NCBI RefSeq assembly: GCF_016584665.1
Contig: NZ_BBJB01000054.1
Location: 32,204 to 96,203 of the forward strand
Origin: Pseudanabaena sp. lw0831
Lineage (GTDB): Bacteria; Cyanobacteriota; Cyanobacteriia; Pseudanabaenales; Pseudanabaenaceae
DNA length: 64,000 nt
Direction: 5' to 3'
The position numbers and the translations under genes are program-made. The notes beneath the pieces were generated by a model. It was given only the letters and a program-made list of their open reading frames with translations, was not told where the DNA came from and searched no databases. Of this stretch, positions 1-64,000 are shown one piece after another (within the stretch, counting starts at the first letter, position 1; every line of letters starts with the position of its first letter).

Positions 1-98
1 CATATGCTTGCTTTTCCGCATTGATTAACCCATTTTGAATAAGGTTTACACACTACCGATTCCATCAATGTATCTATTTTTGCTAGAACCTATTTTGT

Positions 99-149
99 GC
101 TTACAAATTAAAAAGAGGGCGCAGCGCGCCCTCTTTTTAATTTGTAAGC
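99..149 (-). terminator. Perfect 24-bp hairpin, triloop AGC, after desC
   Basis: Arms 99-122 and 126-149 are perfectly complementary around the loop AGC at 123-125. The arms read A-rich, then a GC core (GAGGGCGC), so the RNA from either strand ends in a U-rich segment. It lies 9 nt past the desC stop and probably terminates desC. It belongs to the hairpin family found at most gene ends in this window. Bases 1-98 show nothing I can assign. Confidence 0.8.
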
Positions 150-158
150 GATAATTGA

Positions 159-1022
159 TTATTTACTAGGTTGCCAAGGCTCAGGTAAATAAACTTTTTT
201 CGCCAAGCCAACTGCTTGCAGCAGATTGATTACGCCCCAAGTTGGATCGATTTCCCACCATTTCAAACCAGAACGTGCTGACTTAGGAAAAGCGTGATGA
301 TTGTTGTGCCAGCCTTCGCCGTAGGTCAAAATTGCTGCCCACCAGAGGTTTGTGGAATGGTCGGGGGTTTCTGCAAAGTTTTTGTAACCCCATTTGTGGC
401 AAGCCGAGTTGATTAACCAAGTGCTATGCCATAGAAATACTGAACGTACTGCCACACCGTAAACCAAGAATGATGCACCTAGCCCAGAGAAAACTTTTTC
501 GCCAATTACATAAAGTAATGCTGCGAGTGGCACTTGTAACAATAGGAAGTAAACATCTAAAAACTTGTAGTAAGGATCGTTGGCAAGATCGGGTGCAAAT
601 TTACAGTAGTTAGAACGCTGAAAATGCTCAGGCTTGGAGTACATGATCCACATCATGTGGCTCCACCAAAAACCTTTGTTTGCCGAGTAGGGATCTTTTT
701 GATTGTCTTCTGTAAAGCCGTGATGCTGACGATGTCCGCCCACCCAAAATACGGGACCACCTTGCAGCGCTAATGCACCGATTGTGGTGATGATGTATTC
801 CAACCACTGAGGCACTTGAAAGCTCCGATGGCTAAGTAAGCGATGATATCCTAAAGTAATACCGATGCTGCCAAATAACCAATGCAAGAAAACTGTAAGA
901 ATTACAGCTTGCCAAGAGAAGTAAAAAGGAGCAGCTAAGGCAGCGAGATGAAAAGCACTGAAGAAGGCGACATTTGTCCAGTTCAGTTTTTCAGTTGAGA
1001 TGGCTTCAGTAGTGGCGGTCAT
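159..1022 (-). CDS. desC: Acyl-lipid/acyl-CoA delta-9 fatty acid desaturase
   Basis: Membrane di-iron desaturase that would introduce the first double bond at carbon 9 of an acyl chain, in the cyanobacterial membrane. The three histidine boxes are visible: HRLLSH, HRQHH and HNNHH, with hydrophobic stretches between them in the usual order. I chose the ATG at 1022 because the protein then begins MTATTEAI, as in DesC-type enzymes; an in-frame start 42 nt upstream adds an unlikely 14 residues. It is divergent from a TetR-type regulator across a palindrome-rich intergenic region, which suggests that regulator controls it. A 24-bp hairpin follows the stop. Family is sure; lipid-linked versus CoA-linked substrate cannot be read from sequence alone. 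Confidence 0.93.
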   Translation of the reverse strand: MTATTEAISTEKLNWTNVAFFSAFHLAALAAPFYFSWQAVILTVFLHWLFGSIGITLGYHRLLSHRSFQVPQWLEYIITTIGALALQGGPVFWVGGHRQHHGFTEDNQKDPYSANKGFWWSHMMWIMYSKPEHFQRSNYCKFAPDLANDPYYKFLDVYFLLLQVPLAALLYVIGEKVFSGLGASFLVYGVAVRSVFLWHSTWLINSACHKWGYKNFAETPDHSTNLWWAAILTYGEGWHNNHHAFPKSARSGLKWWEIDPTWGVINLLQAVGLAKKVYLPEPWQPSK

Positions 1023-1052
1023 GAAATAACAACTTAGAGGGTGGTGAGGAGA

Positions 1053-1069
1053 TGCAAGTATCACTTACA
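1053..1069. promoter_or_regulatory. Operator-like inverted repeat, copy 1
   Basis: TGCAAGT-N3-ACTTACA, a 7-3-7 inverted repeat with one mismatch, 31 nt upstream of the desC start codon. The same architecture recurs at 1105-1121. Both suit binding by a TetR-family dimer. Inference: autoregulation plus control of desC by the adjacent regulator. Confidence 0.6.
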
Positions 1070-1090
1070 GTTAAGTATAAGTCTAACTGT
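1067..1090. promoter_or_regulatory. Second type of inverted repeat, ACAGTTA-N10-TAACTGT
   Basis: A perfect 7-bp inverted repeat with a 10-nt spacer lies between the two operator-like sites in the desC/regulator intergenic region. It could be a further protein site or part of a promoter. No factor is assigned. Confidence 0.4.
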
Positions 1091-1104
1091 TTTTTAAGCA
1101 ATAA

Positions 1105-1121
1105 TGCAAGTAGCACTTGCA
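1105..1121. promoter_or_regulatory. Operator-like inverted repeat, copy 2
   Basis: TGCAAGT-N3-ACTTGCA is a perfect 7-3-7 inverted repeat, matching the site at 1053-1069 in sequence and spacing. It ends 10 nt before the ATG at 1132 of the TetR-like gene, an ideal place for autorepression. It also overlaps a TTG codon at 1117 that would otherwise open the reading frame, arguing against that start. Confidence 0.65.
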
Positions 1122-1131
1122 AATCATCTCA

Positions 1132-2376
1132 ATGGTACATGCTCTCATGTCTGTATCTCGAATTCCTACTCGTCAACGTATAGTGAACACAGCGCTAGAG
1201 TTGTTTGCTAGCAAAGGAATTACCGAGACAACTACACGCCAAATCGCTGACTTCGCGCAGGTCAATGAAGTAACTTTATTTCGTCATTTTGGGAATAAAC
1301 ATGGTTTATTACTAGCCGTATTGCAAGAATGTCTGCAAAAATATTTGGTGTTGGCGCAAGTGGGAGAGTCGCTCATGGTGTCGGATATCTCTAGTCAGAG
1401 TGATTTGCGGAGATTTCTCAAATATTACATTCAAAGTTCATTGCGGGCGCTTGAAAGTGTGCCTGAGTTGGTGCGATCGCTAGTTGGCGAGGCGGGACAA
1501 TATCCCCTTGAAAGCCGACAAGCCTTGGCGCAAGGAATTAATCAAGTTAATCAAACGATCGCAACGGCAATTAATGATGTACTGGTCAATTCGCGATTGC
1601 AATATTCTTTGCCCCCGATCAAGCTGGCTAACTTATTAAATACTTGTATTTTGGGTTACGCGGTGATCACTTTAACCAGTGATGTGCAGGCAATTTGGCG
1701 CGATCGCGACGAGTTTGTCAGTACGCTTGTCGATATGTTTGTTCAAGAAGTTAACCCGATCGCCCAAGCGCAACCAATTAACGATATCTCTGCGGAGACT
1801 GTGCGCGAAATCCTTTTGCAAGCAAAAAAATGTGGGGCAAAGGACTATGCGATCGCCTATTTGCTATTTGGGGCAGGGCTGACGGCGCTTGATATTACGA
1901 GATTGCGCTTAAAAGACTATCAGCACCAAGCTAACCACGGAATTTTACTAACTAGGGATGCTACGGGTAATGAGAGATCCGTACCACTTAATCAAAAAAT
2001 TCTTGGTCATCGCTACGGTTCAGCAACGAATAATCCCCTTAGTGCTTACCTCAAGACTCGTAAGCATGAATTAAAGGATCTGAAAAATATTGAGGATATG
2101 AAATCTTTGTTTCTCAGTAGCGACGGGAAACCACTGTCCTTAGAAGAGATCGAACAACTTTGGGAGCGTTGGACACAACCCTATCGAAACCTGAGTGGCT
2201 TACCTCTAACAATTGATCAGCCCCGACATACTTGGTGTATCGAAATGTTATCTCGTGGGATTGATGTTGATAGTTTTTGCATCATTAGCGGTATCAGACC
2301 TAAGGAATTGCAAGCTTATCAAACCCGTCTTAATCAAAAGTTAGCGATTGATAAAGCGATCGCTCTTGACTCTTAA
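1132..2376 (+). CDS. TetR-family regulator fused to a degenerate tyrosine-recombinase-like domain
   Basis: The first about 70 residues form a TetR DNA-binding domain (RIVNTALELFASKG, then TTTRQIADFAQVNEVTLFRHF). A helical ligand/dimer region follows to about residue 205. The last about 190 residues resemble the catalytic fold of phage integrases: LLFGAGLTALDITRLRLKDY aligns with the Arg-I region and PRHTWCIEMLSRGIDVD with box II. Catalytic residues appear lost: threonine replaces the usual Arg-I, the first His of HxxR is Asp, and isoleucine stands at the H/W position, though AYQTR keeps a tyrosine. It is therefore probably not a recombinase but a regulator with an extra DNA-binding or dimerising domain. 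Starts at 1132 and 1147 are both possible, neither with a clear ribosome site. It is divergent from desC, its likely target. Confidence 0.8.
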   Translation: MVHALMSVSRIPTRQRIVNTALELFASKGITETTTRQIADFAQVNEVTLFRHFGNKHGLLLAVLQECLQKYLVLAQVGESLMVSDISSQSDLRRFLKYYIQSSLRALESVPELVRSLVGEAGQYPLESRQALAQGINQVNQTIATAINDVLVNSRLQYSLPPIKLANLLNTCILGYAVITLTSDVQAIWRDRDEFVSTLVDMFVQEVNPIAQAQPINDISAETVREILLQAKKCGAKDYAIAYLLFGAGLTALDITRLRLKDYQHQANHGILLTRDATGNERSVPLNQKILGHRYGSATNNPLSAYLKTRKHELKDLKNIEDMKSLFLSSDGKPLSLEEIEQLWERWTQPYRNLSGLPLTIDQPRHTWCIEMLSRGIDVDSFCIISGIRPKELQAYQTRLNQKLAIDKAIALDS

Positions 2377-2380
2377 TGAT

Positions 2381-2435
2381 AAAAGCAATTTGGGGTTTGC
2401 AGCGCCTACGGCGCTGCAAACCCCAAATTGCTTTT
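2381..2435 (+). terminator. Perfect 26-bp hairpin, triloop TAC
   Basis: Arms 2381-2406 and 2410-2435 are perfectly complementary around TAC. The core is GCAGCGCC-TAC-GGCGCTGC. It starts 5 nt after the stop of the TetR-like gene and is its probable terminator. Confidence 0.75.
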
Positions 2436-2493
2436 GATGACTTTTTTTGCTATTTCCACCAAGTTGATTAACTTAGTGTATAATTCGGGCGTT

Positions 2494-2521
2494 TAATGTA
2501 CTTAAAAGATTGAGTACATTA
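2494..2521. promoter_or_regulatory. Inverted repeat TAATGTACT-N10-AGTACATTA upstream of zipN
   Basis: A perfect 9-bp inverted repeat lies about 115 nt upstream of the zipN GTG. A -10-like TATAAT (2479-2484) sits just before it. It may be an operator for the division gene or a leader hairpin. The spacing does not fit the NtcA consensus GTA-N8-TAC. Confidence 0.45.
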
Positions 2522-2635
2522 CATCTGTTCTTAGTGCATTAGATACGGAGCATCTTTGAGTTGAGAGGCAAACAGGTTGGCATTATCGGAGTTCAGATCG
2601 GCATTTCCAATTGAAGTTTTGGGTAGAGAAGCAAA

Positions 2636-4810
2636 GTGAGAGTTCCTCTAGACTGTTACCGTATCCTAGGTTTAACACACCTGTCAGGGCTAGATAAAGT
2701 TCATCAAGCCCATCGCGATCGCCTGCTCTCTATGCCAAGGCGGGAATATTCTGATGCGGCAATCGCCTCTCGGAAGCGCATCATTGATAAAGCTTATGAA
2801 ACTCTGACCGAACGCGATCGCCATAGTGCTGCAACTGAAAGCGACGCATTGGAGACAGATAGCGATCGCCCAGTTTTGACATTGCCGCCTCAAATTGAAG
2901 CTGATGAAAAAGACTTTGCAGGGCTATTACTGATTTTGTATGAACTCGGCGAATCAGAGAAAGTTTTATCCCTTGCTAAACCCTATTACGATCCTGAAGA
3001 AGCCGAGTATCAGTCGGCAAGAATTTCGCCTCACGATCCTGATTTGCTTCTCTCTGTATCGCTTTCCTATCTAGACATTGGTCGTGAATATTGGAAACAA
3101 GGACAATATGAGTCTGCGGCTTCATCCTTAGAATCGGCTCAAGAAATTTTATTGCGAGAAGGATTATTTCTCAGTATTCGCAGTGAAATCCAAGCCGATC
3201 TATTTCGCCTCCGTCCCTATCGGATCCTCGAATTGTTGGCATCCCCTGACAACCACACAGAAGCGCATCGCAAAGGTATGTCGCTTTTGCAAGAGATGCT
3301 GGATGCGCGGCGCGGCATTGACGGCTCTGGTAATGACTATTCCAGCCTCGGTATTGACGACTTCTTGCGATTTATTCAGCAATTACGTAGCTACATGACT
3401 GCGATCGAGCAGCAAACCTTGTTTGAAGAAGAAGCACGTCGTCCATCTTCAGTAGCAACCTATCTGGCTGTATATGCGTTGATTGCGCGAGGATTTTCAC
3501 AACGTCAGCCTGCACTGATCCGTCGCGCAAAAGGGTTACTAGTTAAACTAAGTGCTAAGCAAGATATTTATTTAGAAAAAGCTGTATGTGCTTTGTTGCT
3601 AGGGCAAACAGAAGAAGCAAGTGCTGCGATCGATCAGAGTGGTGAAGACGATCAAATCGCTTTCATTCGTCAAAATTCTGAAGGTGCTCCCGATCTTTTA
3701 CCAGGGCTATGTCTCTACAGCGAACGCTGGATGCAAGAAGAGGTGTATCCACATTTCCGCGATCTGATGAGTCAAATCGTATCGCTTAAAGATTATTTTG
3801 CTGATGAGCAGGTGCAAGCATATCTAGAAGAATTACCTAATACTGGTGCAATGTCATCGGAATGGACTTCGCCTGTGGGAGGCGATCGCTTAACGGCGAT
3901 ATCTTCTCTAGATGAGTCGCCAAATGTAAATCGCGATTTTGATCTGAATCCTGCGAAGAGCGCCGTTGCTGAACCGAAACTATCCACTTACGCCCCTGAG
4001 ATACCTAATCGTTTTCAACGTTCCGCAGCGACTCCTGTAATTGAGCGACATGCTGCCCATGTCAATACCAATGTTAGCGGCAATGTAACACGAGATCTGC
4101 CTAGCTCTCGTCGCACCAGTAATGTGCCACCTGCGAGAAATTCGACAAGAGCTGCTAATGAATTTGTCAGGGAGATCAAGCGTCCATCTCAAGTTCATAC
4201 TTCAAGTCACGCATCATTACCCAAACGTAAGTTTAATGTTGGTCGTTTAGCAACTGTGATTGTTTTAGCGATCGCTGTGCTTGCTGGCTCTATTTGGTTA
4301 GTTGTTTGGGCTGTTCGGGCTTTAACTGGTACTCCCCAACCACAGCCTATAACCTTAGAGAAACCAATCACAAATCTAGTCCAAGCACTTAAGGAAAATA
4401 ATGTCGCCCCAGTTGCGCAACCAGGTCCTTTAGATAAAGAAACTGCTACCAAAGTAATCGAGTCATGGCAAGCTACTAAATCAAAAGCTCTTGGCAAAGG
4501 ATATGAAGATAATCTTCTAGAAGAAATTTTGATTGATCCAGCTCTGAGTGATTGGAAAGGACGCGCTAAAGAACTCAAGGCGAGTAACTCCTATTTGCAG
4601 TACCAAACAAAATCAAGCGTAGTTGATAGCGTTACGCCTGATGGCGATAGTAAGGCTAAAGTGGTTGCCAAGATTTCTGAGTCGCGCAATTACTTTAATA
4701 ATGGCGAACTTGATCGAGGAGCATCAAAAGATGATGCTAGCTACACGGTTGAGTATGATTTGGTAAAAAAAGACAATCGATGGCTAATTAGGGAAATGTT
4801 GGTTTTCTAA
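2636..4810 (+). CDS. zipN: Cell division protein ZipN/Ftn2 (ARC6 homologue)
   Basis: Inner-membrane FtsZ-tethering division protein of cyanobacteria, homologous to plant ARC6. The start MRVPLDCYRILGL and the following 60 residues form the J-domain-like N-terminus. Helical repeats extend to about residue 400, then a Ser/Asn-rich linker. One membrane segment (about 537-560, ATVIVLAIAVLAGSIWLVVW) precedes a C-terminal ARC6-like domain of about 150 residues ending EYDLVKKDNRWLIREMLVF. Length (724) fits the family. I chose the GTG at 2636 because it gives the conserved N-terminus. The last codons and stop lie within the 24-bp hairpin that follows. Confidence 0.93.
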   Translation: MRVPLDCYRILGLTHLSGLDKVHQAHRDRLLSMPRREYSDAAIASRKRIIDKAYETLTERDRHSAATESDALETDSDRPVLTLPPQIEADEKDFAGLLLILYELGESEKVLSLAKPYYDPEEAEYQSARISPHDPDLLLSVSLSYLDIGREYWKQGQYESAASSLESAQEILLREGLFLSIRSEIQADLFRLRPYRILELLASPDNHTEAHRKGMSLLQEMLDARRGIDGSGNDYSSLGIDDFLRFIQQLRSYMTAIEQQTLFEEEARRPSSVATYLAVYALIARGFSQRQPALIRRAKGLLVKLSAKQDIYLEKAVCALLLGQTEEASAAIDQSGEDDQIAFIRQNSEGAPDLLPGLCLYSERWMQEEVYPHFRDLMSQIVSLKDYFADEQVQAYLEELPNTGAMSSEWTSPVGGDRLTAISSLDESPNVNRDFDLNPAKSAVAEPKLSTYAPEIPNRFQRSAATPVIERHAAHVNTNVSGNVTRDLPSSRRTSNVPPARNSTRAANEFVREIKRPSQVHTSSHASLPKRKFNVGRLATVIVLAIAVLAGSIWLVVWAVRALTGTPQPQPITLEKPITNLVQALKENNVAPVAQPGPLDKETATKVIESWQATKSKALGKGYEDNLLEEILIDPALSDWKGRAKELKASNSYLQYQTKSSVVDSVTPDGDSKAKVVAKISESRNYFNNGELDRGASKDDASYTVEYDLVKKDNRWLIREMLVF

Positions 4811-4852
4811 ATTAAAAAGTGGCGCTTTGCGCCACTTTTTAATTTAGAAAAC
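4802..4852 (+). terminator. Perfect 24-bp hairpin spanning the zipN stop codon
   Basis: Arms 4802-4825 and 4829-4852 with loop TTT. The left arm includes the last codons and TAA of zipN, so the right arm is an inverted copy of the gene end. Core GTGGCGC-TTT-GCGCCAC. Confidence 0.8.
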
Positions 4853-4854
4853 AA

Positions 4855-4995
4855 CTTACGCAGAGCGAAGATCTGCCCTCATCCCCCAGCCCCTTCTCCC
4901 GCAGGAGAAGGGGAGCAACACCATATTATTTTCTTGTTTCCCTCTCCTGCGGGAGAAGGGGCTAGAGGTGAGGGTTTTACAAATTTCTGCGTAAG
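4855..4995. repeat. MITE-like palindromic element with terminal inverted repeats
   Basis: The ends are CTTACGCAGA (4855-4864) and TCTGCGTAAG (4986-4995). Inside, CCCTCATCCCCCAGCCCC...CTCCCGCAGGAGA on the left is mirrored by TCTCCTGCGGGAGAAGGGGC...GAGGTGAGGG on the right, so the 141-bp element is nearly one large palindrome with no coding capacity. GC-rich blocks of this kind are dispersed in many cyanobacterial genomes. It sits between the convergent zipN and recA genes. Confidence 0.75.
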
Positions 4996-5009
4996 GTGAG
5001 TTTATAAAG

Positions 5010-5048
5010 AAAGAAGAGTAGCGGCGCTTTGCGCCGCTACTCTTCTTT
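5010..5048 (-). terminator. 18-bp hairpin after recA, triloop TTT
   Basis: Arms 5010-5027 and 5031-5048 around TTT, core TAGCGGCGC-TTT-GCGCCGCTA. It lies 6 nt past the recA stop and likely terminates recA. Confidence 0.8.
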
Positions 5049-5054
5049 TTGGAT

Positions 5055-6194
5055 TTAGAAATCTTCTACTGGTACTTCATCATCTTCAGATTCAATTTCT
5101 TCGGAGACTACCTTTGTTGCTGAAACCTCAACACCTGCGGATAATTTTTCGCGTATTTGCTTTTCGATGTCTTGAGCAAATTCTGGCTTGTCTTCCATGT
5201 ATTTGATCGTGTTATCTCTACCCTGTCCGATGTTGTCGCCTTGGTAGCTATACCAAGCACCCTTGCGGACGATGATGCTCATTTCTTCGGCTAGATCGAC
5301 TAAGCAGCCAACTGTAGAGATCCCTTTGCCAAAAATAATGTCAAATTCAGCAATCCGAAAGGGTGGCGCTACTTTATTTTTGGCGACTTTGACCTTAGCG
5401 CGGATGCCATATTCTTCAGTGCCCTTTTTGAGGGTTTGAATGCGGCGAATATCGAGACGTACTGAAGCATAGAATTTCAGGGCGGTTCCGCCTGTGGTTA
5501 CTTCAGGGCTGCCATAGGATACGCCGATTTTTTGACGCAACTGATTTAGGAAAATGACGATGCAGTTAGATCTGCCGACATTGGCAGTGATTTTGCGGAG
5601 GGCTTGACTCATTAGTCTTGCTTGCAAGCCAACATGGGATGCGCCCATTTCACCTTCGATTTCAGCGCGGGGGACGAGGGCTGCCACGGAGTCGATCGCA
5701 ATGATATCTACTGCCATCGATCGCACGAGGTTATCAACAATTTCCAGTGCCATTTCGCCAGAGTCTGGCTGAGAAATCAGCAAGTTGTTAATATCAACGC
5801 CAACATTGGCGGCATAGGTCGGGTCGAGGGCATGTTCCGCATCAACGAAAGCGGCAATGCCACCACGCTTCTGGACTTCGGCGATCGCATGAAGTACTAG
5901 AGTGGTTTTGCCTGAGCTTTCTGGCCCGTACACTTCGATGACTCGACCTTTGGGTAGTCCACCACCTAGGGCAAGATCGAGGGGTAATGCACCGCTAGGG
6001 ATGGTCTCAACACGCATATTAGTGGCATCGCCAAGACGCATGATTGCGCCTTTCCCATGATCCTTCTCGATTTTTTGCATGATTGCATCGAGCGCTTTCT
6101 TTTTCTCAGGGCTGATGCTTGTCTTTGCAGCTTGAGCGCTCGGAGCAGTCTTATCAACTTGGCTATTTGCCGTCGCAGAGGAATTTTTCGCCAT
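5055..6194 (-). CDS. recA: Recombinase RecA
   Basis: DNA-dependent ATPase that forms filaments on single-stranded DNA for homologous recombination and SOS-type repair. Walker A is GPESSGKTT, followed by [11 protein letters not shown] and the Walker B region [17 protein letters not shown]; the L2 loop region [20 protein letters not shown] is conserved. Length 379 is slightly above the family norm because of an N-terminal Ala/Ser/Lys extension (about 25 residues) and an acidic tail, both common in cyanobacteria. A -10-like CATAAT lies about 40 nt upstream on the minus strand. I see no obvious LexA box. Confidence 0.98.
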
Positions 6195-6341
6195 TACCGT
6201 TTGAGGTTTAGTTCGTCTAATAAGTCTGCCTCATTATGACACTAAGCTTCTTAATTTGAGGGATTAAATTTGTGCCGAAATTTAAGTGATTATGTTGCTG
6301 CTACTTGAATTTAGATATTTGTACTAAAAAAAACGCAACAT

Positions 6342-6394
6342 AAAACCCAAAAAAGAGATGTGGCGCTTTGCGCCGCATCTCTTTTTTGGGTTTT
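6342..6394. terminator. 25-bp hairpin (one G-T), triloop TTT, in recA-NYN gap
   Basis: Arms 6342-6366 and 6370-6394 with one mismatch. The hairpin is flanked by a direct repeat of AAACGCAACA (6332-6341 and 6411-6420). It lies between the divergent recA and NYN genes, so it terminates neither; it may be a mobile hairpin or a leader structure for the NYN gene. The rest of the 284-nt gap holds only AT-rich promoter-like sequence. Confidence 0.6.
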
Positions 6395-6478
6395 GATTTT
6401 ATGCTAAAAGAAACGCAACATTTGTTAAAGTCTAGTGTCAGAATTGAAGTAAGTAATTCTATCTAGCGGTCTACCATT

Positions 6479-7024
6479 ATGTCTTCGGAACATCCACCAG
6501 TTATGTTGGTGGACGGCTATAACGTGATTGGCTTTTGGAAGCACTTGCAGGAGATTCGAGATCTGCAAGGGTTTGACATTGCGCGATCGCATTTAACCGA
6601 AACGATGGTGAATTTTAGTGCTTATCACGGCTATAAGACGACTTTAGTATTCGATGCCTATGTACAGGCAACTCCCGCCAAAGCCGAAAAAATAACCAAA
6701 AATCTAAGATTATATTTTACCGATCACAACGAAACGGCGGATACTTACATCGAGCGTCAATGTGGCAAGTACCGACGCGATCCGCTACGGCATTTAAAAA
6801 GAATTATTGTGGTAACTTCCGATCGCGCTCAGCAGTTAACCGCAGTTGGCTTTGGAGCGGAGTGGCTATCAGCACCAGCATTAGAACAAGAAGTGGAAGC
6901 AACTATGCGATCGGTTCAAAGTCGTCAAAAGAATCAAAAAGCGAATACGAACAATCTATTGGGAAATCGTATTGATAGTCAGACTAAGGCTCAACTAGCT
7001 AAGTGGCGCAATAGCTTGAATTAA
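6479..7024 (+). CDS. NYN-domain RNase-like protein (YacP/Rae1 family)
   Basis: Opens with MLVDGYNVIGFW, the conserved first strand of NYN (PIN-like) nucleases, with the catalytic-type Asp. Further acidic positions appear at LVFDAY, NETADTYIE and VTSDRAQQ, matching the four-Asp pattern. Bacillus Rae1/YacP is a ribosome-associated mRNA endonuclease, and this 181-residue protein fits that family in length. The C-terminus is basic (RQKNQKANTNN), which suits RNA binding. It starts at an ATG and is transcribed divergently from recA. The substrate is unknown. Confidence 0.85.
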   Translation: MSSEHPPVMLVDGYNVIGFWKHLQEIRDLQGFDIARSHLTETMVNFSAYHGYKTTLVFDAYVQATPAKAEKITKNLRLYFTDHNETADTYIERQCGKYRRDPLRHLKRIIVVTSDRAQQLTAVGFGAEWLSAPALEQEVEATMRSVQSRQKNQKANTNNLLGNRIDSQTKAQLAKWRNSLN

Positions 7025-7075
7025 GTTTCGCTAAGATAATACCAATCACGCTCTGGTTTCTGTGAGGGCAAATTT

Positions 7076-7786
7076 ATGACTCCGCAATCTTTAACTCCTG
7101 AAGCGATCGCGCCAGAAATTCCTGAAATCGACTATCCCGATAGTGACGGTAATCCCATGTCTGACAATACTGAACAGTATCGCTGGATTGTGATGATCAA
7201 GGAAAATCTAGAGATTATCTTTGCTAACGATCCCAATGTATTTATTGCAGGAGATTTGCTCTGGTATCCTGTGCGCTATATACCAAAACGCATGGCTCCT
7301 GATGTGATGGTCGTATTTGGAAGACCAAAGGGACGACGAGGGTCATATAAGCAATGGGAAGAAGAGAATATTGCGCCACAGGTTGCCTTTGAGATTTTGT
7401 CACCAAGCAACAAAGATCGGCGCGGATTAGAGTCTTTAGAAGACAAGTTTAATTTCTATGAAGCCTATGGGATTGAGGAATATTATGTTTACGATCCTGA
7501 CGATCTAGTGCTGTCGGGATGGCAACGGATTAGGGATAGGTTTGTTTCTATTGAAATAAAACCTGAATGGGTGAGTCCTTTACTTCAGGTGCGTTTTGAG
7601 TGGCGGGATGGACAAGAATTGGTGTTATATCGTCCGAGTGGTCAGCGCTTTTTGAGTTCATTAGAGCTAGAGCAACGAGCTAACTCAGCCGAGCAACGAG
7701 CTGATTCGGCTGAGCGACGATCTAATCGTCTTGCGGAGAGGTTACGAGTCTTGGGTATCGATCCTGAAAGTGAGGATAAATGCTAA
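7076..7786 (+). CDS. Uma2 family protein (DUF820, PD-(D/E)XK fold)
   Basis: Cyanobacterial Uma2 proteins are predicted restriction-endonuclease-fold proteins, abundant and of unknown role. The core is visible: APDVMVVFG, VAFEILSPSNK and DKFNFYEAYGIEEYYVYDP. The last about 40 residues form a coiled coil from the near-repeat LEQRANSAEQRADSAERRS, encoded by DNA direct repeats near 7665-7725. It starts 51 nt after the NYN gene and could be co-transcribed with it. A second, unrelated-looking Uma2 gene lies at 27628-28167. Confidence 0.85.
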   Translation: MTPQSLTPEAIAPEIPEIDYPDSDGNPMSDNTEQYRWIVMIKENLEIIFANDPNVFIAGDLLWYPVRYIPKRMAPDVMVVFGRPKGRRGSYKQWEEENIAPQVAFEILSPSNKDRRGLESLEDKFNFYEAYGIEEYYVYDPDDLVLSGWQRIRDRFVSIEIKPEWVSPLLQVRFEWRDGQELVLYRPSGQRFLSSLELEQRANSAEQRADSAERRSNRLAERLRVLGIDPESEDKC

Positions 7787-7802
7787 ACCCTTTTCGCTCC
7801 CA

Positions 7803-7896
7803 TAGATAAATTGTCTTTGCGTTGTGAGGTTTAGGCGATCGCTTTACCATTTGATGATTGGGGGGATTTGCGTAAATGATGGCAGTCATCCTGTGT
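7803..7896 (+). repeat. Diverged direct repeat, copy 1
   Basis: AGATAAATTGTC, then GTTGTGAGGTTT and GGCGATCGC recur in the same order and spacing at 8882-8975. By eye the two segments match at roughly three quarters of positions. The pair brackets the DUF2887 gene. Confidence 0.6.
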
Positions 7897-7919
7897 ATAA
7901 AATTCGCTAATATAGGCTG

Positions 7920-8783
7920 ATGCGTACTGACACGATCTTCTTTCAGCTATTTCAGACTTTTGATAGCTTGTTGTTTGAATTGGTGGGATTACCGCCCGAA
8001 ACAGCAGCAGGATATCGCGTTACTTCTGTGGAAATCAAGGAAAAAGCCTTTCGCTTTGATGGCATTTTTATTCCAGAATCGTTGGATAAAAATATTTGGT
8101 TTGTGGAAGTACAGTTTCAAAAACGTGCCGAATTTTATTGGGAATTTATCGGTGAGATATTTCTCTATTTGAGTCAGTACAAGCCAGAGCATGATTGGCA
8201 AGCGGTCGCAATTTTTGCGAAACGTAGTATTGAGCCTGAAATACCAAAGCAATTTAGGGTGCTATTTGCTAGTACGCATATTGTGCGAATCTATCTTGAT
8301 GAGTTACCAGATCATCAGTCGCTTAATCTAGGGCTTGTGAGGCTAATCGTTGCGCCAAAGAGGGAAACCATAGCTTTAGCGCAAAGGTTAGCCGAGCGAG
8401 TGGGGCAAGCGGATAGAGAAAGGATGATAGAATTTATTGAGACAGTTTTACTGTACAAGTTTCCCCAGATGAGTCGAGAGGAGGTTGAGGCGATGTTTAC
8501 GTTAAGTGATCTCAAGAAAACAAGAGTATATCGGGAGGCCCTCCAAGAGGGCAAACTTGAGGGCAAGCTTGAGGGTGAAAAGATTGGGACACAGCTTGGT
8601 CAGGTTTTGGGGATTAGGAAGGTTGCGGTACGACTATTGACGCGAAAGTTTGGTAAGGTGACGCTGAAGACTGTGAAACGGTTGGAGAAGTTGTCGGCGG
8701 AGCAGTTGGAGGAGTTGGCGGAGGCGGTGTTGGATTTTGAGAAGGTGGCGGATTTGGAAGCATGGCTGAAAAGTAAAAAGTAA
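7920..8783 (+). CDS. DUF2887 Rpn-family protein with C-terminal DUF4351
   Basis: Rpn/PD-(D/E)XK-like putative nuclease of the recombination-promoting type common in cyanobacteria. The N-terminus (MRTDTIFFQLFQTFDSLLFELVG), then VTSVEIKEKAFRFDGIF and NIWFVEVQFQKR carry the D...ExQ active-site pattern. Residues about 205-225 contain a Gly/Glu-rich linker (EGKLEGKLEGEKIG). The last 55 residues match DUF4351 (VAVRLLTRKFGKV... LEELAEAVLDF). It is bracketed by diverged direct repeats, suggesting it moved in as a unit. Start ATG at 7920. Confidence 0.85.
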   Translation: MRTDTIFFQLFQTFDSLLFELVGLPPETAAGYRVTSVEIKEKAFRFDGIFIPESLDKNIWFVEVQFQKRAEFYWEFIGEIFLYLSQYKPEHDWQAVAIFAKRSIEPEIPKQFRVLFASTHIVRIYLDELPDHQSLNLGLVRLIVAPKRETIALAQRLAERVGQADRERMIEFIETVLLYKFPQMSREEVEAMFTLSDLKKTRVYREALQEGKLEGKLEGEKIGTQLGQVLGIRKVAVRLLTRKFGKVTLKTVKRLEKLSAEQLEELAEAVLDFEKVADLEAWLKSKK

Positions 8784-8881
8784 AAAGCCGTCATTGTGAA
8801 GGGGTAAAGCATTTGCGCGACAATTTTTAAACTCCTCTCAGAAAGTCTCTGTACGTAAATGCTTTACCCTCTTGGCTTTGC

Positions 8882-8975
8882 ACAGATAAATTGTCCCTGT
8901 GTTGTGAGGTTTGGGCGATCGCATTACAGTTTAGAGATCGCTTTGATATGGTGTGAATGATGGCGGTAATGCTGC
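8882..8975 (+). repeat. Diverged direct repeat, copy 2
   Basis: Second copy of the segment at 7803-7896, downstream of the DUF2887 gene. Shared blocks include AGATAAATTGTC, GTTGTGAGGTTT, GGCGATCGC and GAATGATGGC/AAATGATGGC. The 238-nt gap to the next gene holds nothing else I recognise. Confidence 0.6.
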
Positions 8976-9020
8976 GTCCCTACGGTTTGAATTGATGGGT
9001 TTGTGTAATTGATGTTTTTC

Positions 9021-11270
9021 TTAATTATCTGGTGGTAACAAGAGTTCTGCTTCAATCGCGTCCCACGTTGCAGGGGAGAGTCTAGCTGCTTCTTGCTTGC
9101 ATTTGAGTAGTAGATCGACGCTATAGAGATATTTGTATAGGGCTAGGGATTCTTCTCTGTTGTAAGTAATCAATCCTTGATTTAGATAAAAGGCTTCAAG
9201 ATAAGCATTTATCAATTGTTCGGACGTTTTTTTTATTAAGGTGATGTTCGATTCGTTTAGAGCAGATTGAAAGTTTCGTAATTGATTTGTAAAGTTGAAC
9301 AAATCTAATTCAACAAAAATACCTGATTTTTCTAATTCGCCAAAGTCATTGCTGACGCTGTTCATGAAAGTAGTGCTGGCGCTGTTTACGTCGATGGTTC
9401 TGGATCTGACTTTGGTGATGCTTCTCTCCAAGTCGATGCCTCTGGCTCTGGCGATGTCGCTGAGGTTGTCGACTTCTCTGTCGATGTCGCTGACACTGAT
9501 GCTGATGATAGCGCTGACGATGACGCTGGTGATGTTGATGGCGCTGTCGCCGTCGATATTGCTGTCGATGTCGTCGGCGATGATGATGGCGCTGACGATG
9601 CCGATGGAACTGACGATATCAATATCGCTAGCGATGTCGATGATGGTACTGGCAATGGCACTGGCGATCGCTATTGCCCGTTTAGCCGCAGGTTTAAAAT
9701 TACCTGATGACCCTGCTGTAACTTGATCTGCCCATTGCAGCAAAGCCTTTACTTTGGGATGACGTGCATACTGTTTTGCTGCTTTGTGAATCTCTAAAAG
9801 AAGCTCATCTGAACCTCTATCCACCATCAACCCAGAAGCCAATAGAAATACTTCTCTCCATCGTTTATCGGTCAGATATTTCTCTACCATCTGCGAAATT
9901 TGACCATGAGCATAGATATGTCTTGCCGTCAGATATTCCTGTAAAGTCAAGTGCGAGAAAGAATACACATCCTCTACCCTTTCCACCAAGATACCTTGCT
10001 GGATGGCGATCGCCTCTAAAACTTGTTCCCCACTCAGTTGTTTAGGCGCATTCAGATTACTTGACAGGAATTTCTTAATTCGCTCAACCAATTGAGACTG
10101 AGGAATAAATAAGCGATCTTCCGCGAAACCCTCACAAGCAATTTCTGAAAGCAGTACTTCTTCTAGCTCTACACTCAAACCCTCATAGATCTCCTGTCCC
10201 ATAATTCGCTTTTCGGCAGCCCATTCCTCTAATAAAATCCGCAAAGCACTTTTATATAGAGTGCTACGATTCATAGCAAAGGTTTGTGACTTGTTGTATT
10301 TTAGGCAGAGGAAAGTTAGCAAGAGTGGAGTATGTGCAAGTTCCTTTGCGGGCTTGTTTTCGGGGCGTTCTAGCAATTCCCAACAACGCGCCGCCGTTCC
10401 CGCCTGTTTATCTTCTTCGGAGCGAAACCAATTATTGATAAACTGCTGAATCTGTCCATCATCAAACTCCGACAAAATCACATCACTAAAACGCTTGAAA
10501 TTGTAGCGATAGAGAGCAGTACGACAGGAGGCAATGTAGCGATTTTTGTCGTAGCGATCCACAAAGTCTTGAATTGCATCAATAACAGAGTTGACATTTG
10601 CTGAAGGTACTTCATCCAGACCATCTAGCAAAATCAGCAATTTCCCCTTTTCTAAAGCACTTTCCGTAAATTCTTTAGGCTTAGGAAATCCACAGGTTGT
10701 AAATTCAGCCTCAATTAACGCCTTGAGATCGATTTTGCTCTCGGTGAATTTTTTAAGCTCTAGCAAAACTGGAATGGCTTGATGCTTAAAATTGCCCTTT
10801 TTTCCCTTAAAAGATTCCAAACCAATTTTGCGAAGAAATGTAGACTTCCCTGCCCCTGGAGCGCCTAATACCATCAGAAATTGCTTTTGACTAGCCACAG
10901 CGATTCCATCCTGCCTTTCCTTGGATCGATGCCTCAGTAATCTCTGACCTGCTTCACGATAAAGCTTCTCCAAATCATCAATAGTCGCAAACTGCTGAAT
11001 CTCATCCTCTCCCAATAATTGAACTGTTGTAAATATCTCATCTAACTCAACAGGGTCTTTCATTCCCAATACTTTGAGTTTGCCATGTCGTTTAGTGTAA
11101 CTCTCGATATACTTACCCGCCGCCTTAAAGACAACATCTTGCAAATTCTTACCCACATCTCGCTTCATCAAGCTTGCAAAAAAACTTTCGCCTTCCTCCT
11201 TGCCACTGTCTTTGAGTACTTCGAGCGCGATCGCAACTAGAGGTGTAATAAGTGGTTCAAATCCAGTCAT
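9021..11270 (-). CDS. NACHT-domain STAND NTPase with low-complexity repeat tail
   Basis: Residues about 125-300 form a NACHT ATPase: Walker A VLGAPGAGKSTFL, Walker B LLILLDGLDEVP, sensor region ELAHTPLLLTFLCL, then the winged-helix-type motif FSHLTLQEYLTARH near 450. Family knowledge: NACHT proteins of this shape include anti-phage sensors, and others are developmental or of unknown role. Residues about 535-635 are a striking Ile/Asp/Ser/Ala repeat (SAIIIADDIDSNIDGDSAIN), replacing the usual sensor repeats. The C-terminal about 100 residues are helical. The first 110 residues carry no effector domain I recognise. Start ATG at 11270. Confidence 0.85.
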   Translation of the reverse strand: MTGFEPLITPLVAIALEVLKDSGKEEGESFFASLMKRDVGKNLQDVVFKAAGKYIESYTKRHGKLKVLGMKDPVELDEIFTTVQLLGEDEIQQFATIDDLEKLYREAGQRLLRHRSKERQDGIAVASQKQFLMVLGAPGAGKSTFLRKIGLESFKGKKGNFKHQAIPVLLELKKFTESKIDLKALIEAEFTTCGFPKPKEFTESALEKGKLLILLDGLDEVPSANVNSVIDAIQDFVDRYDKNRYIASCRTALYRYNFKRFSDVILSEFDDGQIQQFINNWFRSEEDKQAGTAARCWELLERPENKPAKELAHTPLLLTFLCLKYNKSQTFAMNRSTLYKSALRILLEEWAAEKRIMGQEIYEGLSVELEEVLLSEIACEGFAEDRLFIPQSQLVERIKKFLSSNLNAPKQLSGEQVLEAIAIQQGILVERVEDVYSFSHLTLQEYLTARHIYAHGQISQMVEKYLTDKRWREVFLLASGLMVDRGSDELLLEIHKAAKQYARHPKVKALLQWADQVTAGSSGNFKPAAKRAIAIASAIASTIIDIASDIDIVSSIGIVSAIIIADDIDSNIDGDSAINITSVIVSAIISISVSDIDREVDNLSDIARARGIDLERSITKVRSRTIDVNSASTTFMNSVSNDFGELEKSGIFVELDLFNFTNQLRNFQSALNESNITLIKKTSEQLINAYLEAFYLNQGLITYNREESLALYKYLYSVDLLLKCKQEAARLSPATWDAIEAELLLPPDN
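9370..9665 (-). repeat. Low-complexity 3/6-nt repeat inside the NACHT gene
   Basis: About 300 bp built of variants of GATGTCGCTGAC and GATGATGGCGCT. It encodes the Ile/Asp/Ser/Ala segment of the NACHT protein. Long reading frames stay open on other frames of both strands here, as expected from the three-base periodicity; they are not genes. Such DNA is prone to slippage. Confidence 0.75.
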
Positions 11271-11419
11271 AAGATTTAGAGTAATTGCAGTAGCCAGATC
11301 TTAGAGGATTTATAGTTGCTTGTGCATTAAAATTCGCTTTCCTCCAAATTATTGGTCAGCATTTTTTGCGATCGGCAATGGGCTGTAGAATGGACTATGA
11401 CAAACGCTCTAACCATTCC

Positions 11420-12052
11420 ATGTTCACCTTCGCACTGCCCAAAGGCTCATTGTTAAAAGACTCGATCCGCTTACTCCAAGGAGTCGGGCTTGACTTTAGC
11501 GCATTCCTCGATGCCTCAAACCGTCAACTACAAATCACCGATCCCACAGGAGCCGCTAGAGCACTGCTAGTAAGAGCGCAAGATGTGCCTGTATATGTGG
11601 AATATGGACAGGCTCAAGCTGGCATCGTAGGTGAAGATGTATTGCGTGAAAAAACTCCAAAAGTGGCGAAACTGCTTGATTTGGGTTTTGGGGGTTGTCG
11701 GATGTCGATCGCAGTTTCGGGAGAGAGCCGCTATCGATCGCCATTAGACTTACCGCCTCATAGCCGTGTTGCTTCAAAATATGTCGGTTGCGCCCAAGCC
11801 TACTTTGACAGCATCGATTTGCCCGTCGAAATTATTCCTCTGTACGGTTCAGTGGAGTTGGGGCCAATTACAGGCATGGCAGAAGCGATCGTGGATTTGG
11901 TCTCGACAGGCAAGACACTCAAGGATAATGGGCTGATTGAAATTGAAGTTTTATATCAAAGCACAGCCCGATTAATCGGACATCCGCTTAGTTATCGCTT
12001 ACATAGCGATCGCTTTGGTAAGTTGATGAGCCAGATGCAAGCTACTGTTTAA
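11420..12052 (+). CDS. hisG: ATP phosphoribosyltransferase, short form
   Basis: First step of histidine synthesis: ATP plus PRPP gives phosphoribosyl-[22 protein letters not shown] is the normal HisG start, and the PRPP-binding motif region is [18 protein letters not shown]. With the ATG at 11420 the protein has 210 residues, the short form, which lacks the C-terminal regulatory domain and needs HisZ; no hisZ is in the window. Three earlier in-frame starts would add residues outside the family. The stop codon lies inside a 52-bp palindrome. Confidence 0.95.
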
Positions 12053-12098
12053 TCGTTTGTAGGGGCAATTCATGAATTGCCCCTACAAACGATTAAAC
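12047..12098. repeat. Perfect 52-bp palindrome overlapping the hisG stop
   Basis: Arms of 26 bp meet at 12072/12073 with no spacer. The core GTAGGGGCAATTCA / TGAATTGCCCCTAC is a block widely scattered in cyanobacterial genomes. The hisG stop (12050-12052) lies within the left arm. Confidence 0.75.
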
Positions 12099-12132
12099 AA
12101 AAAAAGAAGCGCTTCGCGCTTCTTTTTTTGTT
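12096..12132. terminator. 17-bp bidirectional terminator hairpin, triloop TTC
   Basis: Arms 12096-12112 and 12116-12132 around TTC, core GAAGCGC-TTC-GCGCTTC, with A7 and T7 tracts on the two sides. It lies between convergent hisG and the 95-residue coiled-coil gene and touches the stop codon of the latter. Confidence 0.85.
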
Positions 12133-12418
12133 AATCAGTTAATTTTCCCCAAGCCGATCGCGCTGCTTTTTGGACGCGATTTAAGGTTTTGGAGACTTTT
12201 TTCTCTAGTTTTTTCTCGACATTTTCTAAAGCCTCGTTAACCGACTCAACCGCCCAGCTATCAAATTCTTCAAGGCGATCGCGTACTGAGCCAACCTGCT
12301 TATCAACATTTTTATGGGCTTTTTTTAAATTTTTTTCGTACTGCTGTTGAGCTACGTCAGCGACTGTATGCAGCGTTTTTTCGATCTGATGCTTGATATC
12401 TTTGGACTTTTTGGACAT
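12131..12418 (-). CDS. Small charged coiled-coil protein
   Basis: Ninety-five residues, rich in Lys and Glu, with predicted continuous helix (IEKTLHTVADVAQQQYEKNL, then VESVNEALENVEKKLEKKV). No signal peptide or membrane segment. Family unknown to me; it could be a small cytoplasmic or DNA/membrane-associated helical protein. ATG start, preceded by AAGGAG about 6 nt upstream. Convergent with hisG and divergent from the TPR gene. Confidence 0.75.
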   Translation of the reverse strand: MSKKSKDIKHQIEKTLHTVADVAQQQYEKNLKKAHKNVDKQVGSVRDRLEEFDSWAVESVNEALENVEKKLEKKVSKTLNRVQKAARSAWGKLTD

Positions 12419-12500
12419 CGCGATAACTCCTTAGTAATGCACTGCAAAAGTATGAGTTTCATTTATCATAATCGCTATAGCTTGGATAGCAAGTAGAGCC

Positions 12501-13799
12501 ATGATACAAGATTTTAAAGAAGATTTCTATCAGCAGGGTTTAGTAAAGGCGAAGGCTGGCGATCGCTATGGTGCTGTGCAAGCCTTTAGCTGTGCGATCG
12601 CTGCTAATGCTCAACTGGCTGAAGCATATTATCAGCGAGGTTTAGTCCTATTTGATTTAGGAGATCGCCAAGGTGCGATCGCTGACTATGACCAAGCTCT
12701 TAGTCTGAAACCTAATGCGATCGATGTGTATATTGCTCGAAGCATCACTCGCATTGCGATCTCCAATATCGTAGGCGCTCAAGCTGACATTGCTCAAGCG
12801 CTAGTAATTAATCCCAAATCCGCGATCGCCCATCAATTATTGGGCTTGACCTATAAACAACAAAATCAAATCGAAAAGGCGATCGCCACCTACAAACAAG
12901 CCGCAAGCCTATTTTTAGAACTACGAGACGAAGATAATTGTCGCCGTTGTATCGAGAGCTATAAACCGCTTGAGGCAATGTTGCCACCATCGACTGCCGA
13001 TATTTTTGTCAATGTGCAGCAAAGGATCGATAAGGGCGACTATACCAATGCTTTGATCGATCTCAATTGGATGCTGCAAATAGATCCTAAAAATGTTAAA
13101 GCTTTCTGTCTGCGAGGCTTGACCCTCAGTAAACTGGGCGATCCTCAAGAAGCAATCAAAGACCTCAATCAAGCAACCTTTCTGGAACCACAAAATCTTG
13201 AAGTGCGAATCAACCGTGGCAGAATCCGTCTCGAAATTGGTGATGCTCAGGGGGCGATCGCTGATTTCAATGAATTACTGCGCGAATATCCCAGCATGGC
13301 GGAAATTTATAGAGATCGTGCTAAAGCTCATCTAAAGCTCAAGGACTATCGCACGGCGATCGAAGATTTTTCGCGATCTCTTTCTCTGACTAACAGTAGT
13401 CCCCAACTATATTGCGATCGCGCTGAGGCGAGGTATGACTTTGGCGACCTCAAAGGTGCGATTGATGATTATCAACAGGCCGCGAATATTTGGTTTAACC
13501 AGTCGAACATGGATCGTTATCGCTATGCCCTAGATCGGGTTAATCTCTGGCGATCTGAACTCGAAAAACAGACTAAACAGGGTAAGCGTCAGCAAGCAAA
13601 TGCAGCGGCTACTGTGGATTTGATGCAAATGCCGAGTCTGGAATTACAACAGCGTTTACTCGGTTTGGTCGGTGGCAATATGGCGATCTCTCAGCGCCTC
13701 ATCGATATTGCGAAACAAGATCACCCGAATATGCCCGAAGTTTGGTATTGGCAAAAAGTAATTTTTGATCTAGAAAGCGATCAAAGACCTAGAAACTAA
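12501..13799 (+). CDS. TPR-repeat protein
   Basis: Tetratricopeptide repeats fill residues about 1-335 in two blocks (for example AEAYYQRGLVLFDLGDRQGA, PQLYCDRAEARYDFGDLKGA). A break near 135-160 holds two Cys residues (EDNCRRCIESYK). The last about 80 residues (SLELQQRLLGLVGGNMAISQ) are helical and unlike TPRs. No signal peptide. TPR proteins scaffold protein complexes; no partner is indicated. The stop overlaps the end of the convergent coiled-coil gene at 13796. Confidence 0.85.
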   Translation: MIQDFKEDFYQQGLVKAKAGDRYGAVQAFSCAIAANAQLAEAYYQRGLVLFDLGDRQGAIADYDQALSLKPNAIDVYIARSITRIAISNIVGAQADIAQALVINPKSAIAHQLLGLTYKQQNQIEKAIATYKQAASLFLELRDEDNCRRCIESYKPLEAMLPPSTADIFVNVQQRIDKGDYTNALIDLNWMLQIDPKNVKAFCLRGLTLSKLGDPQEAIKDLNQATFLEPQNLEVRINRGRIRLEIGDAQGAIADFNELLREYPSMAEIYRDRAKAHLKLKDYRTAIEDFSRSLSLTNSSPQLYCDRAEARYDFGDLKGAIDDYQQAANIWFNQSNMDRYRYALDRVNLWRSELEKQTKQGKRQQANAAATVDLMQMPSLELQQRLLGLVGGNMAISQRLIDIAKQDHPNMPEVWYWQKVIFDLESDQRPRN

Positions 13800-14287
13800 G
13801 CTTGTCTACGATTGACCATCTCAATCATTAAGCGAATACTTTCGGCTTGAGTTTGGGCAATTGCAGCTTGTTCTTGGATTGCGATCGCTTGACGTTCGGC
13901 GATTGCAGCTTGTTCTTGAATTGCGATGACCTGTTCTTGGATCGCGATCGCTTGGCGTTCGGCGGCGACTGCTTGACGTTCGGCAGTGATAGCGAGGCGT
14001 TCGGCAGCAACTGCTTGACGTTCGGCGGTCACAGCTTGTTGCTTCGATACTTCTTTAAGTTCGACCAGTTCGGCATGAAGTACTTCTCTGGTTTCCCTTG
14101 CTTCTTCAACAGCGCCATTAATTTCAGCTTTTAGGTTAGGTATCTCAAGATAAAAACCCTGTACAAGGATGCCAATATTTTCTATAAGAGCATTTATGCG
14201 TATACCTTGCTGATTAATAGTTTCTGCAAATCCATCAACCTTTTCAGCAAATCGATCTAGGCGTTCGTCTGTCCACCTTTCGGTCAT
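13796..14287 (-). CDS. Coiled-coil protein with AERQA/IQEQ heptad-like repeats
   Basis: The N-terminus (MTERWTDERLDRFAEKVDGF) and middle are helical. Residues about 90-150 are a repeat of seven-residue units such as AAERQAV, TAERQAV and AIQEQVI. I chose the ATG at 14287 because AAAGGAGATCAACAA sits directly upstream as a strong ribosome site; an earlier in-frame ATG at 14320 has none. Proteins with the TDERLDRFAEKVD start are common in cyanobacteria, without known function. It ends in TAG, overlapping the TPR stop by 4 nt. Confidence 0.75.
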   Translation of the reverse strand: MTERWTDERLDRFAEKVDGFAETINQQGIRINALIENIGILVQGFYLEIPNLKAEINGAVEEARETREVLHAELVELKEVSKQQAVTAERQAVAAERLAITAERQAVAAERQAIAIQEQVIAIQEQAAIAERQAIAIQEQAAIAQTQAESIRLMIEMVNRRQA

Positions 14288-14363
14288 TTGTTGATCTCCT
14301 TTGATGCTATTAAAATTCACACGTTTATGACTATTTTAATCACTATGTGATCCTTCTTAAGTA

Positions 14364-14435
14364 AGCCCTCAACGGGATTTGAACCCGTGACCTTTCCCTT
14401 ACCAAGGGAATGCTCTACCCCTGAGCCATGAGGGC
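14364..14435 (-). tRNA. trnT-GGU: tRNA-Thr (GGT)
   Basis: The minus strand folds into a complete cloverleaf: acceptor GCCCTCA pairs with TGAGGGC, the D-loop has GGGGTAGAGC, the anticodon arm TTCCC-TTGGTAA-GGGAA gives anticodon GGT, and the T arm is CGGGTTCAAATCCCG. CCA is not encoded. Length 72 nt. Confidence 0.96.
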
Positions 14436-14523
14436 GTTTTTTAACGCTTTGCAATTATGACATAGTGAGGCACATTTGTTGCAAGTCAAAAAACAATATT
14501 TTTTTCTGGGCTAACATAGCTAA

Positions 14524-15213
14524 TTGTCTAATCAAGTATATACTGACTTTTTTGTGAACACAACAAAGGCTTTATACGAAACTGACTTTAATCTTTGGCT
14601 GACAGAAACTGTAAATCTACTACGCAAAGGAGATGTCGAGAAATTGGATTTGGAGAATCTTGCTGAAGAAGTTGAAGATATGGGGAATAATCGCAAAGAT
14701 GCTTTGGAAAGTAATTTGATTAGGGTTTTGCAGCATCTACTCAAATGGAAATATCAACCTCAAAAGCGAACTAATAGCTGGAAAGCATCTATTACTGAGC
14801 ATTCTCTACGTTTAACTAGGGCGTTCAAAAAAAGTCCTAGTCTTAAGTCTTATTTTGAAGATGTGTTTGCAGAATGCTATCAAGATGCGAGATTGATCTC
14901 GGCTCAGGAGACAGGGCTAGATATTTTGGTGTTTCCAGAAATTTGTCTATTTGAGCGATTGGATGTTTTGAATCCTCAATACTTGCCCGAAGATTGGAAC
15001 CATCTGAATGTGGTCTGTAGTGGCGGGTTTTGCAGATATATCCTGCTTCTGCACAGAATTGCCAACCAAACCCGCCCCTACACTAAAAAACAGACTTGGA
15101 AATATTTCCAAGTCTGTGAGAAAGGGAGTGTAAATGAACAAGGAAAACGCAAAGTTTACTGGGTCTTGCGTTGGTTGCTATCGAGAACTTTCTGGACTTC
15201 TGGACCTGGCTGA
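14524..15213 (+). CDS. DUF29 family protein with repeat-derived C-terminal tail
   Basis: DUF29 proteins are small cyanobacterial proteins of unknown role. Diagnostic stretches are TDFNLWLTETVNLLRKGD, LDLENLAEEVEDMG and LQHLLKWKYQPQKR. The family normally ends near the LPEDW seen at about residue 158. Here the frame continues about 70 residues through a GTAGTGGCGGGTTT repeat, through the pilQ terminator, and overlaps pilQ antisense by 58 nt. The natural end was probably lost when the repeat inserted. The start is TTG at 14524, beginning MSNQVYTDFF; no ATG fits. Confidence 0.75.
   Translation: MSNQVYTDFFVNTTKALYETDFNLWLTETVNLLRKGDVEKLDLENLAEEVEDMGNNRKDALESNLIRVLQHLLKWKYQPQKRTNSWKASITEHSLRLTRAFKKSPSLKSYFEDVFAECYQDARLISAQETGLDILVFPEICLFERLDVLNPQYLPEDWNHLNVVCSGGFCRYILLLHRIANQTRPYTKKQTWKYFQVCEKGSVNEQGKRKVYWVLRWLLSRTFWTSGPG
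15017..15081. repeat. Cyanobacterial GTAGKGGCGGGTTT inverted repeat
   Basis: GTAGTGGCGGGTTT (15017-15030) faces AAACCCGCCCCTAC (15068-15081) with one mismatch; a 37-nt middle separates them. It is the same type of dispersed block as the core of the palindrome at 12047-12098. It now codes for part of the DUF29 tail. Confidence 0.7.
15090..15117 (-). terminator. pilQ intrinsic terminator
   Basis: A 28-bp perfect palindrome (ACAGACTTGGAAAT and its mirror) followed on the minus strand by six T residues. It lies 39 nt after the pilQ stop and should end the pilMNOQ transcript. Confidence 0.85.
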
Positions 15214-17516
15214 TAGGTGTAGCCCCAATTTGCATTCTGACTGTCATCAATAATGCGCGGAGTGACAACAATCACGATCTCACTGCGGGTATTATTAGTA
15301 ACCTGCGAACGGAACAAAGCACCGATAATTGGTAGATCTCCCAGCAATGGAACTTTTCTTATAGATTCAACATCTTGATCTCGAATGATTCCTGACAAAA
15401 CGAGTGTTTGGTTATCTCGTAAACGAATCCTACCAGAATTAAGAATACGCCTGTTGATAGATCTTACAAAAATAGGAATACCATCAGGAGAAATTAGGTT
15501 CACGACGAGTTCTCCAGGCGCACTAATTGTAGGAGAAATAGATAGATTAATGAAGCCATTATCATCAATTCTATCAACTTGAACATTGAGAGCTAGACCT
15601 ACATCTTCTACCGTAATCGTTTGAATGGCAGGAGTTGTGATATTTCCTGTCGCTTCACTCCGAACAGCTGGTGACACAGTACTCCTAGTTGCAACACCTT
15701 CAGTTAGACTAACAGTTCCCGTTTCACCTTCTTGTACTGTAAGCGATGGATCGGTTAGAACCTTAGCATTACTGTTATTAATACTAAGATTTAGCGACGC
15801 AATAAGCTGTTGAGGACTAAACGTTGAAAAGAAATTAGCTATACCATTGTTTAGATCTACTGTTAAAGTGCCAGCGGTAGAATCAAGGTTTGTTTGAGTG
15901 CTGCTGCCAGGTGTGCTGGGTGCAAAATTTAGAGATGAAATAAAGGTTTGACCTTGCAACAAGCGCACTTCTACAACCTTCACATTAACAGTCACTTGTC
16001 TCTTGCGTGTATCCAGTCGAGCCAGTTGGGCTTCGGCAAACTCAATCTGTCTTGGACTGCCAATCAAGGTTAGCGAATTACCCCGCTCTTCGGCAATTAC
16101 CTGTAAGCCTTTTAGGAGTGGAGTAGCACCAGATTCAGGAGTAATCGAAACTGTTTCTAGGGTTGGAACAGCCTCAGTCGGTATGTTAACAACTGTGGTA
16201 GCCGCACTTCCAATAGTTGCACTTTGAGCACCTGGAATAGGGCGTTGGCGGTTGACAACACGAGAAGCTCCTAACCCAATCAGATAAGCTGAGGCTTCAC
16301 CAACCGTGATTTGATTGAGGCGATAGCTCTTAGTCGATAGATTTTTCAAAGTTACTGGAAGCTTTGTGGCGACAAAGATTGTCTGACCGATACGATTTGC
16401 TTCTAGTCCAGTAATTCTCAATACATTATTGAAGACATCTTGAGCAGTCTCATTCTCAATCGAGAGACTGACTGGTTGCTTTAGACCTGCTGTACCACCA
16501 GTTGTTGCAGGAGCAGCAGCACCAGTAGTAGAAGGGGCTTCTGCGGAGACAACACTCAAACCTGCCACACGTCCGATCAGAGTCAAAACCTCGATCGCTG
16601 GTGCATCGCGCAAAGTGATTCTCGGTACACGTTCAGCAGTACCAAGCTCGACAATGTCCGCACGAAGCTTAGCAGTTGTTGTCGCAATGTCCCCAACTGG
16701 AGGAGTCCTGAGTTGTCGGAACGGCGGGACGACACCAGGAACACGACCTGGCAACTGTGGAGTCACTGGATTTGCAACAGGTGGCGGTACACTATTTACC
16801 CCAGTATTTAGAGGAGTATTTTGTGCTATTCGAGTCTTCCCATTAGGATCAGTGATCGTCACCTTTGGCTCAAATAATGGCTTGCCAACAGAAGAGCTAG
16901 TAGTATTTTGAGCAATTAAAACTTGATTAGGATCAGCAGCCGTTTGGCTATTAACAACTCCAGTTTCAGGTGCATTAGATGCAGAGAGAGAACTAGCTTG
17001 AGTTGCGGAAGGCTGCATCTCTAAGCTAAATACTAGGCTATCACCAGTATCCTGACGCTTGATCAAATCCTTAAGCATCTCTGGATCGGTAGCAGTCACT
17101 CGAATACGAACTTTATTCGCCGCGTATTGAGTCGCCTCGATCGCAGTAATACCTGGTGCAGGATTAGCCTTGGTATAGCTAGCATTACCATTGACTAGTT
17201 GCAACTGTGCGCCATTTAGTACCGCCACCCATGCCTTGCCTTGCTTGGTATAGGTAACTTGAGGGCGATCGCTACTGGCAAAATTCAACGTCAAATTCAA
17301 GCGATCGCCTGCCACATTTGTATTGATGTCAGTAATCCGACTCGCCACCGCAACTACATCAGTTGGATTTGCAGAGACTGGACTTTGGACAGCATTTTGA
17401 GCTTGTAGCGGTGCGATCGCTAAAACCTGTGGGCAACTCGCAGCAATCAGAAACCAGCAAGCCAGAGACTTACCATTCCAATTCCCATTCAACCTATCAT
17501 TCAATTTAGCATTCAT
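15156..17516 (-). CDS. pilQ: Type IV pilus secretin PilQ
   Basis: Outer-membrane secretin channel for type IV pili, needed for motility and DNA uptake. The N-terminal signal region (residues about 17-40) precedes an AMIN domain (about 55-165, VASRITDINTNVAGDRLNL), a Pro-rich linker, STN/N1-type domains (about 290-480) and the secretin domain (about 520-780, with NDNGFINLSISPTIS and a VPLLGDLPIIGALFR end motif). I chose the ATG at 17516 because GAGGAG lies 7 nt upstream; an earlier in-frame start at 17549 lacks this. It is the last gene of pilM-N-O-Q and is separated from pilO by 260 nt with a hairpin. Confidence 0.95.
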   Translation of the reverse strand: MNAKLNDRLNGNWNGKSLACWFLIAASCPQVLAIAPLQAQNAVQSPVSANPTDVVAVASRITDINTNVAGDRLNLTLNFASSDRPQVTYTKQGKAWVAVLNGAQLQLVNGNASYTKANPAPGITAIEATQYAANKVRIRVTATDPEMLKDLIKRQDTGDSLVFSLEMQPSATQASSLSASNAPETGVVNSQTAADPNQVLIAQNTTSSSVGKPLFEPKVTITDPNGKTRIAQNTPLNTGVNSVPPPVANPVTPQLPGRVPGVVPPFRQLRTPPVGDIATTTAKLRADIVELGTAERVPRITLRDAPAIEVLTLIGRVAGLSVVSAEAPSTTGAAAPATTGGTAGLKQPVSLSIENETAQDVFNNVLRITGLEANRIGQTIFVATKLPVTLKNLSTKSYRLNQITVGEASAYLIGLGASRVVNRQRPIPGAQSATIGSAATTVVNIPTEAVPTLETVSITPESGATPLLKGLQVIAEERGNSLTLIGSPRQIEFAEAQLARLDTRKRQVTVNVKVVEVRLLQGQTFISSLNFAPSTPGSSTQTNLDSTAGTLTVDLNNGIANFFSTFSPQQLIASLNLSINNSNAKVLTDPSLTVQEGETGTVSLTEGVATRSTVSPAVRSEATGNITTPAIQTITVEDVGLALNVQVDRIDDNGFINLSISPTISAPGELVVNLISPDGIPIFVRSINRRILNSGRIRLRDNQTLVLSGIIRDQDVESIRKVPLLGDLPIIGALFRSQVTNNTRSEIVIVVTPRIIDDSQNANWGYTYQPGPEVQKVLDSNQRKTQ

Positions 17517-17737
17517 AATTACACTCCTCTTGTTCCTCACGGAACTCAATACACTTAATCTTTAGTAGTAAATCTGTAGAAACTGGAACATGTCCTAACT
17601 AAAAGAACGACATAACCAAGACAGAATTGACGCGATTATGGTGCGAGATTATACCACACTTTGTCAATTTCAAATCAAAAAAATAAATAGGCTTGTTTAG
17701 TCAACCCAAATTGTTAGGATTCGAGTCTTTTTCGCCT

Positions 17738-17768
17738 CCTCCACAGCAGAATCTCTCTGCGGCAGAGG
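17738..17768 (-). promoter_or_regulatory. Intercistronic hairpin between pilO and pilQ
   Basis: Arms CCTCCACAGCAGA and TCTGCGGCAGAGG pair over 13 positions with one mismatch and two wobbles around a 5-nt loop. No T tract follows on the minus strand, so an RNA-processing or partial attenuation site is more likely than a full terminator. The rest of the 260-nt gap may also carry a pilQ promoter. Confidence 0.4.
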
Positions 17769-17776
17769 ACTGTATT

Positions 17777-18523
17777 TTATTTTTTCGCAGGTGCAGCGGC
17801 GGCAGCCTTAAGCTCAGCGTCAGTTTTAGGGACAAAAGCTTCCAGAGTAAAATCTGCTCCAATTAATGGAGGCAAAATATCCAGAATTTCTTTCTCTTTA
17901 CCAGCCGCGATCGGTCGAGAGAACTTAAAAGTAGCAGTTGGCAGAGCCTTTTTCGTTAGCTTTAAATCCTTGACAACTAGTAGAGGCTTTAAACGCTCAA
18001 TTTTTTGAATTGTATTCAATACATCCTCAAACTTGCCATCAAAACCAATCGTGAAGGAATAAGTATCATATTGTGCACCTACAACTGGTACAGAAGGCTG
18101 GAAATTGCGCAAGGTTCCTGCTAATTCATAGGAGAAATCTGGCGGCAAAGCAATCACAATAGTCTTAGGGATCTGCTCTTGAATATCGCGGATTAGCGTA
18201 TCAATATTATCTACATTTGGCAAAAGTGATAGAACAAATTTATTCTGTTGATTCGCTTCCTCAATTTTTTGAGCAATATTACTCTTGCTAGCCACTTGAC
18301 CTCTAAGCGTTGTGACATTTGTCGTCTTGGTCTCAATATTTTTTTGTCCAGCTTGGACTGAATCCCAGATCGGCATGACATAGGTTGTGGCTACATAAGC
18401 AGCTAGAGCAACCCCGCCTACTCCGAGCAAGATCCCTAAAATCTTCGATGTTAAGGTGAGTCCAAATAGAGTTACACCACCTCCACCATCTTCAATTCCT
18501 GAAGCAGCTCCAACGTTTGTCAT
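17777..18523 (-). CDS. pilO: Type IV pilus alignment protein PilO
   Basis: Inner-membrane bitopic protein that pairs with PilN to link the cytoplasmic PilM ring to the secretin. One membrane segment (about 28-52, KILGILLGVGGVALAAYVAT), a periplasmic coiled coil (about 60-95), then a ferredoxin-like domain. The final ALA-rich, charged tail (ELKAAAAAPAKK) is unusual but plausible. It begins 1 nt after the pilN stop. ATG at 18523. Confidence 0.9.
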   Translation of the reverse strand: MTNVGAASGIEDGGGGVTLFGLTLTSKILGILLGVGGVALAAYVATTYVMPIWDSVQAGQKNIETKTTNVTTLRGQVASKSNIAQKIEEANQQNKFVLSLLPNVDNIDTLIRDIQEQIPKTIVIALPPDFSYELAGTLRNFQPSVPVVGAQYDTYSFTIGFDGKFEDVLNTIQKIERLKPLLVVKDLKLTKKALPTATFKFSRPIAAGKEKEILDILPPLIGADFTLEAFVPKTDAELKAAAAAPAKK

Positions 18524-18524
18524 T

Positions 18525-19232
18525 TTATTTGATAACTCCCTGTTGCTTTAATAGATTGACTCTCGTGACTAACCCATCGGCTCCTGTCTTTTGGAGTGCG
18601 GGTAATATATCAGCAGGACTTTTTGTAGTAACAGCCGTGCGAATTTGAAAGTTGACCAATGTAAAGTTTTTATCGGTAGTGGCTGGCTGCAAAGATGACG
18701 AGACTAATATTGTCTCCTTTCCTTCTAGTAGAGGCGAGGCTTTGAGCAACAAGAGAAAGTCATTCAACTCATTGTAGCTAGTTGCCTTTCCAGTAAGAGA
18801 TATCGTCGAACCAGCAGGAGCTTGAGCCGTTGCCGCAACCGATGCTTGGGTAATTGCCTCCACCTGAACGGTAATGGGAGTACGTTTTCTGATGTCATCA
18901 GCGATCGCGCTAACAGGCAAGTTACCAACAAACAGATTTACCAACTCTCCAGTTCTAGCTTGAATCGCTTGTAGTTCAGTTTCTTGACTTTTCAGAGCTG
19001 TAAGCTTGCTATTTAGCTGTGACTCCTCAGCAGTTAAAACAGAAAGCTTTTGTTTAATACCCTCATTTTGCGAGTTTAAGACTAAAAAAGCACCGCCAAC
19101 TATGGCAAGAGCAACTACAGCAACTGCACCTCCATAGACTAAAAACTGCGAATCAGCTATCGGTTGACGTTCCGAAGCTTGAGCTTCGTCAGCAGCGCGA
19201 TCGCTTAAAAAATTAATATCAAGTGTATACAT
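18525..19232 (-). CDS. pilN: Type IV pilus protein PilN
   Basis: Bitopic inner-membrane partner of PilO and PilM. The short cytoplasmic N-terminus MYTLDINFLSDR is the conserved PilM-binding segment (usually INLLP). A membrane helix follows (about 30-52, FLVYGGAVAVVALAIVGGAF), then a coiled coil (about 57-90) and a periplasmic domain. Starts 9 nt downstream of pilM, so translation is likely coupled. Confidence 0.92.
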   Translation of the reverse strand: MYTLDINFLSDRAADEAQASERQPIADSQFLVYGGAVAVVALAIVGGAFLVLNSQNEGIKQKLSVLTAEESQLNSKLTALKSQETELQAIQARTGELVNLFVGNLPVSAIADDIRKRTPITVQVEAITQASVAATAQAPAGSTISLTGKATSYNELNDFLLLLKASPLLEGKETILVSSSLQPATTDKNFTLVNFQIRTAVTTKSPADILPALQKTGADGLVTRVNLLKQQGVIK

Positions 19233-19241
19233 AACGCCTTT

Positions 19242-20351
19242 TTAAACCTCCCTCAAACCTAGACCTAGAGCAACAGACATAGCCATGCGTTCCTGAATAG
19301 GAATGTCACCATCAACAGTTACGCCAACGGCAGTAAGTGGGTCAACGGCAATAGCCGCAATACCGAGACGTTGACTGAAGAACTCGTTTAATTGTCCAAT
19401 ACATGCACCAGGACCTGCAATCAATAACTGCACAACATCCGAGCCAGGAGATTGACTAGTGTAAAAGTCAATTGAGCGCCTTAGTTCATCGGAAAGGTCT
19501 CCAACAACCCGCATAATTGCTGCATCGCCCGGAGTTCCACCACCACCAGCAAGACTCGCCGTGTCCATAGACTGAACAGGCACAACAGTTGAACTCAACA
19601 TTTCCATATCCGTTGTTCTGCGTGGAGGCAAATTGATGGCACGCAATTGAGCATTCTGAATCTGAGCAGTACCGATAGGGAAAGTCCGAGAAAATTGCGG
19701 AACTCCATCAACTGTTACCGTAATTTCGGTAGCTTCGTACTCAATATCCACGATCGCAACGGCTTCCGCTAAGGTGCTAAATCGGGCTAACTCATTATGC
19801 ATAGCACGAATGAGAGCAAAGCTACTAACCTCAACAACGTCAACCTGTAGCTGCGCTATTTCTAGAGCCTGCATATAGCTGTCTGTGACCTCCTTAGGTG
19901 TTGCTACCATCAGGATTTCAATACGTTCAATGCCATCGTCATCAAGAGCTGTACCCAGCTTTTGATAATCAACATCAGCATCTTCACGAGGAAAAGGTAA
20001 GTACAGACTAGCCTCTTGATTAAGAACCATCTCTCGTAATTCTAAGTCAGGAATTTCCGCTGGCAGGCGAATTAGACGACTCACAGTCTCGCGACCTGGT
20101 AGAGCCGTGGCAACCTTCTTAACTTTTATTTTTTTGTCTGCTAGCAAACTGCGAATAACTTCTCCCAGCGCTACAGGGTCGAGAATACGGCCTTCTTCAA
20201 CAGTGCCTTCAGGAAGCTCGACGCTACCATACGTCACTAGCTTGTAAGAAGATTGCCCCTTGCGGCGCAATTGAACTAGGTTAACTTTCTCGGAAGTGAT
20301 TTCGATTCCGATGCCTTTCTTAGACTTTCCGCCAAATTTTAAGCCGAACAT
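19242..20351 (-). CDS. pilM: Type IV pilus assembly ATPase-fold protein PilM
   Basis: Actin/FtsA-like cytoplasmic protein of the pilus machine. The N-terminal phosphate-1-type strand is GIEITSEKVNLVQL; AIVDIEYEATEITV is the second phosphate loop and QLLIAGPGACIGQ the adenosine-type region. Length 369 fits. First gene of the pilMNOQ operon; pilP is not visible here, as in other cyanobacteria. Start ATG at 20351. Confidence 0.93.
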   Translation of the reverse strand: MFGLKFGGKSKKGIGIEITSEKVNLVQLRRKGQSSYKLVTYGSVELPEGTVEEGRILDPVALGEVIRSLLADKKIKVKKVATALPGRETVSRLIRLPAEIPDLELREMVLNQEASLYLPFPREDADVDYQKLGTALDDDGIERIEILMVATPKEVTDSYMQALEIAQLQVDVVEVSSFALIRAMHNELARFSTLAEAVAIVDIEYEATEITVTVDGVPQFSRTFPIGTAQIQNAQLRAINLPPRRTTDMEMLSSTVVPVQSMDTASLAGGGGTPGDAAIMRVVGDLSDELRRSIDFYTSQSPGSDVVQLLIAGPGACIGQLNEFFSQRLGIAAIAVDPLTAVGVTVDGDIPIQERMAMSVALGLGLREV

Positions 20352-20564
20352 AAGCGTGTCTTTATGAGTTTTGTAGCTTGTGTAGCACTGGGCATACTAA
20401 ACAATGGAGGGATTATAGACTGTAAGTGACCGTTGTCAATAGCAGAAGAAAAAATAATCATCACGAATGTCGTAGATGTCTGATTTTGCCTTGTCTCTTA
20501 TAGACGATTTTGGTCGTTTTAGCAAACAAAACAAAAAATAGTTGAATTTTGGCACGATCATTAC

Positions 20565-20607
20565 AAAAAACAAAAACGAGAAGCTATGCTTCTCGTTTTT
20601 GTTTTTT
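20565..20607. terminator. 20-bp hairpin, triloop TAT
   Basis: Arms 20565-20584 and 20588-20607 around TAT, core ACGAGAAGC-TAT-GCTTCTCGT with A6/T6 ends. It lies 3 nt from the next hairpin, in tandem, between the DUF4168-like gene and pilM. Confidence 0.65.
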
Positions 20608-20610
20608 ATG

Positions 20611-20653
20611 ATAAATAAGAGAGAATGCGCTTTGCGCATTCTCTCTTATTTAT
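20611..20653 (-). terminator. 20-bp hairpin spanning the stop of the DUF4168-like gene
   Basis: Arms 20611-20630 and 20634-20653 around TTT, core GAATGCGC-TTT-GCGCATTC. The right arm holds the stop codon (20650-20652) of the minus-strand gene. The nearby 20352-20564 stretch is AT-rich and should hold the pilM promoter; I see no clear motif. Confidence 0.75.
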
Positions 20654-21252
20654 TTGTTACCACGTAGTTGTATTTGCTTACCTTGAATTATGCTTCTCAG
20701 ACGCGGATTTTGCTTTTGCTCTAGCGTAATTTGATTAAATTCTTTTGTGGTAAATCCATTGCGGCAAATTTCTTCTTCGCTATAGGTGCGTAACTGGTTG
20801 CAGAGCGATCGCAAAAATTCTGGCGGATTGGTAAGATCGCATACTTTAGTTTGTTTTGATTCTGCGAGATTAGCGACATTACTCCAATCAGGGTTACTTT
20901 TAGCTTCTCTAAAAAGCTCTAGGCGTTTGTTTTCGATCGCATTAGCAGCAGATGCATAACGAGTAAGATTGTCTTCGCCAAGAGACACTTTGTTGAGAAA
21001 GTTTTGTAGATTTGAAGGTTTTACGCAAGTTTCAGCAGACGCAGATAAGCGACTACCACTTATCATCGGCTCAACAATGGCGACTATAGCCACACATAGA
21101 CCAAATAAGCTAATTGCGCCTAATCCCTGACCCAAGTATTTTTTGAAATGATTCTTAACATCGCGTTGATCTGATGCTAAACCTATATTTTGGGTTTGCT
21201 TGTTTGCAAATTGCTTTAGATAAACCGAATGTCTCTGATGCCAACTATTCAT
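20650..21252 (-). CDS. Membrane-anchored protein with DUF4168-like region
   Basis: One membrane segment at about 46-67 (GLGAISLFGLCVAIVAIVEP) leaves a Cys-containing domain outside. Two stretches recall DUF4168: LTRYASAANAIENKRLELF and GFTTKEFNQITLEQKQNP. Four Cys residues (CVKPS, CDLTN, LCNQL, ICRNG) may form disulfides. I chose the ATG at 21252 over a TTG two codons earlier. Function unknown; the DUF4168 assignment is tentative. Confidence 0.7.
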   Translation of the reverse strand: MNSWHQRHSVYLKQFANKQTQNIGLASDQRDVKNHFKKYLGQGLGAISLFGLCVAIVAIVEPMISGSRLSASAETCVKPSNLQNFLNKVSLGEDNLTRYASAANAIENKRLELFREAKSNPDWSNVANLAESKQTKVCDLTNPPEFLRSLCNQLRTYSEEEICRNGFTTKEFNQITLEQKQNPRLRSIIQGKQIQLRGNK

Positions 21253-21408
21253 AATCAATTGCCATTAATCGCAAAAAACACTAAGGACGTAATCTGTTAA
21301 GTAAGTAGGCGAAAACCCTGAAACCTGCACTAACCAAGACGCGGGCGGTGCAGGTTTTAAATCTGGGGTTTAATATACGCCAGATGTTACTCATCTAAAA
21401 GTATTGAC

Positions 21409-22516
21409 TCAAACAGGCTGATTTTGTTGCCGCAAATATGACTGAATGAAAGGATCAAGGTCTCCATCCATTACATTTTGAATATTCGTGGTTTCTTCAC
21501 CTGTGCGTAAATCTTTGACTAATTGGTAAGGATGAAACACATAGTTACGAATTTGGTTACCCCAAGCTGCTTCCACCATATCGCCACGAATATCGGCGAT
21601 TTTTTGAGCGCGTTGCTCTTGGGCGATAATTAATAACTTTGCTTTCAACAATCGCATAGCATTTTCTTTGTTTTGTAATTGCGATCGCTCTTGCGTACAG
21701 CGTACCGAAATCCCTGTGGGTAAATGAGTGATTCGCACAGCCGTTTCTACTTTGTTGACGTTTTGACCGCCCTTACCACCTGCTCTAGTTGTCGTAATTT
21801 CTAATTCTTTCGGATCAATTTCGAGATCGACATCCTCTTCGAGTAATGGCATGACTTCTACACCAGCAAAACTGGTTTGACGCTTATCATTGGCATTAAA
21901 CGGCGAAATTCGCACAAGGCGATGCGTCCCTTTTTCAGGAGCAAGGTAGCCATAGGCATAACGTCCATGGACGAGCAAAGTCACTGATTTGATGCCTGCT
22001 TCTTCTCCTTCGGAAATTTCAGAAATCTCCACTTTGTAGCCTTGGGATTCACAAAAGCGGGTATACATCCGTAACAGCATCTCTGTCCAGTCTTGGGAGT
22101 CAGTGCCACCTGCGCCAGCATTGATTGTTAAAACTGCATCATATTTGTCATAGGTTCCTGACAGTAGTTGCTCTAAATCCCAACGATCCATCTCTTGCAG
22201 CATTTGAGTCAAGCTTTGTTTGGCTTCATTTGCTAGAGCAGGATCGTCTTCAAGGGTAAGTAACTCGGCGATCGCTTCTAGATTTTCGATGCTTTTCTGC
22301 CAGCGTTCAAACTTTTCGAGGTAAGATTTCAGCGCATCTAGTTCGCGCATTGTTGTTTGGGCTTGGTCGCTATTCTCCCAAAATTCTGGTTGGGCGGCTG
22401 TTTGTTCTAGGTCACTAATTTTTGCTGCGATCGCAGGTGCGTCAAAGATAGTCCTGAGCAATGCTCAGGCGCTGAGATAAAATCTGGGTTTGGCGTGCGA
22501 TCTCCGTAACGTCCAC
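21409..22516 (-). CDS. prfB: Peptide chain release factor 2, programmed +1 frameshift
   Basis: Class I release factor for UGA and UAA; GGQ ([17 protein letters not shown]) is the peptidyl-tRNA hydrolysis motif. The true start is the GTG at 22516: it encodes [17 protein letters not shown]..., then SIAQDYL followed by in-frame UGA at 22442-22444. The context TAT-CTT-TGA-C is the known RF2 autoregulatory slippery site, with SD-like AGGA just before. Shifting +1 at CTT joins the frame reading [10 protein letters not shown] to the end. Without the shift the rest of the protein is about 342 residues. The sequence AGGAG-like GGAG lies 10 nt before the GTG. Confidence 0.95.
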
Positions 22517-22570
22517 TAAAGTATTTCTCCGAAATATAGCGAGTTTCAATTGAATAAGTAGATAAGCAAA

Positions 22571-22663
22571 ATTAAATATAAAACCCCAAAATCTGTACCG
22601 CCCACTTAGCGGGCGGTACAGATTTTGGCTCTGGTTTTTTAATTATGCTGAGTTGCTTAATTG
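22571..22663. repeat. Dispersed hairpin repeat, copy 1
   Basis: Arms CCAAAATCTGTACCGCCC (22586-22603) and its mirror (22611-22628) around a 7-nt loop. Nearly the same element, including both flanks (ATTAAATATAAAACC and CTGG..TTTTAATT.TGC), occurs at 62090-62172 beside spp. Two copies with conserved flanks indicate a mobile repeat rather than a gene-specific terminator. Confidence 0.8.
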
Positions 22664-22773
22664 TATAGCAAGGCAATCAAGGTGAGCATTTTACCCTCAT
22701 ACAAAAGGAGCTTGCTTTCATCGCTAGCTCCAGATATAAGTTAAACGAAGAAAATAAGAGTAATAATAAAAAC

Positions 22774-23199
22774 ATGTCAAGCTCAATTCACGAAGATTCC
22801 GATCGCGAACAGCCTGATCGCGATCAGGCTGATCACGAAGAGTCTGAAATCAGCATTAATTTTTCCCCTGAACATACTTTAGTAGTAACCGACAACAGTG
22901 GGACACGCAAAATGCCGCTAGTTGAAAATCAATATACAATCGGTCGCGAATCCGATAATACCGTTCATCTCAACTCTGATTTTGTTTCGCGATATCACGC
23001 GACCCTTCGGAAAGTCCGTTATCGCGATCGCCTTGATACTTATCGGATTATCGATGGTAGCGCATCAGGTAAACCCAGTAAAAATGGGATTGTTTTAAAT
23101 GCGATCCAAAAAGTTTCTTCTCACGATCTGCAGGATGGTGATATTGTCACATTCGCGCCTGAGGTTCATATTCTGTATCTTGCGCCGAAGTTAATTTAA
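22774..23199 (+). CDS. FHA-domain protein
   Basis: Forkhead-associated domains bind phosphothreonine peptides in signalling. The fold is complete at about 45-135: YTIGRESDNTVHL, SDFVSRYHATL, then KPSKNGIVLN, matching the GR-S-H-NG signature. A charged Asp/Arg/Gln-rich N-terminal 25 residues precede it. The N-terminus is partly encoded by the palindrome CCTGATCGCGATCAGG. A paralogous FHA gene lies at 23403, 203 nt on. Confidence 0.9.
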   Translation: MSSSIHEDSDREQPDRDQADHEESEISINFSPEHTLVVTDNSGTRKMPLVENQYTIGRESDNTVHLNSDFVSRYHATLRKVRYRDRLDTYRIIDGSASGKPSKNGIVLNAIQKVSSHDLQDGDIVTFAPEVHILYLAPKLI

Positions 23200-23402
23200 A
23201 AATTAACTTGAAGATTTAAGTTTGAATATGCTCTCTATATGTACAAAGAATAAACAAGCTATAGAGATTCTCTAACTCTTGATAAAAACTCTATAATTCA
23301 ACCCATTTGTAGAGTAAAGTAGAGCGAGATTAAACTAAATGTCTACCAGTAGCATATACTTTTCGCTGGTAAGCCACATCTACTTCTTTCTTTGGTGAGC
23401 TA

Positions 23403-23750
23403 ATGAGCGAAACAAACGTTAGTCACACACTATTAATTACTGATGCGAGAGGTAGTAGAAAACTCGCACTTGATGGCTTAAAGTATACGATTGGGCGGGA
23501 TGTGAATAATAATATTCAACTTTATTCGCGATTTGTCTCTCGACAACACGCAGTATTGCTGCGTGTGCCTGGGGAGGGTGGGCGTTATTTGTACCGAATT
23601 ATTGATGGGGATCTGTCTGGTAAGCCAAGCGTCAATGGGGTAATAATTAATCATCATATGAAGATTGCCTCTTCCCACGATCTATGTAACGGTGATGTGA
23701 TCACGCTTGCCCCAAATGTGGAATTAACATATCTAAGTAGTCAACCCTAA
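23403..23750 (+). CDS. FHA-domain protein
   Basis: Single FHA domain covering the whole 115 residues: YTIGRDVNNNIQLYSRFVSR, QHAVLLR, then KPSVNGVIIN. The signature GR..S..H..NG is complete. It is similar to the preceding FHA protein throughout (both have RIIDG.SGKPS.NG and SHDL..GD), so the pair arose by duplication. Both lack kinase or other fused domains, so the phosphorylated partner is elsewhere. Confidence 0.9.
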   Translation: MSETNVSHTLLITDARGSRKLALDGLKYTIGRDVNNNIQLYSRFVSRQHAVLLRVPGEGGRYLYRIIDGDLSGKPSVNGVIINHHMKIASSHDLCNGDVITLAPNVELTYLSSQP

Positions 23751-23813
23751 CAAAAGGCGTAAAGCGCTCTTTGCTTGAGTTTTAAAGCATCTTGATCTGG
23801 AGTAATACTATAA

Positions 23814-23866
23814 AACCCAAATAAAGAGAGGCGGCGCGAAGCGCCGCCTCTCTTTATTTGGGTTTA
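23814..23866 (+). terminator. 25-bp hairpin, triloop GAA
   Basis: Arms 23814-23838 and 23842-23866, core GGCGGCGC-GAA-GCGCCGCC. It lies 63 nt after the second FHA gene and is its likely terminator. Confidence 0.7.
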
Positions 23867-23916
23867 AATTTGTCCAATCTATCTCTTGAATTGCTATATA
23901 GCCATAGTTTTTATCA

Positions 23917-23977
23917 GCAAAGCCCAATAAGTGAATAGCGGCGCATCGCGCCGCTATTCACTTATTGGGCTTTGCTT
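23917..23977. terminator. 29-bp hairpin, triloop ATC
   Basis: Arms 23917-23945 and 23949-23977, core AGCGGCGC-ATC-GCGCCGCT. This is the longest perfect stem in the window. It is the second of a tandem pair, before the membrane-protein gene at 24036. Confidence 0.65.
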
Positions 23978-24035
23978 TTCATGTTTTTACTGGCACTTTT
24001 GCTGATGATTTCTAGTTCGTGGATTTTTAGATGAG

Positions 24036-24617
24036 GTGAAACAATATAGTTTAATAAATCCGCAATTTGACTTGATTGCAGCATATATGGCAATTGTCTT
24101 ATCCCTTCAAGAAAACATAGACTTGCTGCTACTTTTAGTCAAGTTAGCGATCGCTCTAGGTTCAATTGCGATCGCGCTGTCACTAATGTTTTGGTTGCGC
24201 CTGAAGAAAATCGAGAACCGCCTTTATCAGAGACGAAGACAGCTAAAGCCGAGATTTAATCAAAATATCACCCAGAAAACCTCACAAAAAATATTTCCAA
24301 AACCTCACAAATCCTTTTGCTCGACCAAAGTTATCAATCGTTCAATGGGTAATTTGGCAGCCATCAACAAGCGATCTCCAAAGACTCAGGTTTATATAAC
24401 AACTTCATCCCCAAAGCTTTTACAAAAATCAAAGAGACGCTCTAGTCGAGTTCGTTTGCACTGGTTATGGGCAATTATGATTGCTAGCATGACAGGCATG
24501 GCGATCGCCCTGATGCAGCTCGGTAATAGCTTTATTAGTCCTGAATATATGCCAATTGTTTGGTTGTTAATTGGTGTAACCCTAGTCATGAGCGCCACAT
24601 TTATCGAAATTGCATAA
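24036..24617 (+). CDS. Small membrane protein, function unknown
   Basis: A hydrophobic N-terminal region (about 18-62, LLLLLVKLAIALGSIAIALS) is followed by a basic, Lys/Arg/Gln-rich middle of about 80 residues. Two further helices near the C-terminus follow (WLWAIMIASMTGMAIALMQL and PIVWLLIGVTLVMSATFIEI). Family not recognised. The GTG at 24036 has weak support; an ATG at 24087 is an alternative. A hairpin follows. Confidence 0.6.
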   Translation: MKQYSLINPQFDLIAAYMAIVLSLQENIDLLLLLVKLAIALGSIAIALSLMFWLRLKKIENRLYQRRRQLKPRFNQNITQKTSQKIFPKPHKSFCSTKVINRSMGNLAAINKRSPKTQVYITTSSPKLLQKSKRRSSRVRLHWLWAIMIASMTGMAIALMQLGNSFISPEYMPIVWLLIGVTLVMSATFIEIA

Positions 24618-24627
24618 ACCAAAAGCA

Positions 24628-24654
24628 GAGAGGCGGCACGAAGTGCCGCCTCTC
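24628..24654 (+). terminator. 12-bp hairpin, triloop GAA
   Basis: GAGAGGCGGCAC-GAA-GTGCCGCCTCTC, 11 nt after the stop of the membrane-protein gene. Confidence 0.7.
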
Positions 24655-24686
24655 AGTGATAATTGCTGGTGCAAATGCGCGACAAT

Positions 24687-24713
24687 GAAATGCCGTGAGA
24701 ATTGCGGCATTTC
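24687..24713 (+). promoter_or_regulatory. Leader hairpin before csaB
   Basis: GAAATGCCG and CGGCATTTC pair around a 9-nt loop, followed by CTAAAAAATATTTG. It ends 24 nt before the csaB ATG and may affect csaB expression. Confidence 0.4.
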
Positions 24714-24737
24714 TAAAAAATATTTGGGACAATAAAT

Positions 24738-25778
24738 ATGCGACGTGCGGTTTTATGTGGATATTACGGAATGGGGAATGGTGGTGATGAGGCTTTGCTT
24801 GCCACGCTGCTGCAAATGCTCCCTAATGATGTCCAACCGCTTGTATTGTCTGCCACACCGAGGGCTACCGAAAATTTACATCAGGTCGAAGCTAGCGATC
24901 GCTACTCAGTATTTGCATTGATTAATGAACTAAGGAGATCTGATTTATTTATTTGGGGCGGGGGCAGCTTGATGCAAGATGCCACTAGTGCGAGAAATCC
25001 GATTTATTACGGTGGCATCATGGGCTTAGCGCAGGGGATGGGCTTGCAAACGATCGCTTGGGCGCAAGGGGTCGGACCACTCAAGCGCAAGTTGAGTAAA
25101 TGGATCGCCAGACGCACTTTTCAGCGATGTACATCGGTGTCCGTGCGCGATCGCCAATCGGCACAATTATTAGCAGATTGGCAAATTGAGAGTGTGATTG
25201 CCCCTGATCCTGTATGGGCTTTGGATGCAACTCCAATTAACATGTATCGTGATTTATCAAAACCCCGTGTTGCTGTGGTTTTGCGATCGCATCCTGCACT
25301 AACGACCTGTCGCCTTGCGACAATTACTGAGGCTTTGCAAAAGTTGCAGAATCAAACTAATGCTGAAATTTTGTTGATCCCATTTCAGCCATCCCAAGAT
25401 AAGGCGATCGCCCAAGCAATTTGTGATTCGCTTAATGAAAAGCTTCCAAATCGCAGCCAAATCATCATGCAAAAAGATCCCCGCCGACTCAAGGGGATTT
25501 TTAGCGGTGTCGATTTGACGATCGCTATGCGTTTGCATGGACTGATTATGGCAGCGGCTGAGGGCTGCCATTGTTCGGCAATTAGCTACGATCCAAAAGT
25601 TTCTTATTTAATGCAAGATCTAGGAATCTCTGGTTGGGAATTAGAAGATTTACCAGAAGATTCTCAGTTGATTGCTGATGCTTGGATTCATAATCTCGAA
25701 AATCAAGATCCCACCTTAAGCGATCGGGTACAGCAACTCAAACAACAAGCTTTGATTCACCAAAAAATATTCGGTTAG
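24738..25778 (+). CDS. csaB: Polysaccharide pyruvyl transferase CsaB
   Basis: CsaB adds ketal-linked pyruvate to a cell-wall polysaccharide, to which S-layer-homology proteins bind. The start RRAVLCGYYGMGNGGDEALL is the family signature; LFIWGGGSLMQD, MGLAQGMGLQTIAWAQGVGP and IAMRLHGLIMAAAEGCH are further motifs. Length 346 fits. The gene ends in TAG followed by a second TAG, so TAG is a normal stop in this genome. Context gives no partner, though a surface-protein cluster lies 16 kb away. Confidence 0.93.
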   Translation: MRRAVLCGYYGMGNGGDEALLATLLQMLPNDVQPLVLSATPRATENLHQVEASDRYSVFALINELRRSDLFIWGGGSLMQDATSARNPIYYGGIMGLAQGMGLQTIAWAQGVGPLKRKLSKWIARRTFQRCTSVSVRDRQSAQLLADWQIESVIAPDPVWALDATPINMYRDLSKPRVAVVLRSHPALTTCRLATITEALQKLQNQTNAEILLIPFQPSQDKAIAQAICDSLNEKLPNRSQIIMQKDPRRLKGIFSGVDLTIAMRLHGLIMAAAEGCHCSAISYDPKVSYLMQDLGISGWELEDLPEDSQLIADAWIHNLENQDPTLSDRVQQLKQQALIHQKIFG

Positions 25779-25805
25779 TAGGGTGGGCATTGCCCACCTT
25801 ACTAA
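25775..25805 (+). terminator. 15-bp hairpin spanning the csaB stop
   Basis: TTAGTAGGGTGGGCA and TGCCCACCTTACTAA pair with one mismatch and a 1-nt gap. The left arm contains the TAG stop of csaB. Confidence 0.65.
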
Positions 25806-25879
25806 TTTCTTGTGTACATCGAATTGTGATAACTTAGAGTACTGTAAACATTTTAGAAATATTTTCGAGAGATATTTTC

Positions 25880-25918
25880 GGCAACGAGCAAAAACTCCTC
25901 GCTCCTCGAAATGTTGCC
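25880..25918 (+). promoter_or_regulatory. Structured leader upstream of tsf
   Basis: GGCAAC (25880-25885) pairs with GTTGCC (25913-25918), and inside them GAGC (25886-25889) pairs with GCTC (25901-25904). It lies 28 nt before the tsf ATG. A translational control element is possible but not shown. Confidence 0.35.
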
Positions 25919-25946
25919 CTAGAAATCCAAAACAAGCTTACTTAAT

Positions 25947-26546
25947 ATGGCAGACATTACAACCCAACAAATTCAAGAGCTACGTGCGAGAACTGGCGCA
26001 GGTATCAAAGACTGTAAAGCAGCGCTCGTTGACTCCAGTGGTGATTTTACCAAGGCAACCGAATACCTAAGACAAAAGGGGCTAGCCTCTGCTGTTAAAA
26101 AAGCAAGCCGTGAAGCATCTGAAGGAATCGTCCATAGTTATATTCACTTTGGCAGCCGCATTGGTGTGCTAGTCGAAGTTAACTGCGAAACTGATTTTGT
26201 GGCGCGTCGTGAAGAACTTAAAGAACTAGCTGATAGCGTAGCCAAGCAAATTGCTGCTTGCCCTAACGTGGAATATGTCAGTGTTGCAGATATTCCTGCT
26301 GCTTTTGTGGAAAATGAAAAGCAAATCGAAGCGGGTAAAGATGACTTGGCTAGTAAGCCTGCTGCTATTCGCGAGAAGATTGTACTTGGTCGCATCGAAA
26401 AGCGCCTGAAAGAATTGTGCTTACTCGATCAGCCTTTCATCAAAGATCAAAGCATCACCGTTGATGAATTGGTTAAACTAACCGGTACTAAGCTTAACGA
26501 AAATGTTAAAATTCGTCGCTTTGTGCGCTTTGTTGTTGGTGAATAA
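25947..26546 (+). CDS. tsf: Elongation factor Ts
   Basis: Guanine-nucleotide exchange factor for EF-Tu. The start MADITTQQIQELRARTGAGI, the motif KDCKAAL and TDFVAR are all diagnostic. At 199 residues it is of the short cyanobacterial type. Usually rpsB lies immediately upstream; here the upstream gene is csaB and the intervening 168 nt does not encode S2, so tsf has its own promoter and a structured leader. Start ATG at 25947. Confidence 0.96.
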   Translation: MADITTQQIQELRARTGAGIKDCKAALVDSSGDFTKATEYLRQKGLASAVKKASREASEGIVHSYIHFGSRIGVLVEVNCETDFVARREELKELADSVAKQIAACPNVEYVSVADIPAAFVENEKQIEAGKDDLASKPAAIREKIVLGRIEKRLKELCLLDQPFIKDQSITVDELVKLTGTKLNENVKIRRFVRFVVGE

Positions 26547-26567
26547 TCAAAAAAATTCGTTTTTTGC

Positions 26568-26627
26568 AGCGCCTACGGCGCTATATGTAAGGATATGCGG
26601 CGCGAAGCGCCGCATATCCTTACATAT
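26568..26627 (+). terminator. Tandem hairpins after tsf
   Basis: First AGCGCC-TAC-GGCGCT (26568-26582), then immediately a perfect 21-bp stem 26583-26603/26607-26627 around GAA, core ATGCGGCGC-GAA-GCGCCGCAT. They start 22 nt after the tsf stop. Confidence 0.75.
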
Positions 26628-26671
26628 TTAGCAACGCCCAAAAATGAAAAAGAAAAATAGTGTGAACTGCG

Positions 26672-27271
26672 ATGCTGGTGCGTATTGATAAAGATATTCA
26701 AAATATCCAACAGGCGATCGCAGATGCGATCAGTCGTATCGATGTTATTCATATTGAGTATTCACAGGCGATCGCTCAGGCTGTCCAGCAACAAATTTTG
26801 CTCACAGTTTTTAAGTTTTGCACCCAAAAATGTCCTGATGCATTTCTAGCTCTATCATTGTCAGCGCGGCAAAATTTGCAAGACGCACTGCGGCAGAGGA
26901 TCAAATTGCTCTGTGAGCAGATGCAAAAAACTCTCGAAGAATGCGATCGCGACAGTCGCACCAATCAAGAAAATCTCGATACCCTGCTTAGTAATCTCCT
27001 CAACAAAAGCATGGAGACACTGAACCAGCTTTTGGTCGAGCATAAAGTTTTAAATCCTGAAGACAACAAGACTAAAGATGATAAAAATGCACAGATGAGT
27101 ATTCGTCTTGCTGAAATTGAGTTTACCGATCGCAAGGTCATGTCGCATCGAGGCGAGTTGCGTGTTTTATCGGCAAGGCTAGCGCATTTGCACAATGAGC
27201 TAGAGAAAAAATATCAACAAAAGACGATCGCCGAAGCCGAATTAGCATGGCGATCGGCATGGGTGGAATAA
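26672..27271 (+). CDS. Coiled-coil protein translationally coupled to a SUI1 factor
   Basis: Mostly helical, 199 residues, with charged heptads (AEIEFTDRKVMSHRGELRVL; LHNELEKKYQQK). No signal or membrane helix. The stop TAA overlaps the ATG of the next gene (TAATG at 27269-27273), so the two are translated together, suggesting a role near translation initiation or RNA. Family not recognised. Confidence 0.8.
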   Translation: MLVRIDKDIQNIQQAIADAISRIDVIHIEYSQAIAQAVQQQILLTVFKFCTQKCPDAFLALSLSARQNLQDALRQRIKLLCEQMQKTLEECDRDSRTNQENLDTLLSNLLNKSMETLNQLLVEHKVLNPEDNKTKDDKNAQMSIRLAEIEFTDRKVMSHRGELRVLSARLAHLHNELEKKYQQKTIAEAELAWRSAWVE

Positions 27272-27597
27272 TGACAAAAAATCGTGTAGTTTATCGTGAG
27301 TTTGGTGCACCTGAGGAAGATGATTCAGAAAATAATGTGGTTGATTTACCGCCGCAGCAACAAAATCCTCGGATTCAAGTAACACGCAGAGGCAAGGGTG
27401 GCAAGACCGTAACTGAGGTGACAGAATTTCAGACTACAACTGAGAATTTGGCAAAGCTGACTAAGCAGTTAAAAAATCAATGCGGTACTGGCGGCACATC
27501 GAAGGATCAAGCGATCGAGATTCAGGGCGATTGCAGTCAGAAAATTTTGCAGATTTTACTAGGCTTAGGTTACAAAGCCAAAATAAGCGGTAAATAA
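27271..27597 (+). CDS. SUI1/eIF1-like translation initiation factor (YciH family)
   Basis: The C-terminal about 85 residues hold the SUI1 fold: RIQVTRRGKGGKTVTEVTEF, then LTKQLKNQCGTGGTSKDQAI and ILLGLGYKAKISGK. Bacterial YciH can influence start-codon selection and mRNA choice, acting on the small subunit. I start it at the ATG at 27271, within the upstream stop codon; an in-frame ATG at 27247 is less likely. The stop lies in an inverted repeat shared with the convergent Uma2 gene. Confidence 0.88.
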   Translation: MTKNRVVYREFGAPEEDDSENNVVDLPPQQQNPRIQVTRRGKGGKTVTEVTEFQTTTENLAKLTKQLKNQCGTGGTSKDQAIEIQGDCSQKILQILLGLGYKAKISGK

Positions 27598-27636
27598 TAA
27601 AGATGGCGCTTTGCACACTCTTTTTATTTACCGCTT
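27585..27636. terminator. Degenerate inverted repeat joining two convergent gene ends
   Basis: Outer arms AAGCGGTAAATAA (27585-27597) and TTATTTACCGCTT (27624-27636) are perfect 13-bp mirrors; the inner part (GGCGCTTTGCAC) is decayed. The left arm is the end of the SUI1 gene and the right arm the end of the Uma2 gene, including both stops. Confidence 0.6.
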
Positions 27637-28167
27637 TAAACAACTGAATATCTCATTTGGAGTTAGTTGCAATGATATCCCATCTAAAAAAATTAGAGGA
27701 TCGTCACCGCTAACAAGTTGGAGTGGCTGATCTGGGAGAAAAAGCATGATTACTTCTTCTTGGCTGTCAATTAACCAACCGAGTTTTGAACCTTCAGCCA
27801 GACAAGCTTGAATTTTTGTGACTAGTTTTGTTGTGCTTTGATCAGTCGAGAGAATCTCAATTAGCCAATCTGGAGCGCCCTGAATTGCAGAATTATCCAA
27901 AGGTATGCGGCTCTTGTGAATGATAGTTATGTCTGGAACAACAGAGTTTTTGCTCAAGATACAGCGCAGTTCTGGAAAAGCTTCGTAGGTGCTATTAGTA
28001 TTGTCGATCGCTCTAACTAAATACTTTTGCAAAAGGCTGTGGTAAAAAGTAGGCATTGGCTTTTGCAATACTTGACCGTTAAGAAATTCCCAAGCTGGAG
28101 ATTCTTCAATATTGGGAAGTTGAGAAAACTCACCTAAGGTGACTGGATGAAGGGCTGCTAAAACCAT
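27628..28167 (-). CDS. Uma2 family protein (PD-(D/E)XK fold)
   Basis: Second Uma2 gene of the window. The core is SVVPDITIIHKSRIP, then APDWLIEILSTDQST and KIQACLAEGSKLGWLIDSQ. Length 179 is usual. No coiled-coil tail, unlike the copy at 7076. Function unknown. Start ATG at 28167. Convergent with the SUI1 gene. Confidence 0.85.
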   Translation of the reverse strand: MVLAALHPVTLGEFSQLPNIEESPAWEFLNGQVLQKPMPTFYHSLLQKYLVRAIDNTNSTYEAFPELRCILSKNSVVPDITIIHKSRIPLDNSAIQGAPDWLIEILSTDQSTTKLVTKIQACLAEGSKLGWLIDSQEEVIMLFLPDQPLQLVSGDDPLIFLDGISLQLTPNEIFSCLKR

Positions 28168-28222
28168 AAGCCACTTATCTCAAGACTAACAATCTAAACT
28201 TTATCACATCCAAAGTAAAAGC

Positions 28223-28257
28223 AAAGTAAAGGTGTTGCTTTGCAACACCTTTACTTT
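28223..28257 (-). terminator. 16-bp hairpin spanning the ackA stop
   Basis: Arms AAAGTAAAGGTGTTGC (28223-28238) and mirror (28242-28257), loop TTT. The right arm contains the ackA stop codon. Confidence 0.75.
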
Positions 28258-29459
28258 AAATTCCAACATTCACGGGCAATTTCCCAATCTTCTTGGGTGT
28301 GAATCACTAAAACTCTGACTGCCGAATCAGGTGCAGCAATATCTACATCAAGTAATCTTTGCTTGTTTTTATCTAAATCTAGTTTCAGTCCCAAAAACTC
28401 AAATCCTGCACAAGCAGCGGCTCTGACTGCGGGAGCATTTTCACCAACGCCTGCGGTGAATACTAAGGCATCTAATCCGCCGAGACTTGCTAGCATTGAG
28501 CCAATATGCGATCGCAGGCTATGCACATATACATCAAAGGCTAATTGCGCTTGTGTGCTACCTTCAGCGATCGCCTTAAGAATTGGACGTAGATCCGCCG
28601 AAATCCCTGAAACTCCTAACAAACCTGATTCGCGATTAAGTATGCGATCGAGTTTCTCCACATCCATATCAGGTTGACGCAACAAATGAATGAGAATTCC
28701 TGCATCAATGGAACCAGAACGACTTCCCATTACTAAACCTTCGAGGGGAGTAAATCCCATTGTCGTGTCAATACTTTGACCATTACGAATTGCGGCGAGC
28801 GAACATCCATTTCCCAAATGACAGGTAATCAGGCGTAAGTCTTCGATATTGCGATTGAGGATTTGGGCGGTGCGATCGCGACAATATTGATGACTAATGC
28901 CATGAAATCCATAGCGACGAATCCCTTGTTCTGTATATTTTGTAGGGATCGCATAGGTATAGGCCGCAGGTGATAAATGTGCATGAAAAGCGGTATCGAA
29001 TACAGCAACTTGTGGAATATTTCCAAATAGTTTTTCGGTAGCATTAATTCCTTCTAAATTGGCAGGATTATGTACGGGTGCAAATAAAGCTAATTTGGCG
29101 ATCGCATCTTTCACCTCATCATTAATAAGCGTACTTTGGCGATATTCTGCACCACCATGCACGACACGATGACCGATGATATCTACTTCTGATGGGCTTT
29201 TGAGAACTGGAGTTTCTCCGCTCCACAAAGTTTCGAGCATATGCGCGATAATCTCAGGGCGAGAAGTGGCGGAGATTTCTTCTTCGAGAACTTCCCCATG
29301 TTGTGGTTTAACCTTAATTTCCGCAAATCCTTCATGGTGTGTCCAGTCGATGCTTGCTTCCCAAATTGGTTCAGGCGGCGTGTCAGGCAGCACATCTTCT
29401 AAATCATACAGACAACTTTTTTGGCTGCTCGATCCTGCATTCAGAACTAGTATCTTCAT
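28251..29459 (-). CDS. ackA: Acetate kinase
   Basis: Converts acetyl phosphate and ADP to acetate and ATP. MKILVLNAGSSSQKS is the ASKHA N-terminal signature; HRVVHGGAEYRQSTLI, FDTAFHA and GFHGISHQY are further hallmarks. Length 402 fits. Together with xfp at 35540 it would complete the phosphoketolase-acetate route. It lies 10 nt downstream of the TPR gene on the same strand and may be co-transcribed with the ATPase/TPR pair. Start ATG. Confidence 0.96.
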   Translation of the reverse strand: MKILVLNAGSSSQKSCLYDLEDVLPDTPPEPIWEASIDWTHHEGFAEIKVKPQHGEVLEEEISATSRPEIIAHMLETLWSGETPVLKSPSEVDIIGHRVVHGGAEYRQSTLINDEVKDAIAKLALFAPVHNPANLEGINATEKLFGNIPQVAVFDTAFHAHLSPAAYTYAIPTKYTEQGIRRYGFHGISHQYCRDRTAQILNRNIEDLRLITCHLGNGCSLAAIRNGQSIDTTMGFTPLEGLVMGSRSGSIDAGILIHLLRQPDMDVEKLDRILNRESGLLGVSGISADLRPILKAIAEGSTQAQLAFDVYVHSLRSHIGSMLASLGGLDALVFTAGVGENAPAVRAAACAGFEFLGLKLDLDKNKQRLLDVDIAAPDSAVRVLVIHTQEDWEIARECWNLK

Positions 29460-29469
29460 TTGTACCTTG

Positions 29470-31320
29470 TTATGGCGATTTTTTACTTAAACTTAACTGC
29501 TCACTTAATTTGTTTATATTCTCTCTAAACTTCTGTGTGATGGGATGATCATCACCTAATGTCGTAATTGCGATCGCAAGTGCATCTTCGTATAAAGGCT
29601 CAGCTTCAGCAAAACGTCCTTGGGCTTTGTAAAGTCCCGCTAGATTATTTAAGCTGCCAGCAACATCAGGATGATTATCGCCTAGTAGTTTCTGACGGAT
29701 TTTCAAAGCGTCTACTAAATATGCTTCTGCTTCGGTTAGGCGATCTTGAGAATAATAGAGTAAGGCTAGGTTGTTTACACTAGTCGCAATATCAGGATTT
29801 GTATCGCTCAATAATTTTAATTGAATACCTAGAGCTTGCTGGTAATAAGATTCTGCTTCAATGAATTTGCCTTGTTCAGAATAAAGTAAGCCTAAATTAT
29901 TTAGGCTTACTGCAACATCAGCATGAGAACCTCCAAATGCCTTAATACGAATTTTTAGAGCTTTTTTATATGTTTGTTCTGCTTCTACATATTTTCCTTG
30001 CGCATGATATGTGCCTGCGAGAAAATTCATTGTTGAAGCATAGGTTGTAATATCAGTATCTTTGCCATCTTCATAAATTGCTAAGGATTGATTGTAGAGC
30101 TTAACTGCTGCTTCATAATGTCCTTGTGAGTGCTCAATTCCTGCTAGATTGTTTAAACGAATAATCGCATCAGAGTAGTTTCCTTGTGCTTGCAAAATAT
30201 CTAAAGCTTCAGAGTAAAGCTGCTTGGCTTGTTCAAATTCCCCTTGAGATTCATATAGACTTCCTAGCTTAGCTAGTGAGTTGTCTAGTCCATTTCTTAA
30301 ATCTAACTCTCTTCTGAGAGTAATCGCGTTCTGAAGATATTGAATCGCTATATCTTGTTCTGTTTTATAAATTTGGGGTTTGCCACTAGCCAGTCTCTTC
30401 ACGTAAATTTCTGCAAGACCCTCATATAAGCCAACGAGGCGCGAACTTTTATTATCTAATTCTTCATCTATAAGTCCTTTAAATATTTTTATCCTAAAAG
30501 CCTCACCTTCATCATCAGGCATTTTGAAAGTACTGATTTGCAAATCTAGGTACTGAGAAATCTCTTTTAATGAAGCCTTTTTAAAAATATTGACAAAAGT
30601 ATTTATTTCAGACACTTTTGTGGTGTTAGTTTGAATAGAATTGGATGTTGAATGTCTTGCATTATCTATTATGTCATTAGCGAAGTTTGCGATGTTTGCA
30701 CCTTGCAAGTTGTTCGTAATTTGTATTTCGATTTTATTGCCCATTAACTTGTCGCCCATTATTACGTTATCTCCTGATCCATGTTGATAAAGCTTAGAGA
30801 AATTTTTTATGGAGTAATAAAATACACCTTTGCGCCAACTCCAAAAATCAGGTGCTTGTTTAATGAGACTGTTTAGGATTTGATTATTTACCCACAGAAC
30901 AATTGGATAATGGAATTCGCGTAATGCTTCTCTTGTCCATTGCAAATAGCCGAAGAAAATCTCTTGCTCTGATCGCTCTTCACCTAGTCTTAGGAAATAA
31001 AGCTCTTCTGTACCAGTTACAGTGATAATCGCCTTGCTGTTTTTCTGAAGATAATCATCGGATTGGATAAGCTGTGCGATCGCTGCTCTTAAACTCGGTT
31101 CTTTTCGATCGAGAGTTACACGATAGGGTCGTGTTTCTGGCTGCAATTCAGTTTCGTAGCGGTCGATAATTTGGTTGCGAAAGTTGACATCATCACATAC
31201 TGCGATTAGTAAACTGAGCTTGCCAACGCTTGCTTCAATGGAGACTATCAGATCGTCATAGTTATCTTCATTGAGATCGGTCGAATTTTCTGAATTTGGT
31301 AAATCTACTAGATCGGTCAT
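29470..31320 (-). CDS. TPR protein paired with a P-loop ATPase
   Basis: Residues about 20-175 form a globular domain (LIVSIEASVGKLSLLIAVCD, LRLGEERSEQEIFFGYLQW, FHYPIVLWVNN, APDFWSWRKGVFYY) without a Walker A. A linker MGDKLMGNKIEIQ follows, resembling GDK linkers of cyanobacterial STAND proteins. From about 310 onward are kinesin-light-chain-like TPRs (VAVSLNNLGLLYSEQGKF, VAGSLNNLAGLYKAQGRF). Nine nt separate it from the upstream ATPase gene, so they form one unit. Likely sensor/adaptor and ATPase. No function known. Confidence 0.8.
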   Translation of the reverse strand: MTDLVDLPNSENSTDLNEDNYDDLIVSIEASVGKLSLLIAVCDDVNFRNQIIDRYETELQPETRPYRVTLDRKEPSLRAAIAQLIQSDDYLQKNSKAIITVTGTEELYFLRLGEERSEQEIFFGYLQWTREALREFHYPIVLWVNNQILNSLIKQAPDFWSWRKGVFYYSIKNFSKLYQHGSGDNVIMGDKLMGNKIEIQITNNLQGANIANFANDIIDNARHSTSNSIQTNTTKVSEINTFVNIFKKASLKEISQYLDLQISTFKMPDDEGEAFRIKIFKGLIDEELDNKSSRLVGLYEGLAEIYVKRLASGKPQIYKTEQDIAIQYLQNAITLRRELDLRNGLDNSLAKLGSLYESQGEFEQAKQLYSEALDILQAQGNYSDAIIRLNNLAGIEHSQGHYEAAVKLYNQSLAIYEDGKDTDITTYASTMNFLAGTYHAQGKYVEAEQTYKKALKIRIKAFGGSHADVAVSLNNLGLLYSEQGKFIEAESYYQQALGIQLKLLSDTNPDIATSVNNLALLYYSQDRLTEAEAYLVDALKIRQKLLGDNHPDVAGSLNNLAGLYKAQGRFAEAEPLYEDALAIAITTLGDDHPITQKFRENINKLSEQLSLSKKSP

Positions 31321-31329
31321 GATATTTCC

Positions 31330-32643
31330 TCATCTCTCTTTGAGAAGATCGGCAACAATCGGATGGACATCGTACCAAAGTTTGCCGTTGAGATATTCTA
31401 GAATGTATAAGCCATGCAACAAATCGCGGAACCTCTGATCGCCAGGATCGTTAGGCTTAAACTCAATGTAGGTGTTTTCCAAGATCTCATAATCAGCATT
31501 GCCAATCCTCGTATCGAAATCAATCCGAAACTTGTTTAAGGCTTCCGCTAAAACCTTATTATTAATTTTAATATTGGTGTCTTCAGAATTGCGGCGGACT
31601 AAGCGTAGGCAAATACGACAACATTCATTGGCGATCCGAATCACTTCCCGCAAGACTCCGCCACTGTAAATAATAATTCTTTCAGCAGTCTCAGGTTCCA
31701 CAAGTTCAGAATTAATCCGTTTGGCTAAGACTTCCTGAAGTGTTGCAAGTGGTCTAGGCTGAGGTTTTGCCCCCGTTTCTCGGCGTTCGCCTTTCTTAAA
31801 TAGCTTAGAAACTGACATCTGCACGATTTGGTTATTTGTCTCCGTTTGGATAGTAGCGGCTAGTCCCACTTCACGCAATGCAGAAATTGGCACAGTGAGG
31901 ATAATCCGAAAATTGGGCTGAAAGAGAGCTTTAATATGGCTTTGGTAGATTTCTTTGGCAACTGCGAGATCGAGCTTATCTAAGTCGTCAATGATGACAA
32001 GGACTTGACGTTTTTCAGTTGAGGCTTCAATAACGGCGGCAATTTCATTAATGGTTGCCACTAAATCGGAAACATTGCGAATGAACTCTTGCTTAATTTC
32101 ATCACGGATTTTCGCTTCAGTTCTCAATTTCCCAGTAATGATTTTAAATAGATCGAAGCCCGCCGATACTTCTGCTCCAAACTCTTCAGTTTCAGTGCGT
32201 GTTCGTTTGGCAAACCATTTATAGAAAGAATCCTTTAGTGACGATTTAATTTTAACTTGCTGGTTTTCTGCTTCTTCCATCAGTTTGACAGCGATCGCAA
32301 ACAAAATATTAATATGATTAACATCTGACATTTCGATCATATCGGAGATGGAGAAAAATACCACAAAGTAGCGATCGCGCATCTGGCGACTAAACTCAGC
32401 TAGTAAGGTGGACTTACCACAACCCCGATGTCCCGTAAATACGATCTTGCCATCACCGCTAGGGCTATCTTCGACGAGTTGTTCTAGCTCTTCAAGTGCT
32501 TCGCCGCCATAGTCCACCAGAAAGTTATCTAGCTCTTCCTGCTCTAGCAATGGCAATATTTCTAGATTGTTATAGGCTTCACGAAATGACGCGAGGAGAT
32601 CTTTGCTTGCTGGTTGGTTAGAGGCTGGGTTGGGGCTAGACAT
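31330..32643 (-). CDS. STAND/KAP-like P-loop ATPase
   Basis: Walker A GHRGCGKSTLLAEF at residues about 73-86 and Walker B VLVIIDDLDKLD at about 214-225, followed by an arginine-finger-like region and a helical lid. The middle holds a charged helical insertion (WFAKRTRTETEEFGAEVSAG). The C-terminus reads LHGLYILEYLNGKLWYDVHP, as in small winged-helix ends of this class. Signal-transduction or defence ATPases have such folds, but the target is not visible. First gene of the pair with the TPR protein. ATG start at 32643. Confidence 0.8.
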   Translation of the reverse strand: MSSPNPASNQPASKDLLASFREAYNNLEILPLLEQEELDNFLVDYGGEALEELEQLVEDSPSGDGKIVFTGHRGCGKSTLLAEFSRQMRDRYFVVFFSISDMIEMSDVNHINILFAIAVKLMEEAENQQVKIKSSLKDSFYKWFAKRTRTETEEFGAEVSAGFDLFKIITGKLRTEAKIRDEIKQEFIRNVSDLVATINEIAAVIEASTEKRQVLVIIDDLDKLDLAVAKEIYQSHIKALFQPNFRIILTVPISALREVGLAATIQTETNNQIVQMSVSKLFKKGERRETGAKPQPRPLATLQEVLAKRINSELVEPETAERIIIYSGGVLREVIRIANECCRICLRLVRRNSEDTNIKINNKVLAEALNKFRIDFDTRIGNADYEILENTYIEFKPNDPGDQRFRDLLHGLYILEYLNGKLWYDVHPIVADLLKER

Positions 32644-32716
32644 TTGGTTGTGTTTTTGTGCAAAAACTTGGTTACTATTATGACATCTCTATAGCAGTCG
32701 GTGCGTGGTGTCAAGG

Positions 32717-33868
32717 ATGCATAAAAATAATTCGTCAGTGATGAAGCGTTGGATTGCTGGGTTTTCTGCTACTTTTATGATGGCATTGAGTGGTTTAATG
32801 CCTGAACACGGCTATTCACAGGCAGACGCTGCTAAGCGAATTTATTGTGGAAGAGATGGAGATACCCCAACTACAATCATAGATAATGGTTCTAGAATCG
32901 TAGGTTTAGTTCGTTGGACTCGTGATTTCTCTCCCGCATCCGAGTGGACCCCTCAGAGACGATGTGAACAAGTATCCAAGAAGTTTGCAGAAAACCAAGA
33001 ATCGGGCAAGTTAGTTGAGATTGTTCCTGCTATAGCAAATGGTCTTCCAGTACTATGTGCATTTCCAGGTAGAGTTGATAGTGCTAACTATATATGTCCC
33101 GATGCACAAATTCTTATAGTATTGAGATCTGAAGATGACGCTAGTAATTTTATTGATAGATTATGGGAACGCAACACTGAAAAATCAAGCCATTCGATTC
33201 AACATTCATCTGGTTTGAGCCGTGTTAATGGCACAAGTAATCTTAATTTTAGGCTCTTAATTAGATATGCAATATCTATTTCGCGATCTTCTTCAGGTAT
33301 GGGTTGGTCAGATCTTCCAAGTATTCAGAAGACTCCTTCTAATTGGGGAACCAATACGAAACCGCCTGCTAGAAGTACGTCTAGCGAAGAAAAAGTTCGA
33401 TTGACTGAACAAGACAAACAAGTAACTTTTGCTTGTGTTGCAACAGATAAAACAATAACAACTGTTGTGCGAACTTCAAATCGAGATATTCCCATCATTA
33501 CTTGGACATCTAAAATTTTTAGCTCCGATTGGACACCTGAAAAACGTTGTCAACAAGTTACAAGGAAATTTGAAAATTTAAGACAAAAAAATGCTTTAAA
33601 GTACATTACCACTAGCGTTGTTAATGGATCTCCCGTAATATGTGCAGTTAAGACTGTGAATGAATCCTGCACTGATGAAGAAATACTTATTACTTTGAAA
33701 GACCGTTCTGAGGCTCAAAAGGTATTAGACCAAATGTTTCTTTCTAATTCAGATATCCCAGTAGACGATAACGGAGTTGGTAAGCGCGATGGTCGAGATT
33801 CGGTCTGTATGTCTAGAAGTGCTAGCGGTAACTGTTCTGGGTTACTAATTTCTGCCATTGAACTATAA
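32717..33868 (+). CDS. Exported protein with two COP23-type domains
   Basis: COP23 was described as a cyanobacterial circadian-oscillating protein; its role is unknown. Two copies of the domain are visible: RIYCGRDGDTPTTIIDNG... SEWTPQRRCEQVSKKF (about 40-150) and VTFACVATDKTITTVVR... DWTPEKRCQQVTRKF (about 235-345), each with four conserved Cys. A Ser-rich linker separates them. The signal peptide is WIAGFSATFMMALSGLMPEH. Among several starts (GTG 32705, ATG 32717, ATG 32741) none has a convincing ribosome site; 32717 is a guess. Confidence 0.85.
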   Translation: MHKNNSSVMKRWIAGFSATFMMALSGLMPEHGYSQADAAKRIYCGRDGDTPTTIIDNGSRIVGLVRWTRDFSPASEWTPQRRCEQVSKKFAENQESGKLVEIVPAIANGLPVLCAFPGRVDSANYICPDAQILIVLRSEDDASNFIDRLWERNTEKSSHSIQHSSGLSRVNGTSNLNFRLLIRYAISISRSSSGMGWSDLPSIQKTPSNWGTNTKPPARSTSSEEKVRLTEQDKQVTFACVATDKTITTVVRTSNRDIPIITWTSKIFSSDWTPEKRCQQVTRKFENLRQKNALKYITTSVVNGSPVICAVKTVNESCTDEEILITLKDRSEAQKVLDQMFLSNSDIPVDDNGVGKRDGRDSVCMSRSASGNCSGLLISAIEL

Positions 33869-33911
33869 CCAGCGATTATCTATCCTCCACAAGTTCGAGA
33901 TAAAGCGCGAT

Positions 33912-34049
33912 TCAGCGATCCACCCTTTGAACATTTTCTACAGTCAATTTTAATCCAAAACCATCCAACCACGCCGCCAACTCATACACCGCTTGACTTT
34001 TATCACTAGCACCAAAATCTTTCACCCAAGGCGCGATCGCCCTCACCAC
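33912..34049 (-). pseudogene. Short coding-like remnant, 45 codons
   Basis: Minus-strand frame from a GTG at 34049: VVRAIAPWVKDFGASDKSQ, then AVYELAAWLDGFGLKLTV, stop TGA. The composition and helix pattern look like real protein, but there is no ribosome site. The frame runs without a stop back into the end of the methyltransferase gene in another frame. It may be the tail of a lost gene or a small gene downstream of the methyltransferase. Confidence 0.4.
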
Positions 34050-34077
34050 CCAATGCGATCGCCTATCCCTCAAACTC

Positions 34078-34758
34078 CTACGATAACTTTATCGCGATCG
34101 CACGTAGATCGGCGAGATCTTCTGCATCCTTCGGAGGCACAATCTCCACATCTATCACTCTGAAACCCACTTGCATTATTTCTTGCAAAATATCATTCGA
34201 GTCTCCAATATAACGAGTCGCGATCCCATCATGAATGATTTGTCGCGATCGCGGATCGAAATTGTCAAGCCAATATGTACTTTTGGGAACTTCATTACAC
34301 ATTGTATTAATTGCCAAAATCCCATTAGGTTTGAGAATTCGCGCAATATTCTCCAAAAAACGGCGGCGATCGCTACCAATAATGCAATGAAAACAACGAC
34401 CATCTAGCGCGATATCAAAAGATGAATCGGCAATCTCAGCCAAATCCAGTACATCCGCTTCTAGAAATGTAGCCTTAACTTCTGCCTTCGCTGCATTTTC
34501 GATTGCCCAAGCGATCGCATTTGGCGCAATATCCACACCTACCACTTCATAGCCCGCTTGCACAAAGCGAATACTGAGATTGCCAGCACCACAACCTAGT
34601 TCCAAAAGCTTACCCTGCTTGGGAAAAGCTGTTGTTTGGATCATCGGTTGCCAACTGCGAAGCCAATCTTCAGCATATCCACTACTCCAACCCTCATAAT
34701 TGGGGTCGTTACGTCTTTTCTGATAAGCGCGATCGTGACCGATATAGTCGGTTTGCAT
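34078..34758 (-). CDS. Class I SAM-dependent methyltransferase
   Basis: SAM-binding motif I is LLELGCGAGNLSIRF, motif II VVGVDIAPNAIAW, then LEADVLDL and ALDGRCFHCIIG. The N-terminus YIGHDRAYQKRRNDPNYEGW is characteristic of thiopurine-type small-molecule methyltransferases. I start it at the ATG at 34758 because GGCGGAGATTTTA lies directly upstream; an earlier in-frame start at 34803 has no such site. Substrate unknown. Ends in TAG. It lies 56 nt downstream of the phosphatase gene. Confidence 0.88.
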   Translation of the reverse strand: MQTDYIGHDRAYQKRRNDPNYEGWSSGYAEDWLRSWQPMIQTTAFPKQGKLLELGCGAGNLSIRFVQAGYEVVGVDIAPNAIAWAIENAAKAEVKATFLEADVLDLAEIADSSFDIALDGRCFHCIIGSDRRRFLENIARILKPNGILAINTMCNEVPKSTYWLDNFDPRSRQIIHDGIATRYIGDSNDILQEIMQVGFRVIDVEIVPPKDAEDLADLRAIAIKLS

Positions 34759-34814
34759 TAAAATCTCCGCCTGATTAACGTATGTTTTTAAGATTGGGAA
34801 CACTCACCAAATTT

Positions 34815-35453
34815 TTAAGTACCTGATAGCGATCGCAGTTCGGCATCCATAAAACTGCGATCTCCTAAAACTGTCAGCTTAGGCCCAAGCGAACCAAACT
34901 GCACAATACTCAACGAGGCAGCAGGAACATCAATGCGATCGCGATATCTGCCCATATCGATTCCCAATAGACTACAGAGAATTACTCGAATTGTAGCCTT
35001 ATGTGAAACTACTAACACATTGCCCGATGTATATTTTTCTTGAATTTCGGCTACCACTAATGAAGCTCGACTAGCAAGCTGTACGGCTGTCTCCCCTCCT
35101 GTAGGTGGATTCCATGCTGGTTCCGTTAGCCAACGCAGATAGTCTTCGCTGTAGTTCTCTCTGACAAACTCATTGGTTTGTCCTTCCCATTTGCCATATC
35201 GCAATTCTTTGATTCCATCGTGCAATTGCATTTTTATGCCCACAGCTTCACATAGAGGTGTAGCTGTGGCGATCGTCCGTTTCATTGGACTGACAATGAT
35301 CGCATCCCATGCGATCGCTTTATGAGCATCGGCAAAAGCTGCTGCCATTTTTTCGCCATTCTCAGTTAATTCAGGATCAAGCTCACCACAATAGCCGCCA
35401 GTGCGACTATAGACGGTTTCTCCATGGCGGAGCAGATACAGTTTTAAACTCAT
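34815..35453 (-). CDS. Histidine phosphatase family protein (phosphoglycerate-mutase-like)
   Basis: Begins LYLLRHGETVYSRTGGYCGE, with the catalytic RHGE. Further family motifs are SPMKRTIATA, ELRYGKWEG, GGETAVQLASR and VVSHKATIRVIL, the last with the second catalytic His. Such enzymes use a phosphohistidine; substrates include sugar phosphates, and this cannot be fixed from sequence. Length 212. ATG at 35453. Likely co-transcribed with the methyltransferase behind it. Confidence 0.9.
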   Translation of the reverse strand: MSLKLYLLRHGETVYSRTGGYCGELDPELTENGEKMAAAFADAHKAIAWDAIIVSPMKRTIATATPLCEAVGIKMQLHDGIKELRYGKWEGQTNEFVRENYSEDYLRWLTEPAWNPPTGGETAVQLASRASLVVAEIQEKYTSGNVLVVSHKATIRVILCSLLGIDMGRYRDRIDVPAASLSIVQFGSLGPKLTVLGDRSFMDAELRSLSGT

Positions 35454-35496
35454 GATTTACTTTAAATATAACGTTTTACAATCCAACTCAACCCAC

Positions 35497-35539
35497 ATAA
35501 TTTAAAAAAGCCGTGCGAAGCACGGCTTTTTTAAATTAT
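35497..35539 (-). terminator. 20-bp hairpin after xfp, triloop GAA
   Basis: Arms 35497-35516 and 35520-35539, core AAAGCCGTGC-GAA-GCACGGCTTT with A6/T6. It abuts the xfp stop at 35540. Confidence 0.85.
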
Positions 35540-37993
35540 TTAGTGGGGATAACGCCAGTTCACGATTTCAGGTTTATCGATGCCATGCGCGTAGGCATAT
35601 TGACGACATTCGATTTGCTGATTGAGCAGATCTTCCTTCGCATGAGCGCCAATATTTTTAAGCTTCGGCACACGGTCGATTACATCGATCGCAAGACTAA
35701 AGCGATCGACTTGGTTATTAATCGCAAGTTCCAAGGGTGTATTGATATTGCCCTTCTCCTTGTAACCGCGCACATGCAGGTTTTTGTGATTGGTGCGGCG
35801 ATAGGCAAGGCGATGAATCAACCAAGGATAGCCGTGGAAGTTGAAAATGATCGGCTTATCAGTGGTGAAGAGCGAATCAAAATCGCGATCGCTTAAACCG
35901 TGAGGATGTTCGGTATCAGGCTGTAGCTTAAAGAGATCCACAACATTGATAAAGCGAATCTTCAACTCTGGGAAATGATCCCAAAGTAAGATAGTAGAGG
36001 CTAAAGCCTCTTGAGTGAGAATATCACCACAGCCTACCATCACCACATCTGGTTCCACACCTTGATCGTTACTTGCCCAATCCCAAATGCCTACCCCTTT
36101 GGTGCAATGTTTAACCGCCTCTTCCATGCTCAAGTATTGCAAATGCGATTGCTTGTCACAGACGATCACATTCACATAGTCAGTACTACGCAAACAGTGA
36201 TCGGACACCGATAGCAGCGTATTCACATCGGGTGGTAAATAGATACGTGTCACCGCAGCACTTTTGTTTACCACTACATCCAAGAACCCTGGATCTTGAT
36301 GGGTAAAGCCGTTGTGGTCTTGTCTCCATACAGTTGAAGTGATCAACAAATTAAGGGAAGCAATTGGCGATCGCCATGCGATATCTTTACTGATTTCCAG
36401 CCATTTACAATGTTGGTTGATCATCGAGTCGATCACATGTACAAAGGACTCATAGGTGGAAAAGAATCCATGCCTTCCTGTCAGCAAATAGCCCTCTAGC
36501 CAACCTTCTAAGGTATGTTCGCTGAGGATTTCCATCACTCGACCATCTACAGCTAGTTCTCCGCCATCAGCATCTTCAGGCAGATATTCGGCAATCCAGA
36601 ACTTCTTACTGACTTCGTAAATCGCTTGCAGTTTATTAGATGTATTTTCATCAGGTCCAAATACACGGAAGTTATCCATGTTTTGGCGCATCACATCACG
36701 CAAGAACACACCTAGCGGCTTAGTGTTTTCCGCCTCACTCTCACCTGCTTTATTGATTTTCACCCCATAGTCGCGAAAATCGGGCATTCTCAAAGCGCGA
36801 CGCAATAAGCCACCATTTGCAACTGGATTAGCGCTCATACGGCGCTCACCTTTTGGTGCAAGATCTTTCAATTCAGGGATCAGCTTGCCAGATGCATCAA
36901 ACAATTCATCAGGTTTATAGCTCTGCATCCAATCCACTAGCATTTGCAAATGTTCAGGATTATTCTGCATTCCCGATAGTGGCACTTGGTGAGCTCGCCA
37001 AAAACCTTCCACCTTATGTCCATCTACTTCCTTGGGACCAGTCCAGCCCTTAGGAGTCCGCAACACAATCATTGGGAACTTCGCCCTTGTGGGAATGCCT
37101 GTACTGCGAGATTCCTGTTGGATCGATTTAATCTCATTAATGCAATGCTCAAGTGTAGCTGCGATCGCTTGATGCATTGACTCAGGATCGGAACCTTCAA
37201 CAAAGTAGGGTTGGTAACCATAGCCAATAAATAGACTTTCTAGCTCTTCGTGGCTAATCCGTGATAGTACCGTAGGATTATTAATCTTGTAGCCATTCAG
37301 ATGCAGAATCGGTAATACTGCACCATCACGGATGGGATTGATAAACTTGTTGGAATGCCAAGCAGTTGCGAGGGGCCCAGTTTCTGATTCACCATCACCG
37401 ACCATCACTACAGAGATTAAATCGGGATTGTCAAATACAGTGCCATAGGCATGGGAAACGCTGTAGCCGAGTTCACCGCCCTCATGGATCGATCCTGGAG
37501 TTTCGGGAGTACAGTGACTACCAATCCCACCAGGAAAAGAAAACTGTTTAAAGAAGAGTTTCATTCCTTCTTCATTTTCACTGATATCATGATAAACCTC
37601 AGAATAGGTTCCTTCAAGATATACAGGGCCTAAAATTCCTGGTGCGCCATGTCCAGGGCCAGCCAAAAAGATGGCGTTCAGGTCATATTTCTTAATTAAG
37701 CGATTCAAATGCGTATAGACAAAACTCATACCAGGACTCGATCCCCAATGTCCGAGCAATCGGTTTTTGATATGTTCTGGCTTTAGAGGTTTGCGCAAAA
37801 GTGGATTTTCGCGTAGATAGATCATTCCGATCGCAAGATAATTACAAGCCCGCCAGTAGGCATCGGTTTTCCGCAATTCTTCGGTGCTGAGAGGGCTTCC
37901 TGCAACTGTGGAGCGTGCAATGCCATAGCAACTAATTGCTGTGGCTGTGTTAGAGGAGTCCGTGTCAGCCATTTTAAGAGGAGTTGATACCAT
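35540..37993 (-). CDS. xfp: Phosphoketolase (Xfp)
   Basis: Thiamine-diphosphate enzyme that splits xylulose-5-phosphate (or fructose-6-phosphate) with phosphate into acetyl phosphate and an aldose phosphate. [19 protein letters not shown] and [20 protein letters not shown] are signatures; [21 protein letters not shown] is the ThDP/metal motif. Length 817 is usual. Start ATG at 37993; an ATG seven codons in is a possible alternative. AckA at 28251 would use the acetyl phosphate. The xfp-sat gap, 312 nt, is AT-rich with no motif I can name. Confidence 0.96.
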
Positions 37994-38305
37994 AAAATTA
38001 CGATTAATTCCTGTCGCTAATATGTTTTTCGACTTCTGACTTCACAACTCTACAAGAGATTACAAAACTTCTTGGTGTTATGCACATCTCTTTTAAGATT
38101 CTCTCTACGGGGATCGCTTATACTTCACTACAAGGTTCATCGGATGGAAGACAGCGCAAAGCTTTGTCTTCTATTTTGATATTTTAGAAATCTGAACTGC
38201 ATATGGGATAAGCAATTCTTTATCGCCTAAATTAATACTTAAGTTTAGATTTTGCAGACAAAAAAAGTTAACATTAATTTAACAATTTCATAGTATTTCT
38301 AACTC

Positions 38306-39508
38306 ATGGCTCGACAACTTAAAAATATCGCACCGCATGGTGGTCAACTGATCAACCGCATGGCAACAGAAGCGCAAAAAGAAGTGTTTTATAGCAAAGC
38401 TGACCACTTGCCAATCGTGAAACTGACGGAGCGATCGCTGTCGGATCTAGAGCTAATTGCGATCGGTGGATTTAGCCCATTGACTGGCTTTTTGGGTAAA
38501 GCTGACTATGAGTCTGTAGTTTTGAATATGCGTCTCGCCAATGGCTTGCCTTGGTCGATTCCGATTACTTTGCCCGTCACTGCTGAAGTTGCAGATACTC
38601 TGAGCGTTGGCAGCCTTGTGCGTCTAAATGATCCTGACGGTATATTTATTGGTGTATTAGAATTAAGCGAAAAATATAAATACGACAAACTCAAGGAAGC
38701 GATCCACGTCTATCGCACCAACGAAGATCGTCATCCTGGGGTCAAGGTAGTCTATGCCCAAGGTGAAGTTTACCTCGCTGGTGATGTGTGGTTATTAGAG
38801 CGTCGCCCTCACCCGCTTTTCCCTACTTACCAGATCGATCCTGTTGATTCTCGCGAACTATTCATCGAAAAAGGTTGGCGCACAATTGTCGGTTTCCAAA
38901 CCCGTAACCCGATCCACCGCGCCCATGAATATATTCAGAAATGTGCGCTGGAAATCGTCGATGGTTTATTCCTGCATCCTCTAGTCGGCGCAACTAAGAG
39001 CGACGACGTGCCCGCCGATGTACGGATGCGTTGCTATGAAATCATGCTGGAGCATTATTTCCCCTTAGATCGGGTGACCTTGGCTATTAATCCTGCGGCG
39101 ATGCGCTACGCTGGCCCCCGTGAAGCGATTTTCCATGCTTTGATTCGTAAAAATTATGGTTGTACTCACTTCATCGTCGGACGCGATCACGCAGGTGTCG
39201 GTGACTATTACGGAACCTATGATGCACAACATATTTTCTATGAATTTGAAGATGGCGAACTAGGCATTATTCCTTTGATGTTTGAACATGCTTTCTATTG
39301 CAAACGGGTTCAGGGCATGGCAACCACTAAGACCAGCGCCAGTCTTCCCGAAGAGCGAGTACATCTCTCTGGTACAAAAGTCCGCGAAATGCTCCGTCGT
39401 GGCGAATGTCCTCCTCCTGAATTCTCCCGTCCTGAAGTAGCTGCCGAGCTAGCAAAAGTGATGCATAAAATGGCGATCGAAGAAGCCGCAACAGGCTTTG
39501 AAATCTAA
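38306..39508 (+). CDS. sat: Sulfate adenylyltransferase (ATP sulfurylase)
   Basis: First step of sulfate assimilation: sulfate plus ATP gives APS and pyrophosphate. The active-site motifs [11 protein letters not shown] and GRDHAGVG are intact, as is [19 protein letters not shown]. Length 400 matches the bacterial/algal monomer without an APS-kinase domain. ATG at 38306. The end lies within a 23-bp hairpin. Confidence 0.96.
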
Positions 39509-39546
39509 AAAAAGAGGCGCTTTGCGCCTCTTTTTTTAGATTTCAA
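39498..39546 (+). terminator. 23-bp hairpin spanning the sat stop
   Basis: Arms 39498-39520 and 39524-39546, loop TTT, core AAAGAGGCGC-TTT-GCGCCTCTTT with A7/T7. The left arm includes the last codons and TAA of sat. Confidence 0.85.
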
Positions 39547-39580
39547 GCATAATCTGACTTAATGGAGATATTAGGAGAAA

Positions 39581-39838
39581 ATGGACGATTTCATAAAGAG
39601 ATTGGAGAAAGTATCGAACTATATGAACTATATTGAAGCTAATGAGGATAATGTAGATGCATTGGTAGAAGAAATCACCGAACATAAGTCTCAGCTTAGG
39701 GCATTGAGCGGTGATGATAGGCTAGAGAGATAGAGCCATTTAGCTTTTGCTGAGAATGAGCTGACACGATTGAGACAACATCTTGAAGATGTAAAAAAGC
39801 TAGTTCGTAAAGAAATGGAATTACATTTAGGTAAATAA
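39581..39838 (+). pseudogene. Small coiled-coil gene interrupted by in-frame amber codon
   Basis: An AGGAG four nt before the ATG at 39581 starts MDDFIKRLEKVSNYMNYIEA, which runs to a TAG at codon 51 (39731-39733). The same frame continues for 34 codons (SHLAFAENELTRLRQHLEDV...) to TAA at 39836, in regular heptads with acidic and basic residues. TGG to TAG would explain it. TAG is an ordinary stop elsewhere here (csaB, the methyltransferase). Family unknown. Confidence 0.7.
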
Positions 39839-39900
39839 TAGATTAATTCAATTTTTTTCTTTGCATTTAGACTTTTATTCTGCTCATCTAAATCTTAGTT

Positions 39901-40203
39901 ATGGAATTTCAATCATTGCGTTATTTATTACTGGCAATATTTACAATTTTGCCAGGTGTATTGGGAGTCTTGATCTTTGGATATCATGCTTTAGCAGATT
40001 GGCATGACTTACAACAAGCTTATATCCCCTTTGCAAATGCAGTTCAGAGTAAATCCAGTCTAGAAACTTTATTTGCCACCGAAGCAATGCAAAACATCCA
40101 GCGAATCAATCTTTTTGCAGATGGAGTTTGGACACTTCTGAGCCTGATAATTGTCTCAATAGGGATTCACGGTATTTGTTTAGTTCCTCGCATCAGAAAA
40201 TAA
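39901..40203 (+). CDS. Small two-helix membrane protein
   Basis: Two membrane segments, about 5-27 (LRYLLLAIFTILPGVLGVLI) and about 75-95 (VWTLLSLIIVSIGIHGICLV), with a soluble 45-residue loop between. One hundred residues, family not recognised. ATG at 39901. Between the amber-interrupted gene and the WecA-type gene. Confidence 0.65.
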   Translation: MEFQSLRYLLLAIFTILPGVLGVLIFGYHALADWHDLQQAYIPFANAVQSKSSLETLFATEAMQNIQRINLFADGVWTLLSLIIVSIGIHGICLVPRIRK

Positions 40204-40226
40204 ACGAAAAAGCTAAAACAGGCTGT

Positions 40227-40271
40227 TAAAACAAAAAAAGGAGGTGCTTTGCACCTCCTTTTTTTGTTTTA
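40227..40271. terminator. 21-bp bidirectional terminator hairpin
   Basis: Arms 40227-40247 and 40251-40271 around TTT, core GGAGGTGC-TTT-GCACCTCC with A7/T7. It contains the stop of the minus-strand WecA-type gene (40269-40271). Confidence 0.85.
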
Positions 40272-41369
40272 TCGATCGCTTATTGACTGTTCTTTTTGCG
40301 ATCGCAGTTCTTGTGCCCTAATCCTTTGCCAGACTTTAAAGCAAGCATAAGCCATCAATAAAGTACTAATCGCCGCATAGGTTCCGCCCGCAGGCATCCC
40401 TGAAACCGCCATCGCGATACTACCAACCCAGAGGGTGAGGGCATAGATAAATAAAACCGTGAGCCTTTTTGATACACCAGCTTGAACTAAGCGATGGTGC
40501 AAATGCTGCTTGCCCGCAGACATTGGTGACTCACCTCGCCTAATTCGCTGCAAAATTACCGCAGTCGCATCCACAATTGGCACAGCAAGAATCATGTAGG
40601 GCATAATAAGCGCCACCGTCGCCACTGCCTTGACCAGTCCAATGACGCTAACACCTGCAAGGGTAAACCCCAAGAAATAAGCACCACCATCGCCCATAAA
40701 GATTTCCGCAGAGCCTTTAGGCTTGAAGTTGTAGCGCAAGAAGCCGAGACATCCGCCAGCTAGTGCAGCAGCAATAAGAGCCGCCGCAGGTTGCTTCATA
40801 AATAAACTAGTAATTAAAATTACGGCTGCGGCGATCGTGGTTACTCCTGCGGCGAGTCCATCAAGTCCGTCCAACCAATTGATCGCATTTGCCATGCCCG
40901 ACAGCCAAACCATCGTAATTGGCAAGCTGAACCAACCAAATTTGATGATGCCAATAAATGGCACTGAGATAAAATCTATTCTCACGCCCACGCGCCATGC
41001 GGCGGCGGATACTGCTAGCTGAGCAAGTAAGCGGGGTAATGGCGGTAAGTTAAACAGGTCATCAGCAAATCCAATCAGGAAAAAGGCTGCGCCACCGATG
41101 GTTACGCCCCAAACTTCGTATTCTCTAGTTTGCGGTAATATCCCAAAGTATCCTCCTACCCAAACTAGCAATAAAGCGCTAACACTACCCAAAAAAATGG
41201 CAACCCCGCCAACACGCACAACTGGCGTTGTATGCATTTTACGGTGGTTAGGTTTGTCTACTAATCCTGCTTTAAGACCAAAATGTCGAATAATCGGCGT
41301 ACTCAGCCACACCACGATCGCAGATACTGCAAAGGCGACCAAGTAAGGAATGGCAGTTGGATGCAGCAT
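40269..41369 (-). CDS. WecA/MraY-family phospho-sugar transferase
   Basis: Integral-membrane glycosyltransferase 4 family; transfers a sugar-1-phosphate to a polyprenyl phosphate. The acid motif GFADDLFNLPPL, NWLDGLDGLAAG (the catalytic Asp-containing region), MGDGGAYFLGFTLAGVSV and KQHLHHRLVQAG are present; the HHRL loop points to WecA/TagO type rather than MraY. Ten or so membrane segments. Substrate not fixed, probably GlcNAc-1-P onto undecaprenyl phosphate. ATG at 41369. Confidence 0.88.
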   Translation of the reverse strand: MLHPTAIPYLVAFAVSAIVVWLSTPIIRHFGLKAGLVDKPNHRKMHTTPVVRVGGVAIFLGSVSALLLVWVGGYFGILPQTREYEVWGVTIGGAAFFLIGFADDLFNLPPLPRLLAQLAVSAAAWRVGVRIDFISVPFIGIIKFGWFSLPITMVWLSGMANAINWLDGLDGLAAGVTTIAAAVILITSLFMKQPAAALIAAALAGGCLGFLRYNFKPKGSAEIFMGDGGAYFLGFTLAGVSVIGLVKAVATVALIMPYMILAVPIVDATAVILQRIRRGESPMSAGKQHLHHRLVQAGVSKRLTVLFIYALTLWVGSIAMAVSGMPAGGTYAAISTLLMAYACFKVWQRIRAQELRSQKEQSISDR

Positions 41370-41406
41370 TACAAGAATAAAATTAATTATTGGAATTGAG
41401 CAAATT

Positions 41407-41422
41407 TATGCTTGCAAGCATA
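41407..41422. promoter_or_regulatory. Perfect 16-bp palindrome upstream of the WecA-type gene
   Basis: TATGCTTG/CAAGCATA, a perfect palindrome 38 nt upstream of the minus-strand start. Placement suits an operator, but no factor is assigned. Confidence 0.4.
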
Positions 41423-41452
41423 GCACTGGATTGGCTAAACGCGACCATGTGG

Positions 41453-41495
41453 AGACAATTTAAAACGAGCGCTTAGCGCTCGTTTTAAATTGTCT
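41453..41495. terminator. 20-bp hairpin, triloop TTA
   Basis: Arms 41453-41472 and 41476-41495, core ACGAGCGC-TTA-GCGCTCGT. It stands between the divergent WecA-type and rpmJ genes, so it terminates neither. Confidence 0.6.
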
Positions 41496-41576
41496 TTAAA
41501 ATCTGGTCAATAATCATGTTAAGATTAAAAGCCGTGTCAAAAATTTTGATCATCAGTAAACGTTAGGCATTAGTTC

Positions 41577-41702
41577 ATGAAAGTTGTTAGCTCCCTCAGA
41601 TCGGCAAAAACTCGCCATAAGGACTGCAAAGTTGTGCGTCGTCGCGGCAGAATTTATGTCATTTGTAAGTCAAACCCAAAGTTCAAAGCTCGTCAAGGAT
41701 AA
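41577..41702 (+). CDS. rpmJ: Ribosomal protein L36, zinc-independent form
   Basis: Forty-one residues, [20 protein letters not shown], then [16 protein letters not shown]. It resembles YkgO-type (C-minus) L36, which lacks the usual zinc-finger Cys pair; only two Cys remain. Such forms commonly replace the zinc-binding protein under zinc limitation. It stands alone, away from the ribosomal operon. The upstream AT-rich stretch contains AATAATCATGTTA, not a convincing Zur box. ATG 41577, TAA 41700-41702. Confidence 0.9.
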
Positions 41703-41726
41703 TCAACGATTTTGCGTTATTTATCG

Positions 41727-41767
41727 AAAAGGAAAAAGCCCGCCATAATGACGGGCTTTTTCCTTTT
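41727..41767. terminator. 16-bp terminator after rpmJ
   Basis: AAAAGGAAAAAGCCCG and its mirror pair around CCATAATGA, ending in T tracts on both sides. It also lies just past the end of the convergent DUF11-type gene (41773). Confidence 0.85.
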
Positions 41768-41772
41768 TTGTT

Positions 41773-44700
41773 CTAACGGACTTTTACTCTAAACCTCACA
41801 AATCCATAGGAGGTGGGAGGTGTTCCAGCGGCTGTAGCATTGGGGACAGCAGGGAAAGTGGGCGCTCCTGTGGTGCGGGTGACATTAACAGCCACAATAC
41901 CATTGGCATTGGTAGTAATTGAAACCACAGGATTATTAGGATCAGGGCATCGCTCTAGACCTGCCGAAGCAGGCACTTCGCCTAGGGCAGGATCGTAGTA
42001 TCGACCGCGATCGGGTACATCGTTAGCACCTGTTAGAAATCGGCGATCGCCTATAACCGTCCCTGTCTGCAAGACAATGCCTAGATCCACAGATGATCCG
42101 CCATCAGTGGGAGTAGAACCATTAAAAGCATTGGCTATAAAGCTGGTATTTGCAGGAACTGGATCGCAAATTCTTAAATTGCCTGCATTGCTTTGACCGC
42201 GATTTAAGTAATAGATTGTGTACTCTACGTCATCCTGAGGTCGAACATTAGGTTGACTGATCACTCCACGCAAAGAATCTGAGGTTGGACTTGGCCATCT
42301 AGCATCATTGTCATCTGTTCCAGGCCCATCGTCAAAACCAGTAATGTCGGTATTGTTGATTCGCGTAATTCGTTTCAACAAAACTACTTCAGGAGGTAAA
42401 GCGGTAGATGTGACAACTAAGTTCGCAGTTGCGGGCCCATTGGAAGTTGTCGTACCACCGCCAATAGTGGTTTGCAAGGTTGCTTGCACATTTGCAGTAG
42501 GAATAGTGTTGGTGTAAGTATTTGCAATAGAGGAGACCACATCGATCGCCGCAGTACAGGTCGTATTGAAAGGTAGCTCAAAGCCTTGCAAAGTGAAGGT
42601 TGTTTCTCCTCCACCCAATACTGGATTAAACACACCATTAGTACAAGTAGTTGTGGCATTAGGTGTACCTGCTACCCTCACGTTTGCTGGTAAGTCATCG
42701 GTAAAGCGGATATTGTTCAAAGGACCACCTAACTCGCCAGTAGTTTGACGGTTTTGGATGGTTACAGTCAGACGGCTAATCTGACCACCTGCAACCGAGC
42801 TTGGAAGAAAATCCTTGGAAACGTTAAGAGCAGGCAATGCGTTAAGGGTCGCTGATGCAGCGGCATTGTTAGTCGTACCCTCACGAGTAACGATGCTATT
42901 GGCTGGCAATGTATTGGTACGGTTACCTGCTGTATTCCGAGTAGTACGGATAGTGATCGTACAGGTTGCGCCAGCATTGAGAGTACCGTTGACTAAGCCA
43001 AATTCATTTACTCCCAAGGTTGCAGCACCCGCAAAACCTGCTGGTCTGGCAACACCTGGCAATAATACTGTGCCACCACAAGTAGTTGTGGCAGTAGGCG
43101 TAGGAAATACTAAAATTTCCGTAGCCATCGTGTCTACAAACGCCAAATTTGTCGCGGTAATACCACCCACACCAGGATTTTGGATCGTGATTGTTAAGAC
43201 CGAGGGATCGCCGACAGAGTTTAAAGCATTGGGGGCAAATGATTTGTTGATCGTCAAATCATTGATAACACGATTAAGGGTTCCGCTAATTGCTGCTGGG
43301 TTAGAGAAGCTTTGTGTAGTTGTAACAGAGTTTGGTGGCAAGGTGTTTGTAAAAGTTGCACCACCTGTACCATCAATCGTGACATCAAAGGATACTGTAC
43401 AAATCCCATCAACACCACCCACTGCTGCGGGTAACGTACCACCTGAGAAGGTAAATGTCCTAGCTGCGATCGCGCTAAAAGCACCACCTGCACAAGTAGT
43501 CTGAAAGTTAGGAACAGTCGCAATAATCGTATTCGTCTGCACCCAGCTATCCGTAAAGGTCAGATTAGTGAGAGCAATATCTTCTGTATTATTGAATTGA
43601 ATTGTGGCTCTGGATGTACCATTGGCACTTACAGAAGGAGATTGAAAGGTTTTCGTACCACTTAGGGGTGAAATCACTACTAAGTTAGCAGTAGGCAGAG
43701 TGGCTGGCTCACCTTCATTATTACTAAACGCGGTGGGAGTATTGCTATAGGTTTGGGGAGTTGGGAAGTTGGCAAAGGTTTGATCTATCTCAATTACATC
43801 AAATCGAAGTAGGCAGCTAGCACTAGCAGCAATACCACCTCCAGTGAGGGAAACACTCGTACTACCCGCAATTGGTGTAAACGTTCCACCGCAAGTATTG
43901 GATGAGTTAGGAGGAGTGGCAACTTGTAAATTAGCAGGTAGCGGATCAGTGATTGCTACATTCGTGAGAGGTTCCGCTACACCCGCCAGACTGCGGCGGT
44001 TATTGGTGATCGTAATGGTTACTTGAGAAGGTCTACCACGACCAACTGGTGTGGGATTAAAGACCTTAGCAACGTTAACCCGCGAAGCTGCTGTCAGCCT
44101 GCCTTCAGTGACAGTTACACCATTGCTATCTAACCCTTCATTATTATTAATAGAGTTATTGGGAATAATGTTGTCAAAGGTAGTACCTACAGGAGTACCT
44201 AATGGAGCAAAGACATCAAAGAAGAAATCGCAATTCGCTCCCGCTGCGATCGTTCCGCCAGACAAGCTAACCGAAGTACTACCTGCGGTTGCTGTAAGTG
44301 TTGGCGCACCACAGTTAGTAGAGGTGGGATTTGGGGAGGTCGCAACCACTAATTGCTGTCCACCGCCTGTTGGTAAGTTGTCGGTATAACTCACTCCTGT
44401 GGCTGCAATTGGCGATCGGTTGGTAACTCTGATCCTCACTCTAGTAGTGCTTCCAGGCGCAATTACGGGAGGAATATAAGTCTTGGCAACATTAAGTCCC
44501 GCAATTACAGTAAAGGGATCGGTAGCATCAGTGGGCGGTACACGTCCTTCAGCGTTACTAAAGTCTGTGGTGCGATTAATCGTATTAGTCGCGGCATTTC
44601 CCACTTCAGGATTAGGAAGACTAGCGATCGCCCCAATCCGCGCTCGGACATCCACTAGTATTTGGCAACTACCCAACGTATTAGTAACAGGATCAGACGC

Positions 44701-45966
44701 AGGTACTATCGCTGCCGCGCCTAAATTAGCAGTGTTAAGAGTAAAGGTATTAGCCCCAGCAGTGGGTTGAGTTGCCCAAGGTGTAGGTGCTCCACCCGCA
44801 ATACAAGTAGTTCTTGCATTCGGTGTCGGGGCAATTTCTAGGAGTGCTGGCAAAGGATCGGTGACAACTAAACCCGTAATCTGAGCACCACCGTTAGTCA
44901 CTGTAATTGTGATTGTCTGAATGTTTCCTTCAGGCATATTATTAGGCAGACCGCCCTTAGTTATATTAACTGCGGTCTGCACGGTAAGCGTAGCGCTGGG
45001 AACGTTGCTATTGCTGATCCGATTCTGGGTGTTTAGGGTATTAACGGGAATAGTATTTGTGTAAGTTCCACCGACGGCAGAGGTGACAGGGAAGGTAATC
45101 GTACAATTTCCATTAGCAGGAATTGTACCGCCCGTGAGCTGAATTGAGGTGTCACCCGCTATGCTGCTAGCAGTCCCGCCCGCACAAGTAGTAGTTGGTA
45201 GTGGAGCACCCCCGCGGGTATCTACAAACAGTTGCGAAGGTGCGGCTGGTAAGGCATCAACTAAAGTGGGTGGAACGGTTGTCCCAGTAAGGGGGAAGTT
45301 GTTGGGGTTTGTTACTGTAATCGTGACTAGCGATCGACCATCCCCAGGAATAGTATTGGGAGCAAAAGCTTTATTGAGAGTAGCCGCAGCAAAAGTGCGA
45401 ACCTGAAGAGTGGCACTGGTAGGATCGGCGTTTGTACCAACACTGGTTACCAAATCACCAGTATTAATTGTGTCGGTATGGTTGCCAGAAACAAATCCTC
45501 GAACGGGAAATTCGATAAAGCATTGCCCAGGTGCACCCGCAGGGATCGTAAATCCAGCAATGCTATAGGAACCTGATGTACCACCGCCGCCGCCAGAGGC
45601 AGGTTCAGTACCAGCGATAAGATTCACAGTCCCAGCACCACCACAGGTATTTGCAGTAGGTGTAGCACTCGTTATGGTGATTGGACCAGGAGCACCAACT
45701 AAGGTATGGTTCAGCGATGTGATCGTGATTGCTGCACCTGTGGAGTTTCGCAAAGTCACGCGATAGACTGAGTCTGAGCCAGGAATAACATTGTTATTGG
45801 GAGTAAAACTATTCAGAATCGCGATCTGGGAGGATGCTTGGGCAAAGGATGGTGGAGGTAGCAGCCACAGGTGCTGTGTGATCGCAAAGACAAAGCTCAG
45901 AAGAAATAGGCTAAAGTTTCGTAGAAGCCGATTGAAAGCAGGGATTGGGGTAAATGTTCTCCTCAT
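41773..45966 (-). CDS. Large exported DUF11-type repeat protein
   Basis: 1397 residues. A signal peptide (LLRNFSLFLLSFVFAITQHL, cleavage after about 42) is followed by eight repeats of about 130 residues, then a different C-terminal domain. Each repeat starts like NKAFAPNTIPGDGRSLVTIT and contains a Cys near TTC.GG and another in GGTIPANGNCTI, probably one disulfide per repeat; DUF7933/DUF11-like beta-sandwiches are the best match. The C-terminal part begins VVLLKRITRINNTDITGFDD and reads as a DUF11 domain. Probably a surface stalk or adhesin. Seven nt behind the beta-helix gene, so in the same operon. It has an ATG at 45966. Confidence 0.85.
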   Translation of the reverse strand: MRRTFTPIPAFNRLLRNFSLFLLSFVFAITQHLWLLPPPSFAQASSQIAILNSFTPNNNVIPGSDSVYRVTLRNSTGAAITITSLNHTLVGAPGPITITSATPTANTCGGAGTVNLIAGTEPASGGGGGTSGSYSIAGFTIPAGAPGQCFIEFPVRGFVSGNHTDTINTGDLVTSVGTNADPTSATLQVRTFAAATLNKAFAPNTIPGDGRSLVTITVTNPNNFPLTGTTVPPTLVDALPAAPSQLFVDTRGGAPLPTTTCAGGTASSIAGDTSIQLTGGTIPANGNCTITFPVTSAVGGTYTNTIPVNTLNTQNRISNSNVPSATLTVQTAVNITKGGLPNNMPEGNIQTITITVTNGGAQITGLVVTDPLPALLEIAPTPNARTTCIAGGAPTPWATQPTAGANTFTLNTANLGAAAIVPASDPVTNTLGSCQILVDVRARIGAIASLPNPEVGNAATNTINRTTDFSNAEGRVPPTDATDPFTVIAGLNVAKTYIPPVIAPGSTTRVRIRVTNRSPIAATGVSYTDNLPTGGGQQLVVATSPNPTSTNCGAPTLTATAGSTSVSLSGGTIAAGANCDFFFDVFAPLGTPVGTTFDNIIPNNSINNNEGLDSNGVTVTEGRLTAASRVNVAKVFNPTPVGRGRPSQVTITITNNRRSLAGVAEPLTNVAITDPLPANLQVATPPNSSNTCGGTFTPIAGSTSVSLTGGGIAASASCLLRFDVIEIDQTFANFPTPQTYSNTPTAFSNNEGEPATLPTANLVVISPLSGTKTFQSPSVSANGTSRATIQFNNTEDIALTNLTFTDSWVQTNTIIATVPNFQTTCAGGAFSAIAARTFTFSGGTLPAAVGGVDGICTVSFDVTIDGTGGATFTNTLPPNSVTTTQSFSNPAAISGTLNRVINDLTINKSFAPNALNSVGDPSVLTITIQNPGVGGITATNLAFVDTMATEILVFPTPTATTTCGGTVLLPGVARPAGFAGAATLGVNEFGLVNGTLNAGATCTITIRTTRNTAGNRTNTLPANSIVTREGTTNNAAASATLNALPALNVSKDFLPSSVAGGQISRLTVTIQNRQTTGELGGPLNNIRFTDDLPANVRVAGTPNATTTCTNGVFNPVLGGGETTFTLQGFELPFNTTCTAAIDVVSSIANTYTNTIPTANVQATLQTTIGGGTTTSNGPATANLVVTSTALPPEVVLLKRITRINNTDITGFDDGPGTDDNDARWPSPTSDSLRGVISQPNVRPQDDVEYTIYYLNRGQSNAGNLRICDPVPANTSFIANAFNGSTPTDGGSSVDLGIVLQTGTVIGDRRFLTGANDVPDRGRYYDPALGEVPASAGLERCPDPNNPVVSITTNANGIVAVNVTRTTGAPTFPAVPNATAAGTPPTSYGFVRFRVKVR

Positions 45967-45972
45967 GATCTA

Positions 45973-48048
45973 TTAGTTTCCTTTTCCTTCGATTTGAATG
46001 TCGTCCTGTTGGTCTAGTAGCTGAATTTCCACCCCTTGCATATTTTGGAGGAAGAATTCTACTCGCCGATCGCGAGCGTAATTAGTGATGTTATTTTGAT
46101 TGGTTAGCCTTTGGCGCTCTCCAAGGGTGCGAATGGTGATCCGTTCTGAGCCTATCCCCTGACGGCGTAGATAGTTACTGACGGATCGGCTACGCCTTAA
46201 TCCTAAATCTAAGTTGTAGGCATCATTGGCTCTAGGGTCAGTATGTCCGACTAACTCAACAGAGATTGTGGGATATTGCTTGAGGACTACTACGAATTTG
46301 TCGATGATCTTGGCAGAGATAGGACTGATGAAATCTTTATCGAGGGCAAAGTGAACTTGGCGTGGCAGTTGCAAAGCTGCTGGCGGCTCTGGTGGAGTCT
46401 CGACAATGACTGGTGGAGGAGTCGTGCATTGTGGCTGAGAGCGGGTTTCGGGCGGAGAAGCTGGAATTGGGGTATTGAGATCACTAATGCGCACGGGGCG
46501 AGCAGGCTCCGATGTGCCAAATTCAAGATCAGTTGCGATCGCGCTGAGGGTATCGCCGACTTTAAGGTTATTTAGACTAGTACTGAAGTTACCTTTAGCA
46601 TCAGTTTTGAGCGTGGTCAGCAACTCATATAAACCACCACCCCGCAATCGATAGAGATCAATTTCTGTATTGGGGTCAGCGATGCCATCGATGCCGACCT
46701 TGCCGTCAATGCGATTAAATCGATCTGCCCGAAATTCTGGAGCATCGATCGCCCCATTAGCCGTATCAACTCGCCGAAAATGGGAGTCACGTTTAGGGTT
46801 ACGTCCATCACCTGTGCGGAAATCCCGTTCACTGACATTGCGACGAGAGATTAAATCAATATCTAAACCTTCAATGAATTGAAATTGATTTTGACGAATC
46901 AAATTGCGATCGCTAGCAGGAAAAGCTGCCACGGTTACACCCGATCCCGCTTGATTACTAATGCGATTATTGCTAACGATATGTCCGCGTCCCATTAAAT
47001 AAATAGCAGAGCGGCGAAAGAAACGGGCGTTAAAACTCACAGTATTATCTTGAACCTTAATTGCACCTTCAGGCTTAAATAAAAATACCGCCGAACCTGC
47101 ATTGCCACAAATAATATTTGATCGCACCTGCATTCCCGCAATTCTTCCTTCAAGCCGAATTGCATCAGGCATTCCATCAAAACCATTACCTTCAATTACA
47201 TTCTCTTGAATGATGGAGTCTCTGGTATCAACGGCGGTAATAATGCCACTGCCTTCATGGTTAGCAATCCGATTCCGACGAATATTTGCCTCAATGCCAT
47301 GAAACAGATATACCCCAAAAGCAGAAGGCTGAGATGGCATCGACCCATCGGGCGGAATCCCTAGCCAGTTATTTTCGATCGTCACACGATAAGCAGGGCG
47401 ATCTCGATCGTAAAAGGAAAAGTCTTGAGCGGGTTGCTGCTGCTGCGTAGTATCTGGTGGCGGCAAGCGATGGGAAATGAAGATATCGCCTAGAGGAGTA
47501 ACAGCAGTTTCAAAGTGCCGCGAGGTAAATCCGTAGATGCTCAGACCACGAATTAAGACATCATCACTGGTGATGGTCAAACCTCGGAAAATTTCGGCTC
47601 CAGCAGCAGGAGTAATCGTTACTACTGGGACTGGGATCGAAATTTCTTGGGCAAAGCTTGTTTCTTCTTTGTAGGCGGGATGAGTTGTCCCATCGATCGC
47701 CATTGGCACAAGTAGGGAAGGCAAAGCACTTGTTAGCTGAATCTTGGGAATCTCAAGATTTTGAAATTGAATCTGGTGGCGACCTTGACGGGGTACAACT
47801 TGACCAAGTTCAGCAGGAGTGAGTTGATCGGTGCGGAGAGTACCATTGGCGATCAGAATCGCCTCACGCAGAGTCAGTTCGCGATCGCGCAGATTATCAT
47901 CACGATTGCTATTAACGTTGAGCGTTAGAAATGGTGATGATGGGGATTTTTCTGATGATGTCTGCGCTTGAGCGATCAATTGTTCACTTAGAAACAAAGA
48001 TAGAAACTCTGCCATCATCAAAATAGCGAGGGTAAGTCTTCTCTTCAT
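45973..48048 (-). CDS. Exported beta-helix protein with C-terminal OmpA domain
   Basis: Signal peptide at 1-29, then a right-handed parallel beta-helix (about 120-400: NNWLGI, RRNRIANHEGSGIITAV, RSNIICGNAGSAVFLF). A CNA-type linker (about 450-530) and a Pro-rich spacer come next. Residues about 570-685 form an OmpA/MotB peptidoglycan-binding domain: VELVGHTDPRANDAYNLDL, RRSRSVSNYLRRQGI. The ATG overlaps the stop of the preceding gene by 4 nt (48045-48048), so translation is coupled. It probably anchors to the wall while the helix binds a partner. Confidence 0.85.
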   Translation of the reverse strand: MKRRLTLAILMMAEFLSLFLSEQLIAQAQTSSEKSPSSPFLTLNVNSNRDDNLRDRELTLREAILIANGTLRTDQLTPAELGQVVPRQGRHQIQFQNLEIPKIQLTSALPSLLVPMAIDGTTHPAYKEETSFAQEISIPVPVVTITPAAGAEIFRGLTITSDDVLIRGLSIYGFTSRHFETAVTPLGDIFISHRLPPPDTTQQQQPAQDFSFYDRDRPAYRVTIENNWLGIPPDGSMPSQPSAFGVYLFHGIEANIRRNRIANHEGSGIITAVDTRDSIIQENVIEGNGFDGMPDAIRLEGRIAGMQVRSNIICGNAGSAVFLFKPEGAIKVQDNTVSFNARFFRRSAIYLMGRGHIVSNNRISNQAGSGVTVAAFPASDRNLIRQNQFQFIEGLDIDLISRRNVSERDFRTGDGRNPKRDSHFRRVDTANGAIDAPEFRADRFNRIDGKVGIDGIADPNTEIDLYRLRGGGLYELLTTLKTDAKGNFSTSLNNLKVGDTLSAIATDLEFGTSEPARPVRISDLNTPIPASPPETRSQPQCTTPPPVIVETPPEPPAALQLPRQVHFALDKDFISPISAKIIDKFVVVLKQYPTISVELVGHTDPRANDAYNLDLGLRRSRSVSNYLRRQGIGSERITIRTLGERQRLTNQNNITNYARDRRVEFFLQNMQGVEIQLLDQQDDIQIEGKGN

Positions 48049-51000
48049 GGTTTGCCCTCTTCAAATAGTTCAGGTCGGATAATTTCGCCGCGTAGTTCAG
48101 GTTGATTCTCGTTAAGCGATCGCAACAGAGCCGTCAGCACATCGCGATCGCGATTGAGCAGGAAGTTCAAGGCTGACACTAAACGGCGGGTATTCGAGTC
48201 GCGTTTAGAATCGTCAGCAATTAAATCAGGCTGTCTCTCAGGCGCTGCATTAGGATCAGGCAACAAGAGAGAAAGGATTTGAGATGAAGGAATAAATGAC
48301 CAACGCGGTGCAGTTTCAGGTGATGGGAAACTAGATAGGAAAGTTGAGAAGTTAGTTGATAGCAGAGCTGGTTGAGCTTGCGGTTCTAACAGCATCGTTA
48401 GCAGTTGCGGACTAGGTAATAATCCTAGAATCTGGCGGCTATAGTTCTCAGGGGCAAGAAGTTGACTGAGTAAAGAGGATGGGGTTATTCCCAAACTCGG
48501 TAGATTTAGACTAAGACGATTATCGTTATTTTGTTGCGCGATCGTTTTCGCAGGTGTGGAACCGTTAGGCAATTGGGCGATCGGTACTCCTTCCAAATTT
48601 GCAAGGGTGAGTGTAATACTATTGGCGGTATTGCTATTTGCAGTATCGCTATTTGCAGGACTAATCAGAATGCGATCGCTCGCGATGCCCTTTTGAATTA
48701 GATAGCTGCGTAGTCCCATCAAACGATTGACCTCAAGCTCCGAGCCATCAAGATTACCTTGCAACTCGACTGCTACCTCTGGGTCATTGACAATTCGACT
48801 AATCAACAAATCAAGATTGGCATTGCTAGGATCGGTCATTTTGCCAACTGGAGCAAACTCAATCCGTTGTGAGATAGCTTGAACTCGCAGAGGGCTAGAA
48901 GCAACTGGTGAATTAGCAGATACGCTAGACAAGTCGTTAGGTAGGACATTCTGAAGAATACTACTGCCATTGCCTTGCTTAATCCGATCTGATATTTGCG
49001 TAAAGGTCTCTCTTGTGCCGCCGAGAGCAAGAAGAACTTGGGGCTTATCGTCAATTTCTGGAGCACCCAGCGATCGCATCGTAATCCGACTACCATCAAT
49101 GCCTTGGCGGAGCAAATACGCACGCACTTTACTCAGTCTCTGAGCATCAGGACTATTCGCACTTACCTCAGTGAGCGATGCTAAACGACCATGCACATCA
49201 ATATTAAGAGCAGGATATTCTCGTAAGACCGTTACTAAGTTATCCAAAACCACTTGGTTAATCGGTGACAAATTAATTTGAGATTTTGGAAATTCTACGG
49301 GCTGAGCAAGCGACACTCTGACTACTTCAGACAGATTACTAGGAACCGATGCTGTCGTAGTACCAGCTTTCTTCGGATTAACGGGTAATTCAATGGCGAC
49401 GCTAGGATCGAGCGGTTCTTTCTGCTGCGGTGGCGCAATCTTCTGTAGCCCAAATCCATCAAATAGTTCATTGAGCTTGAATGTTACCGCTGCATAAATT
49501 CCACCTGCTGAGCGTGTGCCGCTGAAATCGCGGTCATTATTCACTGCACCTGAACTATAGCCCAGAGCAAAGCGCAAGTTGGGTGTAGCATAGTAACCGA
49601 GTTCAGTAACAAAGCCAACTTCATTAAATCCTGCGGTCGGTTGGTTGATCAATCTGCCCTCAGCTGTGAGATCGAAGTTATAGCCAAGTCGATAGGTAGC
49701 ACGCAACTGTGCCAAATTAATCGCCGATGTTCCAATTAAGTCCTGTGCCAAGTAGGAAGTATTATTGCGCAAAGCATATTTCCCATAAAATTCCCATTGC
49801 CAGTTTGGAGAATAGATTGCTTCGAGCGCTAGAACATGCTCTTCTGAGCCTGAGCCAATACCACCAATAAAGCTTTCAGGAATACTGCTAGGGTTTTGGC
49901 GATATTCATAGCGTAATAGAGCATTAAGGGCATCATTAGCAGGATCTCGATAGGCTAATCCCAAACGTAAACTAGAGGTATCTCCAAAATTGTTAATCGT
50001 TTGGTTAGCAATTCCCGATCGCTGATAACGCAGTAGCCCAGTGAGCGAAGGGCTGATCTTACCGAGTGCCGAAGCATTAATAACTGAGTTTGCACCAGCT
50101 GAAGATATCCGATATTCATAACGCGCACTTGCTTTAAAATCAGGGTTGTCGGTATATTCAAAGCCAATGTTGTAGTTATCGCCACTTTGAAGCGCAAGGG
50201 AAGAAGTATTAGAGCCAGTGGTTAGAGGCTGTAACACCTGCGTCACTCCCGCCGAATTCTGAACTTGGTCATTTCCAAAAATCCGTTCGTAACCGAACTC
50301 AACTCTTAACCCTGGGGCAATTACTAAACGCTGATTTAAGCCGATCGCTCCTTGGGTGGTGGTCGTATTTGCGCCACCCACCAAAGTGTATCGTCCCGAA
50401 AGAGTGGTGTCGGGGAATACTTTATAATTGCCCACAACTTCGCCAGTAGTAAAACTGCTGCCAGCAAGCACACCGCTACTAAACCATTGCTGTCCTACTC
50501 GTAAACTAATACCTTCAATTACCTGCCAATCCAGAACTAGGGCTGTACGGTCAGGCAGAATGGTGTCAGGCGAGTTAGATAGACTAATTTCATTCTGAGC
50601 AATAAATTTTAAATTGTCGAGAATTGGCACAGTTAAACGCGATCTCAATTGGCTAGAAGCGCCAGAGAACGTCATGTTTAAGTTGTCTTGGCGGTCTCGC
50701 AATAGAAAGTCGAGTTCAGCAGTTGCCGAACCCAGCTTTTGTAGAACTCCCAGACTAAATGTGCTGAGCTGGTTGTCAACGGGAGTGCCTGGCGTAGATT
50801 GAGGATTGAGGTTGAGGAAGCTACTAAGCGTGAATGGCTGAGGAGCGACACCACGATTCTCTTCCCGCTCATAGGAAGCCCTGATCGTAGTAGCATCGGA
50901 AATCTTCGCATCAATATTTAGCCCTAACCTTGTCTGTCCTGGAACAAAACTAATCGTGGCATTGTTGACAAAACCAGTATCCGTTTGGCGATAGAAAGCC

Positions 51001-53033
51001 TTAGCGATAATTCCCTCTACAAATTCGCTAACTGCTTCAAATCGAAAAGCAGAACCAGAGACAGGTGCAGACAAGTCACTGGAGTTATTTTGCGATCGCG
51101 CATATTCTGCAATCAGATAAGAATCTTTGCCAAAGGAAACTAGAGCATTAGCTCCATAAAGCTGAAAGTCACGAGCTCCTTGATTTTCTTTAAAGTAATT
51201 AACGCCTAACCAACTCTCTGCGCCAAGCTCGCGACCGAAGTGATAACGCAACTGACCTGCATAGATACTATTGTTATTACTACCGTTGCTAGTGCCACCT
51301 TCATTGTCATATTCATAGGAGACAATAATGCGTCTAACGAGGGTTTCACCACCTGAGCCGATATCAGTTTGGAGAATTGGTTGGCGAAATTGCAGAGAAC
51401 CGCGATCATAGTCAATCTCATAGTCTTGACTGCGATTAAGCTTGACGCGGCGCACAATATTTCCAGGGCGCAACAGCTCTTCTGATTCGATAAATACATT
51501 TTCACTACCAGGCGTGACTAACCTCCGAGCGAGAAAGAAGAAGCCACTTGTGCCATCGGGAGGGATAATATCCCGCTGAAATCCTCGTGTAGTACTGCTG
51601 TAAAGCCCTGTAGCTTGCAAATCGCCAAAGTTATAGTTGAACTTTAGTCCATTGAACTGTCGGGTAAAAGCTGTGAATTCTTGAGAACGACTGGCAAATT
51701 CTTCGGTACGGAAGTCTCCCCACATTAAGAAATCAGTACCTGCATTAGGCACAGGAGAAGTGCGCTCCGCTCTCAAAAAGATACTAGTTAAAGAGGGTGT
51801 CTCAGTAGTTAAAGTTGAGCTATCTCCATAGACAGGATAATTTTGTTTGCAAAACTGAATATCTCGAAATAGTCGGCTTCTACCTTCGCAATCTTCGTTA
51901 AGAGTCCGACGGGTATTAAATGCTCCCGTGATCAGCCATTCTCCAACTTTGCCCGTCCCAAAGGCTGCTGCATAAAAATCAACATTAGTGGAATTATTGC
52001 CGTCAGTAGGCAAGAAATCTCGAAAGCTTCGATAGAAATCAGTGCCTCTTGCTCCTATCCGAAAATCAACTACCCCAGTGAGGATCGAAGGGCGCAGGTT
52101 AGTTTCTAGTTGCAGTTGGGTAAAGGCTTCAACTTCGAGATTATTAATTACGGAGCTGGCTCGAATGATAGCATTACCAGAAGTAAGCCCAGAGCGCAGG
52201 AGTGCAGTAAATTGACCTTCTCTTGCCTCTACTTGAAAGCCTGGTTGATCGGGTCGAGCATCATTTCCTATAAATTCACCTTCACTAGCGGTAAGGGTCA
52301 CAACGGCACTACGATTAGAGCGATCGCCTTTTTCGTCTAATAATAAACCCTGTACCGTGGCAGTAGTTCGACCATCGGCGGGAATACGAGACTCTAGTGT
52401 GCTTACTTGAATTTTTGTCGCCGCCCCACGCAAGCGCACTGCCACACTTTGACTAACATCACTACCAACTAACTTAGCGGTAATCTTGTTCTCACCTTCA
52501 TTTAGAGCCACACCATACCAAGTTTGGGTGACGATGCCCGCATTAGTATCAACCTCAGAACGACCAATCGCATTCGCATCTACCTTTCTACCATTAACTG
52601 ATAGTTCCACTTCCGTACCAACGGGAATCCGTAAAATGACCGTAGTTGCGGGGACATCCATCAGAGATTGGTTCGCAGGTGAAAGAATTGTTACTTGTGA
52701 GGTAACTTGATCTTTCTTTACTGTGGGAGGAACTTGTGGTGGTTCAGGAGTTGCCGAACTGTTCTCTGGTTGATTATTGGTTTGGACTGCGATTTGTAAC
52801 GCTGGTTGGTTACTTGTGAGGTTTGGTATGGGGGTTTGTTTAAGGTTTGAGTCAGTTGCTAGCGAGAGTTGATCGACCTCATGAGTAGATTCTTCTAACG
52901 ATCTTGCGTCATCGACAACGGAATTGTTTGAGGCGATTGCACTAGATGCGGTCATGCCTAGCCACAAACCTAGGAAGCCGAGCAAATGCAAACACAATTG
53001 AGATTTTAGTTTGGCTTTAGATACAGATTTCAT
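48045..53033 (-). CDS. Giant predicted outer-membrane beta-barrel protein with OmpA-like domains
   Basis: 1662 residues. A signal peptide (about 1-35) precedes an Ig-like part (about 115-320). Residues about 330-1230 alternate amphipathic strands (YAAAFGTGKVGEWLITGAFN; LRYHFGRELGAESWLGVNYF; LRATYRLGYNFDLTAEGRLI), typical of a large outer-membrane barrel; RSQDYEIDYDRGSLQFRQPI is a recurring motif of such barrels. Two OmpA-like regions follow (VLDNLVTVLREYPALNIDVH; RIVNDPEVAVELQGNLDG), then a proline/leucine-rich tail. Its start overlaps the upstream gene by 1 nt. A pore or assembly platform is the likely role; family name not certain. Confidence 0.8.
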   Translation of the reverse strand: MKSVSKAKLKSQLCLHLLGFLGLWLGMTASSAIASNNSVVDDARSLEESTHEVDQLSLATDSNLKQTPIPNLTSNQPALQIAVQTNNQPENSSATPEPPQVPPTVKKDQVTSQVTILSPANQSLMDVPATTVILRIPVGTEVELSVNGRKVDANAIGRSEVDTNAGIVTQTWYGVALNEGENKITAKLVGSDVSQSVAVRLRGAATKIQVSTLESRIPADGRTTATVQGLLLDEKGDRSNRSAVVTLTASEGEFIGNDARPDQPGFQVEAREGQFTALLRSGLTSGNAIIRASSVINNLEVEAFTQLQLETNLRPSILTGVVDFRIGARGTDFYRSFRDFLPTDGNNSTNVDFYAAAFGTGKVGEWLITGAFNTRRTLNEDCEGRSRLFRDIQFCKQNYPVYGDSSTLTTETPSLTSIFLRAERTSPVPNAGTDFLMWGDFRTEEFASRSQEFTAFTRQFNGLKFNYNFGDLQATGLYSSTTRGFQRDIIPPDGTSGFFFLARRLVTPGSENVFIESEELLRPGNIVRRVKLNRSQDYEIDYDRGSLQFRQPILQTDIGSGGETLVRRIIVSYEYDNEGGTSNGSNNNSIYAGQLRYHFGRELGAESWLGVNYFKENQGARDFQLYGANALVSFGKDSYLIAEYARSQNNSSDLSAPVSGSAFRFEAVSEFVEGIIAKAFYRQTDTGFVNNATISFVPGQTRLGLNIDAKISDATTIRASYEREENRGVAPQPFTLSSFLNLNPQSTPGTPVDNQLSTFSLGVLQKLGSATAELDFLLRDRQDNLNMTFSGASSQLRSRLTVPILDNLKFIAQNEISLSNSPDTILPDRTALVLDWQVIEGISLRVGQQWFSSGVLAGSSFTTGEVVGNYKVFPDTTLSGRYTLVGGANTTTTQGAIGLNQRLVIAPGLRVEFGYERIFGNDQVQNSAGVTQVLQPLTTGSNTSSLALQSGDNYNIGFEYTDNPDFKASARYEYRISSAGANSVINASALGKISPSLTGLLRYQRSGIANQTINNFGDTSSLRLGLAYRDPANDALNALLRYEYRQNPSSIPESFIGGIGSGSEEHVLALEAIYSPNWQWEFYGKYALRNNTSYLAQDLIGTSAINLAQLRATYRLGYNFDLTAEGRLINQPTAGFNEVGFVTELGYYATPNLRFALGYSSGAVNNDRDFSGTRSAGGIYAAVTFKLNELFDGFGLQKIAPPQQKEPLDPSVAIELPVNPKKAGTTTASVPSNLSEVVRVSLAQPVEFPKSQINLSPINQVVLDNLVTVLREYPALNIDVHGRLASLTEVSANSPDAQRLSKVRAYLLRQGIDGSRITMRSLGAPEIDDKPQVLLALGGTRETFTQISDRIKQGNGSSILQNVLPNDLSSVSANSPVASSPLRVQAISQRIEFAPVGKMTDPSNANLDLLISRIVNDPEVAVELQGNLDGSELEVNRLMGLRSYLIQKGIASDRILISPANSDTANSNTANSITLTLANLEGVPIAQLPNGSTPAKTIAQQNNDNRLSLNLPSLGITPSSLLSQLLAPENYSRQILGLLPSPQLLTMLLEPQAQPALLSTNFSTFLSSFPSPETAPRWSFIPSSQILSLLLPDPNAAPERQPDLIADDSKRDSNTRRLVSALNFLLNRDRDVLTALLRSLNENQPELRGEIIRPELFEEGKP

Positions 53034-54538
53034 TATTGTTGCCCTCCAACACCTTTAAATGCTGGAGTTACCGCGAAATTTGCTCTAGCCAAGCCACCTG
53101 GGGATAGGCGCACAAGTCGAGACTGACTGTTGCGTTCGATAAAGTATAAGTTGGGAGCTAGGGTATACCCTGACAAAGAACTTATATCTAACACCAAAGT
53201 ACGAGCACCTGGAATGACATTGGCAACTGAATATAGTCCATTTGCATCAGTAACAATACGATTGCCATCATCCATAAACACTACAGCATCAGGAATCCCT
53301 GGTTCACCGCTCTGCTGTTCTCCATCAAAATTTTTATCCACAAATACTCTTCCAATTAAAGTGGCACAATCAGAAACGATGCCAGGACGGATTCGCATCG
53401 TAAAAAGGGCGGGACCATCGCGAACGGTATAATTGTTATCGGCTCTAATTGCCGAGACCGCAGCAGAATTTCGACCAGTTCCCCTCACAGCATCGGGAGT
53501 AACAGTGACTGCATAGGCAACCAAAGCACTTACATTGCCAGCAGGTATTTGTGCTTGAATCGCAAAGGACAAGTTATTACCATTTTCCTGAACTACAACT
53601 GGGACTAAATTCCCATTAACAGAAGCCCTTGCAGAATTTTGTACATATCGCAATCCGATCGGTAGAGAATCTGTAATAACTGGATTGATTAATGTCGTAG
53701 TTGTAAGATTTTTGATCGTCAGACGATAGGATGCAATATCTCCTGGCTCAGCAGCAGCCCGATCGCCTGTTTTGATAATTTGAACCTCGCGGGCTTCGCA
53801 CACGGACAAAGCTGAATTAAGTTGCAACGCAATTAGCGACAAAGCATTTTGGGCAGCATTGTTGATAACTACATTCTCCGTAACCGAGAAAACCCCATCT
53901 ATCCCGATCGGTCTACCGTCTACGGCTGTCGCGGTATAAGGTAAAAGAAGTCCATTCTGTGTGCCAATTACGATCCGAATTCGACGTTGTCCGAGCGCGA
54001 GATTAGTAGGTGGATTCACAACCAAGATATAGGTGCTGCCTGCGGCTCTTTGCGCTCCATTTAACAAAAAATTATATATACCACGTCTGCCATTTACTGC
54101 CGCATTAGTGATCGAGTATGGATTGACGTTTAAGATATTAGGGGCAAGCCCTTCGGGTAGGACTGTATTTGGCGGATTAGTCGGGGTTAAGGCAATAGGA
54201 GCACCGATTTCGCCACCACTGCCAACAGCTTGATATAAACCCACAGTAAAGCCAGTGTAATCAGCAAACTCATTACCAGCACAATCGAGTATCTGTCCTA
54301 GAGGATCGATGAGGCGATCGCCATTAATAGTATTTAAGGGCGAAGAAACTTGAACTGGAGTAGCTACACCTGGAGTGCCATAGCTACCGCTTGCGCGATT
54401 TTGAATTCCAAAGTTTCGCGCTTGACCGTAAGCAGCGCCATTCGCTAAGCAAAGACATAACGCTAAACTTCCCAGCCATAACCAGAAAAAGAAAGCATAT
54501 CGCTTTATTATTTTTTTGAGCGATCGCATATTCATCAA
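53033..54538 (-). CDS. Exported DUF11 protein with SdrD-B-like domain
   Basis: Signal peptide at about 14-39 (FFFWLWLGSLALCLCLANGA). A domain of about 200 residues is followed by a DUF11 domain (about 255-375: VQIIKTGDRAAAEPGDIASY) and a carboxypeptidase-regulatory/SdrD-B-like fold (about 392-465: IGRVFVDKNFDGEQQSGEPG). The C-terminus reads ARANFAVTPAFKG. Overlaps the barrel gene by 1 nt. Starts MMNMRSLKKIIKRY; any of the first Met residues could be used. Probably cell-surface partner of the barrel. Confidence 0.82.
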   Translation of the reverse strand: MMNMRSLKKIIKRYAFFFWLWLGSLALCLCLANGAAYGQARNFGIQNRASGSYGTPGVATPVQVSSPLNTINGDRLIDPLGQILDCAGNEFADYTGFTVGLYQAVGSGGEIGAPIALTPTNPPNTVLPEGLAPNILNVNPYSITNAAVNGRRGIYNFLLNGAQRAAGSTYILVVNPPTNLALGQRRIRIVIGTQNGLLLPYTATAVDGRPIGIDGVFSVTENVVINNAAQNALSLIALQLNSALSVCEAREVQIIKTGDRAAAEPGDIASYRLTIKNLTTTTLINPVITDSLPIGLRYVQNSARASVNGNLVPVVVQENGNNLSFAIQAQIPAGNVSALVAYAVTVTPDAVRGTGRNSAAVSAIRADNNYTVRDGPALFTMRIRPGIVSDCATLIGRVFVDKNFDGEQQSGEPGIPDAVVFMDDGNRIVTDANGLYSVANVIPGARTLVLDISSLSGYTLAPNLYFIERNSQSRLVRLSPGGLARANFAVTPAFKGVGGQQ

Positions 54539-54587
54539 AGTTCCATCACTCTAGATATTCTATCGGAATAAATCAGTTTTAATCATG

Positions 54588-54626
54588 GGTGATGATGCAC
54601 CGTGCAAAGCACGGTGCATCATCACC
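54588..54626 (-). terminator. 18-bp hairpin after the small DUF11 gene
   Basis: GGTGATGATGCACCGTGC pairs with its mirror around AAA. It lies 4 nt past the stop of the 193-residue gene and 50 nt before the next start, so it may partly terminate or separate transcripts inside the cluster. Confidence 0.7.
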
Positions 54627-54630
54627 TCAA

Positions 54631-55212
54631 CTACTTAACACGGACTTGATAAGCCACCATCATCTTAGAATTCGCTGGTAAAGCTTCTCCAAAATCCCAG
54701 CGTACATGGGTATAGGCATCGGCTGGGGCGGGACGCTCTTCGATCCTGCCACCACGAAGACGTACTCGAACAATTGGTTGAGTCGAAAAAGTTTTACTGC
54801 CATCAATACTAAATTCCAATTTAGCACCTGAGGTATTTAACGCAGTTGCAGATTGGATGATGTAGACCATTCCATTGGGAATCTGCTGAATCACCGTAAG
54901 ATTACGCATATTTCGACTAGTGTTATTCTTCGCTGTCACTGTGTAGCGCAAAACACTGCCAGGAATTACTTGGGAATTAGAAGGTAGGGCATTCCAAGAA
55001 ATTTTTTCTTTGCCTGATTCATCACGGCTGATTTGGCGTTTTTCGGCTGCTAATAATAATTCCACAGGTTGCTGCTGTTGAGCTACCCGCGAATCCGATT
55101 CAGAAACGTTAGTAGAACTATTGTTACTTGCGATCGCAGTAGACAATAGCAACATAGGTAGTATCACAGCACCAAGAGCTAGATACAATGGTTTAATTTC
55201 AAATTTTTTCAT
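54631..55212 (-). CDS. Exported DUF11-domain protein
   Basis: 193 residues: signal peptide (LYLALGAVILPMLLLSTAIA), a Ser/Asn/Gln-rich spacer with QQQQPVELLLAAEKRQISRD, then one DUF11 domain (NSQVIPGSVLRYTVTAKNNT through MMVAYQVRVK). Small secreted component of the cluster, maybe a subunit or cap. ATG at 55212. Confidence 0.82.
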   Translation of the reverse strand: MKKFEIKPLYLALGAVILPMLLLSTAIASNNSSTNVSESDSRVAQQQQPVELLLAAEKRQISRDESGKEKISWNALPSNSQVIPGSVLRYTVTAKNNTSRNMRNLTVIQQIPNGMVYIIQSATALNTSGAKLEFSIDGSKTFSTQPIVRVRLRGGRIEERPAPADAYTHVRWDFGEALPANSKMMVAYQVRVK

Positions 55213-55296
55213 AATAGGCTCCTAAACTTCGATAAATTCTCATCAGTCTGTCTATATCTAAAAAAGAATTGACTCTCTTTTCATGATCTATATAGG

Positions 55297-55329
55297 GATT
55301 TTCAATTTGTTTATGACAAATTGAAAATC
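55297..55329 (-). promoter_or_regulatory. Hairpin between cluster genes 1 and 2
   Basis: GATTTTCAATTTGT and its mirror, a perfect 14-bp stem with a 5-nt loop. It lies downstream of the overlapping hairpins at 55354-55417 in the direction of transcription. Confidence 0.55.
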
Positions 55330-55353
55330 CAAAGACTTTAATGAGCTTAATTT

Positions 55354-55417
55354 CCCATTTACAACTGAGGCTATGCTCATTTGTAAATGGGCATAGCCTC
55401 AGTTGCTATTGCAACTG
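55354..55417 (-). promoter_or_regulatory. Overlapping, mutually exclusive hairpins at the end of cluster gene 1
   Basis: Three stems share bases: CCCATTTACAA with TTGTAAATGGG (55354-55391), CAACTGAGGCTATGC with its mirror (55362-55405), and CAGTTGC with GCAACTG (55400-55417). They cannot all form together. The first two use the same arm bases, as in attenuator switches. The stop codon of the 899-residue gene (55406-55408) lies in the third. Confidence 0.5.
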
Positions 55418-58054
55418 ACGATGGAAGCGTAAAACGCCTTGTAAGATAGCTGGATTAGTTGCAGGTTGAATCGTGCCGACATTATTTACATAAGTCGTGA
55501 TCGCAGTTCCTGTAGCTGGGTCTGGAATGGCTGCACCATCATAAGTAACAGAGCCTTGTGACGCAAAGGTGTTTTGAGGAAATCCACCAACCACTGCGGG
55601 ATTGTTGAAGTGTAACGATACCCCTGCCCAGTTGTTCACTCCAGTTGCGCCATTTTCTGTAATCACCAAATTCGCAGCATCTAGGACTACGCTACCTGCG
55701 CCAGCAGCAGCTAGAGGTGTTGAGAAGTTGACATACTCAACCACATAGCGAACTATATTGCCTGGTTCTGCGGTCTTGGCTGTTTCATCAAGTGTGCCAT
55801 TTGCGGCGGTAACAGCGCGAGGATTAGTGCCTTGCAACACTTGAGACTGCTTCCGCAATCTTACATAACCTGTATAACCGCGATCGATTGTGATGTTAAA
55901 GATCGGATCATTCAAGGCTAAAAAGCCTCCACTGTTATCGTTATCCACAAAAGCAACAATCGGCACATTAAATCCTGCTCGATCGGCTCCATTTGCAATG
56001 AAACGGTCAACGGATAGAAGTGTATTCTGAGGTCCAGGAGGTAAATCAAGCGAGACAGTATAGTTATTCAGGACATTAGGCGCTAGAGCGTTGACCAGAA
56101 TGCTTGGCGTCGGGCTAACAGGCAATCCAGAACTTAATCCTACGTTGAGAACATAGCCACCTGCTGCTGTATAATCATAAACCGCGATCTGGGTTCCAAA
56201 AGTAATCGTTACTCTAGAGCCATCGGGAATATCTGCGGCTGGCTGTTGTGAAACACCTGGTACAGATGCATTGTTTGGAGGCAATGGCAACAGGCGGACT
56301 GTATCTAGGTTGGTTGTGTTGCTGGGCGGATTTTGGAACGTGTTGTTAAAAATAATCGGTGGTGGATCATACGCAACGACTTGTCCAGGGACTGACTCTG
56401 GCGCTGTCAAGCCAGTGGAACGATTTGTAAAGTCATCTTGGTTAGTCGTACTTGGTCCGATCGCACCAGGGACATTGTTTGGTCCATTGAGAATGCCGCC
56501 TGCTGGAACAATTGGGAAAATGTTGACTTCCCCACCAGGTCCTGTACCTGTGTTGTTGTTATTTGGATCTGTACTTTGGGTGGCTGGATTGGGTACACCA
56601 TTATCTGTAGCAGGGGTGAATAATGTACCTTCAGGGGCTGGAGGGGTGACTCCTTCAAAGTTGTTGGGGTTTTGGTCACCTGATTCGTCATAGACCACGC
56701 GATTGGTGGGATCACCTACGGTTTCCCCAAACACTTGGGAAATATTATTAATCACACCACCTGTTGCTGGGGGCAGTCCAGTTGTAATTACCCTGAATTG
56801 GAAAGCGTTAGCAACTAACTCAGTAGTAAAGCCTGGAGCAAGTATCCCTGTAAAAATATAGCCAACACGGACAACATTCGGTGCAGTCCCAGCAGTTGGA
56901 GCGGTAGTTGACCACGCTGCGGCTGGCAAGGCTCCTGGGGCTGTACTGACGACGGGAATAGTACCTGCGGCGGTCGCTGTATATTGATAGACTGCTTGCC
57001 AACCCGCTGGTAAATTTAAGGCTGCATCAAATGTTTCGTCAATTCTTGTTTGTGCAGGAATCACGTCAGAAACTAAGATACGGGTTTGGGCTACAAGATC
57101 AACATTAACTGTGGTTCCTTCGAGGTTCGCTGGGGTAAATTGGGCAGGAACTGGCGATGTGGTGGCTACTCTTAAATTTAGACGATAGGTAAGGCGATCG
57201 TCCGTCACTGCGTTTGTAGGGCCTGGATCGTAAGCAGTTCTTGCCTTTAGGGCAGTAGCTAAGGCTATGTTGCGAACAGCAGTAGCAACCGTGGTTGCTT
57301 GAATTGCGGCAGCTTCGCGCTCACCATTAACAGGTGCATCAGGACCAACGTTAACAGTGCGAACTTCATTAGCATTCGTACCGTCAGCGCCTACGGCAGG
57401 AGGCTCAAGGCCAGAGTCTGGTTGGTTTTGAGTGCCCGCAGTGTTGTCATTGGCTCCAGTATTACCCAATTGGACGCTGACAGGTGCGCCAGCGGCTCCT
57501 GCTGTTACCGTGCCAACAACTCTGACTCGCACAGAGCTACCCGCAGGAATTGGTGTGGTGGTGGTAAATGCTCCAGCTTGTAAAGCTTCACCAGCATCTA
57601 GAAAATCGCCATCATTATTGAGATCTAGTTGATACTGCAATGTACCAGCGTTTAGACCTACAGTTGTAATATTCGCAACTGCTGGGAAGACAATATTGCT
57701 AGGAGCATTTCCTGTATTCGTAACTAAAAAGTCAAAGTTAAGTACGTCATTGAGAGCGACACTACCACCGTTGACATCGATAATCCCCGCAGGTACATTT
57801 GTAATACCTGCTACCTCTGCAACAGTTACTGTAACGGTGTTGGAAGTAGCGTTAATGGGTGTGCCAGGATTATTTGGATCTACATAAGTACCTGATGCGC
57901 GGTTGAGGATTGCTGTATTTGCTGGCGTTGGCGGCACAACCTGAGCTATTACAAGGTACGGAAATAAAGATGACATCCCACTTATTGTCAATGTCGCTGC
58001 TATCAACCGATAGAACGAAGTTCCTTTAATAGCTTTTTTGTTAATGTTAAACAT
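55406..58054 (-). CDS. Exported DUF11-type protein, first gene of the surface cluster
   Basis: Signal peptide (IAATLTISGMSSLFPYLVIA) followed by Pro/Thr/Asn-rich beta-sandwich domains: TAILNRASGTYVDPNNPG, PAGIIDVNGGSVALNDVLNF (DUF11-like, about 75-215), further repeats through 700 and LRKQSQVLQGTNPRAVTAANG near the end. It contains Asp/Asn repeats (DLNNDGDFLDAGEAL) suggestive of calcium binding. I use the ATG at 58054; a TTG at 58105 adds 17 residues. Ends in TAG. Confidence 0.82.
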   Translation of the reverse strand: MFNINKKAIKGTSFYRLIAATLTISGMSSLFPYLVIAQVVPPTPANTAILNRASGTYVDPNNPGTPINATSNTVTVTVAEVAGITNVPAGIIDVNGGSVALNDVLNFDFLVTNTGNAPSNIVFPAVANITTVGLNAGTLQYQLDLNNDGDFLDAGEALQAGAFTTTTPIPAGSSVRVRVVGTVTAGAAGAPVSVQLGNTGANDNTAGTQNQPDSGLEPPAVGADGTNANEVRTVNVGPDAPVNGEREAAAIQATTVATAVRNIALATALKARTAYDPGPTNAVTDDRLTYRLNLRVATTSPVPAQFTPANLEGTTVNVDLVAQTRILVSDVIPAQTRIDETFDAALNLPAGWQAVYQYTATAAGTIPVVSTAPGALPAAAWSTTAPTAGTAPNVVRVGYIFTGILAPGFTTELVANAFQFRVITTGLPPATGGVINNISQVFGETVGDPTNRVVYDESGDQNPNNFEGVTPPAPEGTLFTPATDNGVPNPATQSTDPNNNNTGTGPGGEVNIFPIVPAGGILNGPNNVPGAIGPSTTNQDDFTNRSTGLTAPESVPGQVVAYDPPPIIFNNTFQNPPSNTTNLDTVRLLPLPPNNASVPGVSQQPAADIPDGSRVTITFGTQIAVYDYTAAGGYVLNVGLSSGLPVSPTPSILVNALAPNVLNNYTVSLDLPPGPQNTLLSVDRFIANGADRAGFNVPIVAFVDNDNSGGFLALNDPIFNITIDRGYTGYVRLRKQSQVLQGTNPRAVTAANGTLDETAKTAEPGNIVRYVVEYVNFSTPLAAAGAGSVVLDAANLVITENGATGVNNWAGVSLHFNNPAVVGGFPQNTFASQGSVTYDGAAIPDPATGTAITTYVNNVGTIQPATNPAILQGVLRFHRQLQ

Positions 58055-58105
58055 ACAGGTTGGTTTTTCCTCACCAAGTAAAGCGCGAATAATGTATTTT
58101 TCCAA

Positions 58106-58756
58106 AAGTGAATCTATTGTGTTACCAATGTTCCCAGTTTTTGGGATGCTGATAACAGCAATCCATCAATAATTTCTTCAATAGTTGATTTTTAACTAAA
58201 ACTTGACCAAAAAATTTGCATTTCAATTAAACTATTAAGTAGGGAGCAAAGATTATAGGATACGATCTCTACCTAATTTCGAATTGAGTTCAAAATTTAT
58301 TTTCAAATATATAGAATCTAACTACAAAAATTAATTTTGACATGCAAAAAATTGCATCTAGAAGACTCTTCTAGATCCTACGCATCATTAAAATTGCTTG
58401 TTCAAAAGTGTCTCATCTTAAAGACGAGAAATAAAGCAATAAACTTTACTAGCGATCGCTGATTTACGACGAATTTATATCTACATCATTTAAAATTCGT
58501 CAAGCGTGTTTTTTGTCAATACGTAACATAGCGTACACTATATTGATTGTTTTACACAAGACTTACACAAAACACTACTAATTTTGTATGTTGAGCGTTG
58601 ATCAAAAGGCATATAGCCAGTAGGTAAGTGTAACCATGAGATCAAGTCTGAGCCTAATTAATCGGCAATTAGTTCAGGTTTTAGCTCTAGGTCACTAAGA
58701 TCCCTATGCATATCTACGTCAATCCTGTCTGGTTTGGATGCGTCTAAAATAAAATC
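58106..58756. other. 651-nt intergenic region between the surface cluster and the fibrillin gene
   Basis: AT-rich and non-coding on both strands. It must hold the promoter of the cluster (leftward) and of the fibrillin gene (rightward). Apart from the palindrome at 58356-58376 and the overlapping ATGCAA-N4-TTGCAT (58342-58357) I recognise nothing. Confidence 0.6.
58356..58376. promoter_or_regulatory. Palindrome ATCTAGAAGA-C-TCTTCTAGAT
   Basis: A perfect 10-1-10 inverted repeat, 302 nt upstream of the first cluster gene. It overlaps ATGCAA-AAAA-TTGCAT. Possible operator or a leader hairpin if transcription starts further right. Confidence 0.5.
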
Positions 58757-59350
58757 ATGACTAGTAATACTCGCAAGGCAAATTTAATTAATGCGATCAC
58801 ACCTGTGAATCGCGGCTTACAAATGTCCGAAAATCAACGTAAAATGATTTTTTCGGCTGTTGCTTATCTTGAAGAATTAAATCCTAGTTCTTCTCCAAAT
58901 AACACACCTGAGCTATTAGATGGTAATTGGTTATTGCTATTTACAACTAGCCAAGAACTTTTAGGAATCGATCGCTTGCCGCTTTATAAACTAGGCAATA
59001 TTTATCAATGTTTGCGCGTGGCAGAAGGCAAAATTTTTAACGTGGCTGAGATTAAAGGACTGCCATTACTAAGTGGAATAGTGAGTGTTTGCGCAAATTT
59101 TACGGTAGTTTCTGAGAAACGAGTTAAAGTTAATTTTGAGCGTTTAGTGGCTGGTTCACAAACTTTAATCGGTTATCAGGATGTAAATAGTTTTATCGAT
59201 ACTTTGCGATCGCCCAAGAAATTATTTGCGATCGATTTCCAAATTAAAAGAGAAGATCAACAAGGATGGCTTGAGACAACCTATCTCGATCAGGATTTGC
59301 GAATTGGTAGAGGCAATGAGGGGAATCTATTTGTTTTGAGAAAGATTTAA
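58757..59350 (+). CDS. PAP/fibrillin-family lipid-associated protein
   Basis: Plastoglobulin-type lipocalin fold, usually thylakoid/plastoglobule associated. LLDGNWLLLFTTSQELLGID is the family signature; IYQCLRVAEGKIFNVAEIKG and the final LDQDLRIGRGNEGNLFVL match. 197 residues, ATG at 58757. The MscS gene begins 3 nt after its stop, so they are probably co-transcribed. Confidence 0.9.
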   Translation: MTSNTRKANLINAITPVNRGLQMSENQRKMIFSAVAYLEELNPSSSPNNTPELLDGNWLLLFTTSQELLGIDRLPLYKLGNIYQCLRVAEGKIFNVAEIKGLPLLSGIVSVCANFTVVSEKRVKVNFERLVAGSQTLIGYQDVNSFIDTLRSPKKLFAIDFQIKREDQQGWLETTYLDQDLRIGRGNEGNLFVLRKI

Positions 59351-59353
59351 TCA

Positions 59354-61054
59354 ATGTTCAACTATTCAATCCAATCTAAATTCCACTTTTGGAAAAGGTG
59401 TTTACATGCTGCTGTTTTATGTGTTCTAGCGATCGCCCTAACTATCATTTTTTCTACTAATCAAAGCGCTTGGGGGCAATCTGAATTTTTAAAGCTAAAT
59501 TGGCTGACTGGGCAAAGCACCGCTAATGTGCCCAGAATTGATCATGCTGTGGTGAAACTTGATGGCTATCAATTGTTTGTACTAGCGGCTCCAACTTTTA
59601 ATCAAAGATTTCCGCTGGAGCAACGCCTAAAGGGCATTGAAGATGAACTACATCGTGTTGCAAATAGCAACTTTGAGCCTGATGCTTTGCAAGTAATTAC
59701 CAGCATTGATCCAAAGAGCGATCAACCAGTAATTGCAATTAACGATCGTTACCTAATGACCGTAACAAGTATAGATGCTCAACTACAGGGGCGAGATCCG
59801 ATAGGCTGGGCGAATCAGATTGCTCAGGTTCTCCGAGATGCTTTAGTTAGAGCTAGACAAGAGCGCCAACCTCAATTTCTAATCAATCGTGGGTTAATTA
59901 CGGCGGGAATTATCCTGACAATGCTCCTTGGAATGCGATCTATTGTTTATTGGCAGGGACGATTAAAGTTAAAGCAGGAGACGATTGAGGCACAGATTGA
60001 ACATACGTCACCGCCATACCTTGATGCAGTCGCTGTTACTGATTTGGAACAACAACTATATCAAAAACAACGCGCTAATCTCAGCGATCTCCAACGACGG
60101 GCGTTACAACTGAGCTATTTATGTCTTGTCGGTGGTGGCAGCTTTATCATTTTGGGACTATTTCCCTATAGTCGATGGTTACAATCTTTCCTGCTATCGA
60201 CTCCTTTGCAAATTTTTGCGATCGCCTTTGGCACATATTTGTTGATTCGGGTCAGCAACCTATTGATTGAGCGCTTCTCAGGTTTCTTGAAGGCTAGGGA
60301 TTTTGCGATGCTAAAGCCATATCAACGCTTGGATCTGAGAGTGTCAACGGTTTCGCAAGTTCTCAAAAACGTAACCGATCTGGTTTTAGTATGTCTAGGA
60401 ACTCTGGGGATTCTTTCTGCGATCGGGTTTGACTTAGTTCCACTGTTAGCAGGGGCTGGGATCGTGGGAATAGCCATTTCTTTTGCGGCTCAGGGGCTAA
60501 TTAAGGATGTAATTAATGGATTTTTGATTATTTTAGAAGATCAGTATGCAGTCGGTGATGTGATCGTAGTGGGCGAATTAGGGGGATTAGTTGAAAATAT
60601 GAACCTGCGAATCACCCAAATCCGTAATAACGAGGGTCAATTGATTACTATTCCTAATAGCTCTATTGCGATCATCCAGAATCTATCTAAAGACTGGGCA
60701 AGGGTGGATTTGACGATTCGTGTTGCCTATGAAACTAACCCCGATCGCGCTTTAGATGTCTTACGAAAATTAGCCCAAGAGATTTATCAAGAGCATATTT
60801 GGCGAGCCAAAATTATTGAGCCACCTGACGTTCTGGGTATTGATGATTTGCAACATTCAGGAATGTTAATCCGTATCTGGATCAAGACACAACCGCTTCA
60901 GCAATGGTCTGTGGCGAGGGAATTCCGTCGTCGTCTTAAGTTAATTATGGAGCAAGAGGGGATTGAGATCGGTATTCCACAACAGTTTCTTGTCGCAGAG
61001 AATTCTCTACCACAAGAAACTGTTGAACCGACTCCCTTCCCACCGAAAGAATAA
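59354..61054 (+). CDS. MscS-family mechanosensitive channel
   Basis: Signal or first membrane helix (AAVLCVLAIALTIIFSTNQS), a periplasmic domain of about 130 residues, then four membrane segments (about 180-200, 250-270, 285-300, 330-365). The pore helix and the beta domain are GAGIVGIAISFAAQGLIKDV and NEGQLITIPNSSIAIIQNLS. A cytosolic alpha-beta end follows. Opens under membrane tension to release solutes. 566 residues, larger than E. coli MscS, as in cyanobacterial homologues. Confidence 0.92.
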   Translation: MFNYSIQSKFHFWKRCLHAAVLCVLAIALTIIFSTNQSAWGQSEFLKLNWLTGQSTANVPRIDHAVVKLDGYQLFVLAAPTFNQRFPLEQRLKGIEDELHRVANSNFEPDALQVITSIDPKSDQPVIAINDRYLMTVTSIDAQLQGRDPIGWANQIAQVLRDALVRARQERQPQFLINRGLITAGIILTMLLGMRSIVYWQGRLKLKQETIEAQIEHTSPPYLDAVAVTDLEQQLYQKQRANLSDLQRRALQLSYLCLVGGGSFIILGLFPYSRWLQSFLLSTPLQIFAIAFGTYLLIRVSNLLIERFSGFLKARDFAMLKPYQRLDLRVSTVSQVLKNVTDLVLVCLGTLGILSAIGFDLVPLLAGAGIVGIAISFAAQGLIKDVINGFLIILEDQYAVGDVIVVGELGGLVENMNLRITQIRNNEGQLITIPNSSIAIIQNLSKDWARVDLTIRVAYETNPDRALDVLRKLAQEIYQEHIWRAKIIEPPDVLGIDDLQHSGMLIRIWIKTQPLQQWSVAREFRRRLKLIMEQEGIEIGIPQQFLVAENSLPQETVEPTPFPPKE

Positions 61055-61064
61055 GTGTTGTAAC

Positions 61065-61113
61065 GTGAATAATTAGTAGTGCGCGGCGAAGCCGCGCACT
61101 ACTAATTATTCAC
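61065..61113. terminator. 23-bp hairpin, triloop GAA
   Basis: Arms 61065-61087 and 61091-61113, core AGTGCGCGGC-GAA-GCCGCGCACT. Begins 11 nt after the MscS stop. Confidence 0.75.
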
Positions 61114-61131
61114 TGGGAAAAGCAAGGCTTT

Positions 61132-61344
61132 TTATCCCCCCGATTTCTCTCCGATCGCACCCCAAAAATTGTCGTAGCGATCGTTCAGAATATAATGGTT
61201 AATAGTTTTTACGAAATCTAGAGACATCCAAGCAATAAATAATCCAAATAAAATCCCAAATTGTTGCAGCAGGTGAACCCCACCAATTTTAGAATCAATT
61301 ATTCTATACAGGTCTCCTAATTTGTGATGAATGTTAATAAACAA
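61132..61344 (-). CDS. Possible small membrane protein
   Basis: Seventy residues, MFINIHHKLGDLYRIIDSKI, with a membrane segment (LLQQFGILFGLFIAWMSLDF) and a basic/acidic tail. Its start overlaps the start of spp on the opposite strand by 18 nt. No ribosome site before the ATG; a shorter form is possible. Not recognised as a known family. Confidence 0.4.
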   Translation of the reverse strand: MFINIHHKLGDLYRIIDSKIGGVHLLQQFGILFGLFIAWMSLDFVKTINHYILNDRYDNFWGAIGEKSGG

Positions 61345-62121
61345 GTTTTACTGATTACAGATTTGGACAATACCCTCGTCGGTAATAATCTCGCAACGAA
61401 GAAATTAAATCAGTATCTCTGCACCTATCGCCTAGATTACATTTTAGTCTAGGCAACTGGTCGCTCCTATAATTCGGCAAAGCAGTTAATGCTAGAGAGA
61501 GAACTACTCGACCCTAACTATTGGATTACTGGAGTTGAGACAGAGATCTATGCTCAAGATCAACTAGATTTTGTTTGGGCAAATAAAATTAGTGTGGATT
61601 GGAACAGAGATGCGATCGCTTCCTTTGTTACTACTCAATTTCCACAACTCAAACTTCAAGTAAAAGAAGAACAAAATTCGTGGAAATTAAGTTTTAATTT
61701 ATTGGATTCTCTCGGCACTATCGATCAACTAGTTAGTAGTTTGCAAACTAGGCAATTAAAAGCTCAAGTAATTTTTAGTAGCAATGTTGATGTTGATATT
61801 TTGCCTCTAAATGCAAACAAGGGAAAGGCAGTGCAATATCTTCAAAACAAATTAGGTATTGCCGCCAATAGAACTTTAGTATGTGGTGATTCAGGAAATG
61901 ATATTAGTATGTTTCAACAGCCTGTATATGGAGTAATTGTCAATAATGCGCAGCTTGAGTTAATTGAATGGTATCAAGCCCATGCTGATGAGCACACTAT
62001 TTTGCGGAAAATACCTATGCGAGCGGCATTTTTGAGGCTTTGCACAAGTTTGAGCTTGTTTTTAAATAACCAGCTAGGTCCAATTAAATATAAAACCCCA
62101 AAATCTGTACCGCCTGCGTAG
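61327..62121 (+). pseudogene. spp: Sucrose-phosphate phosphatase, amber-interrupted
   Basis: HAD-family enzyme that removes phosphate from sucrose-6-phosphate. The start MNVNKQVLLITDLDNTLVGN holds the catalytic DxDNT. At codon 42 (61450-61452) a TAG stands where the family has tyrosine: DYILV-TAG-ATGRSYNS. Reading on, YWITGVETEIY and LVCGDSGNDISMFQQPVYGV complete a full protein of about 264 codons. The last dozen codons and the final TAG come from the dispersed hairpin repeat at 62090. Nothing else is broken, so the lesion is recent or a sequencing error. Confidence 0.88.
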
Positions 62122-62172
62122 CGGGCGGTACGGATTTTGGCTCTGGGTTTTTAATTGTGCCTAGCTACTTAA
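62090..62172. repeat. Dispersed hairpin repeat, copy 2
   Basis: Stem CCAAAATCTGTACCGCCTGC (62098-62117) with its near-mirror (62121-62140), loop GTA, and flanks as in the copy at 22571. It supplies the stop of spp. Confidence 0.8.
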
Positions 62173-62198
62173 CCAGTCTAAATCAACAGGGATTTATT

Positions 62199-63653
62199 AT
62201 GCTTTCACTAATTCAATCAATTTTAGCAACTGAAGAAAAAACTGACCTCCGTCAATTTTTGAATCGATTACATCAGCAAGAAAAACGCTATTTACTGCGT
62301 AACGAGATTTTAATTGAGTTTGCAGAATATTGCGTTCTACAAGAGAAAGATGCTCACTTTGCCACCACAGCCGCTCTAAGTAAACTACTGTACTACACTC
62401 AAGAGATTATCCTTGGCGATGGCAATGCTTGTCTAGTCGTACGCCCTAAAATCGCCCATCAAGAAGCATTTCGGATTACAGATGACCTTGCAGTTCAGCA
62501 AATTGATATTAAAGAATTACTCAATTTGCGCGATCGCCTAGTCAACCATTTCTCTCCTGAAGAAGGCAACACTCTTGAAATCGACTTCCATCCCTTCTAT
62601 GACTATGCGCCCAATATTCTTCGGGTCACGAAGAATATTGGGAAAGGTGTGCAGTTTCTTAATCGCTATCTCTCCAATCAACTATTCCAAGACACGAAAC
62701 AAGGATTAAATGCTCTGTTTGAGTTTCTTAGCTTACATGCCTATGATGGAATGCAATTGCTGATTAATAAACGGATTACTTCTATCAACCAGTTGTCGAT
62801 ACATGTTAAACAGGCGATCGCCATGTTAGAACACTATCAACCACAAATACCGTTTAGCGAGGTCTGCTTTAAGCTGCAAGATCTAGGCTTTGAGGCAGGT
62901 TGGGGTAATAATGTTGGTAGAATCCGAGAATCCCTTAACTTGCTGGATAGCTTGATTGATTCTCCTGACTATCAAGCTCTAGAAGTATTACTATCACGGA
63001 TTCCGATGATTTTTCGGATTGCGTTGGTGTCGGTGCATGGTTGGTTTGGACAAGAAGGCGTTTTGGGAAGACCAGACACGGGCTGTCAAGTGGTCTATGT
63101 GTTAGATCAAGCCAAGAATCTAGAGCGACAATTGCAAGAGGATATTGCGATCGCAGGCTTAGAGATTAAGCCGAAAGTGATTATTCTCACCCGCTTAATT
63201 CCCAATAGTGATGGCACAACCTGCGATCAGCGTCTGGAGAAAGTCTACGGTACTGATAACACTTGGATTTTGCGAGTTCCTTTTCGTGAATTTAACGCCA
63301 ATATTACTCATAATTGGATTTCTCGTTTTGACATATGGCCATATCTAGAAACCTATGCGATCGATGCTCAAAGGGAATTACTCGCTGAGTTTCAAGGCAA
63401 GCCCGATCTAATCGTGGGTAACTATTCCGATGGTAATCTGGTTGCCTTTTTGTTGGCGCGTCAACTCAAGGTTACTTTTTGCACGATCGCCCATGCCCTA
63501 GAGAAATCTAAATATCTATTTAGTAACCTCTACTGGCAAGATATGGAAGATAAGTATCATTTCTCGCTTCAGTTTACCGTTGATTTATTAAGTAGATATG
63601 CAGAATTATTTACACATATTCATAGTAATGGGAAGATTCTAAGGATTACTTAA
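62199..63653 (+). pseudogene. susA: Sucrose synthase, truncated by an insertion element
   Basis: Sucrose synthase cleaves sucrose with a nucleoside diphosphate to NDP-glucose and fructose. MLSLIQSILATEEKTDLRQF is a typical start (ATG 62199, with CAGGG 10 nt upstream); VHGWFGQEGVLGRPDTGCQV and KPDLIVGNYSDGNLVAFLLA are family signatures. About residue 463, after FSLQFTVDL, homology stops; the next 20 codons are foreign, ending in TAA. The family is about 800 residues, so the whole GT-B C-terminal half is missing. An IS630-family transposase gene begins at 63670. Confidence 0.9.
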
Positions 63654-64000
63654 TTGTGATCTAATTACTGTGAGATTAATTGCTCCACTTTCCCCTGAAA
63701 CGACAAAGCTACTGTGGAGAATCTATCGTCAAAGTCACCGCTTTGCAATCCGTCAACGAGCACACTGTATTCTTTTGAGCGCTCAAGGGATAAGGATAGC
63801 GCAACTGATGCAAATTTTTGGGGTGAGTCGCAAAACGATTCATAACTGGTTTGTGGCTTGGGAAAGGCTCAAGTTGGTGGGATTATGTGACCGAGCAGGG
63901 CGAGGTCGTAAATCCACGTTTACCCTTGAGCAGCAAGAACAAATAAAACAATGGGTGAATCAATCACCGAAACAACTCAAGCGAGTGCTGCAAAATATTG
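63590..64000 (+). mobile_element. IS630-family insertion element, left part
   Basis: From a GTG at 63670: MRLIAPLSPETTKLLWRIYR, then RIAQLMQIFGVSRKTIHNWF, the helix-turn-helix N-terminal part of an IS630/Tc1-type transposase, then RAGRGRKSTFTLEQQEQIKQ. The frame is open to the window end at 64000. The left end lies near 63590, where susA homology ends; IS630 elements insert at TA, and TA occurs there. I could not fix the terminal inverted repeat. Confidence 0.85.

What the first reader, a model, noticed from the sequence alone, without database searches (positions are those of the whole stretch)
41773..58054. Six-gene exported-protein cluster: candidate uncharacterised envelope or surface-fibre system
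Six consecutive minus-strand genes all encode exported proteins. Their start/stop spacings (4-nt overlap at 48045, 1-nt overlap at 53033, 6 nt at 45967) show that at least the last four are one operon. Parts: a 1662-residue predicted barrel with OmpA-like domains, a beta-helix/OmpA protein, and four DUF11-type repeat proteins of 193 to 1397 residues. A barrel, wall anchors and Cys-paired stalk repeats made together suggest a dedicated machine that exports and anchors surface fibres. No such system is known to me under a standard name.
Basis: partly seen in the sequence, partly recalled or inferred. Interest (0 to 1): 0.85.

Follow-up and report, generated by a model that had tools for sequence, protein, structure and literature searches.

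The report
Giant-barrel surface-fibre export system
Some cyanobacteria carry a conserved gene set for a predicted giant outer-membrane barrel and its partners, which would likely export or anchor surface fibres marked by one shared tail-end domain; in the 291 genomes compared, that tail domain was strong in exactly the 31 genomes where the barrel was strong and in none of the others.

Summary
In detail: six adjacent minus-strand genes (F-E-D-C-B-A, 58054 to 41773) encode predicted exported proteins. In 69 of 71 related cyanobacterial loci with enough flank the order F-E-D-C is kept, and D sits beside barrel C at all 37 strong places in 291 genomes. The D+C pair recurs, split or fused, in Proteobacteria. 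C (two Ig-like domains, about 40 predicted strands) gave no TonB, usher, SprA, LptD or Omp85 profile match. Main new result: protein A and its counterparts downstream of C have mostly unrelated bodies (16.8% of pairs align over 70% of the length) but end in one ~190-residue C-terminal domain (95.4%). That domain is strong in the same 31 of 291 genomes as C and in none of 27 other genomes with DUF11 proteins. Eight of eight F-E-D-C loci lacking a neighbouring tagged gene have one elsewhere in the genome. I infer a dedicated export/anchoring system for isopeptide-stabilised (CLIPPER/DUF11) fibres, with the C-terminal domain as docking or sorting signal; it works like type IX secretion but met no membership test by sequence. 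Export itself is untested.

The parts
55406..58054 (-). Gene F: exported all-beta protein with a DUF7925 (CnaA-like, predicted isopeptide) domain; first gene of the cluster (TTG start at 58105 also possible)
   Evidence: model pLDDT 77.7, chains of Ig-like domains; 27 of 27 DUF7925 places in 291 genomes lie upstream of a C barrel
56657..57262 (-). DUF7925 domain of F; predicted isopeptide Lys/Asp/Asn conserved 37/37, 37/37, 36/37
   Evidence: a Lys-Asp-Asn triad is given for DUF7925 in PMC12617251 (passages); that these columns are that triad is my reading
54631..55212 (-). Gene E: small exported single-DUF11 protein; weak resemblance to the DUF11 core of the client C-terminal domain
   Evidence: (12.7 bits)
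53033..54538 (-). Gene D: exported adaptor, DUF11 + SdrD_B, just upstream of barrel C; fused to it or to a giant stalk elsewhere
   Evidence: 37 of 37 strong places next to C
53159..53785 (-). D core (DUF11 + SdrD_B), the part conserved across phyla
48045..53033 (-). Gene C: predicted giant outer-membrane barrel protein (relatives often annotated TonB-dependent receptor)
52098..52646 (-). Two Ig-like domains before the barrel (invasin-D3/GH2-Ig like)
49476..52085 (-). Predicted barrel, about 40 long strands, with a small conserved beta insert at 51360-51542
   Evidence: pLDDT 71.4, pTM 0.59; conserved columns
49056..49292 (-). Degenerate OmpA-like region of C
   Evidence: (17.5 bits, below cut-off)
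45973..48048 (-). Gene B: beta-helix + OmpA, likely peptidoglycan anchor; optional in relatives
41773..45966 (-). Gene A: client (cargo) fibre protein with 8 DUF7933 stretches and the shared C-terminal domain; only hit of that domain in this genome
41776..42393 (-). Shared C-terminal domain of A (residues 1192-1397), 210.6 bits, ending at the last residue

Best explanation
The cluster encodes a predicted giant outer-membrane barrel (C) with a partner protein (D) that are likely a dedicated device for exporting and/or holding DUF11-type surface fibres, and its client protein A carries a conserved C-terminal domain that would be the docking or sorting signal. Shown: gene order, the conserved D-C pairing and fusions, and the co-occurrence of the C-terminal domain with the barrel, also when unlinked. 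Predicted from sequence and models: C is a very large barrel with two Ig-like domains on its N-side and a small beta insert; F, E and A are chains of Ig-like domains, several with isopeptide-bond residues. Inferred, in order: client proteins cross the inner membrane by Sec; the C-terminal domain brings them to the C-D complex; the stalk passes through or is held by the barrel, with D's SdrD_B core as the link between stalk and barrel; F and E form fixed parts of the base or stalk; B, where present, ties the device to peptidoglycan. Whether the C-terminal domain is removed, retained or cross-linked is unknown.
For: F-E-D-C order in 69 of 71 loci with enough upstream flank. All 37 strong D places, in 31 of 291 genomes, are beside C (two of those C copies seen only). 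27 of 27 DUF7925 places lie upstream of C. D and C are one polypeptide in P0148 and in the Acinetobacter locus; D's core is the C-terminal end of DUF11-type proteins of 3011 and at least 3330 residues whose stop overlaps the barrel start by 4 nt in Pelagibacterium and S. meliloti. Client slot: 66 of 74 downstream proteins (one of them the window's own) share the end; bodies align over 70% in 719 of 4290 ordered pairs, ends in 4091 of 4290. Of 100 public proteins found with the A end, 99 have the domain within 4 residues of the C-terminus. Strong C-terminal domain in the same 31 of 291 genomes as strong C; DUF11 proteins occur in 27 further genomes with neither at strong level. 8 of 8 F-E-D-C loci without a client in the downstream flank have one elsewhere. 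A complete F-E-D-C-client set lies on a Synechococcus NIES-970 plasmid. Independent precedent: a 49-DUF11-domain protein forms surface filaments in Litorilinea (PMC13319060, section 2.3), and DUF11 is an isopeptide stalk domain of fibrillar adhesins (PMC12617251, passages).
Against: No experiment that I saw shows export, surface exposure or a fibre for any member. The barrel model is of moderate quality (pLDDT 71.4, pTM 0.59), I could not inspect its coordinates, and its fold matches are weak and mixed, so a translocation pore is not shown. The C-terminal domain contains a DUF11 core (Pfam match in 35 of 39 members), so it could be an ordinary terminal stalk domain. Its profile was built from proteins next to C; the genome search scored at most 11 candidates per genome; counts are not corrected for shared ancestry. 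One of 10 genomes sent, with D-C-B only (L010), has no client, and a C-B locus without client in 10.8 kb (L008) was not followed. None of the 19 proteins taken from six non-cyanobacterial loci has a full match to the C-terminal domain, so it is not part of the D-C pair everywhere. In Thermus and Deinococcus the match to C lies mainly in the Ig-like stretch, so barrel kinship there is not established. B is not next to C in 43 of 62 loci.
Confidence: 0.6

Rival explanations
1. A static envelope scaffold: C is a structural barrel and the DUF11-type proteins stay in the periplasm or form a layer that ties outer membrane to wall, with no export role.
For: OmpA domain in B and, in relatives, in C; B keeps a GHTD...R motif in 19 of 27; C's top, weak Foldseek match is the Deinococcus SlpA/SDBC envelope barrel.
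Against: Clients reach 2217 residues in the cyanobacterial set, and relatives of 3011 and at least 3330 residues sit beside the barrel in alphaproteobacteria, too long as extended chains for a periplasm (inference). Client bodies are highly variable, as expected of surface proteins. B is often missing beside C.
Confidence: 0.2
2. An usher-like pilus assembly line in which E (and F) are subunits polymerised through C.
For: C has N-terminal domains and a small beta insert early in the barrel, an arrangement recalled from ushers; FimD is among the fold matches; E is a small single-DUF11 protein beside D and C.
Against: No usher profile among the families shown for 25 barrels and no chaperone among the 10 window proteins scanned; the FimD match is loose (rmsd 17); E as a donor-strand subunit is untested.
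Confidence: 0.12
3. A nutrient receptor of the TonB-dependent type, as many database entries name C.
For: Annotation of relatives (alphaproteobacterial records).
Against: No TonB_dep_Rec or plug profile in the window protein or among the families shown for 25 relatives; about 40 predicted strands instead of 22 (22 is recalled); partners are stalk-type proteins.
Confidence: 0.04

Closest known systems
Type IX secretion (SprA translocon and C-terminal sorting domains), Bacteroidota
   Same: Very large barrel with diverse clients sharing one C-terminal Ig-like domain, linked or unlinked; SprA is among the weak fold matches.
   Different: No SprA or T9SS sorting-domain family match (B and C touch the T9SS PorE model only through their OmpA part, at 55.5 and 29.5 bits against a cut-off of 600); no named counterpart of D, E and F.
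Autotransporters and two-partner secretion (type V)
   Same: Stalk-D-barrel in one chain (P0148, Acinetobacter) or as two coupled genes mimics passenger plus barrel.
   Different: The barrel is predicted at about 40 strands rather than 12 or 16 (recalled); no autotransporter or TpsB family among the Pfam matches shown, only a weak PDB profile hit to the EstA barrel (E 0.017).
CLIPPER (DUF11) fibrillar adhesins and grappling-hook proteins GhpA/GhlA
   Same: Tandem DUF11-type domains forming stalks and filaments (PMC12617251 passages; PMC13319060 section 2.3).
   Different: The survey names Por_secre_tail, CHU_C and LPXTG as co-occurring anchors and the Litorilinea paper leaves GhlA's export open; no barrel or C-terminal domain of this kind is in the passages that I read.
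Chaperone-usher pili
   Same: Dedicated outer-membrane barrel encoded beside Ig-like proteins.
   Different: No chaperone among the window proteins scanned, no usher profile, variable client instead of a fixed set of pilins.

Membership tests
TonB-dependent receptor | TonB_dep_Rec barrel and plug profiles | tested here: not met
   No such Pfam match in window C at E<=0.01 or among the 25 of 26 families shown for 25 barrels at E<=0.1
TonB-dependent receptor | TonB-dependent substrate uptake | not testable with these tools
   needs an uptake assay
Type IX secretion system | SprA homologue by sequence profile | tested here: not met
   no SprA family match shown; no SprA chain among 19 PDB sequences at E<=10
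Type IX secretion system | SprA-like fold of the barrel | tested here: inconclusive
   Foldseek 8gl6 E 6.9e-7, TM 0.15; other barrels rank similarly
Type IX secretion system | T9SS C-terminal sorting domain on clients | tested here: not met
   39 client ends scanned: no T9SS sorting family at E<=0.1; that those models are in the libraries is recalled
Type IX secretion system | Diverse clients share one C-terminal domain and may be unlinked | tested here: met
Chaperone-usher pathway | usher profile and a periplasmic chaperone gene | tested here: not met
   no usher profile shown; no chaperone family among 10 window proteins scanned
Chaperone-usher pathway | usher-like fold | tested here: inconclusive
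   [not shown]
Type V secretion | 12- or 16-strand translocator of a known family | tested here: not met
   about 40 long strands in a model of moderate confidence; no such family shown; strand numbers of type V are recalled
Type V secretion | passenger and barrel in one chain or coupled genes | tested here: met
   P0148, L138 fusion; Pelagibacterium and S. meliloti pairs; that the stalk is a passenger is inferred
CLIPPER fibrillar adhesin | exported protein with tandem isopeptide-type Ig domains | tested here: met
   A: 8 DUF7933 stretches + DUF11; DUF7933 and DUF7925 are predicted isopeptide families; signal peptide judged by eye
CLIPPER fibrillar adhesin | isopeptide bond formed | not testable with these tools
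   candidate residues conserved; needs mass spectrometry
CLIPPER fibrillar adhesin | LPXTG at the C-terminus | tested here: not met
   A ends SYGFVRFRVKVR, no LPXTG or hydrophobic tail (sequence)

The most novel reading that the evidence does not exclude
A previously unrecognised outer-membrane secretion and anchoring system found from cyanobacteria to Proteobacteria, perhaps also Deinococcota: a ~40-strand barrel with a fused or partner SdrD_B adaptor displays CLIPPER fibres, and in cyanobacteria it evolved an exchangeable C-terminal tag (isopeptide- and disulfide-locked by its invariant Lys, Cys and Asp and near-invariant Asn), so that one machine can serve several unlinked, unrelated fibres.
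Probability: 0.42. Interest if true: 0.92.

Novelty: categorically new. Interest (0 to 1): 0.8.

Why it matters
How cyanobacteria and many other diderms put very long DUF11/CLIPPER adhesins on their surface has no settled answer that I know of outside known sorting systems. This gives a concrete candidate machine, a sequence tag that predicts its clients in a genome, and questions a widespread 'TonB-dependent receptor' label. If true it would be a further type of outer-membrane export or display, with a tag usable for surface display in cyanobacteria.

Tried and rejected
TonB receptor, usher, SprA, LptD and Omp85 identity for C: no profile match shown (19 PDB sequences at E<=10, 25 of 26 families shown); fold matches weak and mixed, no row standing clear. 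A link with the Acinetobacter fil genes (recalled) was followed with one paper search; the listing showed nothing on this gene order and I dropped it untested. Promoter and terminator scans were no better than shuffles. Papers opened for passages without use for the mechanism: PMC13297417 (a DUF11 signal peptide as secretion leader), PMC8343143 (word-start false hits), PMC8779699 (a table line on DR_0685, whose relation to L135 I did not test), PMC10787695 (DUF11 proteins of methanogens linked to cell aggregation, in line with a surface role). Novelty searches: (open-access papers only); no title or abstract start listed, nor passage read, describes this system. Two D copies first looked like orphans without C; their loci (L171, L172) have C, missed because one search scored two candidates in those genomes. 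Rows set aside in counts: C hits under 900 bits (G282, G032, G035, G047; G035 and G047 are real distant relatives at E 2e-57 and 1e-54) and C-terminal-domain hits under 79 bits (next below 38.8, the rest of a domain already counted in G060; best in a genome without strong C 33.3, G047). In the client list, L016, L049 and L127 were wrong ORFs picked by the script, L122 runs off its contig, L057, L125 and L126 have variant ends, L119 lacks this end.

Full report
WHAT IS THERE. The window (closest public proteins to C are named Pseudanabaena sp.) holds six adjacent minus-strand genes, here F, E, D, C, B, A in transcription order. Pfam gives DUF7925 for F, DUF11 for E, DUF11 + SdrD_B for D, beta-helix + OmpA for B, and eight DUF7933 stretches + DUF11 for A; C has only weak invasin-type Ig and OmpA matches. 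C is present once in its own genome.

CONSERVED SYNTENY. A scan of public genomes with C gave 131 relatives, of which the tool kept the best 80 loci, all cyanobacterial by record title. With profiles made from these loci, 69 of 71 loci with at least 6 kb upstream of C have F-E-D-C on one strand; the other two have D-C-B. Of 62 with at least 9 kb downstream, 19 have B next to C and 52 have a tagged client (see below) downstream. In an even draw of 291 genomes of the phylum, C is strong (over 900 bits) in 31 genomes, D is strong (over 230 bits) at 37 places in the same 31 genomes, and DUF7925 occurs at 27 places in 26 of them, each a few kb upstream of C on its strand. All 37 D places have C beside them: 35 by the coordinates, two after reading the loci. 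Five of the 31 have C and D but no DUF7925 hit. Of these, L125, L127, L128 and L130 show a short D (309-350 aa) and no F or E in the stretch read, so D+C looks like the minimal pair; the fifth, L132, keeps an F and an E by the session's own profiles. Many of these genomes are close kin and the counts are not corrected for that.

BEYOND CYANOBACTERIA. tblastn of the plasmid collection finds relatives in Alphaproteobacteria, Acinetobacter, Eleftheria, Thermus and Deinococcus. In Pelagibacterium and S. meliloti the barrel start overlaps by 4 nt the stop of proteins of 3011 and at least 3330 residues made of DUF11-type domains, and the cyanobacterial D profile matches their C-terminal ends (residues 2689-2918, E 1.5e-28; 3007-3237, E 3.4e-19), while the next protein matches barrel parts of C (E 2e-24 and 5e-25). 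In Acinetobacter haemolyticus plasmid p4 the D core and barrel are one 2008-residue protein followed by an OmpA protein and a DUF11 protein, the order D-C-B-A. P0148 is another D-C fusion. In Novosphingobium THN1, F-, E- and D-like genes (E 1.5e-11, 1.8e-9, 3.5e-14) precede a barrel that is in broken pieces in that record. Thermus HB8 and D. radiodurans have D-like proteins (E 3e-12, 2e-14) beside a long protein that matches C mainly in its Ig-like stretch (E 1.4e-16 and 4.4e-6); barrel kinship there is open. A distant family member occurs in Sericytochromatia-type genomes.

THE BARREL. AlphaFold2 on residues 130-1240 with 40 sequences gave pLDDT 71.4 and pTM 0.59: two Ig-like domains, then 40 strands of eight or more residues outside a small beta insert that follows the first eight, by my count of the DSSP line. 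Foldseek's best solved matches are weak (Deinococcus SlpA/SDBC 4e-8, SprA 7e-7, LptD, FimD; query TM-scores about 0.1-0.2), and the second aligner puts porins, FimD and GH2 Ig domains within one Z unit. A 25-row cross-phylum profile matches Ig parts of GH2 enzymes and invasin, and weakly TbuX and EstA, but no TonB receptor, usher, SprA, LptD or Omp85 chain; 25 barrels scanned singly show no such Pfam family among the 25 of 26 families listed. So 'giant barrel' is a prediction and its closest fold relative is open.

THE CLIENT SLOT AND ITS C-TERMINAL DOMAIN. Downstream of C (or C-B) there is usually a long exported protein whose domains differ: DUF11, DUF7933, LTD, SdrD_B, FlgD_ig and others (8 of 9 scanned have a DUF11-related domain, in two of them below the cut-off, 1 has no Pfam match). 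A script picked 74 slot proteins; 66, one of them the window's own, have the terminal motif. In an alignment of their last 400 residues the mean frequency of the commonest residue is 0.27-0.37 up to a sharp edge at LVKRIT, then 0.42-0.77 to the last residue. Outside that domain, 719 of 4290 ordered pairs align over 70% of the length; inside it 4091 of 4290 do; for comparison C, D, E and F sets of 60 give 91%, 100%, 98% and 100% of pairs. The domain is 1192-1397 in window A (210.6 bits). In 100 public proteins found by its sequence, 99 have it 0-4 residues from the C-terminus. It contains a DUF11 core (Pfam DUF11 in 35 of 39 rows) but no other known family covering it. Lys8, Cys77 and Asp78 are invariant in 39 rows, Asn163 is kept in 38, and 37 rows have exactly two cysteines; Lys-Asp-Asn is the isopeptide triad of DUF11 (PMC12617251 passages), so a locked fold is plausible but untested.

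GENOME-BY-GENOME TEST. The domain profile over the same 291 genomes gives 43 strong places (79 bits or more) in 31 genomes: exactly those with strong C. The best hit in any other genome is 33 bits, in G047, which has a distant C (at most 11 candidates scored per genome). DUF11 proteins occur in 58 of 291 genomes, all 31 with C plus 27 others, some in open frames of over 4000 residues, and none of the 27 has the domain at strong level. Naive Fisher p-values are 2e-42 and 4e-17; they ignore relatedness. Presence is patchy even inside one genus: in g14, G072, G127 and G243 have both, while G048, G064, G103 and G153 have neither at strong level. Of the 43 places, 42 lie near a C; one (G276) is on another contig, and that genome's locus has F-E-D-C and no client (L173). 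Ten of the 62 loci with enough downstream flank lack a client: eight F-E-D-C loci (seven of the Nostoc group, G276's among them, and Aliterella), L010 (D-C-B) and L008 (C-B at a contig start, not followed). All eight F-E-D-C genomes hold a strong client elsewhere; of the 10 genomes sent (these eight, L010 and L036), 9 had one and the Pseudanabaena frigida MAG of L010 had none. A complete F-E-D-C-client set sits on a 138-kb plasmid of Synechococcus sp. NIES-970, its client carrying the domain at 1859-2033 of 2033. The window's own genome has one client, A.

LIMITS. No experiment that I saw bears on any member directly. Signal peptides were judged by eye. The client profile was seeded from C's neighbours, though the genome-wide search was not so limited. 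Counts rest on bit-score cuts that I chose after seeing a wide gap. The 19 proteins checked from six non-cyanobacterial loci lack a full C-terminal domain of this kind, so the tag would be a cyanobacterial addition. Literature was searched only in open-access papers.

Noticed in passing
L134 (Thermus thermophilus HB8 pTT27) 647-14495; L135 (D. radiodurans pMP1) 5018-13227: Model organisms carry clusters of DUF11 proteins with a D-like core next to a long protein sharing C's Ig-like stretch; whether it is the same barrel is open.
   Followed up: partly
relatives of C, e.g. P0010, P0030, H10: Common database label 'TonB-dependent receptor' for proteins in which no TonB receptor profile was found for the members scanned.
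   Followed up: partly
L187 4538-20408 (Synechococcus sp. NIES-970 plasmid): Complete F-E-D-C-client module on a plasmid of a Picosynechococcus strain, near a mercuric reductase gene; suggests transfer of the whole module.
   Followed up: partly
L186 (Novosphingobium sp. THN1 plasmid) 2202-11211: F-, E- and D-like genes before a barrel that is in broken pieces; whether decay or assembly error is unknown.
   Followed up: no
[not shown]
   Followed up: no
window 40269-41369: WecA/MraY-type glycosyltransferase-4 gene follows the cluster and is also near it in L004 and L007.
   Followed up: no
L119 (G047 C6, same phylum, other class): Divergent C in two open frames with a short D-like gene and a 1623-residue protein right after C that lacks the cyanobacterial C-terminal domain.
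   Followed up: no
G282:C1:1210746-1210883: Short match to C with two TGA inside, possibly a decayed copy.
   Followed up: no
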